Below are positions 1-64,000 of a stretch of DNA of 64,000 bases, one piece after another. The DNA is from Loxodes magnus. Its lineage: Eukaryota; Ciliophora; Karyorelictea; Loxodida; Loxodidae. Where the stretch lies: the NCBI GenBank assembly GCA_946699065.1, contig CAMPDV010000949.1:62001-126000 (forward strand), written 5' to 3'. The notes below the pieces were generated by a model. It worked only from the letters and a program-made list of their open reading frames with translations, ran no database searches and was not told the origin of the DNA. A program made the position numbers and the translations under genes. The first letter of the stretch is position 1; each line of letters starts with the position of its first letter.

Positions 1-270
1 TTACAAAAAATGTATATCATAAATATTTTTTGAAATATAAGGAAGTATAAACTGCTGTTTTCTGTATGAGGTTGCAATTCCTTTGTAATATAAAACTTTA
101 TTTTATCTTTGTTATTATAATTAAGATGATTAAAGCTAAATAATTTATTTCAGATTTAAATTTTTTATTAAATTAAATAAATAAAACATAAATAATATAT
201 TAATTTATAAAAATAAACAAATAAAAAATTGCTAAAATTAAATTTTTAATTATTAATAATTTAATTTAAA

Positions 271-560
271 TAGGGTCGTCCTTAACTTTTAAGGTCGCGA
301 GAAGAATTCCCCAGAGATGTACTGACTGTGAAACAACCTTTTCTAAATGTTGGACCTGATTAATCTCTTAATCATGGGTTGGAAATCAACCTGTAATCGC
401 CTTTTGGCGTTCTGTGCTTTGGGGATTTTGAACCACTACCTTCCTTACAAATAGAAGAATGCTATGGGAATATTGGAGATTAATGAGATTTATAAATTGA
501 CTTTTTTAAAGAGATGCGCCTTATTATAGGGCTACGCACTCTATAATAACGCTTTTTTTT
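271..560 (+). ncRNA. Structured-RNA candidate, GC-richer island ending in hairpin plus T8 (copy A)
   Basis: This island is far richer in G+C than its surroundings. Perfect hairpins lie at 280-294 (CCTTAA/TTAAGG), 358-373 (GATTAA/TTAATC), 377-391 (GGTTG/CAACC) and 398-409 (CGCC/GGCG). The last three sit inside a long-range helix pairing 309-316 with 417-424 (8 bp, one G-U), giving a multibranch fold. At the end a 9-bp hairpin (521-529 with 541-549), clamped by GCG/CGC, is followed by eight T residues, as at a Pol III terminator. A GGTTGGAAATC stretch weakly resembles a B box. There is no coding signal. It could be a SINE or a free-standing ncRNA; I do not recognise the family. Confidence 0.5.
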
Positions 561-3500
561 ATAAAAATAAATTTGAGTTTAAAGCTAATAAAAAAATGTA
601 TTTAAAAAGAATTAAAATTGAATATAAATAATTATGATATTTATTGATTTTCAATTACTAAAAATAATAAAATGGTATATTTGAATATATTAAAAAAACT
701 ATCTTGTACAGCTTTTTATAATTTAAATATAATATACTTTTATAATTTAATGAATTGTAAAAATTTGTTAATATTAAACTAATATTTGATTATAATTAAT
801 ATAAAATAAAGATGCTATATTTAATTTTTTTAATTTTCAGTAAAAATTGTAATATTTGAATATATAATAAAAATATATATTTTATTAATAATAAATATTT
901 TAAAAATTATTAAAATGGCTTAAATTTTACTTTAGAGGTTATTTATTATTTGAAACTATAACAACAAATATCCTTGTTTAATATAAAAAATAAAAATGTA
1001 ATTTTCTGTAGCATAATTTTAATATAAGTTTAATTTTGTAAGCTAAGTATTTAATTTGATAATTATAATGATTTAGTTCAAACTTATTAATTATAAATAT
1101 AATTTAATTTATATATTAAATACTTTTTACTCTATATAAAATGTTTATTTTATATATCAGTTTAATTTTAACTTCTCTTTACTATGAAGAAATATTTATT
1201 TTACTTATTTAAAATAAAATAATTTATTAGTTTTAATAAGCAAATCTTCTATAATTTATGATTATTTTAGATAATCCAAAACTTTTAAATTTTGAAAGAC
1301 TTAATTATTTTAATATTTGATTTGCTAAAATAATTTACTATGATATAAAGGAATGAAAATGATAACTAGAGTTAAGATTTAATTAATGTAACATTTATAA
1401 AACTGAATTAAAATTTTAATTAGTTAAAGAAGTTAAAATGTATTTACTTTTAATTAATTAACAAATATAATAAACTTCTAATTCCTTTTGTGCTTTAATA
1501 ACTGAAAATATATTATATTGATGCTAATATTATAACTAGTAATTTTAAATAAGTGAATTGAATATATTAATAATTAGCTAATTAAGTATTTAAATATTAT
1601 GTATATTAAATTATAAACTAAATTCATTCAAATTATATTCTTAAACTTTTAATTACTTCAATACTAATAATCCTTTTATAAACTATAACTTATTAATATC
1701 ATCATTCAAATCCAACTATATTATGCTAATGCTCCTTATATCTAACTACACCAGTCAAACTAAATTACTTTGTTATAATCAATACCTAATAGTTAACAGA
1801 CCCCCATTATTTAATATAGAAACAGAATCAAGAACTTAAAATAAATGTCTTCATTCCAAAATTTACTAAAATTATTTATTTTGAAATACCACTTTAGAAA
1901 TTAGTACCAGATATAAAAGAAGAAAATATATATTCATTTAGAGGAGTAAATTAAACAAAGTTATAAATTATATATGAAACCATAATATGTAGAATTATAC
2001 ATCAAACTAATTATTTCAATCTTCAAGAACTTCTTTCTTTTCCGTTAGTGTTATTAGAACTTCTTATTATGGAAGGAGGAATCAAAAATTTAATTAAAAT
2101 AGAATATTCTAGAAAAATATATAAAAGAAAGAATGAATAATGATAATAAATAGAATTTAAACATAATTATTATAATTTATCAGGATTTAAAACCCGAGAT
2201 ATATTTGCTTATTCCCCTGGTCTAGATATATCAAACCTTAGTGTTGAGAATAGATGTAGGAAATTTGAATTACAAGAATATAAGAATAGTATAAAGAGAG
2301 AAGACTAAATATTTAAGTATTTTTATGATTAAAAAGTATTTAATAATAACAATTTAAATATAACAAATAGATAAAAAAGGCTAATTTCTTATTAATATTT
2401 TGACTGAATTATTATAGGGAAACTTTTAGTAGCTGAATTACTTTTGTCTATGTTAAACCCTTCTTTAATCAATAAATTTAGATTTAAGTTGTTCATACAT
2501 TTAATGATAGTAATTGATGAATACTTCTAAAGCTCTCTAGATAAATTTGTAGTCTTGAAGTAAATTTTTTATTGCATTTAAATTTTTTCAATTTCCATCT
2601 TATCTGCTTGAGGTTAGTTTTTTAAATGATAGATTAAATTCTTCTTTAATTTTCTCTGAATTTGTTGCTATGTTTTTACTATTAATACAAATTTGGAAAT
2701 TAAGGCTTCATCTTAAAATTAAACTTAACTTACCAAGTCTTGATTTTCCTTTTTTTATCTAACAAAAGTTACCGAAGATTTTATTTTTTCGCCTTCAATA
2801 TCCATTTTTCTGTATTAATTTTCTCAATTAAGTAATAAAACTGAATAATGTTTTGCTCATGGAGTTTCTCAAGCTTTTTTAGTTTTTTATGAGATTCAGT
2901 ATTTTAAATCCTTAACAGGAGTAGATTTATCTTTTTGAATTTTTGGTTGTTGTTAGTTAACTGAGACTTAAGATTGATCTATGAGATTAGAATTGAAGGT
3001 TTAAATTTGGAGATTTAGTTGGTATTTTTGATGCATAGGATGTATAAAGTAATTATATTTGATAATTTGAGGAGTAAAATGTTGATATAAACAATAATAT
3101 TGGGATATAGCAACTAAAAATATATAAGAAAATTATTAATAGCAATTGATTGCAATATGTATCATTTATTAATAAAAAGCTTTATATATTTTAATTACAA
3201 TACTTTTTAAAGTTTTATTTTAAATACAATAAGCAAAAGTTTAGACTAAATTTAATTATAATGTTTTTTTCTAAATGATTTGATTTTTTTAATATTAATG
3301 ATACAATGTTAGCATAAAGTAAATGATTAGAAAAATATAAAAATAAATAAAGATAACTAAAAATAAATAGCAATATTTTCGATTATTTATTAGATTTTTA
3401 GAATAAGAATATTTAAAATTATTAAATTAAATATATTTTAGGCACTTTAGTTATTGCTTTTATTATATATATGAATGGTCAGATTTTAATTTATTTTTAT

Positions 3501-4970
3501 AATGTCAATGGTTTATTTCTTTTATATTTTAGTATCTGAGCATTTTTTTTGTTTTATTTAGAAACGGATATGATTTTTTTCTATTTCAATGATCTTTTTG
3601 AGTTTTGAAATGAAAATATTTGATCTCTAAAAGAGAATTAGAATATAAATTAAGATATGAATTAGAAGTTAAACTCCTAAGAATAGCCTTAAAAGCAGAC
3701 TAAGTTAGTTTAAATTAAGATTATAGCATCTACTAATTTGAATCTATATAATATATAGTTATAAACAGAGTAGAGAGATTTAGAATGTAAAGAAGAAGTA
3801 TAATTTTTAAATTGATATTTATACCTAAAATTAAATAATTATTTTATCTATATTTTTAATTATTTTTGCCTATTAAAATAATTTAATAATATTTATCCTT
3901 TTTATATAAATAAGCTATAAATTTAAAAAGCTAAAGTTGAAGGTATATTATAATTAAATTATAAGTTATTTACATTAAATATATTTAAGAGTAAGAAATC
4001 TAGATAAAGTATTTGGCCAAAGAAATTTGGTTATTTCATAGAATACATTTTTTATAGAATATATTAGGGAAAATTAAAAAAGAATAAAAATGTTCTAAAT
4101 ATCTTAATCTATTTTTAAGATAAATGGAAATTGTATTAATTAAATATTTAATTAATTTTAGTTTGAGAAGATTGTATACATTATCATAAATATGCTTATT
4201 CAAATGTTATACTATTAATTAAATCTTTTTGCAAAATTGATTCCATTAAATATTTAATTTATACAAGCATCACTTTAATTAGTTAAATGAAGTAGTTTTG
4301 CTAAATTATAATTACTTAAATATTATAATTTAACTTAAGCTTTTTAAAGTTATTATTTTAATTAGATTATTAGCATATCTTTATAACCAAATTAGGTTTA
4401 TATTCTTTAATTTAATTGATAAGCTAAAATATACTTTTATTTATAATATTTATCACTTTCCTTTTTTACTTAGTTATATACTTAAACAATTAATAGAGAT
4501 AGACAATACTTGCTCCTAGAATTAAATTTAAGATTTGTAAACTTTATAATATGATAATAAGGGAAGAATATTATAATAAATTTAATGGATACTTAGTTTA
4601 TTTTGAACTAATTTAGGGATATAACTTAGAACAATAATATAGATATATTCTACTAATTCTCTATAATAATGCTAGTCACCTTCTTTATTAAGTTAGTTAA
4701 AATACTATAATCAATTTCCTTGAAGGATAATTCATACTTTTAATGCTGCCAAATAACCATATATACCTTATTCAAATGCGTTAATATCAGGCAAGAGAAA
4801 ATTAACAAGTAATATAACTACCATAAGAAAAATACATTTAATAAGTATAAACGTAATTACTGATAATATAAGTCAAAATAGGCTAATCAAATAGACAATT
4901 CATTAATTAATCCTCTTTAACAATCTTTAAATAACCAACGAAACTTTTAAATCAGAGGAAAATTAATTAT
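561..4970. other. AT-rich stretch without a supported gene (copy A)
   Basis: More than 80% A+T, with no recognisable domain on either strand. 944-1,690 is the part also found, diverged, at 15,720-16,480. The same tract in copy B is 30,495-34,894. Confidence 0.6.
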
Positions 4971-5360
4971 ATGCCTATGGATCAAGAAGAATTTCCTTCA
5001 TTTATTAATAATTGGGAAAATCATGCTTTCGACAAACAAAAATTATTGATGAAGAAGAATATTGAGAAAGTAAAAATCTATTATTAACTCAAATAAGTAA
5101 GAATTCTTCCAATTTACAAGAAAGCATATAAGAGTGATTAGAAGAATTGAAGGCCAATTACTTTCATTAATGTAATTTTAAAAATATATGATAAAATACT
5201 AACTTAAAGACTCTATAGATATATTTATTAGAGTAAAGCTATATTAGATTCATTTTAGATGGAACATTTCAAGAAATTAATGCTATTAAATGTGTGTATA
5301 TATGCTTTAAAACTAAGAATTAAAAAGGAAAAAACATTAATGTTAATATAAGTTTGAATA
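4971..5360 (+). pseudogene. Non-LTR reverse transcriptase fragment, fingers region (copy A)
   Basis: From the ATG at 4971, read with UAR=Gln and UGA=Trp, one frame gives L-P-I-Y-K-K followed by D-Q-K-N-W-R-P-I-T-F-I-N-V-I-L-K-I-Y-D-K-I-L-T. This is the fingers motif of LINE-type reverse transcriptases (N-[YW]-R-P-I-[ST]-L-L-N ... K-I). The Trp is TGA at 5148-5150. I find no palm motif (F-A-D-D) downstream in any frame, so this is a fragment. Upstream residues 1-40 include an ordinary TGG codon. It runs opposite to the EN relic at 6.4-8.7 kb and so belongs to a different insertion. Confidence 0.6.
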
Positions 5361-5578
5361 ATTAAGAAATTAGAAAATATAAGAGGCTAACTTACTTAGT
5401 ATATAATTTTCATTAAAACGAATATTATAAAATCCATTGCTAAGAAATATTCCAAATATATGAAAAATGTTTTAATGGATATGTATTATAGTTATTTAAA
5501 TATTAGAATACTTAAAATTAAAAAAAAATTTCAAGTATTTTTACTTCCTGAAGCTGAATATAGCTACGAAGTTATTCC

Positions 5579-6373
5579 ATGAACGATTCTAAGATGCATT
5601 GGAAAATTAAGAAATATATAAATATTAGTTTAAGAAAAGTAGCAAGATATGCATTCTAAAGTTCAAACTCAACAATTAAAAAATCATACTTCTCAGACTT
5701 GAATTTATACTTTGTAAGTACTACATAACCATGAGATATTTAAACTTTTATTTTAAATTACGTTAAGAAACATAAACGAATTCTGACTCTGAAATTGCTT
5801 TTTTATAAGAAAAAAAAATTGCAATCTGAGATATTTTAAAACTTGGAGAAATTAACTTTATATTTTTAAATAGATGAATAGAATATTGAAGACAGTAAAA
5901 AATTTGAAATAAAGCTTATAAATAAATAAATAAAAATTCTTTTAAGATTCTACAGAAAGCATGAGATCAATGTAAAATACACATTTTACTTTGAAGATAT
6001 TGATAAAGAAACAAGATAGTTTCCATTTTATACATATATAAAACTAAATAAATTAATGATTAGAAAAATAATTCTTTTTTTTACAAATTTAGAACCTTTT
6101 TTATAATTTCTAATTTGATTTATAACAAAGACACTTCAAAATTAAGTACCCTGAGATAATACAATAGGGTAAAATGATCCGGATAAAATTGAAGCGGTAG
6201 AACAAGAACATGAGCAATAATTAAAATAGAACTTATGAATAAGATGTAAATAAAAAGTTTTATTACCTATATGAAAATATAGTAAAGACTTATTAATTGT
6301 TATTATTATTACATGGAAAAAATATCTTTTATTTTTGCTGTTCAAATTGCCTTTTTTTTGATTTTGTTCATGA
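5579..6373 (+). CDS. Unrecognised ORF with basic body and C-terminal membrane segments (copy A)
   Basis: From ATG 5579 one frame runs 264 codons to TGA at 6371-6373. Another TGA at 6359 may be Trp or the stop. The body is Lys/Asn-rich; the sequence then shows F-Y-F-E-D-I-D-K-E-T, a hydrophobic stretch with L-I-W-F-I-T, an acidic turn (D-P-D-K-I-E-A-V-E-Q-E-H-E), and a C-terminal pair of hydrophobic segments (K-D-L-L-I-V-I-I-I-T-W-K-K ... L-L-F-L-L-F-K-L-P). Trp codons include both TGA (about five internal) and TGG (two). It follows the RT fragment and may be what is left of the same element or a separate gene. The frame was chosen on composition and motif-like blocks; no family was recognised. 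Confidence 0.4.
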
Positions 6374-6399
6374 ACATGTTTAAATAATTTTTCCAATCG

Positions 6400-8676
6400 A
6401 TTTTCTCCTTTTTTTATATTTTTTTTTCAATCTTATGATTATTTAGTATACAATATTTTTTTGCCTTGTCTTATTAAATTTTTTACTTTTTTTGCTATTT
6501 TTTTAATTATTTTTTAAAGACTTTGTTTCTTATGTAAATTTTTATTTTCTTAAAGTATTAACAACGCATCCACAAGTTTATTTAACTCCTTCTTAGATTA
6601 ATTTTTATTTTTAGTAGTAAAATTCATCATCTAGCTTATCGAACTTCAAAGAAAATGTAAGAGATATTCACTATTTAAACTTTTCCTATGTTTTTCCAAT
6701 TTTAAGATTTTAGTAATATAACCTTCTTCTTGTGATATAATCTACTTTTTTCTGCTATTTTAACTATTAGTTATCCAGGCTAATGATTATCTAGTATTTC
6801 TCTAGAAAAAAATTTGTATGCTAATTATGCTCGAAGTGATTTATTAGTACGTTAAAAAATATAATTTTAAACTTTCTTTTCCTGTTATAGTAATCAAGGT
6901 TGGGTATTATGATGGATCACTGAATTCTAATTTTAATTCTTTCATTTTATTTAATAACAACTAAAATGTTGGGTTTAGTTCATTTGGTAGAAATTATTGT
7001 ATATATGCATTGAAATATCCTTCTTTAATATTTTAAAAACTTAAACTATTTGATAAGTATTTGAATTGTCTTAGGAATTCATATAAAGGGATTTATTATT
7101 CTTGCTCAAGTTTGTAGGCGTTTATATATTAATAATTGTAAGATTATCATCAGGACCCTCGCAAATTATTCTACCATCTTCGAGTATTTCATTTTAGTTT
7201 AATCCATTTGAATCATTCTCTTTAGTTCTGTATAAAAATTGTTCTTTAATATATATAGCCACTCCTTTACTATGACTAATTCCTTCTTTGTATTGATACA
7301 CGGTTTCCGAATATTTAGAGTATATCTTTAATTGAATCTATAAACATTTCTTGAGCTGCCATAATATATGTGTCTTATTCAATTATGAATTTACATAAAT
7401 CTTCTTGTTCGACTTGATTCCTCTTGCATTATCAGTTCCTATATTTAATTAGTTTCAAATATTCAAATTGTCTTAATCTTCATTATTTGATTCTTTCTAT
7501 TTAGTATATACTATCAATTTAGGGTTACTTGCTTTGTCTTTTTAAAAACCGAATTACTCTAATGTTTGTATTTATGTTCAAGTTCTATGTATACTATCTT
7601 CTCTGATATTATTTTTCTATTTATTATTGAAAGTGATTGCTTCTATTAATTGTGGAAGCAAACTAGTTACTTGTTGGAATTTATTTTGTTCAATGGGTTT
7701 TAACAATTCCACCTTTTCTTATGGTATTAAACTTTAGCTTTTCCATAGATTTAAGGTAGCTTAAATGATTTTTAAAAGAATTTATTAAGTTAAATGATCT
7801 TTTATTATTTTATCAATTTTTACCTATCTCAGGTGTAATTTAGTTAAGCAATCTTTATTCTTTAGGATCCAAATTTTTGCTTGATACTCGTCTTTATAAT
7901 TTCTTTAGGTTTTCTATTTTTATTTATGTATCTTTTATTTTATTGTGTTATTTCTTGTAACATATTTTACCACTTTTTTATGTTCATGCATAATTGATTA
8001 TTAACTTTATTTATTTTTATCTTCTTCATTACTTAGTACTGTATCTAATTTTTTGAAAATTTTCACATCATTTATTGCCAATTGATTTAACTTTACACAT
8101 AAATTTTTTCTTCCAGTTAAGTAGGAATTGTTTCTGCATAAGTGACTTCTGATAAATCTAGATACATAGTTGTTCTACCATCAAGTCATGTTGTTTCTTT
8201 TACTGTATATAAAATTGTTTTTTTTGTTATGCCAAAGGTTTTTAACTTTTTATCCTGTTGGAACTTAACTTTTGTCTTTACTTGAAGAGAAGTGAATTAG
8301 GTAGCTATTATTGCTGTAGTATTCATAAATATTTTTCTTCTTGAACGAAATATCAAAAGATTAATATTATCATTTTTTATGTTTGAGAATTTATTAAGTT
8401 TTTCTTAATCAGAGAAAACAGTTATAATAAATGCAGTTGGTATTATTCGTACTTAATTTATATGTATTCTAAATTCTCTTTATCGATACTAGAGGTGCCA
8501 TTAATGCAACACATTATCTATTTTTTGTTATGCTTGAGTTGTAAATTTGCAAATTTCTTTCTCTATAAAATTGAGATAGATTATTCTTATTCTTGGATGA
8601 AGTTTTCTACTTTATATTTTTTAAAGTTGCTTATTTTATAAAATTTTATTTTCTGCTAATTTTATTAGCTAGACAT
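6400..8676 (-). pseudogene. Non-LTR retrotransposon ORF2 relic with AP-type endonuclease domain (copy A)
   Basis: Starts near ATG 8676. Around 7,455-7,000 the minus strand encodes an endonuclease/exonuclease/phosphatase (EN) domain: L-N-I-G-T-D-N-A-R-G-I (catalytic Asn block), A-A-Q-E-M-F (catalytic Glu block, in a shifted frame near 7,355), S-K-G-V-A-I-Y-I-K, then D-G-R-I-I-C ... L-T-I-I-N-I-Q-T-P-T, all typical of L1-like ENs. Upstream is a block of unknown function with W-L-D-G-R-T-T-M-Y-L-D-L-S-E. Below 6,900 a basic EN-RT linker decays before any RT domain. At least two frameshifts are needed, so it is not functional as it stands. It lies downstream of, and on the same strand as, the RING-kelch gene, as ORF2 follows ORF1 in LINEs. 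Confidence 0.6.
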
Positions 8677-9320
8677 ATTTTCCTATATTTTTTTCACCCT
8701 TAGACATCCCTCCTAAAACTTGATTTCGATGTTGTTTTAATCTTACTGATCTATCATAACAATCTCGAAAAGTTATTATAATTGAGTTTTTATCAAGAGT
8801 ATAGGAGTTATAATGGCTTGATTTTATAATTGGCTATAGAAGAACATTTTTAAGTATATATAGTAATTAGTTTAAATGATATAAAGGAAATAATTTATTT
8901 TAGATTTGAAGTTGTTGACTTGATGATAGTAGTGATGACTAAATTAGTTTTTAGATATAGGTATAGCTTAATTATTATTTGATTATAGTTTTGATTTGAT
9001 TAGATAAATAATAATCTAAGTAATACTTGTATAATTTGAATATAAGGATGTATTTAAATATAGTTTTTTTGACTGTGTTTGAATAAGTTTTTTGTATGTT
9101 ATAAGCTGTATGTTTTTATCTGAATAATGATAATATTTGAATAATAGATTTTTAAATTCGCTTAGATAAAATTTGATTTTTTATTTATTTCAGACGCTTT
9201 AAATATTTTAATAAGTAGTAACATATTTAGCTAATTATAGATCTTTAAACTACTTATTTATATATGAGACTATAATTATTATAAATAATATTAATAAAAT
9301 AGATATTATTATTATGTTTA

Positions 9321-10718
9321 TCAGTTATGACTTCTAATACTTCTATAACTCAATTTTTCTAAATCAATTCTCATTATTGAAACTATTGGTTTTTCTATAG
9401 CGAAAACATATCCATAGCTATTTCTTATTTTCATCTTCGTTAAAGAATAGACATCTTTAAAAATTTAGCTTTATTATCATTATTCTTTGCTTTTTTTATA
9501 TATTCTTCTTTAATATTCTTTCGTAGAGTAATTTTTTAAACCTCCAAATATGACAAGAGGCTCTAAAGAAACTATAGGTCCAGCAACAGCTTCAGGAAGA
9601 TTTTAATTTTACTTACTCCATTTATCATTCTATATGTTATATTTTCATATATCTTTTGAAGTTTATAATTTCAAAGTTATCCCTCCAAAAGAATAAATAT
9701 TTTATTCATCTTTATCTACCACTAAAGTTTAAAAAGCTATTTAAAATGGAAATTAAGAGCAGTTTTATCATTTACTTTATATCTTTAACTTTAATACTGA
9801 TTATAGCCATTGATTATTATCAGTAAATCCTCCAACCACATAAAGATATTTTTAAGCAGCTGCTATTCCAAAGCCACCTCTTCCCTCATTTAGATCACTA
9901 AGTTTTATACTATTACCTTCAAAATCAAATTATCAAGTTTCTTTTAATCCTTTATTTTAATTTTAGTTATATCCTCCTATTAAATATAACTTATTTTAAT
10001 ATTCTATACTTTTATTACCAACAGGAATTGTAATTTAAACTTAGACTTATCTTAATTACTCTGTTTAAATATTAAATAAACTTAATTTTTAAATTTATCA
10101 ATCAAAATAGTGAATATAGTTAGATTATATAAAATGCTAGCTTAGTTTATGTTAATTAGTCTAAATAATATTTGGTTACTTAGTATTCTATTATAGTTTC
10201 TATCTTATTAGTGTGATATGACTTTAAGTTAATTTAGACTTTAGTATTGTAGGTGGTTATGAGTTATATTAGAGTATAGTTGGTTTTAGTGATTAGTAGA
10301 ATTAGATAATATTTGAGTGTTATTTTTGGTAGATAAATGTTGGTTAATGATTGATGATGATATTAGTTAGTGGTATTATGAGAGTATTACTAATGTTTGA
10401 TTATTTGGTTGTAATGGTTTTAGATTTTTCCATAATTTACCTCCTTATCTCTTTTAATTTCTATGTAGCATCTTAAATCTTTTATATGTATTATTAGTTT
10501 TAAAATATCATTCTTATTAAATCACTTTCTTAAGGTAAATCATCAAATCTAAAATGGAATCCTTTTTAACAAATAGGACATTACATTATATCTAATAATC
10601 AGTACTGAGTATTCAAACATACGCCACAGTAAATATGTCCACAAGGTAAGACAGTTGGAAGAGCATTAGTTAAGTTGTAATCTTCTAAGCAGATTAAGCA
10701 TTTTGGTAACGCTTACAT
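9321..10718 (-). CDS. RING finger - coiled coil - kelch protein (copy A)
   Basis: 466 codons including stop (1,398 nt). The N-terminus has a textbook C3HC4 RING: Cys7, Cys10, Cys26, His28, Cys31, Cys34, Cys47, Cys50, with P-C-G-H-I-Y-C in the middle. A Gln/Lys/Ile-rich linker, probably coiled coil, follows to about residue 200. The C-terminal half carries kelch repeats with L-Y-L-I-G-G-Y and Y-L-Y-V-V-G-G-F strands, then D-I-W-K-Y-N and N-D-K-W. In-frame TGA occurs at RING residue 40 and at the D-I-W position, as in the other copies. Relative to C it is shorter by two codons, so the indels keep the frame. RING-kelch proteins are usually E3 ubiquitin ligases; that role here is inferred. Start chosen because it opens the RING directly. 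Confidence 0.75.
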
Positions 10719-10928
10719 TTTTATTATTATTTAGACTAAAAAAGCTATAAAGGTAATTTATAACAGTTACCATCAAAAATACAGTCAATAATATCTAAAA
10801 CTACATTATTACTTTATTTAGTTTATTTATTTAAAAGTACAATATTAGGATATTATATAAAGTACCAATCCTATATTCTGCAAGCCGCCAATCTTGGATT
10901 GAGACTGCTTATTAAATTTAATAAAGGT
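10719..10928. promoter_or_regulatory. Shared intergenic region between divergent RING-kelch and ORF1 genes (copy A)
   Basis: Only 210 bases separate the two start codons in A, and 210 in B (40,639-40,848). In C the gap is widened by an insertion (22,326-23,075). A bidirectional promoter is the simple inference. No individual motif is recognised. Confidence 0.35.
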
Positions 10929-11890
10929 ATGAAAGAGTTTTATAATTTAATCAGATCTTTGATTTTATTTTTAGGAAAAATATCTCTGTTGTAAAATCTT
11001 TGAACTACTAGAAGGAATGCACAAGAAAACGGGACAGAAATGTTAAAACTAAGTAGACTATCAAAAAAATAGATAATTTAGAACATCATGCAAGATAACA
11101 ACTCTATGCAAATCGTTATAATGGAAGAAGAAAAGAACAACCAAATTCCATAAAATGAGGAGAATATGCCGCTCAAAACTGCTAAAGAGCAGGAGTTAAC
11201 TATTTCAATAAATGTTTAGAAGAAAAATATTATAACCAAAGACTCAGTCCAGTAAAAATGCAAGAAAATGAAATTGTTCAAGCATTTCTCAGATATCTGA
11301 ATTAATAATATGGTAAAAATATTTAGAGTATGAAATTCCTTCAGACAGGAATAATTATTATATGATTTGAAAACAAGTAAAACTCGCACAATTTGAAAAT
11401 AATTAAACTGGAAGAGTAGAAATTTTTTAATACCAAAAGAGCAAAGAAACATAGAGGAATTCTACAACATTAATAACTACTTGATTCATTGAACAGTTAA
11501 TATCTATTCAAATTTGGACTAGGTAGAAACTCATCTATAGAAGTACGGAAAATAGTATGTACAGAGATCAGAATACAATTTGAGCCAATGGGAAAATGAA
11601 AAATTATTTAAAATTGAAGAAGATTAAAGATGCAGAAAATATACCAGATAAGTTAGACGAAGAAGGTATAAGCACTTACTTGAATCATCCATAAATTTTG
11701 AAAATGTATGAACTGTAACAAAAAGGGCATACTACAAATTAATACTTAAGAAAAAAGTTATAAGTTAGCAATTAAAAATACATTTGGAAATCAGGAATAA
11801 AATACCTTATTATAAAGAGAAACAGATCGTGAAGGAAATGAAAGTGAAGAAAACCGAAGAGAATTAACCTTCAAATAGAATACCACTTTT
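10929..11890 (+). pseudogene. Retrotransposon ORF1, RRM-like plus zinc knuckle (copy A)
   Basis: Copy of the ORF1 best seen at 23,076. The ATG, the Met/Gln-rich N-terminus and the knuckle (C-M-N-C-N-K-K-G-H, with His intact but the last Cys as Tyr) are present. Indels near 11,570-11,610 (the V-K-G-T-W-A-N-G region) and a one-base loss inside the knuckle move it between frames. Confidence 0.55.
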
Positions 11891-12845
11891 TATTTCTATT
11901 AAAGACAACAATTTTAAGCCATACTAAAGTTACATTAAAAGCGATCGACTTTAATAGATATTTAACTACAAAATTAAATAAATAAAACTAAGACGAAACT
12001 ATCAATTTCACAAAAACAGAAGTAAAATAGGAAATATGGCAAAATAACTGAAACAACTAGAAAACAGTGACAGGAAGGAAGTATGCATAAACACAACGCT
12101 GTCTCAAAAAAGATAGAAAAATATATAATAGTGAGAAAGACAGTATCGAGTAAAAAAATTGAAGACATAAGTACAGGAAAAATAATAAACATTAGAACGA
12201 TTTATTTTCACGCTATTAAAGAAAAGGAAGCTAAAAATGCAGGTTAGGAGGATCTAGACAAATAGGAAGTACAAAAAAGACTAATATAAATAAATAAATT
12301 AAGTTAGCCTGGTACCACCATTGTTTGGTTAGCCACGAAAAAATAAAGAAACCAAATTTAATTATTAATAATAGAAATGTTTCTAGCTTCATCTGTTCTC
12401 TTTGATTCTTATCTTCTTCTCTCAGTTTTTATAATCAAAATTGATTGTCTTCACTCTTCAAATTATTGTAATTCTTGCAAAGGCTGGAGTTTGAACGTAT
12501 TCCACTATTTGTGTCAAATGACCCAATTAGGATAAATCCTTTTAAAAATAGTTATTGTGATCTTTGTCATTTCTTCATTATTTTCTAAATTCCTGATTAG
12601 AATAGCGACATGTAAAATCAGGATAACTCTGAGATCTGGATTTCGGCTCCCTTTAGTCAACTTCTCGTACCGATAGAGAGAACCCTCAAAAAAGTAAGGC
12701 TTGTCACACAATGGGCCCGTTCTTACTTGTTTGTACTGGCATCTATTACAAGAGTACTTGCAGTGCAGACATGATTGCGCCGGATTGCCTACTTGATAAA
12801 CTAGAAACCAGAATCGTTTTAAAAATTAATATAATAAAATAGAAA

Positions 12846-13607
12846 GAATTAAGCAAAGGCACAGCAAATGTCACACGAATAAAATTAAGCAAGGAAGAAT
12901 TAAACAAGTTTATGTGTAAAAGAAGATAAAAATTATGGCAATTTAAGAAATATTTGTGGATCAAACTGCTGAAATCCCTTACATATATTCAGAGCTATAA
13001 TAAAATTGAGCACAAAACACTACAAAGGAGTATCATTTTATATAAAAGATGGAATTACCAGCAGAACCAAAGTATTAAATATACCGGATCTCAATCAAGC
13101 AGAATTATTTTAGAGAGGAAGATTAATAGGTTTAACACTTGATGATTAGCTGGCATTGATAAACGTATATAGCACTACAACATCCAACTCTGATTAACTC
13201 ATACTCTTTTACGAAAGTCTATAATAATACATAATAGCAACATGCAGCAAGCAGCAAAGGATTATAAATTTTAATATTAGGGGAATTTAATGAGCATATT
13301 CCCCAATTTTTACCGTATACGCAGTATAATGTAGGCTAATAATTATTTAACTAGATGAAAGATTATTTTTTAGAGTGTAAAATCCAATTCAAGATTCAAC
13401 CTTCATCACAGCATAAGGGAAAGAAAAAATCAAAATATAATATTTCTTAACGGATCAATATATCACGAGTAACATTATCAGCACAAAATTATATCAGTAG
13501 AGACAAATAGGAGATCATTAGCCAGGTAAAATAAAGATAAAAATTAGGGAAGAATATCGAAAAAGCCCATAAATTAAAAGAATAATGAATTCACCTATAG
13601 ACGAACT
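12846..13607 (+). pseudogene. Retrotransposon ORF2 endonuclease domain, 3'-truncated (copy A)
   Basis: EN domain of the plus-strand element: A-I-Q-E-I-F (catalytic Glu), then G-R-L-I-G-L-T-L-D-D-Q-L-A-L-I-N-V-Y-S-T-T, and L-I-L-G-E-F-N-E-H-I-P, where the family has G-D-F-N. Asp to Glu at this catalytic position probably inactivates it. Homology with C stops at about 13,607, in the EN-RT linker, so no RT domain exists in this copy. Confidence 0.6.
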
Positions 13608-13640
13608 ACTTCCTTTGAAAGTGGTATTATTTTCTTAGTT

Positions 13641-13936
13641 TTCTTTATCTTCCTAGATATTTCTCCTAAGCTTGGAAAATGAGTTAATAAATGAATTTTG
13701 GATGATTTAAGTTAGCAGTATAGCATAGAAGTGGTTTTGTGTAGCTGGTGTTAAATGTTGTATAATGACTTAGATTGAGAGGGAAAAATGTTTGATTTGA
13801 TGTGATAATTTTAAAAGTAGGTACTATTTTAGTAATTTGATACAATTAAAGCAAATTTAATTTCAGTTACTTTCTTAAGTAATATCTATATAATAAAATA
13901 TTAAGTTACTTTTTTTTGACTCATTCAAAAAATAAA
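13641..13936. other. AT-rich spacer between module A and the zinc-finger locus
   Basis: About 300 bases with no recognisable domain. It precedes the ATG at 13937 and may contain that gene's promoter. Confidence 0.4.
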
Positions 13937-15614
13937 ATGTCAGCAGCTAAGTGTGAAGATTGTGAAGAAGACTTCATCTAAGAACTAAGATGATCAAGGA
14001 AGTTAGACTGCGAGTGTATTCTTTGTGAGAAATGCATAGAAACTGTCTACAAGCTCTATTTGGAATTTACTTGTAGCAAGCACAATCTAATTACTGAAAG
14101 ATCAATCGAAACATTAGCAATTATGAATCTAGTTAGTCAATAGAAATAGATCTCCAATATTTAGGAATTTGCTAGATACATTAGTAGTATTATTTAACTC
14201 TATAATGTATATAGGATAACATAAGAATCTGTGAACAATGCTAGTAAGAATCTCATCAAAAGCATAGATGTATTACTGTATAAGAGGCAATATAGCAATT
14301 AAAGAGTTACATAGAATCTACTTTAAGAGACATTAAGTAGAGACTAGACTACTATATAATGAATCAATGATATAGGTAGTTAGTAGTAGATATCTAGAAT
14401 AGACAATATAGTTTAAATATAACTATAGGTAAAATAGAATATCTAGTAAGCTTGTTAAGAGATGGAAAATTACTAATAAAGCTAAATAAAGAAATAAACG
14501 TAGTTACTTTAAGAAACAGATAGATAGATAAATTCTATCTCAACCATCTTTTAAGACAGTATCAATCAGTGCGAGAATAAGAGGAATTAGTTGGATCATT
14601 TTTAATTAGAAATCTAGAATAAGTTCTAGAGCATATCATAATCCTCTATTATGAGAGCTTTTAAGTATATAGAATCTCTAGAATTGTATTGCAATAATCT
14701 AGTGTAACTATTTAGCCTAGCACAGTTTATTAGAGATATATGATATAAGCTAACTAGATAAAGTAACTATAGTTAGCAATGAAACTATTATACAAAGACT
14801 TGCAGGAAATACTCCTTTAATAACAAAAGTAAGAATAAGAGTATCACTATTAAATCTCCTTAGAGCAATAGATATCATCTTACATAAGCTAGGTCAATAA
14901 TTTAAATCAATAAATCAATCTAGGATCTAACTGATTAACTTAGTTACTGAATAGGATAGCTAACTACAGGTAAAATAGATTTAATATGTTTAAGAAATTT
15001 AAGAACTTCAATAGAAATAAGTAAATCTTCAATAGCAACTTTCTGTTAGCTAATCAACAATCACTTAATTATATATCTAGTTAAAGAAATTAAAGAAGGA
15101 CAACGACAGGGGAATGGAGAATCTGAACAAGCAAGAGGAAATCGAGTCAAGACTTATGCCCTAAGAAAGGGAATTGAGTGCATTTTGGAACATATCACAG
15201 AGTCAGAACTGCTAATCCTAAAATTAGCAATAGAAACAGATGGAGTTGGGTAACAGGATACGAGAAATAGAAAAGAAGCTGCAATAGCAAATGAAACTTA
15301 ATGAGCAAAAAGAAGATCCAATTTTGATAGAGGTAATTGACAAGAAGAAGATTAAGCCAATCGAAGTAGTTAAAAGGTGCTACTATTGTATCTCAGAGAA
15401 ACACCTATGAAGAAGATGTGAATAATTCCTAAACTTTAAGAACCAGTATTGTAGAAAATAGAGGAAACAGCAAGCGTAGCAAAAGAAAATGAGAACAATT
15501 ATAACAAAGGAAAATTAGAGAGAGACTATTCATGAACTAGCTTGGAAATATTTATAGGAAGAAATCAATGCTGAACTGAAGACATAGTTAGAGACAACAA
15601 GAACAAATGGGTGA
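13937..15614 (+). CDS. RING-like / coiled-coil / zinc-knuckle protein of the gag-like family
   Basis: From ATG 13937 the N-terminus is K-C-E-D-C ... L-D-C-E-C-I-L-C-E-K-C ... F-T-C-S-K-H, a RING- or B-box-like Cys cluster within ~50 residues, followed by a long Gln/Ile/Asn-rich coiled coil. From about 14,640 the better frame is +1: N-E-T-I-I-Q-R-L-A-G-N-T-P-L, more coiled coil, then a CCHC knuckle at 15,378-15,419 (C-Y-Y-C-I-S-E-K-H-L-W-R-R-C; Trp is TGA) and a basic tail ending at TGA 15,612. Trp codons in the N-terminal part are all TGA; TGG appears in S-A-F-W and L-A-W. Either a single gene with a frameshift (mutation, intron or recoding) or two overlapping ORFs. The knuckle half is homologous to the loci at 47.5, 51.8 and 54.2 kb. 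Confidence 0.5.
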
Positions 15615-15654
15615 GAGAGGAGTAGAGACCTATAAATATTTTTTTAATTCCGGA

Positions 15655-15718
15655 GCAATCTGGGATCGTCATGAAGAGGTAAAAATCCTCGAAAATTGCC
15701 AAACTTAATTATTTTAAT
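15655..15718 (+). repeat. 3'-terminal hairpin of a gag-like element
   Basis: GCAAT (15,655-15,659) pairs with ATTGC (15,695-15,699). Inside is GAGG-TAAAAAT-CCTC (15,676-15,690). It is followed by TGCCAAACTTAATTATTTTA, which matches the tail after the hairpin at 50.97-51.01 kb on the other strand. See the related hairpins at 50,994 and 53,351. Confidence 0.5.
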
Positions 15719-16480
15719 AATAATAATTTATTATTTGAAACTATAATAGGAAATATCGTTGTTTAATATAAAAATAAAGATTTTATATTCCCTACATTAA
15801 ATTTGACTTTAATATAATTTTTCTAAGCTAAGTATTTAATTTGATAATTATAATGATTTAGTTAAAACTAATTAATTATAAATTTAATTTAAATCTTAAA
15901 TGCTTTTTACTATAAAATTAGTATTTCACATAGCAGTTTAATTTTAACTACTCTTTACTATGAAGGGGTATTTCTTTTACTTAATTAAAATAAAATAGTT
16001 TATTAGTTTTAATAAACAAATCTTCTATAATTTATGATGTATTGCAGATTATTTAAAATTCTTCAATTTTAAAATACAAAATAATTTGAATATTTAGCTT
16101 GCTCAAAAAATGTACTATGATATAAAGGAATGAAAATGATAACTAGAGTTAAGATATAATTAATGTAACATTTATAACACTTAATTAAAATTTTAACTAG
16201 TTAAAGAAGTTAAAAATATTAACTTTTAATTTATTAATAAATCTAATAAACTTCTAATTCATTTTGTGCTTTAATAACTGAAAATATTCTATATTGATGT
16301 TAATATTATAACTAGTAATTTTAAATAAGTTAATTTAATATATTAATAATTAGCTAAATAAGTATTTAAATATTATGTATTATTGAATGCTAAACTAAAC
16401 TAATTTAAAATTATATTCTTTAATTTAAGTTACTTAAATGCTAATAATCTAAAGCTTTTATAACCTATAACTTATTAATA

Positions 16481-17630
16481 TAATCATTAAACTACATATT
16501 TTAATATTTTTATTATCTATCTTACATTTATTTACCATCATCTTACTTATAGTCATATATATTATTAATCAAATACCTTTCTAATACTCTCTAATTTAAT
16601 CATATACAGATCTATTAACGTAGTAATCATATAATAATCATAAACTATAACCATTTCAATATTTTCAATATTCAGACAAAATTGCATCATTATTGGTCAA
16701 GAATCAGGCAAATTATGCTAAATTTCAAACTTTCTTCATTTTCAATCATAGCTCTCATTCACTCTCATCTTTATAAGAATTTTATTACTTCATTAAATCT
16801 AACTATTGCTTTCTTTTAATAGGATCTACTTCTCTCTCTAGTCTTTAAGAATCTTTGATCTTCTTCTAAATAATTATAGATTTAATATTTTTATGTATTT
16901 ATCTACTTTAACTATCTTATTTTTCTAAATTATTGATTAATATACTTTTAGTCATATAAAATTAGTCTTCTACATTCTTTTCCAGTCATTATTTTGCGTT
17001 TATTAAAATTTAAAAAATCTGAATAAAGATTACATTGGAAAATGTACTTAAATTAATTGAATCCCTATCTGCATAAACAAAATTAGTTAAATTATGTTTT
17101 AATATATCGCTGATTCAGTTCATATTAGAAACTATAAGTATAATTCCTTAGTTTATAGATTAAAATAGTTTCTTATATCTATTGTGCTTATTGTTTGTTA
17201 TTAAAGGGGTACCATTTTCATTACTTTCTATTTAATCAACAATCTTTATGCTGTTGACATTACTGCAGTCCTTTAAAGGCATTCTTAGAATAAATTTTTT
17301 TAGATTTAAATATTGAGATGTTTATTAAACTCTATGAAATCATAAGTTCTTTATATATCTAAATCATATTTTTAATGCTTTTATCTATATCTTTCTTGTA
17401 GGGAAGATTAAATTTATTGCACTTTTGAAGTAAAAAGGATATATCTAAATTAAGATTTTCTATGTTGAATCGAGTTAATTTTCAGTAAAAAGCATAAAGT
17501 TTTATGTTAAAGAGTGGACAAATGGAAGACAATTTAGATAAATAAAAAAAGATTCATTAAAGGAAAACCAAGAAGATTTGAAAGCTAATCTTGATATAAG
17601 TCTTTGTGATCTAGAAATTTTTTTAATCAG
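16481..17630. other. AT-rich stretch in copy C without a supported gene
   Basis: No domain recognised on either strand. It replaces the A/B segment that carries the RT fragment and EN domain. Confidence 0.5.
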
Positions 17631-17639
17631 TCCTTTAAT

Positions 17640-18420
17640 TCCTGACATTACTGCTCAATGAGTTATATTGCTTCAATATTCTACTTTGGGTAAAATGAAA
17701 GTTCTACAAAAGTTCTTATAACTGATTGGAGATACAAAGCCATATTTGAAAGTACAGCAGTCGTTTTCAAAATTGCTCTCCTGTATACAGAAACCTTTTC
17801 TTCACAATGCTTTTTATAATTTTATTTTTTACTCAATTTGTAGACTAGATAAGTGATTGAGTCTTTCTATTTTATTGGAGTTCCTCTAATGTTTAAGTTA
17901 ATTTCAGTTTCTTACTCTTTTTTCTCAGAAATTAAATTATTTCACATTTCTTTGCCTTTATATTAAGTCTTATCAGTTTAAAATATTGACTGTGGCTTTT
18001 AATAGTTTCTGGACATTTTTTTAGGAATCTGCAAATTAAATTAAATCATCAGCAAAACAACGCACAACGATAGATCTGGAACAAATATTAAATCCTAGTT
18101 TCTTTTAATTATCTTCTAAATATCTTATTACAATGTCATAGTATAGAACTACAAGTACAGAATCATAACTTCTTCCTTATAGAACACTTTTATTAATCTT
18201 TATTGTTCTAGTAAGATATCCATCAATAATAAGCTTAACATCAATATTGATATAAAATAATTCTTGAGCAAGAATTAAGTTTAATGGAAGCATCAGTCTT
18301 CTTAAATGATCAAAAAGTAATTTCCTATGTATTTTATCAAATATCTTTTCTACATCAATTAAAGTAGCTTTCATTGTTTTTTTTGTGATCATATTTTTTT
18401 AATCTTTTCAACATTTTATT
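17640..18420 (-). pseudogene. Second, minus-strand non-LTR reverse transcriptase fragment
   Basis: The minus strand from about 18,400 reads A-T-L-I-D-V-E-K-I-F-D-K-I-H-R (motif A), then V-L-Q-G-R-S-Y-D-S-V (motif B), C-F-A-D-D-L-I-Q-F-A-D-S (catalytic motif C, at about 18,040-18,060), V-N-I-L-N-W with Trp as TGA, and, one frameshift later, L-N-I-K-A-K-K-C-E (motif D). It differs from the plus-strand RT at 26 kb and lacks fingers and EN. It lies on the same strand as, and downstream of, the RING-kelch gene and ORF2 N-terminus of copy C, so it may be the missing RT of that LINE, left after an internal deletion. Confidence 0.7.
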
Positions 18421-18429
18421 ATGCTCTTT

Positions 18430-19100
18430 ATTTTCCATATATTACATTTCTTAACTATAAATTTGTGTTTAGGATTTGTGATAAATTTAAAAAAGTAAAT
18501 TTTTAGTTAAATTAATTGTAGACTTTTCTTTTAATTTACGATTTACTATTATTTTATTCTAACTTATATATTTTATATTTCTTTCAATGTTCTTTTTTTA
18601 ATTATTTTTTAAGTTTTTAATTATTAGTTTGTTTTAATTCAAAAATCCGATTTCTTTTTTTCTTTTTTCTTTTTTAATTTTAATTTTAATTTTTCTGGAA
18701 ACTCTATCTTATACTTTTGATTTAGTTCTAAAATATATTTAAATGTTTTTCTACTTGTATGTTACTTTATATAGTCTTATGTTGCTTACTAAATTATTAG
18801 TTTTTAGAGAATTAAAATGTTTTTATAATTTTATTTCTAAAAAATTAATTTTTTAATGTATTTTTGTGTTTTATAAATATTTTCTAAGTTGTTGGTTTTT
18901 TAAATCTTAATCGAAAAGATTATTTCATATACAAGCTGAAGCTAAATCTTGATTAAATAGGATTTAAAAACTTTTAAGAGTCCAAGTAACACTATGTTTG
19001 CATGATGGAAAGAATAAGATTTTGATTGATTTTAGATCTCTTTTGACATAATTTAATTTTATAAATGCTTGATTTAAAAAGATAGATTACTGATTTTAGG
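18430..19100. other. AT-rich stretch without a supported gene
   Basis: Lies between the minus-strand RT and the ORF2 N-terminal relic of copy C. In an intact element this should hold the EN domain and EN-RT linker; I see neither. Confidence 0.5.
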
Positions 19101-19104
19101 AATT

Positions 19105-20283
19105 TATTTAGTATCAAATATAAAATTAGGGTCACTTGCTTAGTCTTTTTCAAAACAAAATTACTCTAATGTTTGTATTTATGTTCAGGTTCTGCGTATA
19201 CTATTTTTCTGATATTATTTTTTTATTTATTATTGAAAGTGATTGCATCTATTAGTTGTGCAGTATAAGCTAGTTACTTGTTAAAACTTATTTTGCTCAA
19301 TGGGTTTTGGCGATGCCACCTTTTTCATGATGTTAAATTTTGATTTTTTCTTATCTAAGGTAGCTTAAATCATTTTATCCTAACATTTAATCAGTTAAAT
19401 GACCTTTTATTATTCTATCAATTATTGCTTATCTTACACGTAATTTCAATATTGATTTTAGCAATTTTTTTATTTAAGGGTTCAAATTTTTGCTTTCTAC
19501 TCATCTTAATTATTTCTTTAGGTTTCCTACTCTAATTTGTATCTTTATTTTAGTGGATTGTTTCTTGTTGTATATTTTACAATTTTTGATGTTTAAGCAA
19601 AATTGATTTTAACTATATTGCTTTTTATCTTCTTCATTACTTAATATTGCGTCCAATTTTTGGAAAGTCACACACCATAATATTGCCGGATGACTTAACT
19701 TTACACAAAATTTTATTTCTTTCTGTCAAGCAGGGATATTTTCTGGATAAGTGGCTTCTGGCTTCTGATAATTCTAAGTACATATTTATTCTATCATCAA
19801 GTCCTTTCGTTCCTTTTATTGTATGTAAAACTGTTTTTTTCATGTTTTTGAAGACTTTTTACTAATTTTGTTGGAACTAAACAGTTGCCTATACCTAAAA
19901 AGTGGGGAAATAGATAGCTATTATTGTTGTAGTATCCATTAATATTTCTCTTTTTGATAGAAATATCATAAGATTAATATTATCATTTTTTATATTAGAG
20001 AATTTATTAAGTTATTCTTAATCAGATAAAAAATTAGAATAAATCCAGTTGGCATTATTCATACTTAATCTATATGTTACCTAAATTATCTCTATATGTA
20101 TCCAAAGAGTCCCATTATTGCGACACATTATTTATTTTTTATGTTTGAGTTATAATTTTTAAAATGTCTCTCTATATAAAAATTGAGATAGATTACTCTT
20201 ATTTTTTAGATTAAGTTTTCTATTTTATTATTTTTAAAGTAGCTTATTTAGAAAATTTTATTTTCTGCTTATTAGTTCATCAT
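19105..20283 (-). pseudogene. ORF2 N-terminal relic, EN deleted (copy C)
   Basis: Matches the first ~1.2 kb of the ORF2 relic in A and B. The G-L-D-D-R-I-N-M-Y-L-E-L-S-E block at about 19,790 corresponds to W-L-D-G-R-T-T-M-Y-L-D-L-S-E in A. It is followed by I-L-C-K-V-K-S-S-G-N-I and V-C-D-F-P-K-I-G, which in A are split across frames. Homology stops at about 19,105, just before the endonuclease domain. The function of this N-terminal block is not recognised. Confidence 0.5.
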
Positions 20284-20921
20284 ATTTTCCTTTCTTTTTT
20301 CACACTTAGACATCCCTTCTAAAAGCTTGATTATGATGTTGTTTGTTAAATCTTATTTTTTTATCATATTAATCTAAAAAAAATATTATGATTGAATTTT
20401 ATCGACAGTATAGGGTTATAATGGCTTGATTTTATTATTAGCTATAGAAGAATATTTTTAAGTATATATAGTAATTAGTTTATATAATATATAGGAAATA
20501 ATGTATTTTAGATTTGAAGATGTTGAAATGATGATAGTAGTGATTACTTAATTAGTATTTAGATATAGGTATAGCTTAATTATTATTTGATTATAGTTTT
20601 TATTTTATTAGATAAACAATAGAGTAATCTAAGTAGTACTTGTATAATTTGAATATAAGGATGTATTTAAAGATAGTTTTTTTGACTGTGATGAATATAA
20701 GCAAGTTATAAACTGTATGTTTGTATCTGAATAATGATAATATTTGAATAATAGATTTTTAAATTTGTTTAGATAAAATTTGATTTTTTATTTATTTCAT
20801 ACGCTTTTAATATTTGAATAAGTAGTAACATATTTAATTAATTATAGATCTTTATACTACTTCTTTACATATTAAATTATATTTATTATAAATAATATTA
20901 TAGATATTATTATTATGTTTA

Positions 20922-22325
20922 TCAGCTATGACTTCTAATACTTCTATAACTCAATTTTTCTAAATCAATCCTCATTATTGAAACTCTTGGTTTTTCTATA
21001 GCGAAAACATATCCATAGCTATTTCTTATTTTCATCTCCGTTAAAGCTTCAACATCTTTAAAAATTTAGCTTTGTTGTCACTATTCTTTGCTTCTTTTAT
21101 ATATTCTTCTTTAATATTCTTTCGTTGAAAAATTTTTTACGCCTCCAAATATGATAAAAGGCTCTAAAGAAACTATAGGTCCAGCAACAGCTTCAGGAAG
21201 ATTCAAATTTTACTTACTCCATCTATCATTCTATATGTTATACTTTCATATATCTTTTAAAATCTATAGTTTTTAATTTCCACCTCCAAAAGAGTAAATA
21301 TTTGATTCATTTTTATCTACTACTAAAGCTTAAACTGCTATTTGGAATGGAAATTAAGAGCATTTTTTTCATTTACTTTAGTATCCTATCTATAACTTTT
21401 CTAATGATTATAGCCATTGATAATTATCAGTAAATCCTCCAACCACATAAAGGTATTTTTAAGCAGCTGCTATTCCAAAACCACTTCTTCCATCATTCAG
21501 ATCACTAAATTTTATTCTATTACCTTCATAATCGAACTACCAAGTTTCTTTTATTGCTTTATTTTAATTTTAGTTATATCCTCCTATTAAATATAACTTA
21601 TTTTAATATTCTATACTTTTATTTTCAACTGGAATTGTAATTTAAACTTAGACTTATCTTAATTACTCTGTTTAAATATTAAATAAACTTAATTTTTAAA
21701 TTTATCAATCAAAAAAGTGAATATAGTTAGATTATATAAAGTTTTAGCTTAGTTTATGCTAATTAGTCTAAATAATATTTGGTTACTTAGTATTCTATTA
21801 TAGTTTCTATCTTATTAGTGTGATATGACTTTAAGCTAATTTAGGGTTTAGTATTGTAGGTGGTTATGAGTTATATTAGAGTATAGTTGGTTTTAGTGAT
21901 TAGTAGAATTAGATAATATTTGAGTGTTATTTTTGGTAGATAAATGTTGGTTAATGATTGATGATGATATTAGTTAGTGGTATTATGAGAGTATTACTAA
22001 TGTTTGATTATTTGGTTGTAATGGTTTTAGATTTTTCCATAATTTACCTCCTTATCTCTTTTAATTTCTATGTAGCATCTTAAATCTTTTATATGTATTA
22101 TTAGTTTTAAAATATCACTCTTATTAAATCACTTTCTTAAGGTAAGTCTTCAAATCTAAAATGGAATCCTTTTTAACAAATAGGACATTACATTATGCCT
22201 TATAATCAGTACTGAGTATTCAAACACAAACCACAGTAAATATGTCCACAAGATAAGACAGTTGGAAGAGCATTAGTTAAGTTGTAATCTTCTAAGCAGA
22301 TTAAGCATTTTGGTAACGCTTACAT
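20922..22325 (-). CDS. RING finger - coiled coil - kelch protein (copy C)
   Basis: I read this copy codon by codon: 468 codons including a final TGA, no frameshift. RING residues are Cys7, Cys10, Cys26, His28, Cys31, Cys34, Cys47, Cys50. Kelch signatures in the C-terminal half: I-G-G-Y, E-T-W-Q-F-D, L-Y-V-V-G-G-F, I-Y-S-F-G-G-G, K-D-I-W-K-Y-N, N-D-R-W-S-K, F-I-I-F-G-G. Trp codons are mixed: TGG in E-T-W, N-Y-Q-W and D-R-W; TGA at 40 (RING), in S-K-W-K-K, at 360 (D-I-W-K-Y) and in E-Q-W-Q-Q. The alternative reading, with TGA as stop, would end the protein inside the RING before its last Cys pair. The gene lies head-to-head with retrotransposon ORF1 and upstream of an ORF2 relic on its own strand, so it may be the ORF1 of a LINE or a captured gene. 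Confidence 0.8.
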
Positions 22326-22505
22326 TTTTATTATTATTTAGACTACAAAAGCTATAAAGGTAATTTATAACAGTTACCATCAAAAATACAGTCAATAATA
22401 TCTAAAACTACATTATTACTTTATTATATAATATTAGGTATTATTCATTGATTATTATATATTAAATTGCTTTGCTCATTGTTCGAAGGTGAGCAACAAG
22501 GTCAT

Positions 22506-22721
22506 CTTCATCAGAGGTTGGGGAAGTTAAGTACCCATAATCGACTTTATGTCTTCCTCTGCTTTGGCTTGGCCTCGAGACATCTGCTAGTTTGACCTTC
22601 GGCACTGGCTCAATTTAAATTTAATTTAATTCAGGAACGAAAAAGAAATAATATTGCGAACTTCATCAGAGGTGGGGAATTTAAGTACCCATAATTGACA
22701 CATGTCGTCCTCTGCTTTGGT
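22506..22721 (+). repeat. Two copies of a hairpin-forming ~62-base unit
   Basis: Unit 1 at 22,506-22,570 and unit 2 at 22,661-22,721 share TTCATCAGAGG, GGGGAA, TTAAGTACCCATAAT and CCTCTGCTTTGG. In each, CAGAGG pairs with CCTCTG and GGGG faces CCC, so each unit folds as a stem-loop. The units differ mostly in the loop. The GTTAAGTACCC stretch is reminiscent of 5S rRNA, but the rest does not fit. Confidence 0.5.
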
Positions 22722-22793
22722 GATGCAATGAGACACAATCCTGCCATGTCCTTGGACCTCCAGCAAGTAGATAAGATTACAAGTATTCTAAAT

Positions 22794-22912
22794 TATATCA
22801 GTATTGAACATTTTTATCAGTACTGAATAATTATACCAGTATTGAACAAGGTTTATCAATATCTGATAATTTTATCAGTAAGAAACATTCTTGTCAGTAT
22901 GAAACATTTTTT
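22794..22912 (+). repeat. Six-unit degenerate tandem repeat, ~19-20 bp
   Basis: Consensus close to TATCAGTATTGAACATTTT. Six units in a row differ by a few bases each. Confidence 0.7.
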
Positions 22913-23075
22913 TAAAAACCTGCGCACCAACGAGAGTGCTACGCGCTCTATAATAAAATTTATTTATTTATACTTTAAATAAACAATAATATTAAGTTAT
23001 TATATAAAGTAGCTATCTTACAATCTGTATGCCACCAATCTTGGACTGAGACTATTTATTAAATTTAATAAAGGT

Positions 23076-24134
23076 ATGAAAGAGTTTTACAACATATCTT
23101 TGATTTTATTTTTAAGAAAAACGACTCTGTCGCAAAATCTTTAAACTACTAGGAGTAATGCACAAGAAAAAGGGACAGAAATGTTAAAACAAAGTAGCCT
23201 ATCAAAAACATAGATAATTTAGAACATCATGCAAGATAACAACTCTATGCAAATCGTTATAATGGAAGAAGAAAAGAACAAGCAAATTCCATAAAATGAG
23301 GAGAATATGCAGCTCAAAACTGATAAAAGAGTAGGGGTTACCTATTTCAATAAATTTTTAGAAAAAAATTGTTACAACCAAAGACTCAGTCCAGCAGAAA
23401 TGCAAGAAATTTAAATTTTTCAAGCATTTCTCAGATATCTAAATTGCGAATATGGTAAAAATATTGAGAGTATGAAATTCCTTCAGACAGGAATAATTAT
23501 TATATGATTCAAAAATAAAGAAACAATCACACAATTTGCAAAAAATTAAACATGAAAGAGTAGAAATTTTGTAATACCAAAAGAGCAAAGAAATATGGAG
23601 AAATTCTACAACATTAATAACTATCTGATTCATTGAACACTTAACATATATTCAAGTTTGAACCAAATAGAAACCCATCTGGAGCAGTACGGAAAAATAG
23701 TACGTATAGAAATCAGAACCGTAAAAGGGACAATGTGAGCTAATGGGAAAATGAGAATTTATTTAGCATTGAAGAAGATTAAAGATGCAGAAAGTATACC
23801 ATATAAGTTAGACGAATGATAAAGCACTAACTTGAGTCAGTCTGACAATCTCATACACGTATCATTGTATCGCCAGCTATCAATTTGAAAATGTATGAAC
23901 TGTAACCAAAAAGGGCTCAGCTAAAATTAATGCTTAAGAAAAAAAGCTATAAGGGAATCGATTAAAAATAATAAGGAAGTAAAAATCAGGTTGATGCGTT
24001 CAGAAATCAGGAATAAAATGCCTTACTATAAAGAGAAACAGAAAGTGAAAGAAAAGAAAATTAAGAAAACTGAAGAGGATTAACCTTCAAATAAAATACC
24101 ACTTTAATTTCTGGCAAAGGCAATAAGTTTATGA
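23076..24134 (+). CDS. Retrotransposon ORF1 (gag-like): RRM-like domain and CCHC zinc knuckle (copy C)
   Basis: 352 codons in one frame from ATG 23076 to TGA 24132. The N-terminal ~130 residues are Gln/Met-rich. A middle segment has G-I-I-I-I-W-F-K-N-K-E-T, then L-I-H-W-T-L-N-I-Y, L-E-Q-Y-G-K-I-V, and W-A-N-G-K-M-R-I-Y-L-A-L-K-K, which looks like an RRM-type beta-alpha-beta fold as in L1-type ORF1 proteins. Next is W-K-C-M-N-C-N-Q-K-G-L-x4-C, a CCHC knuckle in which His is replaced by Leu (CTC for CAC), then a Lys/Glu-rich tail. Every Trp is TGA. Predicted role: RNA-binding chaperone of the retrotransposon RNP, by family analogy. An extra ~33 bp before the knuckle distinguishes it from B. Confidence 0.65.
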
Positions 24135-24520
24135 CATATTAAAGTTATTTTAAAAGCAATCAACTTTAATAAATACTTAACAAGAAAATTAAATTAAAAA
24201 AAAACTAAGACGAAGCAATCAATGTCACAAAAAAACAGAAAGTAAAATAGGAAATATGGCAAAAGAACTGAAACAACTAGAAAGTAATGACAGGAAGAAA
24301 GTATGCATAAACACAACGCTGTCTCAAAAAAGATAGAAAAATATATAATAGTGAGAAAGACAGTATCGAGTAAAAAAATTGAAGACATAAATACAGGAAT
24401 TAATAAATATTAGAACGATTTGGTTTTCACGCTATTAAAGAAAAGGAAGCTAAAAATGCAGGATAGGAGGATCAAGGGAAATAGGAAGTACAAGGAAATA
24501 CTAATATAATAAAGTAGATA

Positions 24521-26930
24521 GAATTAAACATAGACACAGCAAATGTCAGATTAATAAAATAAAATAGAAGCATAAAAAAATTTATTTGTGAAAAGAAGAT
24601 AGAAATTATGGCGATTTAAGAAATATTTGTGAATCAAACTGCTGAAATACCTTATATATACGGATTCATAGAAACAATAAAATTGAGCACAAAACACTGC
24701 AAAGGAGTAGCATTTTATATAAAAGATGGAATTATCAGCAGAATCAAAGCGTTGGTTATAGCGGATCTCAATCAAATAGAATTATTTTAGTGGAAGATTA
24801 ATAGGTTTAGCAATTGATGATCGGCTGGAAGTGATAAATGTATATAGCACTACAACATCCGATTATGATTAACTAATACCCTTTTATGAAAGTCTATAAT
24901 AATATGAAACAGCAGTAAGCAGCAAAGGACTACAAATTTTAATATTAGGGGATTTAATGCTCATATTCCCCATCTTTTATCGTATGAGTAGAATAGGCAA
25001 GGTTAATACTTATTTAACTTGATGAAAGATTATCTTTAGAATGTAAAGATCCAAATCAAGATCCAACCTTCATCACAACGTAAGTGAAGAGAAAATTGAA
25101 AATGGAATAATTCTAAACGATCAATATATCACGACTAACATTATCAGAACAAAATTCTATCAATAGGAGATCATTAGCCAAGTAAAACAAAGATAAAAAA
25201 TGAGGAAGAATATCGAAAAAGCCCATAAATTAAAAGGATAAACTTTCAAATTTAAGGCATAAAAGGTTCAAGAGAGATTCAAAGAATGATTCGAGTAAAT
25301 AGATTTTAGCGAATTCGAAAATTTAGATAGCGAAGCATACTATGAAAAATGAGCAGAATGCATCCAAGAAGCGACCAAAGCGATATGTGGCTTTGTAATA
25401 AATTAAATGAGAAAATACTAAAATGCAGCAGAAAAAATAAAAATAAGAAAATACTTTTAATAGTAGGCGCAATAAGTAAATATCTAATTAGAAAGAATGC
25501 TAAGAAATTGATAATTATATTAAAATGAGTGAGAAGAAAGAGAAAATTTAGACTGAATCAAAAAAAAGATAGAAAAAATCAATTAAATATTTTCTTAGAT
25601 GAAATTAATTAAGGAAGCTTAAACAACACTTGAAAAGAAATATAAAAATGATTAAAGTAGAGAAAATATGCACCATGGACATTAATAAACAAAAAAGATA
25701 TCCAGAATTTCAAAAAAAGCTGAGAGGAGTTCTATAAAGTGATAGCAACAGATTACCAGACTCATACAGGAACACATAAATAATATAGGTTTAAAAAGAA
25801 GATTCAATGTGCTGAACTCTCCTAACGAAAAGCTGCAGGATCTGATGTAATATAAATAGGAGAAATAAGAGCTAGAGGAGATAAGTAATTTGCCAAACCT
25901 TAATATTAACATAAAAATAATAAATCTGGAGCTATGCCAATCAAAATTAAAGGATCTTTTATTATACTACTTCATAAAAAAGGTAGAGTGAAAAACCTAT
26001 GAATTATAGGTTGATTTCACTTTTAATTCATTCAGTAAAAATCATAGATCTCTGATTATTTGGATAAATGAACTCATACTTGAGCAGATGTGACTATGAA
26101 TTATAATATGGCTTCAAACAAGGCAAATTATATCATAGCAATCTACAATCTAAGAACTTTACAAGAATAACTTCAGCAAAATAATAAAGAAATGCAGTAA
26201 TATTTATTGATATTAAAAAAACATTTGATTCCGTAATAAGAGAAGACATATGAAAAACACTAAATGAAATTGAAATATCTTAGTAAATAATCAAGCTCAA
26301 TGTTGTATTTTACAAAGAAAGAAACAAAGATAAAAATAAATGATTTAATATCAGAACATTTTTAAACAGGGAAATTAGTTAAATTAAGTAGCACTTGTTC
26401 CCTAAGGTTATTCAATATTATAATTAATAAACTTCTCGACTAACTAAGATAAAATGAAATAGGAATAACCATAAGCATGGAATTAGAATAATATACAGAG
26501 GAAATATAGATGGGAGCATTTGCACATGCAGATGACATTGTAATGATGGTAAGTCCAGACTACAAGAGATGATTGAAATACTACAATAGTGATCGTAATA
26601 ATAAAATGAAAATTGCAGATAAGACGTAGTGAATGCTATGAAATGGAAAGAAATTACAAAGTTGACAAATAATATAAATAAATTAAAAACAAATAGAAAG
26701 AGAGAAGGAATATAAATATTTAGGAAATTGATTTAAAGAAAATTTTTCTTTTGAATAAAATGAACTGTCATTATTATGTCAAAATGTGTAAGCATGAATT
26801 TTTGGTAAGCTAGTTAAATAGAAAATAATAAGATAAATTTATAAATAATAGCATAACAACATAGCATAATTTACTAATGTAGCAGTGCTTTCAGACAAAC
26901 AATAAAAATAAAAAATGCTTTTTAAGAAAT
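24521..26930 (+). pseudogene. Retrotransposon ORF2 with endonuclease and reverse transcriptase (copy C)
   Basis: The most complete plus-strand pol. EN: E-L-N-I-D-T-A-N-V-R (Asn), A-I-Q-E-I-F (Glu), K-G-V-A-F-Y-I-K-D-G, and G-D-[F]-N-A-H at about 24,950 (one T lost, shifting frame). RT: N-Y-R-L-I-S-L-L at about 26,000 (P to L in the fingers motif), Y-G-F-K-Q-G-K, then motif A F-I-D-I-K-K-T-F-D-S-V followed by R-E-D-I-W-K-T-L with TGA for Trp at 26,251, and the catalytic motif H-A-D-D-I-V-M-M (GAT GAC at 26,531-26,536). Family: L1-like non-LTR retrotransposon with AP-type EN. Several frameshifts make this copy defective. Confidence 0.7.
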
Positions 26931-29250
26931 TCTTTATCTTTGCTTGTTTGTATTTTGATATCTCCAGCTATTTTGTGTTTTCTAGCCTTCTACAGAATCA
27001 GCACATAATTGATGCTGTTTTTATTAGCTGATTGATAATCTAATTAGTTATATTTGATTAGTATTTAAGTTTGATTAGTAAATTTCCATTGGATAATTAT
27101 AGTTTTAATAATATCTTGTTAATGGTTTAATTAATTAAGATTTCTAATTTTTGATATTTTATCTTCTGTTCTTTTATTTCTTAATTAGATATATAGAAGC
27201 TTTTAAGGTAAATTCTGTATTAAAGATTTGATTATAATTTTAGTTAATTTTGATGTAAATGGTGCTTATTTGTTTAATGAATTGGTAAAGATTTAAGAAA
27301 GATTAGGTAGAAATAGTAAGTTATTAATAAGTTAAATGAAAAATGAAATATAAATAGGATAGTAAAGATAAAAAATAAGAATAAAAGAATTGTTATAAAG
27401 AATTTAATCATTCACAATCAAAAAATAAAGTTATATCTTTTACAAACAACTAAACTAATTGTATAATTCATTAAAATAATTATCTTTTCAAATTGAAGAT
27501 TTAAATAATTATTTAAAAAGGTTAGAGTGATAACAAACATAAAAAAAAGATAAATTTGTAATTAAAAATTATAAAAATTATACCTAGTTAAAAAATGTAT
27601 GCAAATATTAAAAAAAATGAATGGTAAATAAATAAAAGTTAAACACAAAGTAAAGGTTAAATTATAAAAATAAATAAAAATTCTATTTTTTGTAATATTG
27701 TCTTTTGTTTTTGATTACTAACTTTTATTTTGAAGACATAAAATTTTAAATATTTACTTAATTTACTTAATTAATTAGTAATATTAACAAATCATAAAAT
27801 TATCGAAACATTTATAAAGTTTTAGCATATTTGCAATCTTTAGTTTCTACTATTAGTTTTATTTATATTAATGTGTTATTAGTTATTCTGATAATAATTT
27901 TAATTAAACTAAAATAAAACCTATTACTATTCAATATATATTTAAGCTCAATATCATAAAAAATTAATAATTATTTAGTTATAAATAAAATAGTACATAT
28001 AATTAAGATCTTAAATCAAACTAATTAAAAAATTTAAATTAAAGATATTAGACTAACTATAACATTATTATCAAGCTTTGCTTATATTGTTATTTATACT
28101 ATAAATCTATAGCCACTTCTTTTATAAATAGAAATTATTAATGTGACGTTACTGTTAATAGCTTTGTCACATGTTTACTATTTATTTTCATTTAAATGTT
28201 CTTATTATTCTTTTTATCTTAATATATTATCAAATGAAACACACAAGCTTCTTTATATTGGAAATCTTCTTATTCAAATATTATTTTCATATTTTGTTGC
28301 AAATATACAGTTTTCTAAAAATCAAATCTAAATTCAAATATAAATTTAAGCAAAGTCAATCAAACCTTCGAATGTTAGTGAGGGCAAGTTATGTATAACT
28401 CTTTTGAGTTTGTCCAATCTTATTCGTGATGGCATCAAATACAAGATTACTCTCAATACAATTATTCACTGATCCAGATTACCTACAAAATTCTCCGACT
28501 ATTTGATATAATCTGCTTAATTTGAGTATATGGATATGCTTATTAGCAAATTATGTTTATATTAAATGCAAGGAAGAAGATAATAAATAAATAAAGTTAA
28601 AAATAAAATTTTACATATAAGCCAAAGTGTGAATTATATTAATGGTTAATTAATTAATAAAATATGTAAATAAAAAAGAAAACTATTATTATAAATAAAT
28701 AATTAAAACAATAAATTAAAAGTTAAATACTTTATAGATTAAAGAATAAAACAGCACAAAATTAAAGTTTACATATACACAAATCAAATTAAAATACTTA
28801 GTCAATTCATTTTTATAATTAGTATTAGAATAATCAATAATCAATAGATTCTAATAAATGTAATTCTTTAAATACTTTTACTAATATTTATAATTAATAG
28901 AATTCATACTAATTATCATTATATTCCATTCTAAACAAATTACTTTATCTCTATATAAATAGAGTATAATATATTTAATTATTCTACTATCTGCACTTTT
29001 AATTCCTATTTTTATTATTATATATTTCATTATTTATAATCTTACTAGTATTATTTTCATATCCTCAAATTTTATAATACCAAGAAAACCTACAAGAACA
29101 ACTTTTCCAACACTTTCCAAAAACAGGAAAGAAAATCACAACCATAAATACTTCAATTTACGTCCTCTTAAACTAACACCTTCTTATAAAGTTAATCCAT
29201 AAGCCATTAAGATAGTAAAGCTACGGAAAAATACCCCTGAATTTTCATAT
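26931..29250. other. AT-rich stretch without a supported gene
   Basis: About 2.3 kb of very high A+T. Short hydrophobic frames near 28,143-28,398 overlap one another and show no motif. No repeat of the module is recognised here. Confidence 0.6.
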
Positions 29251-29934
29251 ATGGTAGAGAAACCAAAACAATAAAAAGAAAGCATGAAAAATTAGACAGT
29301 ACATAAATTTTACTTTGGATAAAGCAATAAGCATTAGTTAACTAGTGTTGATGAAATTCAATATTCAGAAAAAGGTCTAAATTGAAAGAAACGAAAAAAT
29401 CATTCATAAACAGAAGCAAGAAAACATATAAAATTAATTGAAACTAATGATTTAAGAAAAAGAAATAGATGCTTTTGGAACATCTAGTGGGATTAGAGCA
29501 ATTAAATCGCCTAACTTGACGAAAGAGTCAAAAAATAGCATGAGAAATTAAAGTTCTGAAATGCACGATTAAAAGAAAAAAAGGAAATTTAGCATAAAAT
29601 AGAAATATAAAAAGAAACAATCCTTATCCATCAGTAAAAGGTGCTCTAAATTTGCCAAGAAGAAATGTTAATACTGCGGAAGTTGCTCACATCTCTTTAA
29701 GATTCGTTAGAGATTTAAGTTTTATAAAGAAATTGTTGAAAAGACTAGAACCATGAAAAAGAGTCATAAAGAAAAATAAAAACCATTTTGAAAGATATAC
29801 TAAAATAAATTAGCATAATGTTATGTAACTCAACTGGAACGCCAAAAAAGTGAATAGACTAATTAAGCAGAGAGAATAGAAGCGAATCAAGAAGAATGGG
29901 AATTGAAAACCCGGAAAATCCAGAGTTTTCTATC
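29251..29934 (+). pseudogene. Gag-like coiled-coil / zinc-knuckle gene, knuckle damaged
   Basis: From ATG 29251 one frame gives a charged coiled coil (A-Q-L-D-E-R-V-K-K-Q-H-E-K-L-K-F-W ... E-K-K-E-I-Q-H-K-I-E-I). In the +1 frame at 29,666 lies C-Q-Y-C-G-S-C-S-H-L-F-K-I-R: the CCHC spacing is kept but the last Cys is Arg (CGT for TGT at 29,705). A basic tail follows and runs up to and past the left border of module B at 29,935. Probably a decayed member of the family seen at 47.5 and 54.2 kb. Confidence 0.45.
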
Positions 29935-30204
29935 TTACAAAAAATGTATATCATAAACATTTTTTGAAATATGATGAAGTATAAACTACTGTTTTCTGTA
30001 TGAGGTTGCAATTCCTTTGTAATATAAAACTTTATTTTATCTTTGTTATTATAATTAAGATGATTAAAGCTAAATAATTTATTTCAGATTTAAATTTTTT
30101 ATTAAATTAAATAAATAAAACATAAATAATATATTAATTTATAAAAATAAACAAATAAAAAATTGCTAAAATTAAATTTTTAATTATTAATAATTTAATT
30201 TAAA

Positions 30205-30494
30205 TAGGGTCGTCCTTAACTTTTAAGGTCGCGAGAAGAATTCCCCAGAGATGTACTGACTGTGAAACAACCTTTTCTAAATGTTGGACCTGATTAATCT
30301 CTTAATCATGGGTTGGAAATCAACCTGTAATCGCCTTTTGGCGTTCTGTGCTTTGGGGATTTTGAACCACTACCTTCCTTACAAATAGAAGAATGCTATG
30401 GGAATATTGGAGATTAATGAGATTTATAAATTGACTTTTTTAAAGAGATGCGCCTTATTATAGGGCTACGCACTCTATAATAACGCTTTTTTTT
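30205..30494 (+). ncRNA. Structured-RNA candidate (copy B)
   Basis: The second copy of the island at 271-560 is identical in all the hairpins, the long-range helix and the T-run as far as I can read. Because the whole flanking region was duplicated recently, the identity does not by itself prove selection. Confidence 0.5.
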
Positions 30495-33400
30495 ATAAAA
30501 ATAAATTTGAGTTTAAAGCTAATAAAAAAAATGTATTTAAAAAGAATTAAAATTGAATATAAATAATTATGATATTTATTGATTTTCAATTACTAAAAAT
30601 AATAAAATGGTATATTTGAATATATTAAAAAAACTATCTTGTACAGCTTTTTATAATTTAAATATAATATACTTTTATAATTTAATGAATTGTAAAAATT
30701 TGTTAATATTAAACTAATATTTGATTATAATTAATATAAAATAAAGATGCTATATTTAATATTTTTAATTTTCAGTAAAAATTGTAATATTTGAATATAT
30801 AATAAAAATATATATTTTATTAATAATAAATATTTTAAAAATTATTAAAATGGCTTAAAATTTTACTTTAGAGGTTATTTATTATTTGAAACTATAACAA
30901 CAAATATCCTTGTTTAATATAAAAAATAAAAATGTAATTTTCTGTAGCATAATTTTAATATAAGTTTAATTTTGTAAGCTAAGTATTTAATTTGATAATT
31001 ATAATGATTTAGTTCAAACTTATTAATTATAAATATAATTTAATTTATATATTAAATACTTTTTACTCTATATAAAATGTTTATTTTATATATCAGTTTA
31101 ATTTTAACTTCTCTTTACTATGAAGAAATATTTATTTTACTTATTTAAAATAAAATAATTTATTAGTTTTAATAAGCAAATCTTCTATAATTTATGATTA
31201 TTTTAGATAATCCAAAACTTTTAAATTTTGAAAGACTTAATTATTTTAATATTTGATTTGCTAAAATAATTTACTATGATATAAAGGAATGAAAATGATA
31301 ACTAGAGTTAAGATTTAATTAATGTAACATTTATAAAACTGAATTAAAATTTTAATTAGTTAAAGAAGTTAAAATGTATTTACTTTTAATTAATTAACAA
31401 ATATAATAAACTTCTAATTCCTTTTGTGCTTTAATAACTGAAAATATATTATATTGATGCTAATATTATAGCTTAGTAATTTTAAATAAGTGAATTGAAT
31501 ATATTAATAATTAGCTAATTAAGTATTTAAATATTATGTATATTAAATTATAAACTAAATTCATTCAAATTATATTCTTAAACTTTTAATTACTTCAATA
31601 CTAATAATCCTTTTATAAACTATAACTTATTAATATCATCATTCAAATCCAACTATATTATGCTAATGCTCCTTATATCTAACTACACCAGTCAAACTAA
31701 ATTACTTTGTTATAATCAATACCTAATAGTTAACAGACCCCCATTATTTAATATAGAAACAGAATCAAGAACTTAAAATAAATGTCTTCATTCCAAAATT
31801 TACTAAAATTATTTATTTTGAAATACCACTTTAGAAATTAGTACCAGATATAAAAGAAGAAAATATATATTCATTTAGAGGAGTAAATTAAACAAAGTTA
31901 TAAATTATATATGAAACCATAATATGTAGAATGATACATCAAACTAATTATTTCAATCTTCAAGAACTTCTTTCTTTTCCGTTAGTGTTATTAGAACCTC
32001 TTATTATGGAAGGAGGAATCAAATAGAATATTCCAGAAAAATATATAAAAGAAAGAATGAATAATGATAATAAATAGAATTTAAACATAATTATTATAAT
32101 TTATCAGGATTTAAAACTCGAGATATATTTGCTTATTCCCCTGGTCTAGATATATCAAACCTTAGTGTTGAGAATAGATGTAGGAAATTTGAATTACAAG
32201 AATATAAGAATAGTATAAAGAGAGAAGACTAAATATTTAAGTATTTTTATGATTAAAAAGTATTTAATAATAACAATTTAAATATAACAAATAGATAAAA
32301 AAGGCTAATTTCTTATTAATATTTTGACTGAATTATTATAGGGAAACTTTTAGTAGCTGAATTACTTTTGTCTATGTTAAACCCTTCTTTAATCAATAAA
32401 TTTAGATTTAAGTTGTTCATACATTTAATGATAGTAATTGATGAATACTTCTAAAGCTCTCTAGATAAATTTGTAGTCTTGAAGTAAATTTTTTATTGCA
32501 TTTAAATTTTTTCAATTTCCATCTTATCTGCTTGAGGTTAGTTTTTTAAATGATAGATTAAATTCTTCTTTAATTTTCTCTGAATTTGTTGCTATGTTTT
32601 TACTATTAATACAAATTTGGAAATTAAGGCTTCATCTTAAAATTAAACTTAACTTACCAAGTCTTGATTTTCCTTTTTTTATCTAACAAAAGTTACCGAA
32701 GATTTTATTTTTTCGCCTTCAATATCCATTTTTCTGTATTAATTTTCTCAATTAAGTAATAAAACTGAATAATGTTTTGCTCATGGAGTTTCTCAAGCTT
32801 TTTTAGTTTTTTATGAGATTCAGTATTTTAAATCCTTAACAGGAGTAGATTTATCTTTTTGAATTTTTGGTTGTTGTTAGTTAACTGAGACTTAAGATTG
32901 ATCTATGAGATTAGAATTGAAGGTTTAAATTTGGAGATTTAGTTGGTATTTTTGATGCATAGGATGTATAAAGTAATTATATTTGATAATTTGAGGAGTA
33001 AAATGTTGATATAAACAATAATATTGGGATATAGCAACTAAAAATATATAAGAAAATTATTAATAGCAATTGATTGCAATATGTATCATTTATTAATAAA
33101 AAGCTTTATATATTTTAATTACAATACTTTTTAAAGTTTTATTTTAAATACAATAAGCAAAAGTTTAGACTAAATTTAATTATAATGTTTTTTTCTAAAT
33201 GATTTGATTTTTTTAATATTAATGATACAATGTTAGCATAAAGTAAATGATTAGAAAAATATAAAAATAAATAAAGATAACTAAAAATAAATAGCAATAT
33301 TTTCGATTATTTATTAGATTTTTAGAATAAGAATATTTAAAATTATTAAATTAAATATATTTTAGGCACTTTAGTTATTGCTTTTATTATATATATGAAT

Positions 33401-34894
33401 GGTCAGATTTTAATTTATTTTTATAATGTCAATGGTTTATTTCTTTTATATTTTAGTATCTGAGCATTTTTTTTGTTTTATTTAGAAACGGATATGATTT
33501 TTTTCTATTTCAATGATCTTTTTGAGTTTTGAAATGAAAATATTTGATCTCTAAAAGAGAATTAGAATATAAATTAAGATATGAATTAGAAGTTAAACTC
33601 CTAAGAATAGCCTTAAAAGCAGACTAAGTTAGTTTAAATTAAGATTATAGCATCTACTAATTTGAATCTATATAATATATAGTTATAAACAGAGTAGAGA
33701 GATTTAGAATGTAAAGAAGAAGTATAATTTTTAAATTGATATTTATACCTAAAATTAAATAATTATTTTATCTATATTTTTAATTATTTTTGCCTATTAA
33801 AATAATTTAATAATATTTATCCTTTTTATATAAATAAGCTATAAATTTAAAAAGCTAAAGTTGAAGGTATATTATAATTAAATTATAAGTTATTTACATT
33901 AAATATATTTAAGAGTAAGAAATCTAGATAAAGTATTTGGCCAAAGAAATTTGGTTATTTCATAGAATACATTTTTTATAGAATATATTAGGGAAAATTA
34001 AAAAAGAATAAAAATGTTCTAAATATCTTAATCTATTTTTAAGATAAATGGAAATTGTATTAATTAAATATTTAATTAATTTTAGTTTGAGAAGATTGTA
34101 TACATTATCATAAATATGCTTATTCAAATGTTATACTATTAATTAAATCTTTTTGCAAAATTGATTCCATTAAATATTTAATTTATACAAGCATCACTTT
34201 AATTAGTTAAATGAAGTAGTTTTGCTAAATTATAATTACTTAAATATTATAATTTAACTTAAGCTTTTTAAAGTTATTATTTTAATTAGATTATTAGCAT
34301 ATCTTTATAACCAAATTAGGTTTATATTCTTTAATTTAATTGATAAGCTAAAATATACTTTTATTTATAATATTTATCACTTTCCTTTTTTACTTAGTTA
34401 TATACTTAAACAATTAATAGAGATAGACAATACTTGCTCCTAGAATTAAATTTAAGATTTGTAAACTTTATAATATGATAATAAGGGAAGAATATTATAA
34501 TAAATTTAATGGATACTTAGTTTATTTTGAACTAATTTAGGGATATAACTTAGAACAATAATATAGATATATTCTACTAATTCTCTATAATAATGCTAGT
34601 CACCTTCTTTATTAAGTTAGTTAAAATACTATAATCAATTTCCTTGAAGGATAATTCATACTTTTAATGCTGCCAAATAACCATATATACCTTATTCAAA
34701 TGCGTTAATATCAGGCAAGAGAAAATTAACAAGTAATATAACTACCATAAGAAAAATACATTTAATAAGTATAAACGTAATTACTGATAATATAAGTCAA
34801 AATAGGCTAATCAAATAGACAATTCATTAATTAATCCTCTTTAACAATCTTTAAATAACCAACGAAACTTTTAAATCAGAGGAAAATTAATTAT
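30495..34894. other. AT-rich stretch without a supported gene (copy B)
   Basis: Near-identical to 561-4,970; nothing recognised. Confidence 0.6.
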
Positions 34895-35290
34895 ATGCCT
34901 ATGGATCAAGAAGATTTCCTTCATTTATTAATAATTGGGAAAATCATGCTTTCGACAAACAAAAATTATTGATGAAGAAGAATATTGAGAAAGTAAAAAT
35001 CTATTATTAACTCAAATAAGTAAGAATTCTTCCAATTTACAAGAAAGCATATAAGAGTGATTAGAAGAATTGAAGGCCAATTACTTTCATTAATGTAATT
35101 TTAAAAATATATGATAAAATACTAACTTAAAGACTCTATAGATATATTTATTAGAATAAAGCTATATTAGATTCATTTTAGATGGAACATTTCAAGAAAT
35201 TAATGCTATTAAATGTGTGTATATATGCTTTAAAACTAAGAATTAAAAAGGAGAAAACATTAATGTTAATATAAGTTTGAATAATTAAGA
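34895..35290 (+). pseudogene. Non-LTR reverse transcriptase fragment (copy B)
   Basis: Near-identical copy of the fragment at 4971. One A is missing near 34,911 compared with copy A (six codons after the ATG), so the initiating ATG is out of frame with the N-W-R-P-I-T motif here. The motif itself is intact. Confidence 0.55.
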
Positions 35291-35502
35291 AATTAGAAAA
35301 TATAAGAGGCTAACTTACTTAGTATATAATTTTCATTAAAACGAATATTATAAAATCCATTGCTAAGAAGTATTCCAAATATATGAGAAGTCTTTTAATG
35401 GATATGTATTATAGTTATTTAAATATCAGAATACTTAAAATTTAAAAAAATTTTCAAGTCTTTTTACTCCCTGAAGCTGAATATGGCTACGAAGTTATTC
35501 CA

Positions 35503-36286
35503 TGAACGATTCTAAGATGCATTGGAAAAATAAGAAATAAATAAATATTAGTTTAAGAAAAGTAGCAAGATATGCATTCTAAAGTTCAAACTCAACAATT
35601 AAAAAATCATGCTTCATAGACTTGAATTGATACTTTGTAAGTACTACATAACCATGAGATATTTAAACTTTTATTTTAAATTATGTTAAGAAACATAAAC
35701 GAATTCTGACTCTGAAATTGCTTTTTTATAAGAAAAAAAATTGCAATCTGAGATATTTTAAAACTTGGAGAAATTAACTTTATATTTTTAAATAGATGAA
35801 TAGAATATTGAAGACAGTAAAAAATTTGAAATAAAGCTTATAAATAAATAAAAATTCTTTTAAGATTCTACAGAAAGCATGAGATCAATGTAAAATACAC
35901 ATTTTACTTTGAAGATATTGATAAAGAAACAAGATAGTTTCCATTTTATACATATATGAAACTAAATAAATTAATGATTAGAAAAATAATTCTTTTTTTA
36001 CAAATTTAGAACCTTTTTTATAATTTCTAATTTGATTTATAACAAAGACACTTCAAAATTAAGTACCCTGAGATAATACAATAGGGTAAAATGATCCGGA
36101 TAAAATTGAAGCGGTAGAACAAGAACATGAGCAATAATTAAAATAGAACTTATGAATAAGATGTAAATAAAAAGTTTTATTACCTATATGAAAATATAGT
36201 AAAGACTTATTAATTGTTATTATTATTATATGGAAAAAATATCTTTTATTTTTGCTGTTCAAATTGCCTTTTTTTTGATTTTGTTC
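35503..36286 (+). pseudogene. Copy B of the unrecognised membrane ORF, frameshifted
   Basis: Compared with copy A this copy has eight instead of nine A residues in a poly-A run near 35,735. It also lacks one AAAT unit in an ATAA microsatellite near 35,845. The two losses total five bases, so the frame is not restored. Either copy B is dead, or A carries the errors and the ancestral frame differs. Confidence 0.4.
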
Positions 36287-36312
36287 ATGAACATGTTTAA
36301 ATAATTTTTCCA

Positions 36313-38591
36313 ATCGATTTTCTCCTTTTTTTATATATTTTTTTCAATCTTATGATTATTTAGTATACAATATTTTTTTGCCTTGTCTTATTAAATTTTT
36401 TACTTTTTTTGCTATTTTTTTAATTATTTTTTAAACACTTTGTTTCTTATGTAAATTTTTATTTTCTTAAAGTATTACAACGCATCCACAAGTTTATTTA
36501 ACTCCTTCTTAGATTAATTTTTATTTTTAGTAGTAAAATTCATCATCTAGCTTATCGAACTTCAAAGAAAATGTAAGAGATATTCACTATTTAAACTTTT
36601 CCTATGTTTTTCCAATTTTAAGATTTTAGTAATACAACCTTCTTCTTGTGATATAATCTACTTTTTTCTGCTATTTTAACTATTAGTTATCCAGGCTAAT
36701 GATTATCTAGTATTTCTCTAGAAAAAAATTTGTATGCTAATTATGCTCGAAGTGATTTATTAGTACGTTAAAAAATATAATTTTAAACTTTCTTTTCCTG
36801 TTATAGTAATCAAGGTTGGGTATTATGATGGATCACTGAATTCTAATTTTAATTCTTTCATTTTATTTAATAACAACTAAAATGTTGGGTTTAGTTCATT
36901 TGGTAGAAATTATTGTATATATGCATTGAAATATCCTTCTTTAATATTTTAAAAACTTAAACTATTTGATAAGTATTTGAATTGTCTTAGGAATTCATAT
37001 AAAGGGATTTATTATTCTTGCTCAAGTTTGTAGGCGTTTATATATTAATAATTGTAAGATTATCATCAGGACCCTCGCAAATTATTCTACCATCTTCGAG
37101 TATTTCATTTTAGTTTAATCCATTTGAATCATTCTCTTTAGTTCTGTATAAAAATTGTTCTTTAATATATATAGCCACTCCTTTACTATGACTAATTCCT
37201 TCTTTGTATTGATACACGGTTTCCGAATATTTAGAGTATATCTTTAATTGAATCTATAAACATTTCTTGAGCTGCCATAATATATGTGTCTTATTCAATT
37301 ATGAATTTACATAAATCTTCTTGTTCGACTTGATTCCTCTTGCATTATCAGTTCCTATATTTAATTAGTTTCAAATATTCAAATTGTCTTAATCTTCATT
37401 ATTTGATTCTTTCTATTTAGTATATACTATCAATTTAGGGTTACTTGCTTTGTCTTTTTAAAAACCGAATTACTCTAATGTTTGTATTTATGTTCAAGTT
37501 CTATGTATACTATCTTCTCTGATATTATTTTTCTATTTATTATTGAAAGTGATTGCTTCTATTAATTGTGGAAGCAAACTAGTTACTTGTTGGAATTTAT
37601 TTTGTTCAATGGGTTTTAACAATTCCACCTTTTCTTATGGTATTAAACTTTAGCTTTTCCATAGATTTAAGGTAGCTTAAATGATTTTTAAAAGAATTTA
37701 TTAAGTTAAATGATCTTTTATTATTTTATCAATTTTTACCTATCTCAGGTGTAATTTAGTTAAGCAATCTTTATTCTTTAGGATCCAAATTTTTGCTTGA
37801 TACTCGTCTTTATAATTTCTTTAGGTTTTCTATTTTTATTTATGTATCTTTTATTTTATTGTGTTATTTCTTGTAACATATTTTACCACTTTTTTATGTT
37901 CATGCATAATTGATTATTAACTTTATTTATTTTTATCTTCTTCATTACTTAGTACTGTATCTAATTTTTTGAAAATTTTCACATCATTTATTGCCAATTG
38001 ATTTAACTTTGCATATAAATTTTTTCTTCCAGTTAAGTAGGAATATTTTCTGCATAAGTGACTTCTGATAAATCTAGGCTCATAGTTGTTCTACCATCAA
38101 GTCATATTGTTTCTTTTACTGTATGTAAAATTGTTTTTTTTGTATTACCAAAGGTTTTTAGCTTTTTTTCTGTTGGAACTTAACTTTTGTCTTTACTTGA
38201 AGAGAAGTGAATTAGGTTTTTATTATTGCTGTAGTATTCATAAATATTTTTCTTCTTGAACGAAATATCAAAAGATTAATACTATCATTTTTTATGTTTG
38301 AGAATTTATTAAGTTATTCTTAATCAGAGAAACAGTTATAATAAATGCAGTTGGTATTATTCGTACTTAATTTATATGTATTCTAAATTCTCTTTATCGA
38401 TACTAGAGGTGCCATTAATGCAACACATTATCTATTTTTTGTTATGCTTGAGTTGTAAATTTGCAAATTTTCTTTCTCTATAAAATTGAGATAGATTATT
38501 CTTATTCTTAGATGAAGTTTTCTACTTTATATTTATTAAAGTTGCTTATTTTATAAAATTTTATTTTCTACTAATTTTATTAGCTAGACAT
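36313..38591 (-). pseudogene. ORF2 relic with endonuclease domain (copy B)
   Basis: Copy of 6,400-8,676. The EN core lies at about 36,917-37,372 with the same T-D-N-A-R-G, S-K-G-V-A-I and D-G-R-I-I blocks and the same frameshift between the Asn and Glu blocks. Identity with A is near 99% up to about 38,005 and lower beyond. No RT domain follows. Confidence 0.6.
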
Positions 38592-39234
38592 GTTTTCCTA
38601 TATTTTTTTCACCCTTAGACATCCCTCCTAAAACTTGATTTCGATGTTGTTTTAATCTTACTAATCTATCATAACAATCTCGAAAAGTTATTATAATCGA
38701 GTTTTTATCAAGAGTATAGGAGTTATAATGGCTTGATTTTATTATTAGCTATAGAAGAACATTTTTGAGTATATATAGTAATTAGTTTAAATAATATAAA
38801 GGAAATAATTTATTTTAGATTTGAAGTTGTTGAATTGATGATAGTAGTGATTACTTAATTAGTATTTAAATATAGGTATAGCTTAATTATTATTTGATTA
38901 AAGTTTTGATTTTATTAGATAAATAGTAGAGTAATCTAAGTAATACTTGTATAATTTGAATATAAGGATGTATTTAAAGAAAATTTTTTTGACTATGTTG
39001 AATATAAGTATGTTATAAGCTGTATGTTTGTATTTGAATAATGATAATATTTAAATAATAGATTTTTAAATATGTTTAGATAAAATTTAATTTTTTATTT
39101 ATTTCAGACGCTTTAAATATTTTAATAAGTAGTAGCATATTTACTTAATTATATATCTTTAAAATTCCTTTTTATATATGAGACTATAATTATTATAAAT
39201 AATATTAATAATATAGATATTATTATTATGTTTA

Positions 39235-40638
39235 TCAGTTATGACTTCTAATACTTCTATAACTCAATTTTTCTAAATCAATCCTCATTATTGAAACTCT
39301 TTCCTATTCTAAAGCAAAAACATATCCATAGTTATTTCTTATTTTCATCTTCGTTAAAGCTGCAACATCTTTAAAAATTTAACTTTATTCTCATTAATCT
39401 TTGTTTCTTTTATATATTTTTCTTGAATATTCTTTCGTAAATGCATTTTTCACACCTCCAAATATGACAAAAGGCTCTAAAGAAACTATAGGCCCAATAA
39501 CAGCTTCAGGAAGACTCAAATTTTACTTACTCCATCTATCATTCTATATACTATATTTTCATATATCTTTTAAAGCTTATCCTTTCTAATTTTAACTTCC
39601 AAAAGAATAAATATTTTATTCATCTTTATCTACTACTAAAGTTTAAAAAGCTATTTAGAATGGAAATTAAGAACAGTTTTATCATTTACTTTAGTTTCCT
39701 ATCTATAACTTTTCTACTGATTATAGCCATTGATAATTACTTGTAATTCCTCCAACCACATAAAGATATTTTTAAGCAGCTGCTATTCCAAATTCACCTC
39801 TTCCCTCATTTAGTTCACTAATTTTTATACTATTACCTTCATAATCAAATTATCAAGTTTCTTTTATTCCTTTATTTTAATTTATGTTAATTCCTCCTAT
39901 TAAATATAACTTATTTTAATATTCTATACTTTTACTAAAATCTGGAATTGTAATTTAAATCTGGATTTATCGTAATTACTCTGTTTAAATATTAAATAAA
40001 CTTAATTTTTAAATTTAGTAATCAAAAAAGTGAATATAGTTAGATTATAAAAAACGCTAGCTTAGTTTATTTTAATTAGTCTAAATCTTATTTGGTTACT
40101 TAGTATTGTATTGTAGTTTCTATCTTATTAGTGTGATATGATTGTAAGTTAACTTAGACTTTAGTATTGTAGGTGGTTATGAGTTATATTAGAGTATAGT
40201 TGGTTTTAGTGATTAGTAGAATTAGATAATATTTGAGTGTTATTTTTGGTAGATAAATGTTGGTTAATGATTGATGATGATATTAGTTAGTGGTATTATG
40301 AGAGTATTACTAATGTTTGATTATTTGGTTGTAATGGTTTTAGATTTTTCCATAATTTACCTCCTTATCTCTTTTAATTTCTATGTAGCATCTTAAATCT
40401 TTTATATGTATTATTAGTTTTAAAATATCACTCTTATTAAATCACTTTCTTAAGGTAAGTCTTCAAATCTAAAATGGAATCCTTTTTAACAAATAGGACA
40501 TTACATTATGCCTTATAATCAGTACTGAGTATTCAAACACAAACCACAGTAAATATGTCCACAAGGTAAGACAGTTGGAAGAGCATTAGTTAAGTTGTAA
40601 TCTTCTAAGCAGATTAAGCATTTTGGTAACGCTTACAT
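39235..40638 (-). CDS. RING finger - coiled coil - kelch protein (copy B)
   Basis: 1,404 nt, the same length as copy C, with no length changes in the stretches I compared. The RING segment is almost identical to C, including the TGA at residue 40. The kelch half differs from both A and C by many substitutions but keeps its glycine pairs and length. Three copies that diverge by roughly 10% yet keep one frame suggest selection on the protein after duplication. Confidence 0.75.
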
Positions 40639-40848
40639 TTTTATTATTATTTAGACTACAAAAGCTATAAAGCTAATTTATAACAGTTACCATCAAAAAT
40701 ACAGTCAATAATATCTAAAACTACATTGTTACTTTATTTACAGTAGTTATTTAAAAGTACAATATTAGACTCTTATATCAAGTAGCTATCTCACAATCCA
40801 TATGCTGCCAATCTTGGATAGAGATTGTTAGGTAAATTTAATAAAGGC

Positions 40849-41860
40849 ATGAAAGAGCTTTACAATTTAATCAGATCTTTGATATTATTTTTAAGAAAAA
40901 CGTCTCTGCCGTAAAATCTTTAAACTACTAGGAGTAATGCACAAGAAAAAGGGACAGAAATGTTAAAACTAAGTAGCCTATCAAAAACATAGATAATTTA
41001 GAACATCATGCAAGATATCAGCTCTATGCAAATCGTTATAATGGAAGAAGAAAAGAACAAGCAAATTCCATAAAATGAGGAGAATATGCAGCTCAAAACT
41101 GATAAAAGAGTAGGGGTTACCTATTTCAATAAATTTTTAGAAGATAATTGTTACAACCAAAGACTCAGTCCAGCTGAAATGCAAGAAATTTAAATTTTTC
41201 AAGCATTTCTCAGATATCTAAATTGCGAATATGGTAAAAATATTGAGATTATGAAATTCCTTCAGACAGGAATAATTATTATATGATTCAAAAATAAAGA
41301 AACAATCACACAATTTGCAAAAAATTAAACATGAAAGAGTAGAAATTTTGTAATACCAAAAGAGCAAAGAAATATGGAGAAATTCTACAACATTAATAAC
41401 TATCTGATTCATTGAACACTTAACATATATTCAAGTTTGAACCAGATAGAAACCCATCTGGAGCAGTACGGAAAAATAGTATGTATAGAAATCAGAACCG
41501 TAAAAGGTACTACGTGAGCTAATGGGAAAATGAGAATTTATTTAGCATTGAAGAAGATCAAAGATGCAGAAAGTATACCATATAAGTTAGACGAAGGAGT
41601 TATAAGCACTTACTTGAGTCATCCATTAGATTGAAAATGTATGAACTGTAACAAAAAGGGCTTAGCTCAAATTAATTCTTAAGAAAAAAAGCTATAAGGA
41701 AAGCATTTAAAAATGCTAAGGAAGTAAAAACCTTGTTGATTCATTCTGAAATCAGGAATAAAATCCCTTACTATAAAGAAAAATAAATAGCGAAAGAAAA
41801 GAAAGTGAAGAAAACTGAAGAAGATTGGCCTTTAAATAAGATTCTACTTTGAACTTCTAG
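40849..41860 (+). pseudogene. Retrotransposon ORF1 (copy B)
   Basis: Open in one frame for about 270 codons from ATG 40849 through the RRM-like segment to W-K-C-M-N-C at 41,630-41,650, with seven TGA at Trp-like positions and no TGG. One base is missing just after the second Cys compared with C, so the rest of the knuckle and the K-E-V-K-T-L-L-I-H-S-E-I-R tail lie in another frame. The frame of the first 270 codons is well supported by agreement with copy C. Confidence 0.6.
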
Positions 41861-42261
41861 CGAAAGCAACAAGTTTAAGCCATACTAAAGTTACTTTAAA
41901 AGTGATCGACTTTATCAGATACTTAACTACAAAATTAAATAAATAAAACTGTACGAAATTATTTATGTAAAAAAAAACAGAAAGTAAATAGGAAATATGG
42001 CAAAAAAACTGAAAAAAAGTATAAATTAGTGATAAGAAGGAAGTATGCAAAACACAAAGCTGTCTCAAAAAAATAGAAGATATATAATGACAAGGAAGAT
42101 AGTATTGATTAAAAATATAAGATAAAATTACAGGAAAAATAATAAACTTTTAATTATTTGGTTTTCACGCTATAAAAGAAAAGGAAGCTAAAAATGCAAG
42201 GTAGAAGGATCAAGAAAAATAGGAAGTACAAGGAAATACTAAAATAATAAAATAGATAGAA

Positions 42262-43480
42262 TTAAACATAGGCACAGGAAATTTCAGAGGAATAGAATCA
42301 AACAAGAATTAAACAAGTTTACTTGTTAAAAGAAGATAGAAATTATGGCGATGTAAGAAATATTTGTGAATAAAACTGCTGAAATACCTTACATATACAG
42401 ATTTAGAGCAATAATATAATTGAGCACAAAACACTGCAAAGGAGTAGCATTTTATATAAAAGAATGGAATTACTAGCCGAACCAAAGTATTTGATATAGC
42501 GGATCTCAAGCAAGCAGAATTATTTTAGAGAGAAAGATTAATAGGTTTAACACTTGATGATCAGCTAGCATTGATAAACGTATATAGCACTACAACATTT
42601 GACTCTGATTAATTAATAACCTTTTATGAAAGTATATAATAATACAGAATAGCAGAAAGTAGCAAAGGATTATAAATTTTAGGGACTTTTAACGGGCATA
42701 TTCCTCAATTTTTACCGTATGAACAGAATAATGCAGTCTAGTACTTACTTAACTTGATGAAAAATTATCTTTTAGAATGTAAAGATCCAAATCAAGATAC
42801 AACCTTCGTCACAACTTAAGAAAAAGGAAAATTCAATATAGATTAATTCTTAACAGATCAATATATCACGCCTAACATTTTCAGCACAAAATTCTATGAA
42901 TAGAGACTAGAAGATCATTAGCCAGGTAAAATAAAGATAAAATCTGCGAAAGAATATTGAAAAAGCCCATAAATTAAAAGGATAAAATTTCAAAAATTAA
43001 AGCATTAAAAGTTTTAAGAGAGATTCAAAGAATGATCGAGTAATTAAATCTTAGCGAATTCGAAAATTTAGATAGCAAAGCATACTATGAAAAAGAATCA
43101 GAATTGGTCCAAGAAGCGACCAAAGCGATGTGTTGCTTTGTAACAAATTAAATGAGAAAATACTAATATTCAGTAGAAACAAAAAAACTAAGAAAATATT
43201 TCTAATAGCAGGCGAACCATTAAAATATCTAATTATATAAGGATGCTAATAAATTGATAATTATATTAAAATGAGATAAGAATCAAGGAGAAAATTTAGA
43301 CTACATCAAAAAAAAGATAGGTAAATCGATTAAATATTTTCTAAGATGAAACTAATTAAGGAAACTTAAAAATCTTGAAAAGGAATATAAAAATGATTAA
43401 AGAAGAGAAAATTATACCATGGAAATTAATAAACGAAAAGAATATTCAGAATTTTAAAGAAAGTTGAGAGGAAAGTTTAT
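42262..43480 (+). pseudogene. Retrotransposon ORF2 endonuclease domain, 3'-truncated (copy B)
   Basis: The EN core matches A and C (K-G-V-A-F-Y-I-K; D-D-Q-L-A-L-I-N-V-Y-S-T-T; D-F-N-G-H-I-P in frame-shifted pieces). The EN-RT linker continues to about 43,470 and then homology with C stops, before the RT fingers. Flanking sequence to the right is unrelated AT-rich DNA. Confidence 0.6.
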
Positions 43481-44158
43481 CTGCTAGGTTAAAGCATTAA
43501 ATCTCTTAATATCTAAAATAGAGTGTTACTAATAAAGAAAATTAGAGATAAGGATTTAAAGGCTGAGCTCTAAGACTATTTCCATTTTTCGTTTCCTCTT
43601 ATCTGTTTTTTTAATTTTTTAAATTACTAAAAGTTCTCAAATATCTTTCTTACTACTCTATCTCAAATAAGAAAATAAAATAATTAAATATCTCTTCTAA
43701 CTTTTCCTCTTGATATATCAAAGAGTTTACATTATGTTATTAAGCATTTAATCTAGCTTAAGTACTTGCTAAGTCCTTTATATAGATTAGTCTAATTGGG
43801 TATTTCTAATGCTCATTAAGCTTATTAAATAATTAGCTTCTAAAATCACTAAGATATAGTTAACCCATTTAAGGATGAATTATCATTCTAAGCATATCGT
43901 CTGATTTTTAAATAATCTTGCTCTTCTCTTTATCAGTTTCTATGTACATGTTTGCAAACTAAGTTTGTATAAGTAAATAACAAATTAGAGGGAAATTTCT
44001 TGCATTAATGGTATAATTTTAAAAGTAACTATTAATTATATCTTAACTAATAAATAGCCTATTATAGTTAATTAAGCTACTTTTATTTCCTTCAGTTTAA
44101 ATAGTAGTTATCTATGTCAAAAACATTTAACTTATTTTTAGTTTAGAGGTTAAATAAA
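43481..44158. other. AT-rich spacer
   Basis: No gene recognised. It lies between the truncated ORF2 of module B and the broken zinc-finger locus, the position held by 13,641-13,936 after module A. Confidence 0.45.
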
Positions 44159-44770
44159 GTGTCAACTGCTAAATGTTTATTATATGAAGAAAAGTTTGAT
44201 GAAGAGCTCAAAGACTAGAAAGTTAGAATGGGAATGCACTCTTTGTAAGAGATGTTTGAAAGGCATTTATGAGCTTTAATAAAAGTTAAAATGTAGAAAA
44301 CATTGCATCATTACACAAAAGTCCATTGCATAATTGGAGAGCATTGCTTCATAAAATAACGAGGAGAATATTAAAAACTATTGAATATAAGTAAAGATAA
44401 CTATTTTCCTCTAATTTTATAGTGTATTTAGAATAGCTTAGGGATATAAGGAGAGAAGTAATTAAAACTACCTTTTTAAAGAAAATTAGATATTTTTGAA
44501 ACAGGAAGCAAGAAAATAAATAAGCTTACTTGTGATTTGTACTTTGTTAGAATATACAAAAGAACTCTGCTTAAGAAGAAAAATTTTTGGATAGTTCGTT
44601 AATTATTTATAATTTAGTAACTGATACTAAGAAAAGACATTTTAACTAAGTATTGATGAATGATTGTATCCCTTGGTGTCAACCATGATGAATGCTTATT
44701 GAAGATAGAGTGAGAAAAAATGTAATTAAGAAAGGTTAATTGTGTTATAGGTGTGAAAGGATCTTAGAGA
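44159..44770 (+). pseudogene. Broken relative of the RING-like/coiled-coil gene at 13,937
   Basis: Starts with GTG-TCA-ACT-GCT-AAA-TGT where the other copy has ATG-TCA-GCA-GCT-AAG-TGT, so the start codon is lost. The second Cys of the first pair is Tyr. After a frameshift, L-E-W-E-C-T-L-C-K-R-C and L-K-C-R-K-H-C-I-I-T match L-D-C-E-C-I-L-C-E-K-C and F-T-C-S-K-H-N-L-I-T. The coiled coil decays. A C-Y-R-C pair near 44,745 may be the last trace of the knuckle. It has the same place relative to module B as the 13,937 gene has to module A. Confidence 0.6.
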
Positions 44771-45610
44771 AACGAATAGTTATCGAAAGTAAAGACAGAG
44801 AAAAATTTGAAGATGAAGATTTCGGAAATAACTTACTCTTTTGATAAATTAACTCCTAAAAATAACAATTCAGATGTCGATATAAAGGTAAAGAAGACTT
44901 AGAGAGAATAAAATGCTAAAAGTAAGATTACATGACTAGAAAGCCCTTATTGATATTTATGATGTTTAAATTAAATGCAAAAATGCTAAAAAAATGAAAA
45001 AATGACTTTCATCATAAGATTCGCAGCCTAATCATGTGTACTGACAATAAGTAGATTTACTTCATAATAAACAAATCCAATGGCTTGATCTAAGCATGGA
45101 GAAAATAAAAAAGAAAGTATGCAAAAAATGTTCTGATAATAAGATAAATAACAACAACTTAAATTTAATAATTAATGAACTTGTTACAGTTGAATAATAA
45201 GTATTTTTACAAAAAATATCAGAAGACAACTATCTAGTTAGAAATCAAACGCAGTTCAAGAAGAAATAAACCCAAAAAAAATGCGAAGACACAAAAAACA
45301 AGCTCGATTAAAGCATTTTAAAATAGAATAAGAAAAAAATAAAAAAATAAAAAAAACGTAAAATCTAAAATGAAAAGTAAAATATTCAAAAAAAAATTAG
45401 ACCCAAGAAAAGGTAGCTTTAAAATAATCTTATACATTAAAAAAATAAAACGATCAATAGGTTCAGATAAAAAGAAATTAAAAAAGAAACTTTTATAATA
45501 AAAAAAATAACATAAAAAATAATGATATCAAAAACTCAAAAAAGTAAAATTTGTGAATGAAAAGCTAGTAAAATAATTTTACACTAAAAAGATATTTTTG
45601 AAATAAGTCC
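44771..45610. other. A-rich stretch without a supported gene
   Basis: Long oligo-A runs; Lys/Asn/Gln low-complexity translation only. Confidence 0.5.
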
Positions 45611-45617
45611 GAATTTT

Positions 45618-45670
45618 GTGGATAGGATAATCAACTTTCACTCCAAAGATACAGGTTTAAATCCTGGAAA
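45618..45670 (+). tRNA. tRNA-Trp(CCA)-like relic
   Basis: Contains CTTTC-ACTCCAAAG and AGG-TTTAAAT-CCT, matching the anticodon loop (CTCCAAA, anticodon CCA) and T-arm order of eukaryotic tRNA-Trp. The anticodon stem is disrupted and no acceptor stem can be drawn. Probably a pseudogene or SINE head. Confidence 0.35.
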
Positions 45671-46344
45671 TTATTTTTATCAAAGTTATAAAATAAAAAA
45701 CACCTTAACGAAGGAATAGAACACACATATATAAGAGTATGAAGCGACTAAATTAGCCGGGAATATTCTTTCAACTTAATTTTCTTAATATATTTGATAC
45801 AGGATATTATTTAAATACTGATATTCAAAAAAAGTTTCTTTTGAACTTAGAAATAAGAAAAACTCTTTTAAAAAAATTACTATATTCTTAAATAAACGTT
45901 AAAAATATACAATATTTTCAAAAAAAAGATGCAAATTTAATATTGTTAAATTTTTACGAAATAAAAATTATGTAAATTTAAAGAAATTACTAATAATAAA
46001 AAGAATTTAAAAATATTTAATCAAAAAAGAAGTAATAAACTAAAAAATAAAATAAAAATGATAAAAGTTGAAAAAAATGCTTTTAAAAGCATAATAGCCA
46101 TACTTATTTTACAAAAAAAAAAATTAAGTAAAAAATTAATAGTTACATAAAATGAAAGAAAAAAAATTATTAAACACTAAAAAATTAAAAGACTACCAGA
46201 AAAGAAAATATTTTTTTAAACTTTCCATTTAAAGTCACTAAAATATTGGAAAATCGAATAGAAAATCAAATTTTTAATAGAAATTCTTTAGACTAAAAAA
46301 GAAAAGAAAAAACATAAAAGATAATACTCAAAAATTTATAAATC

Positions 46345-46402
46345 ACATTGAGTGGTTAGTATGCTCAGCTCACTCCAAAGACCCGGGTTCAAATCCTAGA
46401 AT
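46345..46402 (+). tRNA. tRNA-like relic with intact B box
   Basis: GTGGTTAGTATGC resembles a D-arm/A box. CTCCAAA would again be a CCA anticodon loop, but its stem does not pair. GGTTCAAATCC at 46,386-46,396 is a consensus B box with a T-stem pairing four of five. Acceptor arms are not convincing. Confidence 0.35.
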
Positions 46403-46434
46403 TTATTTTTTATCAAATTTATAAGATTAAAAAC

Positions 46435-46497
46435 GCATATCGTGAGACTCGAACCCACTAGATTAAGAGTCTGACTCGATTGAGTGTACTACGATTA
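46435..46497 (-). tRNA. tRNA-Lys(CTT)-like sequence, truncated D arm
   Basis: On the minus strand the T-arm GTGGG-TTCGAGT-CTCAC pairs 5/5. The anticodon arm has loop CTCTTAA (anticodon CTT at 46,465-46,467) with four of five pairs. The D loop is shortened and the acceptor stem pairs only in part. More likely a relic than a working gene. Confidence 0.4.
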
Positions 46498-46652
46498 TTC
46501 TTTATAACTTATGTTTAATTTATTTTATTCCCTATATTTTTATATATAGCTATGCAAATATAATGTTTAAGTTTTTTTTCGAACACAGTCGTTAGATCAA
46601 TTCTTTTAATCTATATTGAAAAAATTCTTTCTCTGAGTTTATTCAATTCAAT

Positions 46653-47528
46653 TCAATTTAAATGTTCTGCAGTAGCTTCAAACCGCCGCATAAAATAAAA
46701 GTTTTTCAATCTTGGTGGTTTTTCTTCTTGATTCTCTCTTGTCCCAATTCTCATCTTCTCTATTCTTGAAGTTCTTGATTGTTTTTATTTTTTCTTGTAT
46801 ATTTGTCCGTCTTTATTGCAATACAGTTTCTTCCTTTCCTTTTCTTCTTTAATTCAGTATTCTTTCTTTAATTTCTAGAATTTCTTACATCTTCTGTACA
46901 GATGATTCTGGCTTTTACAAAAGTAACATTTCTTTTTTATCTTTCTAGCCGGCTCCATCTTGATTACTTGCTCTTCTTCTATTTCCATTTTGTCGATCTT
47001 AGGAATTTCTTGTCTCTAACTTAATATTATTTCCTTATTCTAATCTTGTATCGTTTTTATTGAGGCGCTCATCTGTTTCAACTCTTCCTACTGATACTTC
47101 CAGAGAGTGTCAAGCTCCCTTTCCCAATTTGCCATTCGAAGCTCTCTTGAATCCTGTTGCTCAATTAAGTCCATTAGCTTCGTATTTTCCTTCTTGAGCT
47201 TCTTAACCTCTTCCTATAGGTTTATGACTACCTTAATTAATTGTTCTATGCTCAACTACCCGGATGGATAGACTTCCGACACCTCCTAATGTAGAGCCGA
47301 CTTAGGCTGCTTCCTTGGCTTTTCCTGCGTTGACGGAGTGAGTTCATGGCTTGTCCTAGCAATTGGATATTCTTCCCTGGGTAAGGAAGATTAATATTAT
47401 TTCACCGGAGTTTAGTCTTATTAAGAAGAAGATTAGGGTTAATTGTAAGACGACTGATTAAGAGTGGCTTCTGGTTTCCTCTCCTATTTCTTGGAGGTGG
47501 TGTAGAAACCTTTCTTTAAGCCTTCCAT
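46653..47528 (-). CDS. Gag-like coiled-coil / CCHC zinc-knuckle protein
   Basis: 291 codons in one frame from ATG 47528 to TGA 46655-46653. It starts M-E-G-L-K-K-G-F-Y-T-T-S, closely matching the start at 54,231. Next come a Gln/Ser-rich segment, a coiled coil (L-Q-E-E-V-K-K-L-K-K-E-N; W-E-R-E-L-D-T-L-W-K-Y) and a perfect CCHC knuckle (C-Y-F-C-K-S-Q-N-H-L-Y-R-R-C), then E-Y-W-I-K-E-E with Trp as TGA and a Lys-rich tail. TGG is used twice in the coil. G+C is clearly higher than in the flanks. Knuckle plus coiled coil suggests the RNA-binding ORF1/gag of a retroelement. No pol lies nearby. This is the only family member here needing no frameshift. Confidence 0.7.
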
Positions 47529-50500
47529 TTTTTATTTTTCTCCGAGTTTATTCACATTATTTTTCAGGCTAAATTGTATCTATAACTTTGAACCCGTTTT
47601 TTTTATATAGAACACTTTTAATTCATGCAAATGGTCTATTTTTTTCAAATTGAAACAAAAATTTTGTTTCCATTTTTAATTTTTTCGTTCTATCTTTTCT
47701 TTTGCTTTTCTCGTCTTTTTTCTTTGTGATAAATAAAATTGCTTTTAGTATTTTTTTAAACATGCAAGCAAACTTATGTATATTTATGATTATTTATATA
47801 TTGATTGTTTTGCTCAATCTAAGTTTTGATTTTTATTCAAAAATCTGATTTTTGATTTTTATGATTTATGCAATGAATTATCTTTACATTTTTTTAATAG
47901 TTCATTTAAAATTTTTGATCTTAGTATTTTTATATGTAGTAAAAAGATGAAAAAATTTGTACTTAACTCAATATTTTTTGCATCTCAGTTCGTCAAAATC
48001 ATATTGTTTTTCTAATTCAAAAGTTTATAGATGAATCATTATGAAGTGGTGAGTAAACGGAAACGTGCAAACTTTAAAGTTCGTAGTAAGATAAAAATTA
48101 CGTAAAATTTAATTTATAGACTTATTCTAATAAATTAGAAATTAGACATATTATTAGAAAGGATAAACATAATTTTTTTGATAAAGAGGCATATTTTATA
48201 AAGAGATATAAAAATACAAGTTATTCAAATATTTTTTAAAGATTTTATGTAATATAAGTAATAATAATTTATGTAAAGATATGATACAAATTTTTACTGT
48301 GGTTTTTTTTAATTTTAGTAATAGTTTTTACTTGTAAAAAACATAAAGCATGCAAACTAATTTAATTTTTTTATCATTTAAATTATTATTTGCTTTCCTC
48401 ATTAATTTTTTTGAATATTGCCGTATATTAGTTGGTAGATACTATTATTTATCTTTAAATTCAAGTTATAAATTACTAATTTTTTTAAACTAATTTATAT
48501 TTTTATGCTTAGCAAGTTATTAAAACTAAGCATAATACAAGTATACAATACCAAAATCCAGAAAGCAACCATTTTTATAGTAAGCATCTTAATCAATAAT
48601 CCATATCTAAAAAATTCGACTAAGATTTATCAACTTAAGGAACTAAGTTATTTCTTTCATTATTAAGTCTGTTATAGGTAGCTAAAACTATTTAAATCAA
48701 TCTATAGAATAAAAATAAAATTTTAAAAGAAATAGAGAGTTACAAGTATGAGATATACTCAGAAATTGTCTCATGTTCTTATATTTAATAAGATTCTAAA
48801 AGTATCAACATTCTTAAATATATTTAGGAAATTCAGATCAGAGAATAATATTATTAGTTTTTACTATCTAATACATTAATAAGCCATTACTAACCCATAT
48901 TTACATCAAGTAATAGTGCTTATCAATCAAAACATTTACCATTCAATTCAAAGATTTATTAATTTTATTATTCATAGCGTCTCGTAAATTAAACTATCAC
49001 AAGTTATTATTAATTCACACTTTTTTACGCATAAATCTATAGAAATGTTTTACATAATAATAAAACAAGTAATCACAAAAAGAATTAGCTGTGACTAAAA
49101 AATATTATGTTAAAATCTTCCATCTAGAATTAAATAACCTAATGATAAAGTTAATCAGCAATTAATTTATCAAGAGTAAAAGCAAGTAAGTTTTAAATTT
49201 AAATAATATTAAAATCCTATCCTATTGGATTTTATTCTTTTATTTTCTTCTAAAAAAGAAATTAAGATTGTTAACTGATGATAGTTTGAATAATATCTTT
49301 TAAAATGGATTAAAGAACTATTTTTAGTGTTTCTTCTTAATTGCTTTATTTTTGTATTACTATAGATTACTTTAATCTCTTACTGATATTTTTTAGTTTC
49401 GTTATTTTTTCGATATGATAGCCCTTAAATAAGCTTAGAATAAACTTCTTATTTCTCATATAAGGTTCTCTAGCTTTATAAACTAAGCTTTGTGGGAATT
49501 TATGTTTTCTTGCAAGGATTTATAAAGTTCAGTGATATTATTTAATGCTACACTTTCTTATCTTATTATAATTAAAAATAAGTTTAATTATATCTTTAAA
49601 TATTAATTAGATTAGGTAAGATATCTTACTCCATTTATAGAGTTATATAGTATATTGTACAAATATAGGTAATAATCTATCACTGTTATTTAAATTTTGA
49701 ATTTATCTCATTATTAATTAAAACTATTATTAGATTCAATGTTCAGTTTAGCTTTAGTACAGCATATTATTAATAAGATATATTCTAACTGTTTTCTCAC
49801 TTAAAATATTTAAGTTGCAACATAAATAAACAATGTTTTAGTTTCGATATTTCATATCGAGTATTATTACTAAAGCTGATTTTATTTAGTTAATCTGTGA
49901 AACAATGTTATGAACAGATAGTTTCAAAATTTAGTTTTAGCATTTAAATCCTTTTTTTCATTATTAGTGAAAAATAACCTATTTCAAATAAAAGTAATTA
50001 CGATGCTTTATTTTATTATTTTGTTGAAGAGTTTACAGAAACTAAAACCCATAATATGTTTGAAGAAAAAAGTTAATTTTAAATAACATTAATAGTTAAA
50101 AGTACCAATAGTGTCTTTGTCTACTATTAGAAACTACTTAACCATCTTTCCGATTAATTTCCTAATAAAACTTGGAAACATTAATGACTTATTACTAAAT
50201 ACTAGAGCTAATAATTTATCCTTAATATTAATCAGAATAGATCTATAAATCTAAAGTTTAACAGGATTTTACTAAGAAAAAGGCGGTAAATATTTTTAAA
50301 AAGTAGATAGGGATAATAAGAGGCAGAGGAAAACAAAAAATCAATTTGTAGAAATATATGTGAAGAGAAGAAAGAGGGAAGAAGTAAGATGAGAAAAGAG
50401 GCATAGCATTAGTAAACTTAAATAAGATGAAATATTGATTCAAATTAGAAGCTTTTTATTTTAACATTTTTATTAATGAGAGATATTATATTACTAGTTG

Positions 50501-50940
50501 CTAAAAAACCATTCTAGAAATTATTTCCTTATTACTTAAATTTTAATCTAAATTCCAGAACTTTCTTTTAAATACTTCAAAAGATTAGATTACTTTCATA
50601 TTTTTCTTTTAAAACTATAAAATTTCTGATCTTAAGTTGAAAATACTAATGAGCAACAATTTTGTATCTCTGCAATAAAAGCAGCTTGCTCGTAGTAGCC
50701 ATTTAATTGAATGCAAGATATTAACAAAGTAATCTCAGATTAATTTATTGATATAGAAGTAGTTTGAGATCAAATTTTTAAAGTTATAACGACAATAAAA
50801 GTTCGAATAGTGTATAAAACAAGGCAGAAGTTATTTTTTATAAAAGGATTACTAAATAAACAATGACTAGATATTTATCTAAAATGTAGATTATATGATA
50901 ACAGTATTGAAAATACTACGTATAATATATAAAGGGAATA
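47529..50940. other. AT-rich stretch without a supported gene
   Basis: About 3.4 kb, T-rich at first and then mixed. A purine-rich patch near 50,300-50,420 gives a hydrophobic frame on the minus strand with no motif. Nothing else recognised. Confidence 0.6.
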
Positions 50941-50947
50941 AGTTCTA

Positions 50948-51773
50948 TCATATATATATATAGTAAACTAAAAGTAATTAAAGTTTAGCATTCCCTGGAT
51001 TTTCAACCAGGTTTTTGCTACCATTTTTTTAGCGTGGATGGATACCACGCCATTTTTTTTGTGGATGGAACCACTGAGAATCTTCTGTCTTTTATACGAA
51101 TATCTTCTTCTTGTAAATTCCCGTTTCGGTGATTCAGAGTCTGCTAAGCATTCTTAACGTTCTTTGTTGTTCTTTCATCTAAATTTATCATCACTGATCG
51201 CAATTTTGTAATAGGTGTCACTTTGATTTGCAATAATAGCAATTTTTGATTGGTCTTTTCTTGAATCTCTTCAGAAATACTTTTTTTTTCAAGTTAATCG
51301 ATTCTTTGGAGTAATTTTATATTAATCTTTTCGTCATTCTATTTTTCTTGGATGTTTGTTTATGTAGAAACTTTTTCAATAATCATATTTTGTTCTTGCT
51401 TAAAATTCGATTGAGATTATTCATATAGTTACTATTCCGTGACTAAATTATTTTAAATCAATTGTCGTCTTATTATTAGTAGCTCGTTGTTTTAATCTTC
51501 GATTGTATTCATTAGTTCTCTTATTTTTTCCCCTTGATTGTAAATTATTTCCTAATAATTTTGTATTATTGTTTTCATTTAGTCAATTTATATTTATATT
51601 TCTGATTATTTTTGTACTTTTACTGGATTCGTCTCTATTGTTCCAATTATAACTTTTCCTTCAGATGAGGAACTTGATTTATCTTCTTCTTGTTATTGTT
51701 TCTGCATTAGTTTCGCAGCTTTCCTTTTTGCGTTCTTAATTTGGTTTTTGGAAAGGCGAATAGATTATTCCAT
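50948..51773 (-). pseudogene. Gag-like coiled-coil / zinc-knuckle gene with frameshift
   Basis: From ATG 51773 a Gln/Glu/Ile-rich coiled coil runs about 170 codons. At about 51,245 the frame must move by +1 to read the knuckle C-Y-Y-C-K-S-K-W-H-L-L-Q-N-C, where Trp is TGA, then G-I-Y-K-K-K, which matches G-Q-I-Y-K-K-K of the 47,528 gene. The 3' part contains three strong hairpins (50,994-51,074). The last in-frame TGA is at 50,950, although coding probably ends earlier. Confidence 0.5.
50994..51074. repeat. Three successive GC-rich hairpins separated by T runs
   Basis: CCTGG/CCAGG (50,994-51,011), GCGTGG/CCACGC (51,032-51,050) and GTGG/CCAC (51,061-51,074), separated by T-rich runs. The second and third share GTGGATGGA...ACCAC. 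The first, read on the minus (sense) strand as CCTGG-TTGAAAAT-CCAGG, resembles the 3' hairpins at 15,676 and 53,360. Confidence 0.65.
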
Positions 51774-53340
51774 TTTTTTTTAATAAGTTCTATCATAGAA
51801 GTTAAAAATTAAATTAATTATTTTTAAAAGTAAAAGAACGAAGTTAAACTAGCCAAAAGTATATGAATTACCCACAAATAGAGAATAAGAAATAATATTT
51901 ATAAATAAATGATGTTAATAAAAATGTTATTATTGTCTATACGAATCTAAAACTTTAACATTGTGCAAGTTAATTGTTCTGAAAATTAAACTTCATATTT
52001 TAGAAAAGACTTATATAAAAAAAGGATTTTTAAATCTTTGTGAAGAAGCTATATCTTAACAACGAGTTGATATTTAAAAGTTGTCTTTCATAGTTTACGT
52101 TTATATAGGGATTTCTTTTCAATTCAAGATCTTTTTCAAACAAAAGTGCTATAGAAGATTACTAAAAATACAGGGATTAAAAATATTTTTAACACATTTC
52201 TAAATCATTAAAAATTTATTATTAGTCGCAGATTGACTAAACAAATACTATATAACCTTCAAATATTTTAAAGATCTTAAAATTTAGTAACTTATCCATA
52301 ATTACTAAAATTACTAAGAATTTAAAGTATAGAAAGTTTAAAATATTAATTTTGAAGTATTTCTTGTTCATCATTTTTATTAGCTTCCCTCTAATGCTTG
52401 CTCATTGTTTCATTATAATTGTAATGTTCTAATTTTTGATACTGTTCTGTATCTTTGTTGAAGTAATCTAAATAAAGATATATTTGCTTTAGCATTTAAT
52501 GTTTTATTATGATTATAAATTAGTGATTTATCTAATTTTTGCAATAATTTAATTTATTAAAATGATTATTAATTTGCTTGATTGTTTCTTAAGTATTATT
52601 TAAACTTTAATCTTTTATTTATAACCTATTTAAACAAATTAATATTATCCTCTTATTTAAAAATAAGGGGTTTATTAAAATAATAATAATGAGACTTAAG
52701 TTTAGATAAAGAGAGTTAGTATGATTTAAATAATAAGGAAGATAATAATTAGTAGACTATTAAACTAAAAGTATTTCTATTATTAATATATTAATATATC
52801 TTTTATTTATATCTTAATTAAATTAAAGAAAACTTACTATTTCACTTTAATTCTAAAATATTATCATTAACTGGGAGCAATCAAAGTTTTAATACTTTAG
52901 AAATTTTAATTTAAATTTTATCTGCATCATAACTAACTGAGAAACTATTCGGAAAAAGAAAGTTTAAGTCACAAATCTAAAGAAATTAATAGATATTAGA
53001 AAGTTAAAATCTTAAGACTTTAAGGATTTACTGAAGCTATTGGAAGCTATTTTAATTTGAAAGAGAAAAACAATTAATTGAGCAGAATAAGTATAAAGCA
53101 CTAAAAATATTCGCTAAAAGCAAAATCTAAGATGCTAAAATAAACAAATAGAAAGTTTTATAATCATTTTGAATTTTAATTAGAGATATAGAGGAATTAT
53201 CATAAAAAGAAAAGAAATAATTCATTAAATAATTGAAAAATTAGCAAAAATAGATAAATAAAGCTAACTTAAGACCATAAAATGAGCTACAGCCTGCAAT
53301 TCTATAAATAGAAAGATTAATTGAAATTAAAAAGTTTAAA
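51774..53340. other. AT-rich stretch without a supported gene
   Basis: Nothing recognised on either strand. Confidence 0.55.
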
Positions 53341-53350
53341 TTGGACTTTA

Positions 53351-53415
53351 GTGAACTTGGAGGACTTTCAACCTCGTGTTCACAGGACCAGTTTGATAAC
53401 CTGGCTGGAACCAGC
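53351..53415. repeat. Nested hairpin cluster at the 3' end of the gag-like gene
   Basis: GTGAAC (53,351-53,356) pairs with GTTCAC (53,378-53,383). Nested inside is GAGG (53,360-53,363) with CCTC (53,372-53,375). Then CCAG (53,388-53,391) pairs with CTGG (53,401-53,404), and GCTGG-AA-CCAGC follows. On the minus strand the inner loop reads GAGG-TTGAAAGT-CCTC, the form shared with the other family 3' ends. Confidence 0.6.
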
Positions 53416-53455
53416 TCCCTTCAGGACTCTTTCTTCAGTCGCCTTAGATTGTATA

Positions 53456-54231
53456 TCACTTCGGTTTATAGATTTGACCTCCTGACGGATAAAATTAGTT
53501 ACAGAATTCTCGTCTAATCTTATCCTAATATTAGTACTATTATTTTTCTTATTATTTTCTATTCCAGTACTATTATTTAATTAATTTCAATTTCTAACAT
53601 TGTCTATATTTATGTCCAGTTTGTTTGCATACAAAACATCTTGGTTTATTCCTAATTCATTTCTTGTCTGGACTCCTCGGTAAATTAATAGCTCCTTCTA
53701 TGTCCATTGGATCTTGAATTGTCTACTATTGCTACTTGCTGTTCTCTTCAAGCACAGTTGTTCTCTGCTTTAGCAATCCCATTTCCCTGAAGAAAGTGTT
53801 TTGCTCTCGATCGTAGACTTCCCAGAAGCTTTCTTTCCATTCCTTGAGCTCAGTAACTTGATTTTTTAGAGCTCTATTCTCTAATCGTAGCTTCTTTACT
53901 TCCTCCTTCAGGTCAGAGAATGCGACTAAAATTTATGCCTGTTCTTCCTGGAACTGTGGCATCGCAAACTCTCGCATGGCTGCTGCTTCTTGCGTCTCCA
54001 GCACCTTTCTAGGTCCTTCCTCTTCAGTTGGTGTCATCGAGGTAGCTTTCGGCGCTTTTGTCCCATCTTTTAAGTTGATCTGGAAGTTCCTAGTTGAGTC
54101 TATTATTCTTGAAGGTTTTGAGAAGAAGATTATTTCTAGGAAGAAGACGTGTTAGTTAGAGATGAGGGTTCTTACTTTCTCTCCCCTTTTTAGGAGGTGG
54201 TATAAAAGCCTTTCTTGAACCCTTCTACCAT
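53456..54231 (-). CDS. Gag-like coiled-coil / CCHC zinc-knuckle protein, frame interrupted near the N-terminus
   Basis: Starts M-V-E-G-F-K-K-G-F-Y-T-T-S at 54231. About 30-60 codons later the frame changes, and from about 54,080 a second frame runs to TGA 53,458-53,456. This has a coiled coil (L-K-E-E-V-K-K-L-R-L-E-N-R-A-L-K-N-Q; W-K-E-S-F-W-E-V-Y), a perfect CCHC knuckle (C-F-V-C-K-Q-T-G-H-K-Y-R-Q-C) and a tail ending G-G-Q-I-Y-K-P-K. Mostly TGG for Trp, one TGA (K-K-W-I-R). A GTAAGA...CTAAC...CAACTAG interval of 86 bases would, if spliced, restore one frame; a simple indel is the alternative. G+C is well above the surroundings. Confidence 0.6.
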
Positions 54232-55447
54232 TTTTTATATAAATAGAAAGATAAAAATATAATTTAAAGAAAGATATTTAATGTAAGAAAAAATATAGGA
54301 AATAAGACATAGAAAAAGACAGCTAAATTAAATCAATCTAGAAAGCCTATTTTAATTTTCTCTAGTAAAATTCTGTTAGCATGTACTGATAGAAAGTGAC
54401 TGAAGGATTTTTAACAATGATTTCACAAAATTATTTAAGATATCTTAAGTTTATATTAGGAAATTATAAAACTTACCTCTGGATCTTGCAAAAACTGAAG
54501 AAATGTAAAAAAGATAAATGCCAGAATATAAATTTTTAATTTAACTATATTTAAGTTACTATTCTTAGCAAACTTTAAAATATAAACTTTATAAATAATA
54601 GACAAAAGAAGTACTAACTAATCCATAACTACTAAATATATTTAATTATAAGGAAATGTATATAGCTAAAATAATAAAGTATTATAACTAAATAAAAGAA
54701 ATTAATAATAAAATTAAAGTTAAAAATAATAGCATTAGTAAGCTTATATATGTAATTTAACTAAGGCTTAATAACTATTATTAAGAAGCTTAGTATTTTA
54801 AAAGTAACTAATAAATTAAATATTCCTTTCTTAAGTAAATCTTAATCAATAGATATTTTATATTACTACCCTTACTATTTATTTTAATAGCATATTATAT
54901 TTTACTTATTAAACTATATTTCCATTATAGTAATTGAATGAACTACATTAGCTGAAAGTTATCTTAAAATATTAGAAAGATACTAAAGATTTTAAAATAA
55001 AATATATGAAATACTGTGCAAGATGCAAGCTAGAATAATTTAATATAAGATTATAGATATTATCACTAATATAACAAACAATTATAAATTTATTTACCTC
55101 TAGTATTTAAATAGAGTCTTAATTTTGGATGTAAGATTGATTAATAGAATATACAAGTTAAGCCTTAATTATTTATGTGGTTGACTCATAAGAAAGAACT
55201 TAAATAAAAATAAGAAATACTTATAAACTTAGAATATTAAAACTAGATTGGTGATTATTATTTCTATAAAGCTAAGATCTTCCTTTAATTTTAAGATTCT
55301 TTTTTATTCAAATATATAGTAATACAACTAAATAACTTTAATTATCTCTTAACTTTAATATTACTCTGAATATTTACTTTAGATGTAATCTAGCTTAATA
55401 ACTTTTTTAATTCTAGTTAATTTTAAAATTCGAAAATCAAATAAAAT
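54232..55447. other. AT-rich stretch without a supported gene
   Basis: Nothing recognised. Confidence 0.55.
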
Positions 55448-56809
55448 GGATATTATTCAAATTACAACATTGAAACACTAATCTATATCAAAAAGGAAAT
55501 ATTAGCAAATATTTAGAAAATAAAGAAGAGATGAAAGATTAATCTTTCTATTTAAAATAATTAAATTGATAGAGGATTCTTATTCTATAGTCCATCTGAT
55601 AGTTTTGCAATTAAAAATACTAGAAAGACCCAATCTAAGTAAAAAGAGCTGGAGCTAAAATAGAATTAGGAAATCAAGAGATATCTTCAGTGTCTTTACT
55701 TCTGTTAATCAAAGATTAAATTACCCTTGATCTCCAAGAAAAAAAGGAATTTCCTTAAAATTATAATATTTATAGTAATAAAGAATAGCAAAAGACATTA
55801 ATTCTGGAACTATATTTCAGTCCAAAAATAAGTAAAGGCAAAAAATGATAAGATCTGAAGATTCTAATCAGAGAAGAAATAGTTCCGTGACTTAAAGATG
55901 GGCTAATCTTAGCAAACATTGAAATATGCCCAAAATTTTTCAAGCTTGAAGATGTTTTAGGAAAAAACTGAATTTTTCATAACGGTCAAAATTTCGAAAA
56001 ACACTAAGGTTTCTCACAAATACTAAATTAAACTGAGTCACATTTAGTTCTTAAAAATTAGAGTTTATGCATATCTTATAACTAAAGAATACTGTAAGTA
56101 TTATTTATTTAGATGCTAGAAAAATCCCTTTTTATTATAGAACATGCCAAGCTTTTAAATCTTGAAAGTTCAAATGACTTAGTTCAATAGCAAGCTGAAA
56201 AAAATAGCAGCTATTCAATCTAAAAAGCAATTAAGAGCTTTAAAGCAGATTCTAAGAGATAATTATTACTTGGTAGCTAAATTTTAAGTACCTAGAAATG
56301 GATATTAGAAATAAAGCTTTTTCTTTTAGCAAGCTCGACTTCAAGTGTTCTTAATTCCTCACAATTAATTTTGGAATTTGTAAGATAATATATAGAGTCC
56401 AGTTCTAATTAATAAAGTAGAGAAAGCTTAGCAAGTACTAGAGATAGCAATGCTTGAAAGGAAAATTATAAGTTTCTTAGTCAATTCTGAAGAATTAAAA
56501 AAGCAGATTCATGAAACTGAGTGCTAGGAAGAATAGCTATAATTTTTTAAATAGTTAGATTGATTACTTTAGAACATTTACTGACTGAAAATAGTCCTTA
56601 TATAAATATGTAGAAGACCCTGTAGTATCTTAATTAAACTTTAGAAGCATCTGGATTATTTATTTAGCATAAAAAATTAAATTCTCCTGAATAATATTGA
56701 ATAATCAGTAGCTCTAATTGAGCACCCAAAAATTAAAGTAGACTGAATTGGAACTTTAGCATTCAAACTTAAATGAACGTTAAGTTTATGTAATTCTTAG
56801 AAGCTTTGA
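55448..56809 (+). CDS. Unrecognised coding-like frame, 453 codons
   Basis: One frame from 55,448 to TGA 56,807 has protein-like composition throughout, though no stop codon constrains it under this code. Segments: a Gln/Lys-rich start; Q-C-L-Y-F-C (a possible CxxxC); K-T-E-F-F-I-T-V-K-I-S-K-N-T-K-V; R-V-Y-A-Y-L-I-T-K-E-Y-C-K-Y-Y; F-N-S-K-L-K-K-I-A-A-I-Q; a long helical part with K-Q-I-H-E-T-E-C-Q-E-E-Q-L; and R-P-C-S-I-L-I-K-L. The ATG at 55,446 is in a different frame; the first in-frame Met blocks are far downstream, so the 5' end is unknown. A competing frame is also protein-like in places. No family recognised. Confidence 0.35.
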
Positions 56810-59339
56810 TTTCAGATTCTTGAGAAATAAAATTGAGAAAAATTGTAGAAAACTACTTTAAATAACTTAATTGGGCTTGGGAGTTAATTTGATAAAATAT
56901 ATCTGAAACTATATTCGAAAAAGACATAAACGGCTACAAAATTTCACTAAAAGAAAAATTCACATTTCCTAATATGTCTTGCTAAAAAATCTAAAACAAA
57001 TACTTAGATTACTATAAGAATATTCTGGCTAGGTGGAAGCGTGCCAACTAGTGCAAAATAAAGATTGTAGAAAAATTTGCTAAACTTAAGCAAAAAATAA
57101 TAATAAACTGTTTTAGCGATTTTTAAATGACTGCAACTAAAATAAAGACTAAATTGGTAGGAAGTGAAAAAATTAGCCACTAACTCCTTAAATATTTGGA
57201 GGATTAAAGAATATTAGAAATAAATAAATATAATAAACAAGAGTAAAAAACAAATCACATGAAATAATAAGATTTTTTAATTATTAGTGCCTAGTTTCTT
57301 ATGAGAGCTCAGAGATATTTTTGAAAAAGTTCTTCAAAAAAATAAGGAGATATAGCCACTTAATTAAATAGACTTTAAAAAATATCTTGATTTAATTTAA
57401 GTCATAACTTAAATTAAATCAAGGGCTGAAAAATATAAAATTAAGTTTATCATTTTAATTGAATAAAGCAAAAGCTTAAAAGATATAATAATCATGCAAA
57501 AAATTCTTAAATAAATTTTTAAAGTTGCTTGAGAACATCTATTGGCTTTAAAACTTTAGGACTAATTGCTTTTGATAACATCACGAGAATATCAAATTAT
57601 TATAAGATAGTTAAATTAATAGTTTTAATACCTTAAGGTACTTCAATTTAGATGATAGTATATTGATTTTTTAGGCTAGCAATTGAAGAAGTTAGAAAAG
57701 TAATATTTTGTTTAGATATGATATCAATTGATAAAAACAGGATAGTAAATGGGTGATATCAGGAGAAGAGGACAGAACAGTGAGAAAATGATTTGTATAA
57801 AGATTGCTTAAAAGAATATAAAATAAGTAAGAAATAAAAAAAGGTAATTTAATTATTACATTGTAGGAATTGAATTAAATTGAGTTATAGGAGAGATGCG
57901 GCTTAGAAGAGGATAGATTTAGTTTTGAAAATAAATAGGGGAGTGCGAGAGATCAGGAAATTTTAAGTTAGGAGCTAGAATGAAAGAGACTTAAAAAATT
58001 TTAAATTATAGAAATTAAGAAATTTTAAATTTAAAAGAGAATTTATCATAAAATGATTAAAATTAAAAAATTACTTTTTAAAATTAGTAAAGAAATAAAG
58101 CAACTTATCTTATTAAAACAATATTTATTAGATTTGAAATATATAGAAAAAATACTAGGAAAATTAAGTAATAAAATAATAAGATTAAAAAAGAAAAATT
58201 GTAGTGATTTAAAATGAAAAAATTAATTTAAAAATGTGTATGTTTGAAATAAAGGATTTTCGCTTTTAAACTTAAAAATTAGAAAAAGATTTTTATAATA
58301 AAGAAGGATGAAAAATAAGGTTATAACATAAAGTTAAAAGAAGAAATATATAAATATAATTGTGTTTTTATCTTTTGCTATCTACCTTTTCTTAAGTATC
58401 TTAAAAATCTTTGTTCGATTTTTTAGTATATTATTTAACTCTCTAGTATATAGCAAAAATATTATTCTTTTTCAGAAAAATGCTTCTATTTATGATATAT
58501 CTGTTCGTATTCTAATAGACTTTTAAATCTTCTATATGATTTAAGATTTTCATGTTTATTTCTTTTGTAATATTCGCTCTATATTTTGATTTTATTCTTT
58601 TATTCTCTAATTCTTTAGAAAAAATATTACTTTCTTAGGATTATTTAAAATTTCCAGTATACGTTTAAACTATCTCTTACGACAAATCTGTTGAGTCAAT
58701 ATTTTTACTTGATGGATACTAAATAATTTATCATAATTTTTTTAAATTATTGTTTTTTTATAATTTCAGCACCACTTCGATAAATTATTCCATATTAATT
58801 AAATAAATAATAATACTCAGATATCTCTTTTTATAGTATCGACTTAACATTTTTAGATTATTTTTCAGAAGAAAAAGGAGTCTCAATTTAGTGTGTAACT
58901 TTCTAGCTTTTTTCTTCTTTCTTTTATGACCGCTTCTTAGAGATTAAAATAATCTTTTTGAGTTTTTCTATTTTTCTTTTATGTATATTATTAATAATAT
59001 TAATAATTAGTTATAATAGCGATACCATTGATTTAATAATCACTTTTAAATTTAGTTCAATTTATTCTTATTTACTTTTGTTTCATCCTGTTAAGTTACC
59101 CATAGATCTCTTGCTATTGTTTTTCTACTGCTCAATCATTTTCTTATTTTTCTAATACGATGCGACTTATACTCCTTCTTGTAACTTCCTTTTTTTATAT
59201 TTTTTCTACTGTTATTACTTATGAAGATATAATTCTTAGAAAATTTTGCTTCTAAAAACTTTTCCTTATTTTTTAAATATAGCTAATTCAGTTTTTTTTT
59301 AATTAAATTTTTCTATCAATTTATTTTTAGTAATTTGTT
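56810..59339. other. AT-rich stretch, strand composition switches near 58.3 kb
   Basis: A-rich on the plus strand to about 58.3 kb, T-rich beyond. The T-rich part could hold further minus-strand coding sequence (a basic K-R-K-K-K-K-A-R-K block lies near 58,905), but I cannot support a gene. Confidence 0.4.
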
Positions 59340-60238
59340 ATTATTTCTAGCTAAGGTCTTTATCTCTTGCAAAAATAGCATCTTTGTGTCTTTCTCTATT
59401 TTCAGGCTGGTATTTACTACACCTCAATATCCGTAATATCTCCATTGGATTATTTTTTGAATAATATTTATTGTGTATGTGATATAATCTTATTAATCTT
59501 CTTATCTACCTATACTATTTACATATCCACCTTCAAAGATTCAAGTTTGTCGCATTTCCTTTTTAATTAGCAATTTTCTTGCTGATCCTTTACAGCATTT
59601 GATAATAAGTTCTTAATTTTTTCGTTTAATTCCTTGATTAAGTTTTATAATTCTCAATTTTCTAAGTATAACTTTTAAAATTCAATTTAATAATTAAGAT
59701 TAAAGGCTGTTTATATATTTTCTTTATTCTAAGTAGAAGTCTTTTATTTTTTATAATAAAAATTTGCTTTTATATAATCTGTTCATTAAATCAATAAAAT
59801 ACATAAATCATTAGTATCAAAAGGCCAAACTTCTTTTAACTTAAAATTATAACTTTTTTATCCTATTTTATATGATAGATATCTTACTTTATTTTATTTC
59901 CATCTAAGAATATTCTATAGTGTAAAACTTTAAGTATAATAAATAGGTTATTTTTAAACTTCTATATGTTTTTTAATTATTACTTCCTTAATTTCAAGTT
60001 ATACTATTATTTTATAATATTTTTTATTTATTTCTTTTTTTCTTTTATTTTTTCATCCTTTATTAGTTAATTATTAAAAAGAGCGACTTTTTCTATATTA
60101 TTCTATACCTAATTCAATTTTTCTTCCTAAAAACTGCAAATTAATTAAATTTTTATTTAATAATAAGGCTATTAGCTCTATCTGCAAATCTCTCTTTTCT
60201 TTTTCTTTCTCTTATAAATAGTCAACTTTTACCAATCA
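59340..60238 (-). pseudogene. Gag-like coiled coil with degenerate zinc knuckle
   Basis: The minus-strand frame shows a coiled coil (L-Y-L-E-N-W-E-L-Q-N-L-I-K-E-L-N-E-K-I-K-N-L; L-K-R-K-C-D-K-L-E-S-L-K) and then K-T-Q-R-C-Y-F-C-K-R-Q-R-P. This is the C-Y-F-C start of the family knuckle, with Pro (CCT) where His (CAT) is expected and no final Cys. Trp in E-N-W-E and P-A-W-K is TGA. The N-terminal limit is uncertain because a second frame is also protein-like above 60.2 kb. Confidence 0.4.
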
Positions 60239-61464
60239 TTATTTTAATATTTTATATCTTTTTTAATATATTCATTATAACTTTCTTTCTAATCATTAAT
60301 CTTTTCATTTATTAAAATGCTCTGGATTTTTTTATCTTCTTAAATTTTGTTAAACGCTGAGCAAATAAATGTTTATAAACTTTTTATTTTTAATATTGTT
60401 TATTACTCCTTACATATTTAATTTTAATATTTTACGCTAATTTCTAAACTCTCTTTTCTTATGTTTGAAATTACTTACCACTATAATTCCATAATTTGCT
60501 TTTGTATAGCTTTCTTATTCCTTTTCTTTAATATCTACGATAATTTAAACTGTAAATATTTAACATTTTTTCTTTTTAAATCATAGAACATCTACTAACA
60601 TTTAACTTTGAATTATCTTTATGAAACTGAAATATTTTACAACTTTATCTTTAATTCAACTTTTTTTTTCTTTTTATACTTTAAATATCATTCTTTAATC
60701 TTGCTAAATTTACATATTGAAATATTTATATCCTTCCTAAATATTCTGTTAATGAAAATAATAAGATAAAGCTTTATCGCCTTTTTACATTTTTTAATTT
60801 AATTTATAATTTTTTTCCTTTTTAAATTTTCAAAGTATTACGTTATCTTTTATCAAATTTCTATTTAAACCTTTTAACTTACTTTCAATTCACTTTTTCT
60901 TTTCTTTGAACTATAAATTCTTAAGTTCTTTCTTTTTTAAATTTCTTCATTGTATAAACGATTTAAAAATCGCTAAATTTGCGAATAATTAAATGGTTCA
61001 TTTCTTATTCTACTTTTTATTATTATTTTCAATCAATAAAGTTTTATTTATTTTACTTTCTTTAATTTAAATCATTTTTTATACTTTCTTTACCTTTTAA
61101 TTTCTTTCTAATTTTTATTACACTTTTTCTTACTATTTTTTTACTCTTATATTTAATTTTTTATATTCTGTGTTTTTTATCAACTTTTCATCAATAAAAA
61201 ATTTCTCTAATAAATAGCCTAAATTTAGAACATATATTCTATTTTACTCTATTCTTATCCTATTTATCATTCTTTCTATTTAGAGATTCTATGTGCTTTA
61301 TAAATTTTAACTAGAAATGTTCTTATTTGCTTATAATATTAGAAAATTAAATATTTCATTTTTTTCATACTATGAATCTCTTTTTTAGACATACTTTAAC
61401 TTTTTTATTAATTTATTAAGATAAAAGGTAAGATTATTAAATTATTTTAATAAGAGTATGTTAT
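60239..61464. other. T-rich region downstream of the membrane-protein gene
   Basis: The minus-strand frame of the membrane protein stays Lys/Gln-rich here and could be a long tail, but composition alone cannot decide. I place the gene's end at TGA 61,465 and leave this region open. Confidence 0.4.
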
Positions 61465-64000
61465 TCAACACAATTTCTTTCACTACTCTGCTTCATCTAT
61501 ACTTTTATTACTAGCTATTCTTTCTTCGCATTTCTTTTCATCTTAAACTTAGATTTCGCATTAAGATTATTCTAATGTTAAATCAGCTTGCTAAGAATTC
61601 TACACTTCATTTTACTATTAAGTTTCTTCAAGAGTCTCCACAATTGTCTTTAAATCAGCTGTCTTTTTTATAAAAACTTTATTAAACTTACGGTTACTTA
61701 AACTTGCTTATTTTTTATTTATTTTGCTTGCCTTTTTCAATTTTTTATGACTGAATATCTTTGATTCTAACTAAATTTAAGACTATATTTATTAACCAAA
61801 TGAACTATTATTTGATTAATAGGATTATTATGTCTGATTTGAATAGTTTTAGGTTTTAATTTCTTCTTGATGACTATTTTAATTAGTAATAATATTACTT
61901 GGATTATTTTAAATTTAGCTTCATATCTATAAGAATCACTTAATTCTTTAATTTCAATATTCTGTTTGTGTTAATATGAAGTTTCTAGAGTTTTAGTTAT
62001 ACAGTTCATATAACCCAATGCTGATTAAATATGATCACTCCATTTATTTTAAGATAGTTATATCTTCTTTCTACTTAAAATGAAGGGTTAGTTTTTTGGT
62101 ATGCTTATTTTCTTAGTTTAGGTTATAAAATTAAACTTCTTCTTTATCATTGAAGATCTTTATCCTTTTTCTTCTTAATATTGAGGAAATCTTATTTTAG
62201 CATTTCCTTCATTTACTCTATTAGTCTCTAAGATAATTTCCTTCTTACTTTTCCCATTAATTAATAGTTTCCATTAAATCTAACTTTTATTAAAAGCAGA
62301 TAAAGCAAAACCATGTTTTGAGATATTTTCTATAGTATTGACTTCCAAAGAGAAGTATAAAGTAGTATATCCAGACAAGAATGAAGTATACATTAGCAGC
62401 AACTAGTAGTATAAAAGAAGCGATATCAATAATTAAGTATCTTTATCCAGAATCAAAATAGATACCTATATATAGTGTAAATGCTGATACATATAAGTAA
62501 ATAGCTTCTAGTTTATTAAGCTCTTCTTTTATATAAGGATTATTTTACCTCTACAGATAAATAAACACCAGCAGTACAAGAATTAAGCATCAGAACTAGA
62601 AAATTATAGTATTCTTCTATAGAAAAATAAAAATAAAGGAAATTTAAAATTTCTAGTAAATTTTGAATATTTCTCAGTAGTAGAAATTCTCTTTATACCC
62701 TATTGTTAGAAACCCAAACTAAGACTTTATTTAGTAGGATTTTATTATTTTTCTCTTCCTATATAAGTAAATAAAAACGTTAAAAGGAACAAAAAACGCA
62801 TACAGAAGTAGTGAAGGTAAACCAAATATTAAGACAAACTTTATATGCCTTCCCTTTCAACATTATATATCAGTATAAGAGTTTAGAACGTAATAGTCAT
62901 CTTCTATCTTATAGCAACTAAAAACACTAAAAATAGTAGAGGTTAAATTAGTACAAATTTGGAAGTAGGAAACACTCATTATAGTTATAAAGATAGAATT
63001 ATTAAACTTTTTATATTTTATGCAAGAGTATACACTCACTAATACAAGGGATACTACTAAAATTATTAAAGGTAACATCAAAATGCTCAATACTTTGCTA
63101 TAATAAAACTCTTCTCCTTCTTAAAATAAACAATCTATTTTCAAGATATTAGAAGTTTATGCGGTAATTCTTTAATTTGCTTCAAAGTAGCTTTTAAATA
63201 CATTTGATCAATCAAACTAAAACTTCTAAATTAAAGAAGAAAATTAGAAATAGTTAGTTAATACTTTTAAATGAACCCCATAGTAAGACTCTTACTTTTC
63301 TGCTGATTTAAGAGTTTGAACTACTAAGTATATAACGAAAATGATGAATATTGTTATAGTAAAAGTACCAAATAAGATAGATTATCTTTTACTTAAACAT
63401 TTTTGGCACTCATTTATATCATTTTTTGTTCAATCTTTCTCGCAAACGTCACACATAACACCTTTATAACCTTCAGCACATTCTCCTTTTCAATTAATTC
63501 CTTTCTTGAGATCTTCTCTATTTTACTAATCAGTGGTTTATAAATAAATATCCACAAAACTATCATTTAAAGTAGTTCCTTTACATGCTTTGCTATTAGG
63601 ACATTCATGAATATTATCTGTTTCAAAACTTTTTCTTCAAAATCCTTTTTTAGGTCCAATCAAATCACTTCCATAACATGTCGAACCAGCAATACACTCT
63701 TTGCATTTCAGATCGCTTTAGTTAAAGGAATATTATCCATAAAGACAATTATAGCATGAATTACCCTCTATAAGTATTTATCCTTATAAGCATTTCTAAA
63801 TGTATACTTCCATATTAAGTTTATTGATAAACTTTAAGTTAAAAGGTAAAGTATCAATATCAATGGCATTGGTTTCTATATATAAGCTAATATTAGTTTT
63901 TGGTATTGCCTTTAAAATTACATCCTAAAAATCAAGCACACCAAGTTCAGCTTATACTCTAGTTTTTCCTGATAGCTCTGAATCACTGTTATTGGAATTA
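61465..64000 (-). CDS. Cys-rich, ~7-TM membrane protein (5' end outside the window)
   Basis: About 845 codons in one uninterrupted frame, entering from the right edge. Ectodomain: repeated Cys motifs (C-Y-N-C-L-Y-G; C-K-E-C-I-A-G-S-T-C-Y-G), G-F-W-R-K-S, E-C-P-N-S-K-A-C-K-G, C-A-E-G-Y-K-G-V-M-C-D-V-C, C-Q-K-C. These are familiar from large EGF-like/TNFR-like membrane proteins of ciliates and other protists. About seven hydrophobic segments follow between about 63,345 and 62,345, including F-D-W-S, L-P-S-L-L-L-Y-A-F-F, Y-K-E-N-F-Y-Y-W-E and L-N-K-L-E-A. Then comes a Gln/Ser/Asn-rich cytoplasmic tail with E-T-L-E-E-T-Q-Q-Q-N-E-V. At least eight Trp are TGA (for example 63,637-63,639 and 62,674-62,676); TGG occurs in V-W-I-Y-Y, T-W-F-C-F and Q-W-E-K. 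The stop is taken as TGA 61,467-61,465, where composition weakens. Function unknown, perhaps a surface receptor or adhesion protein. Confidence 0.75.

Follow-up and report, generated by a model that had tools for sequence, protein, structure and literature searches.

Codons that double as sense and stop provide a test of how termination works, and the karyorelict ciliates are among the few natural cases. In these organisms, Loxodes included, the published code (NCBI table 27) assigns UAR to glutamine and UGA to tryptophan or stop (PMC11441545). The excerpted account of Loxodes magnus by Seah et al. 2024 (PMC11441545) describes UGA as the sole stop codon, read also as Trp if it lies far enough upstream of the poly-A tail; 3'UTRs are short, and UGA, and also UAA, are depleted just before stops. 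The somatic (MAC) assembly is given as 706 Mbp, a size influenced by misassembly of low-complexity repeats. Depletion of sense UGA over the ~20 codons before the stop is a feature of table 27. For Loxodes and relatives, it has been proposed that the end of the transcript decides between sense and stop; near-cognate reading of UGA by a tRNA with a 4-bp anticodon stem also comes from published work, and a 4-bp tRNA-Trp(CCA) is stated for Loxodes in excerpts of two papers citing Swart et al.

Three other systems offer points of comparison, each as described in published excerpts. Condylostoma magnum (Swart et al. 2016, PMC4967479) shares UGA as Trp, UAR as Gln, context-dependent stops and the negative search for a UCA tRNA-Trp; there, all three codons are also stops, whereas here TGA alone fills that role at the seven gene ends that could be resolved. 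In Amoebophrya (PMC12153298, PMC12005148), the unpaired stem bases, U and C, match those of the Loxodes 4-bp tRNA; seven TrpCCA genes are predicted, one of them with the 4-bp stem, as opposed to 124 pattern matches here. Blastocrithidia (same sources) has a release factor change at the same serine of eRF1, residue 70 (67 in yeast numbering), which is Gly there and Ala here; in contrast to Loxodes, UAR means Glu in this organism and UAA acts as a stop. Alanine at this position has been reported in ciliates with UGA as a sense codon.

The window, the whole stretch of 64,000 nucleotides analysed here (C949:62001-126000), belongs to an assembly of 705,730,643 bases in 7843 contigs, which was searched as well. 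A preliminary description had proposed that UGA is read as Trp and UAR as Gln, with UGA also used as a stop. This is borne out by the alignment of gene copies, by conserved genes, by gene ends, by the tRNA and eRF1 genes of the same assembly and by the published code. Judged by the size of the assembly, which equals that of the published MAC assembly, and by its code, the DNA almost certainly comes from the somatic genome of L. magnus, or of a very close karyorelict, and uses the karyorelict code: internal UGA would be Trp by way of a 4-bp tRNA-Trp(CCA), and UGA at gene ends is a stop. As in the excerpted account of L. magnus (PMC11441545), UAR is Gln, internal UGA is Trp, UGA is the stop at resolved ends, the genome is large and repeat-rich, and GC content falls after the stop; no clear departure from table 27 was found here, and one apparent TAA end, discussed below, stands apart. 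As the code is already published, the present analysis is a confirmation and adds little to it.

Codon meanings in an amplified gene family

At the right edge of the window lies the 3' part of a gene that had been described as a membrane gene of ~845 codons with at least eight TGA and no frameshift (Table 1). The unbroken frame stands; the part within the window, on the minus strand from 63999 to 61483, comes to 839 codons, 12 of them in-frame TGA. The end had been placed at 61465, which is the second in-frame TGA, the first lying at 61480-61482, five codons earlier. Beyond the window, the frame continues unbroken to an ATG at C949:130,895, for a whole gene of 2,471 codons ending at TGA. A hydrophobic, signal-like stretch, judged by eye, follows the ATG and is succeeded by beta-helix repeats; with TGA masked, the upstream part matches Pfam Beta_helix at 77 bits. 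The gene as a whole contains 21 TGA and 4 TGG, and 180 TAA and TAG together against 37 CAA and CAG. Farther to the right is a large tandem repeat array (C949:142780-149999), and within the window, positions 1-12294 and 29935-42251 form a segmental duplication, 96% identical over 12.4 kb.

Table 1. Positions of the codons and gene parts discussed (numbered from the first letter of the window unless a contig is named; in sequence motifs, TGA is given in parentheses)
Feature	Position	Strand	Observation
Gene, 3' part	61480..63999	-	839 codons + stop; from frame reading; cut by window edge
Gene, 5' part	C949:126000-130895		right of window, in frame; signal-like stretch + beta-helix (Pfam Beta_helix)
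TGA codon 121, G-F-(TGA)-R-K-S	63637..63639	-	TGA in 33/33 sequences, window gene included
TGA codon 170	63490..63492	-	TGA 32, Phe 1
TGA codon 190	63430..63432	-	TGA 32, TGG 1, Ile 1
TGA codon 264	63208..63210	-	TGA 29, TGG 5, Phe 1
TGA codon 381, C-(TGA)-K-G-R-H-I	62857..62859	-	TGA 35/35
TGA codon 442, Y-Y-(TGA)-E	62674..62676	-	TGA 34, Ile 1
TGA codon 470	62590..62592	-	TGA 28, TGG 6, Leu 1
TGG codon 543	62371..62373	-	TGG 29, TGA 6
TGG codon 582	62254..62256	-	TGG 28, TGA 6, Met 1
TGA codon 597	62209..62211	-	TGA 31, Leu 3, Asp 1
TGA codon 655	62035..62037	-	TGA 8, TGG 2, Leu 24, Gln 1; against conserved Trp
TGA codon 682	61954..61956	-	TGA 33, TGG 1
TGA codon 688	61936..61938	-	TGA 34/34
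TGA codon 693	61921..61923	-	TGA 4, Ser 24, Tyr 5, Leu 1; against conserved Trp
TGA read as stop	61480..61482	-	TGA at or near alignment end in 17/29 distinct copy tails
Second in-frame TGA	61465..61467	-	possible back-up stop, five codons downstream of first
RT-like fragment, N-(TGA)-R-P-I-T	5148..5150	+	identical second copy at 35071; RT identity by eye
RT-like fragment, D-I-(TGA)-K-T-L	26251..26253	+	RT identity by eye
RING/kelch gene, D-I-(TGA)-K-Y	21246..21248	-	same TGA at 9645-9647 and 39559-39561 in other kelch copies

A genome search with this gene brought up 3,877 candidates and scored 54 matches among them, the gene itself being one. It is therefore a member of an amplified family lying in a repeated segment, not an ordinary single-copy gene, and its description as ‘host-type’ has to be qualified to that extent. 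Several contigs in the search list carry two copies in opposite directions; in one region (C2250:30258-55757), a divergent inverted pair lies within long inverted repeats, with a spacer of ~10 kb.

The copies allow codon meanings to be read with no code assumed. The window part was compared with 34 distinct copies (39 were fetched, of the 54 matches, with the window copy as query) after masking of TAA, TAG and TGA alike. The P values that follow are a guide only, as the copies share ancestry. Trp occupies 8 of the 22 TGA columns and 6 of 817 others (P=1.5e-10) and is the only residue clearly enriched, the next being Thr (P=0.13). At TAA columns, Gln is the most enriched residue (23/127 versus 25/712, P=2.6e-8), followed by Glu (P=1.5e-3) and Lys (P=7.6e-3); at TAG columns it is again Gln (12/64 versus 36/775, P=1.1e-4). 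The site-by-site tabulation contains 26 TGA columns instead of 22 because the alignments differ.

At individual sites, the result is mixed. TGA had been said to fall exactly on Trp positions conserved in the family. In favor of this, five of the 12 codons that are TGA in the window gene (190, 264, 470, 655 and 682) vary between TGA and TGG among the copies, and conversely two of the gene's three TGG codons (543 and 582) are TGA in other copies; at the third (563), no other copy has Trp. Against it, most other copies have Leu at codon 655 and Ser at codon 693. The two motifs singled out earlier, G-F-W-R-K-S and Y-Y-W-E, do contain TGA, but so do the copies (except for a single Ile in the second motif); therefore, neither gives independent support for Trp.

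Copies that are most distant differ from the window gene mainly at third codon positions: L039, among the most distant, differs 235 times at first, 170 times at second and 386 times at third positions. Some closer copies show a weaker excess or none (L038: 105, 89 and 110). Among the 29 distinct copy tails, window gene included, 10 are frame-shifted at the gene end and 2 do not extend that far.

Conserved genes and gene ends

All five TGA codons named in the preliminary description, two in the membrane gene and three elsewhere in the window, are present and in frame (Table 1). Those outside the gene contribute little. The claim that TGA is sense in mobile elements depends on the RT-like fragments: the codons are there, but library searches failed to recognize the fragments. 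Neither stretch matched Pfam at E 0.01, and the first, containing the 5148 site, matched nothing in PDB at E 1; the RT sites were thus set aside as weak evidence for Trp. In the kelch protein, the TGA of D-I-W-K-Y is likewise present and in frame, yet the single printed PDB chain extending that far has Glu opposite it, so that the site is weak evidence for Trp as well. Translating TGA as Trp (a stretch of 1567 aa) instead of X (640 aa) changes the scores of Kelch_1 by +1.8 bits, Kelch_4 by +2.2, Kelch_6 by -0.7, PF24981 by -1.2 and PF24681 by -4.7; with shifts in both directions and stretches of unequal length, the comparison decides nothing. The window contains three copies of the kelch gene, at about 7498-10818, 19105-22425 and 37414-40738.

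Conserved genes elsewhere in the assembly were aligned, with TGA masked as X, to known structures. Of the nine TGA codons that could be aligned, four have Trp opposite them in one or more of the printed alignments, two face Tyr and three lie at variable positions. The single TGA of tyrosyl-tRNA synthetase (TyrRS) faces Trp in all five printed alignments without a gap; therefore, no intron is spliced out there. Of the three TGA in the Pol III subunit RPC2, one faces Trp in both alignments with a residue at the site (a third alignment has a gap), another faces Trp in two of three and Phe in the other, and the remaining one is at a variable position. An organelle-type TrpRS has TGA opposite Trp in one of five alignments and opposite Phe in four. 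One of the three TGA of RPA2 faces Tyr in 4/4 alignments, the other two being at variable sites, and the TGA of RPB2 faces Tyr in 2/2. These sites fit Trp better than any non-aromatic residue, although not every single site proves Trp. Two RPA2-like genes (L053 on C45 and L055 on C22, the latter judged by eye) have a TGA at seemingly the same site, before I-P-(Y/N)-M.

Tandem WD40 arrays on C1503 (L001 and L002) provide a different view: they are long runs of near-identical 126-base repeats, many of which carry one or two TGA. Among the repeats that were read, TGG encodes the canonical Trp; the TGA are found in GHAD-(TGA)-V and RT-(TGA)-IGH, where sister repeats have Ser or Phe. Such sites fit Trp without proving it.

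Genes whose ends could be resolved end at TGA in seven of seven cases. For both copies of eRF1, TyrRS, RPA2 and RPB2, the structure alignments put this TGA no more than a few residues from where the reference ends, with GC content dropping across it, from 32-36% before to 10-25% after; RPC2 and the second RPA2-like gene (L055) were judged by eye. The distance from the last sense TGA to the stop is 147, 250, 322 and 957 codons in four genes, and 41 in L055 (by eye), the genes being few. In the two eRF1 paralogues (L004 and L005), the terminal TGA is followed by a further in-frame TGA three codons on. Standing apart is a Dom34/pelota-like gene, so named by eye (L003, on the minus strand of C2): in the last exon, the reading frame appears to close with a TAA, possibly a UAA stop or possibly the sign of an unseen intron.

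Two other accounts of these TGA codons can be considered here. One holds that they are stops that arose prematurely in pseudogenes or in copies of a repeat, or that they lie within short introns. The repeated setting of the window gene, with its many matches, and the frame-shifted ends of some copies speak for that account, as do the RT-like fragments that escape library searches. Against it are the alternation of TGA and TGG among copies, the excess of third-position differences in distant copies such as L039, and the TGA of TyrRS and RPC2 at Trp sites, gap-free in the better alignments; it is scarcely credible. The other is a code of the Condylostoma type (table 28), in which each of the three codons is both sense and stop. 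The Dom34 exon, whose apparent TAA end is followed by a long stretch lacking in-frame TGA, would suit such a code, as would the depletion of UAA besides UGA before stops in L. magnus (excerpts of PMC11441545). Set against this are the gene ends themselves, none of the seven resolved being UAA or UAG, and the published L. magnus code, in which UGA is the only stop (same excerpts). A table 28 code is accordingly very unlikely, and of the two ciliate codes originally put forward, it is the karyorelict one (table 27) that fits, with the Dom34 gene apart.

Release factor and tRNA genes

The preliminary description had suggested looking for tRNA-Trp and eRF1 in the same genome; both a tRNA-Trp(CCA) with a 4-bp anticodon stem and an eRF1 with S70A were found. 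The eRF1 genes are two paralogues on C196, 91% identical over 1,788 aligned bases. Aligned to human eRF1 (chain 1dt9_A), the first carries E55A, F56H, T58R, S60Q, S70A and Y125F; the second has the same motifs.

Two types of tRNA-Trp(CCA) coexist. Three genes on C110 (L059, L060 and L067) have the full 5-bp anticodon stem. The second type (L066 and L068) has the stem UUCGA/UCGAC, in which a U27.C43 mismatch leaves 4 bp; cmscan flags the top stem pair as non-standard, and ARAGORN calls the genes as tRNA-Trp (cca). An initial view of tRNA-Trp as 5-bp only was overturned by genes of a tandem array on C148, located by a BLAST search in which 40 of 131 candidates were scored. A pattern for the 4-bp type, with bases 41-43 left open and either CCA or UCA allowed as anticodon, gave 124 matches (52 forward, 72 reverse) and none for the reversed-pattern control. 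The 100 of these 124 that were listed lie in two arrays, 48 on C67, repeating every ~187 bases, and 52 on C148, repeating every ~241 bases; all 100 have the anticodon CCA and base C43, and two of the C148 genes were read through the 5' half of the stem as well. One further candidate, a weak CCA tRNA-like match (L062), was dropped: its 17.9 bits fall short of the gathering score of 29, and it drew no ARAGORN call.

From these genes and the published work, we infer the following as the most likely mechanism. Internal UGA would be read by a near-cognate tRNA-Trp(CCA), its anticodon stem loosened to 4 bp by U27.C43; this tRNA would compete with an eRF1 whose action on UGA is impaired by S70A and other N-domain changes; near the end of the mRNA, termination would win, so that the end of the transcript would decide. 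A different agent, a cognate tRNA-Trp(UCA) overlooked by the searches, could do the translating instead of the 4-bp CCA tRNA. The array genes had escaped the first three tRNA-Trp patterns, which were narrow; another type might escape in the same way, and the assembly may be incomplete. But all four patterns used admit UCA as well as CCA, and they yielded no UCA tRNA-Trp, the three UCA-type matches that were retrieved not being tRNAs according to ARAGORN; the 100 listed matches (of 124) are uniformly CCA; and published excerpts report no UCA tRNA-Trp in Condylostoma, Blastocrithidia or Amoebophrya. A UCA tRNA is improbable, and the 4-bp CCA tRNA is the likelier reader of internal UGA.

What most deserves follow-up in this analysis is the arrays of 4-bp tRNA-Trp genes. 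It is conceivable, though we would bet against it, that tRNA-Trp has been split in function, with a few 5-bp genes serving UGG and the amplified 4-bp form (more than 100 copies in two arrays) serving UGA, its dosage outcompeting the S70A eRF1 except at transcript ends. This is not advanced as the main claim because other tRNAs are arrayed too and because misassembly of low-complexity repeats is reported to influence the size of the published assembly. In particular, a pattern for tRNAs with UUA or CUA anticodons, presumably tRNA-Gln, gave 260 matches, some in tandem (control 0; the four that were read are all UUA), so amplification is not special to Trp. The coexistence of 5-bp and amplified 4-bp tRNA-Trp in one assembly could make dosage relative to eRF1 directly measurable. 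The literature searched contained no report of tandem tRNA-Trp arrays or of their copy number, and the size of the arrays is the only point here that may be unreported.

Other tRNA genes or pattern matches occur in tandem arrays on C103, C78, C158, C130 and C214, with periods from ~275 to 1753 bases. In L059, a tRNA-Met(CAT) gene (697-769) and a tRNA-Trp(CCA) gene (1472-1544) lie ~700 bases apart; they have nearly the same body and differ mainly in the anticodon arm.
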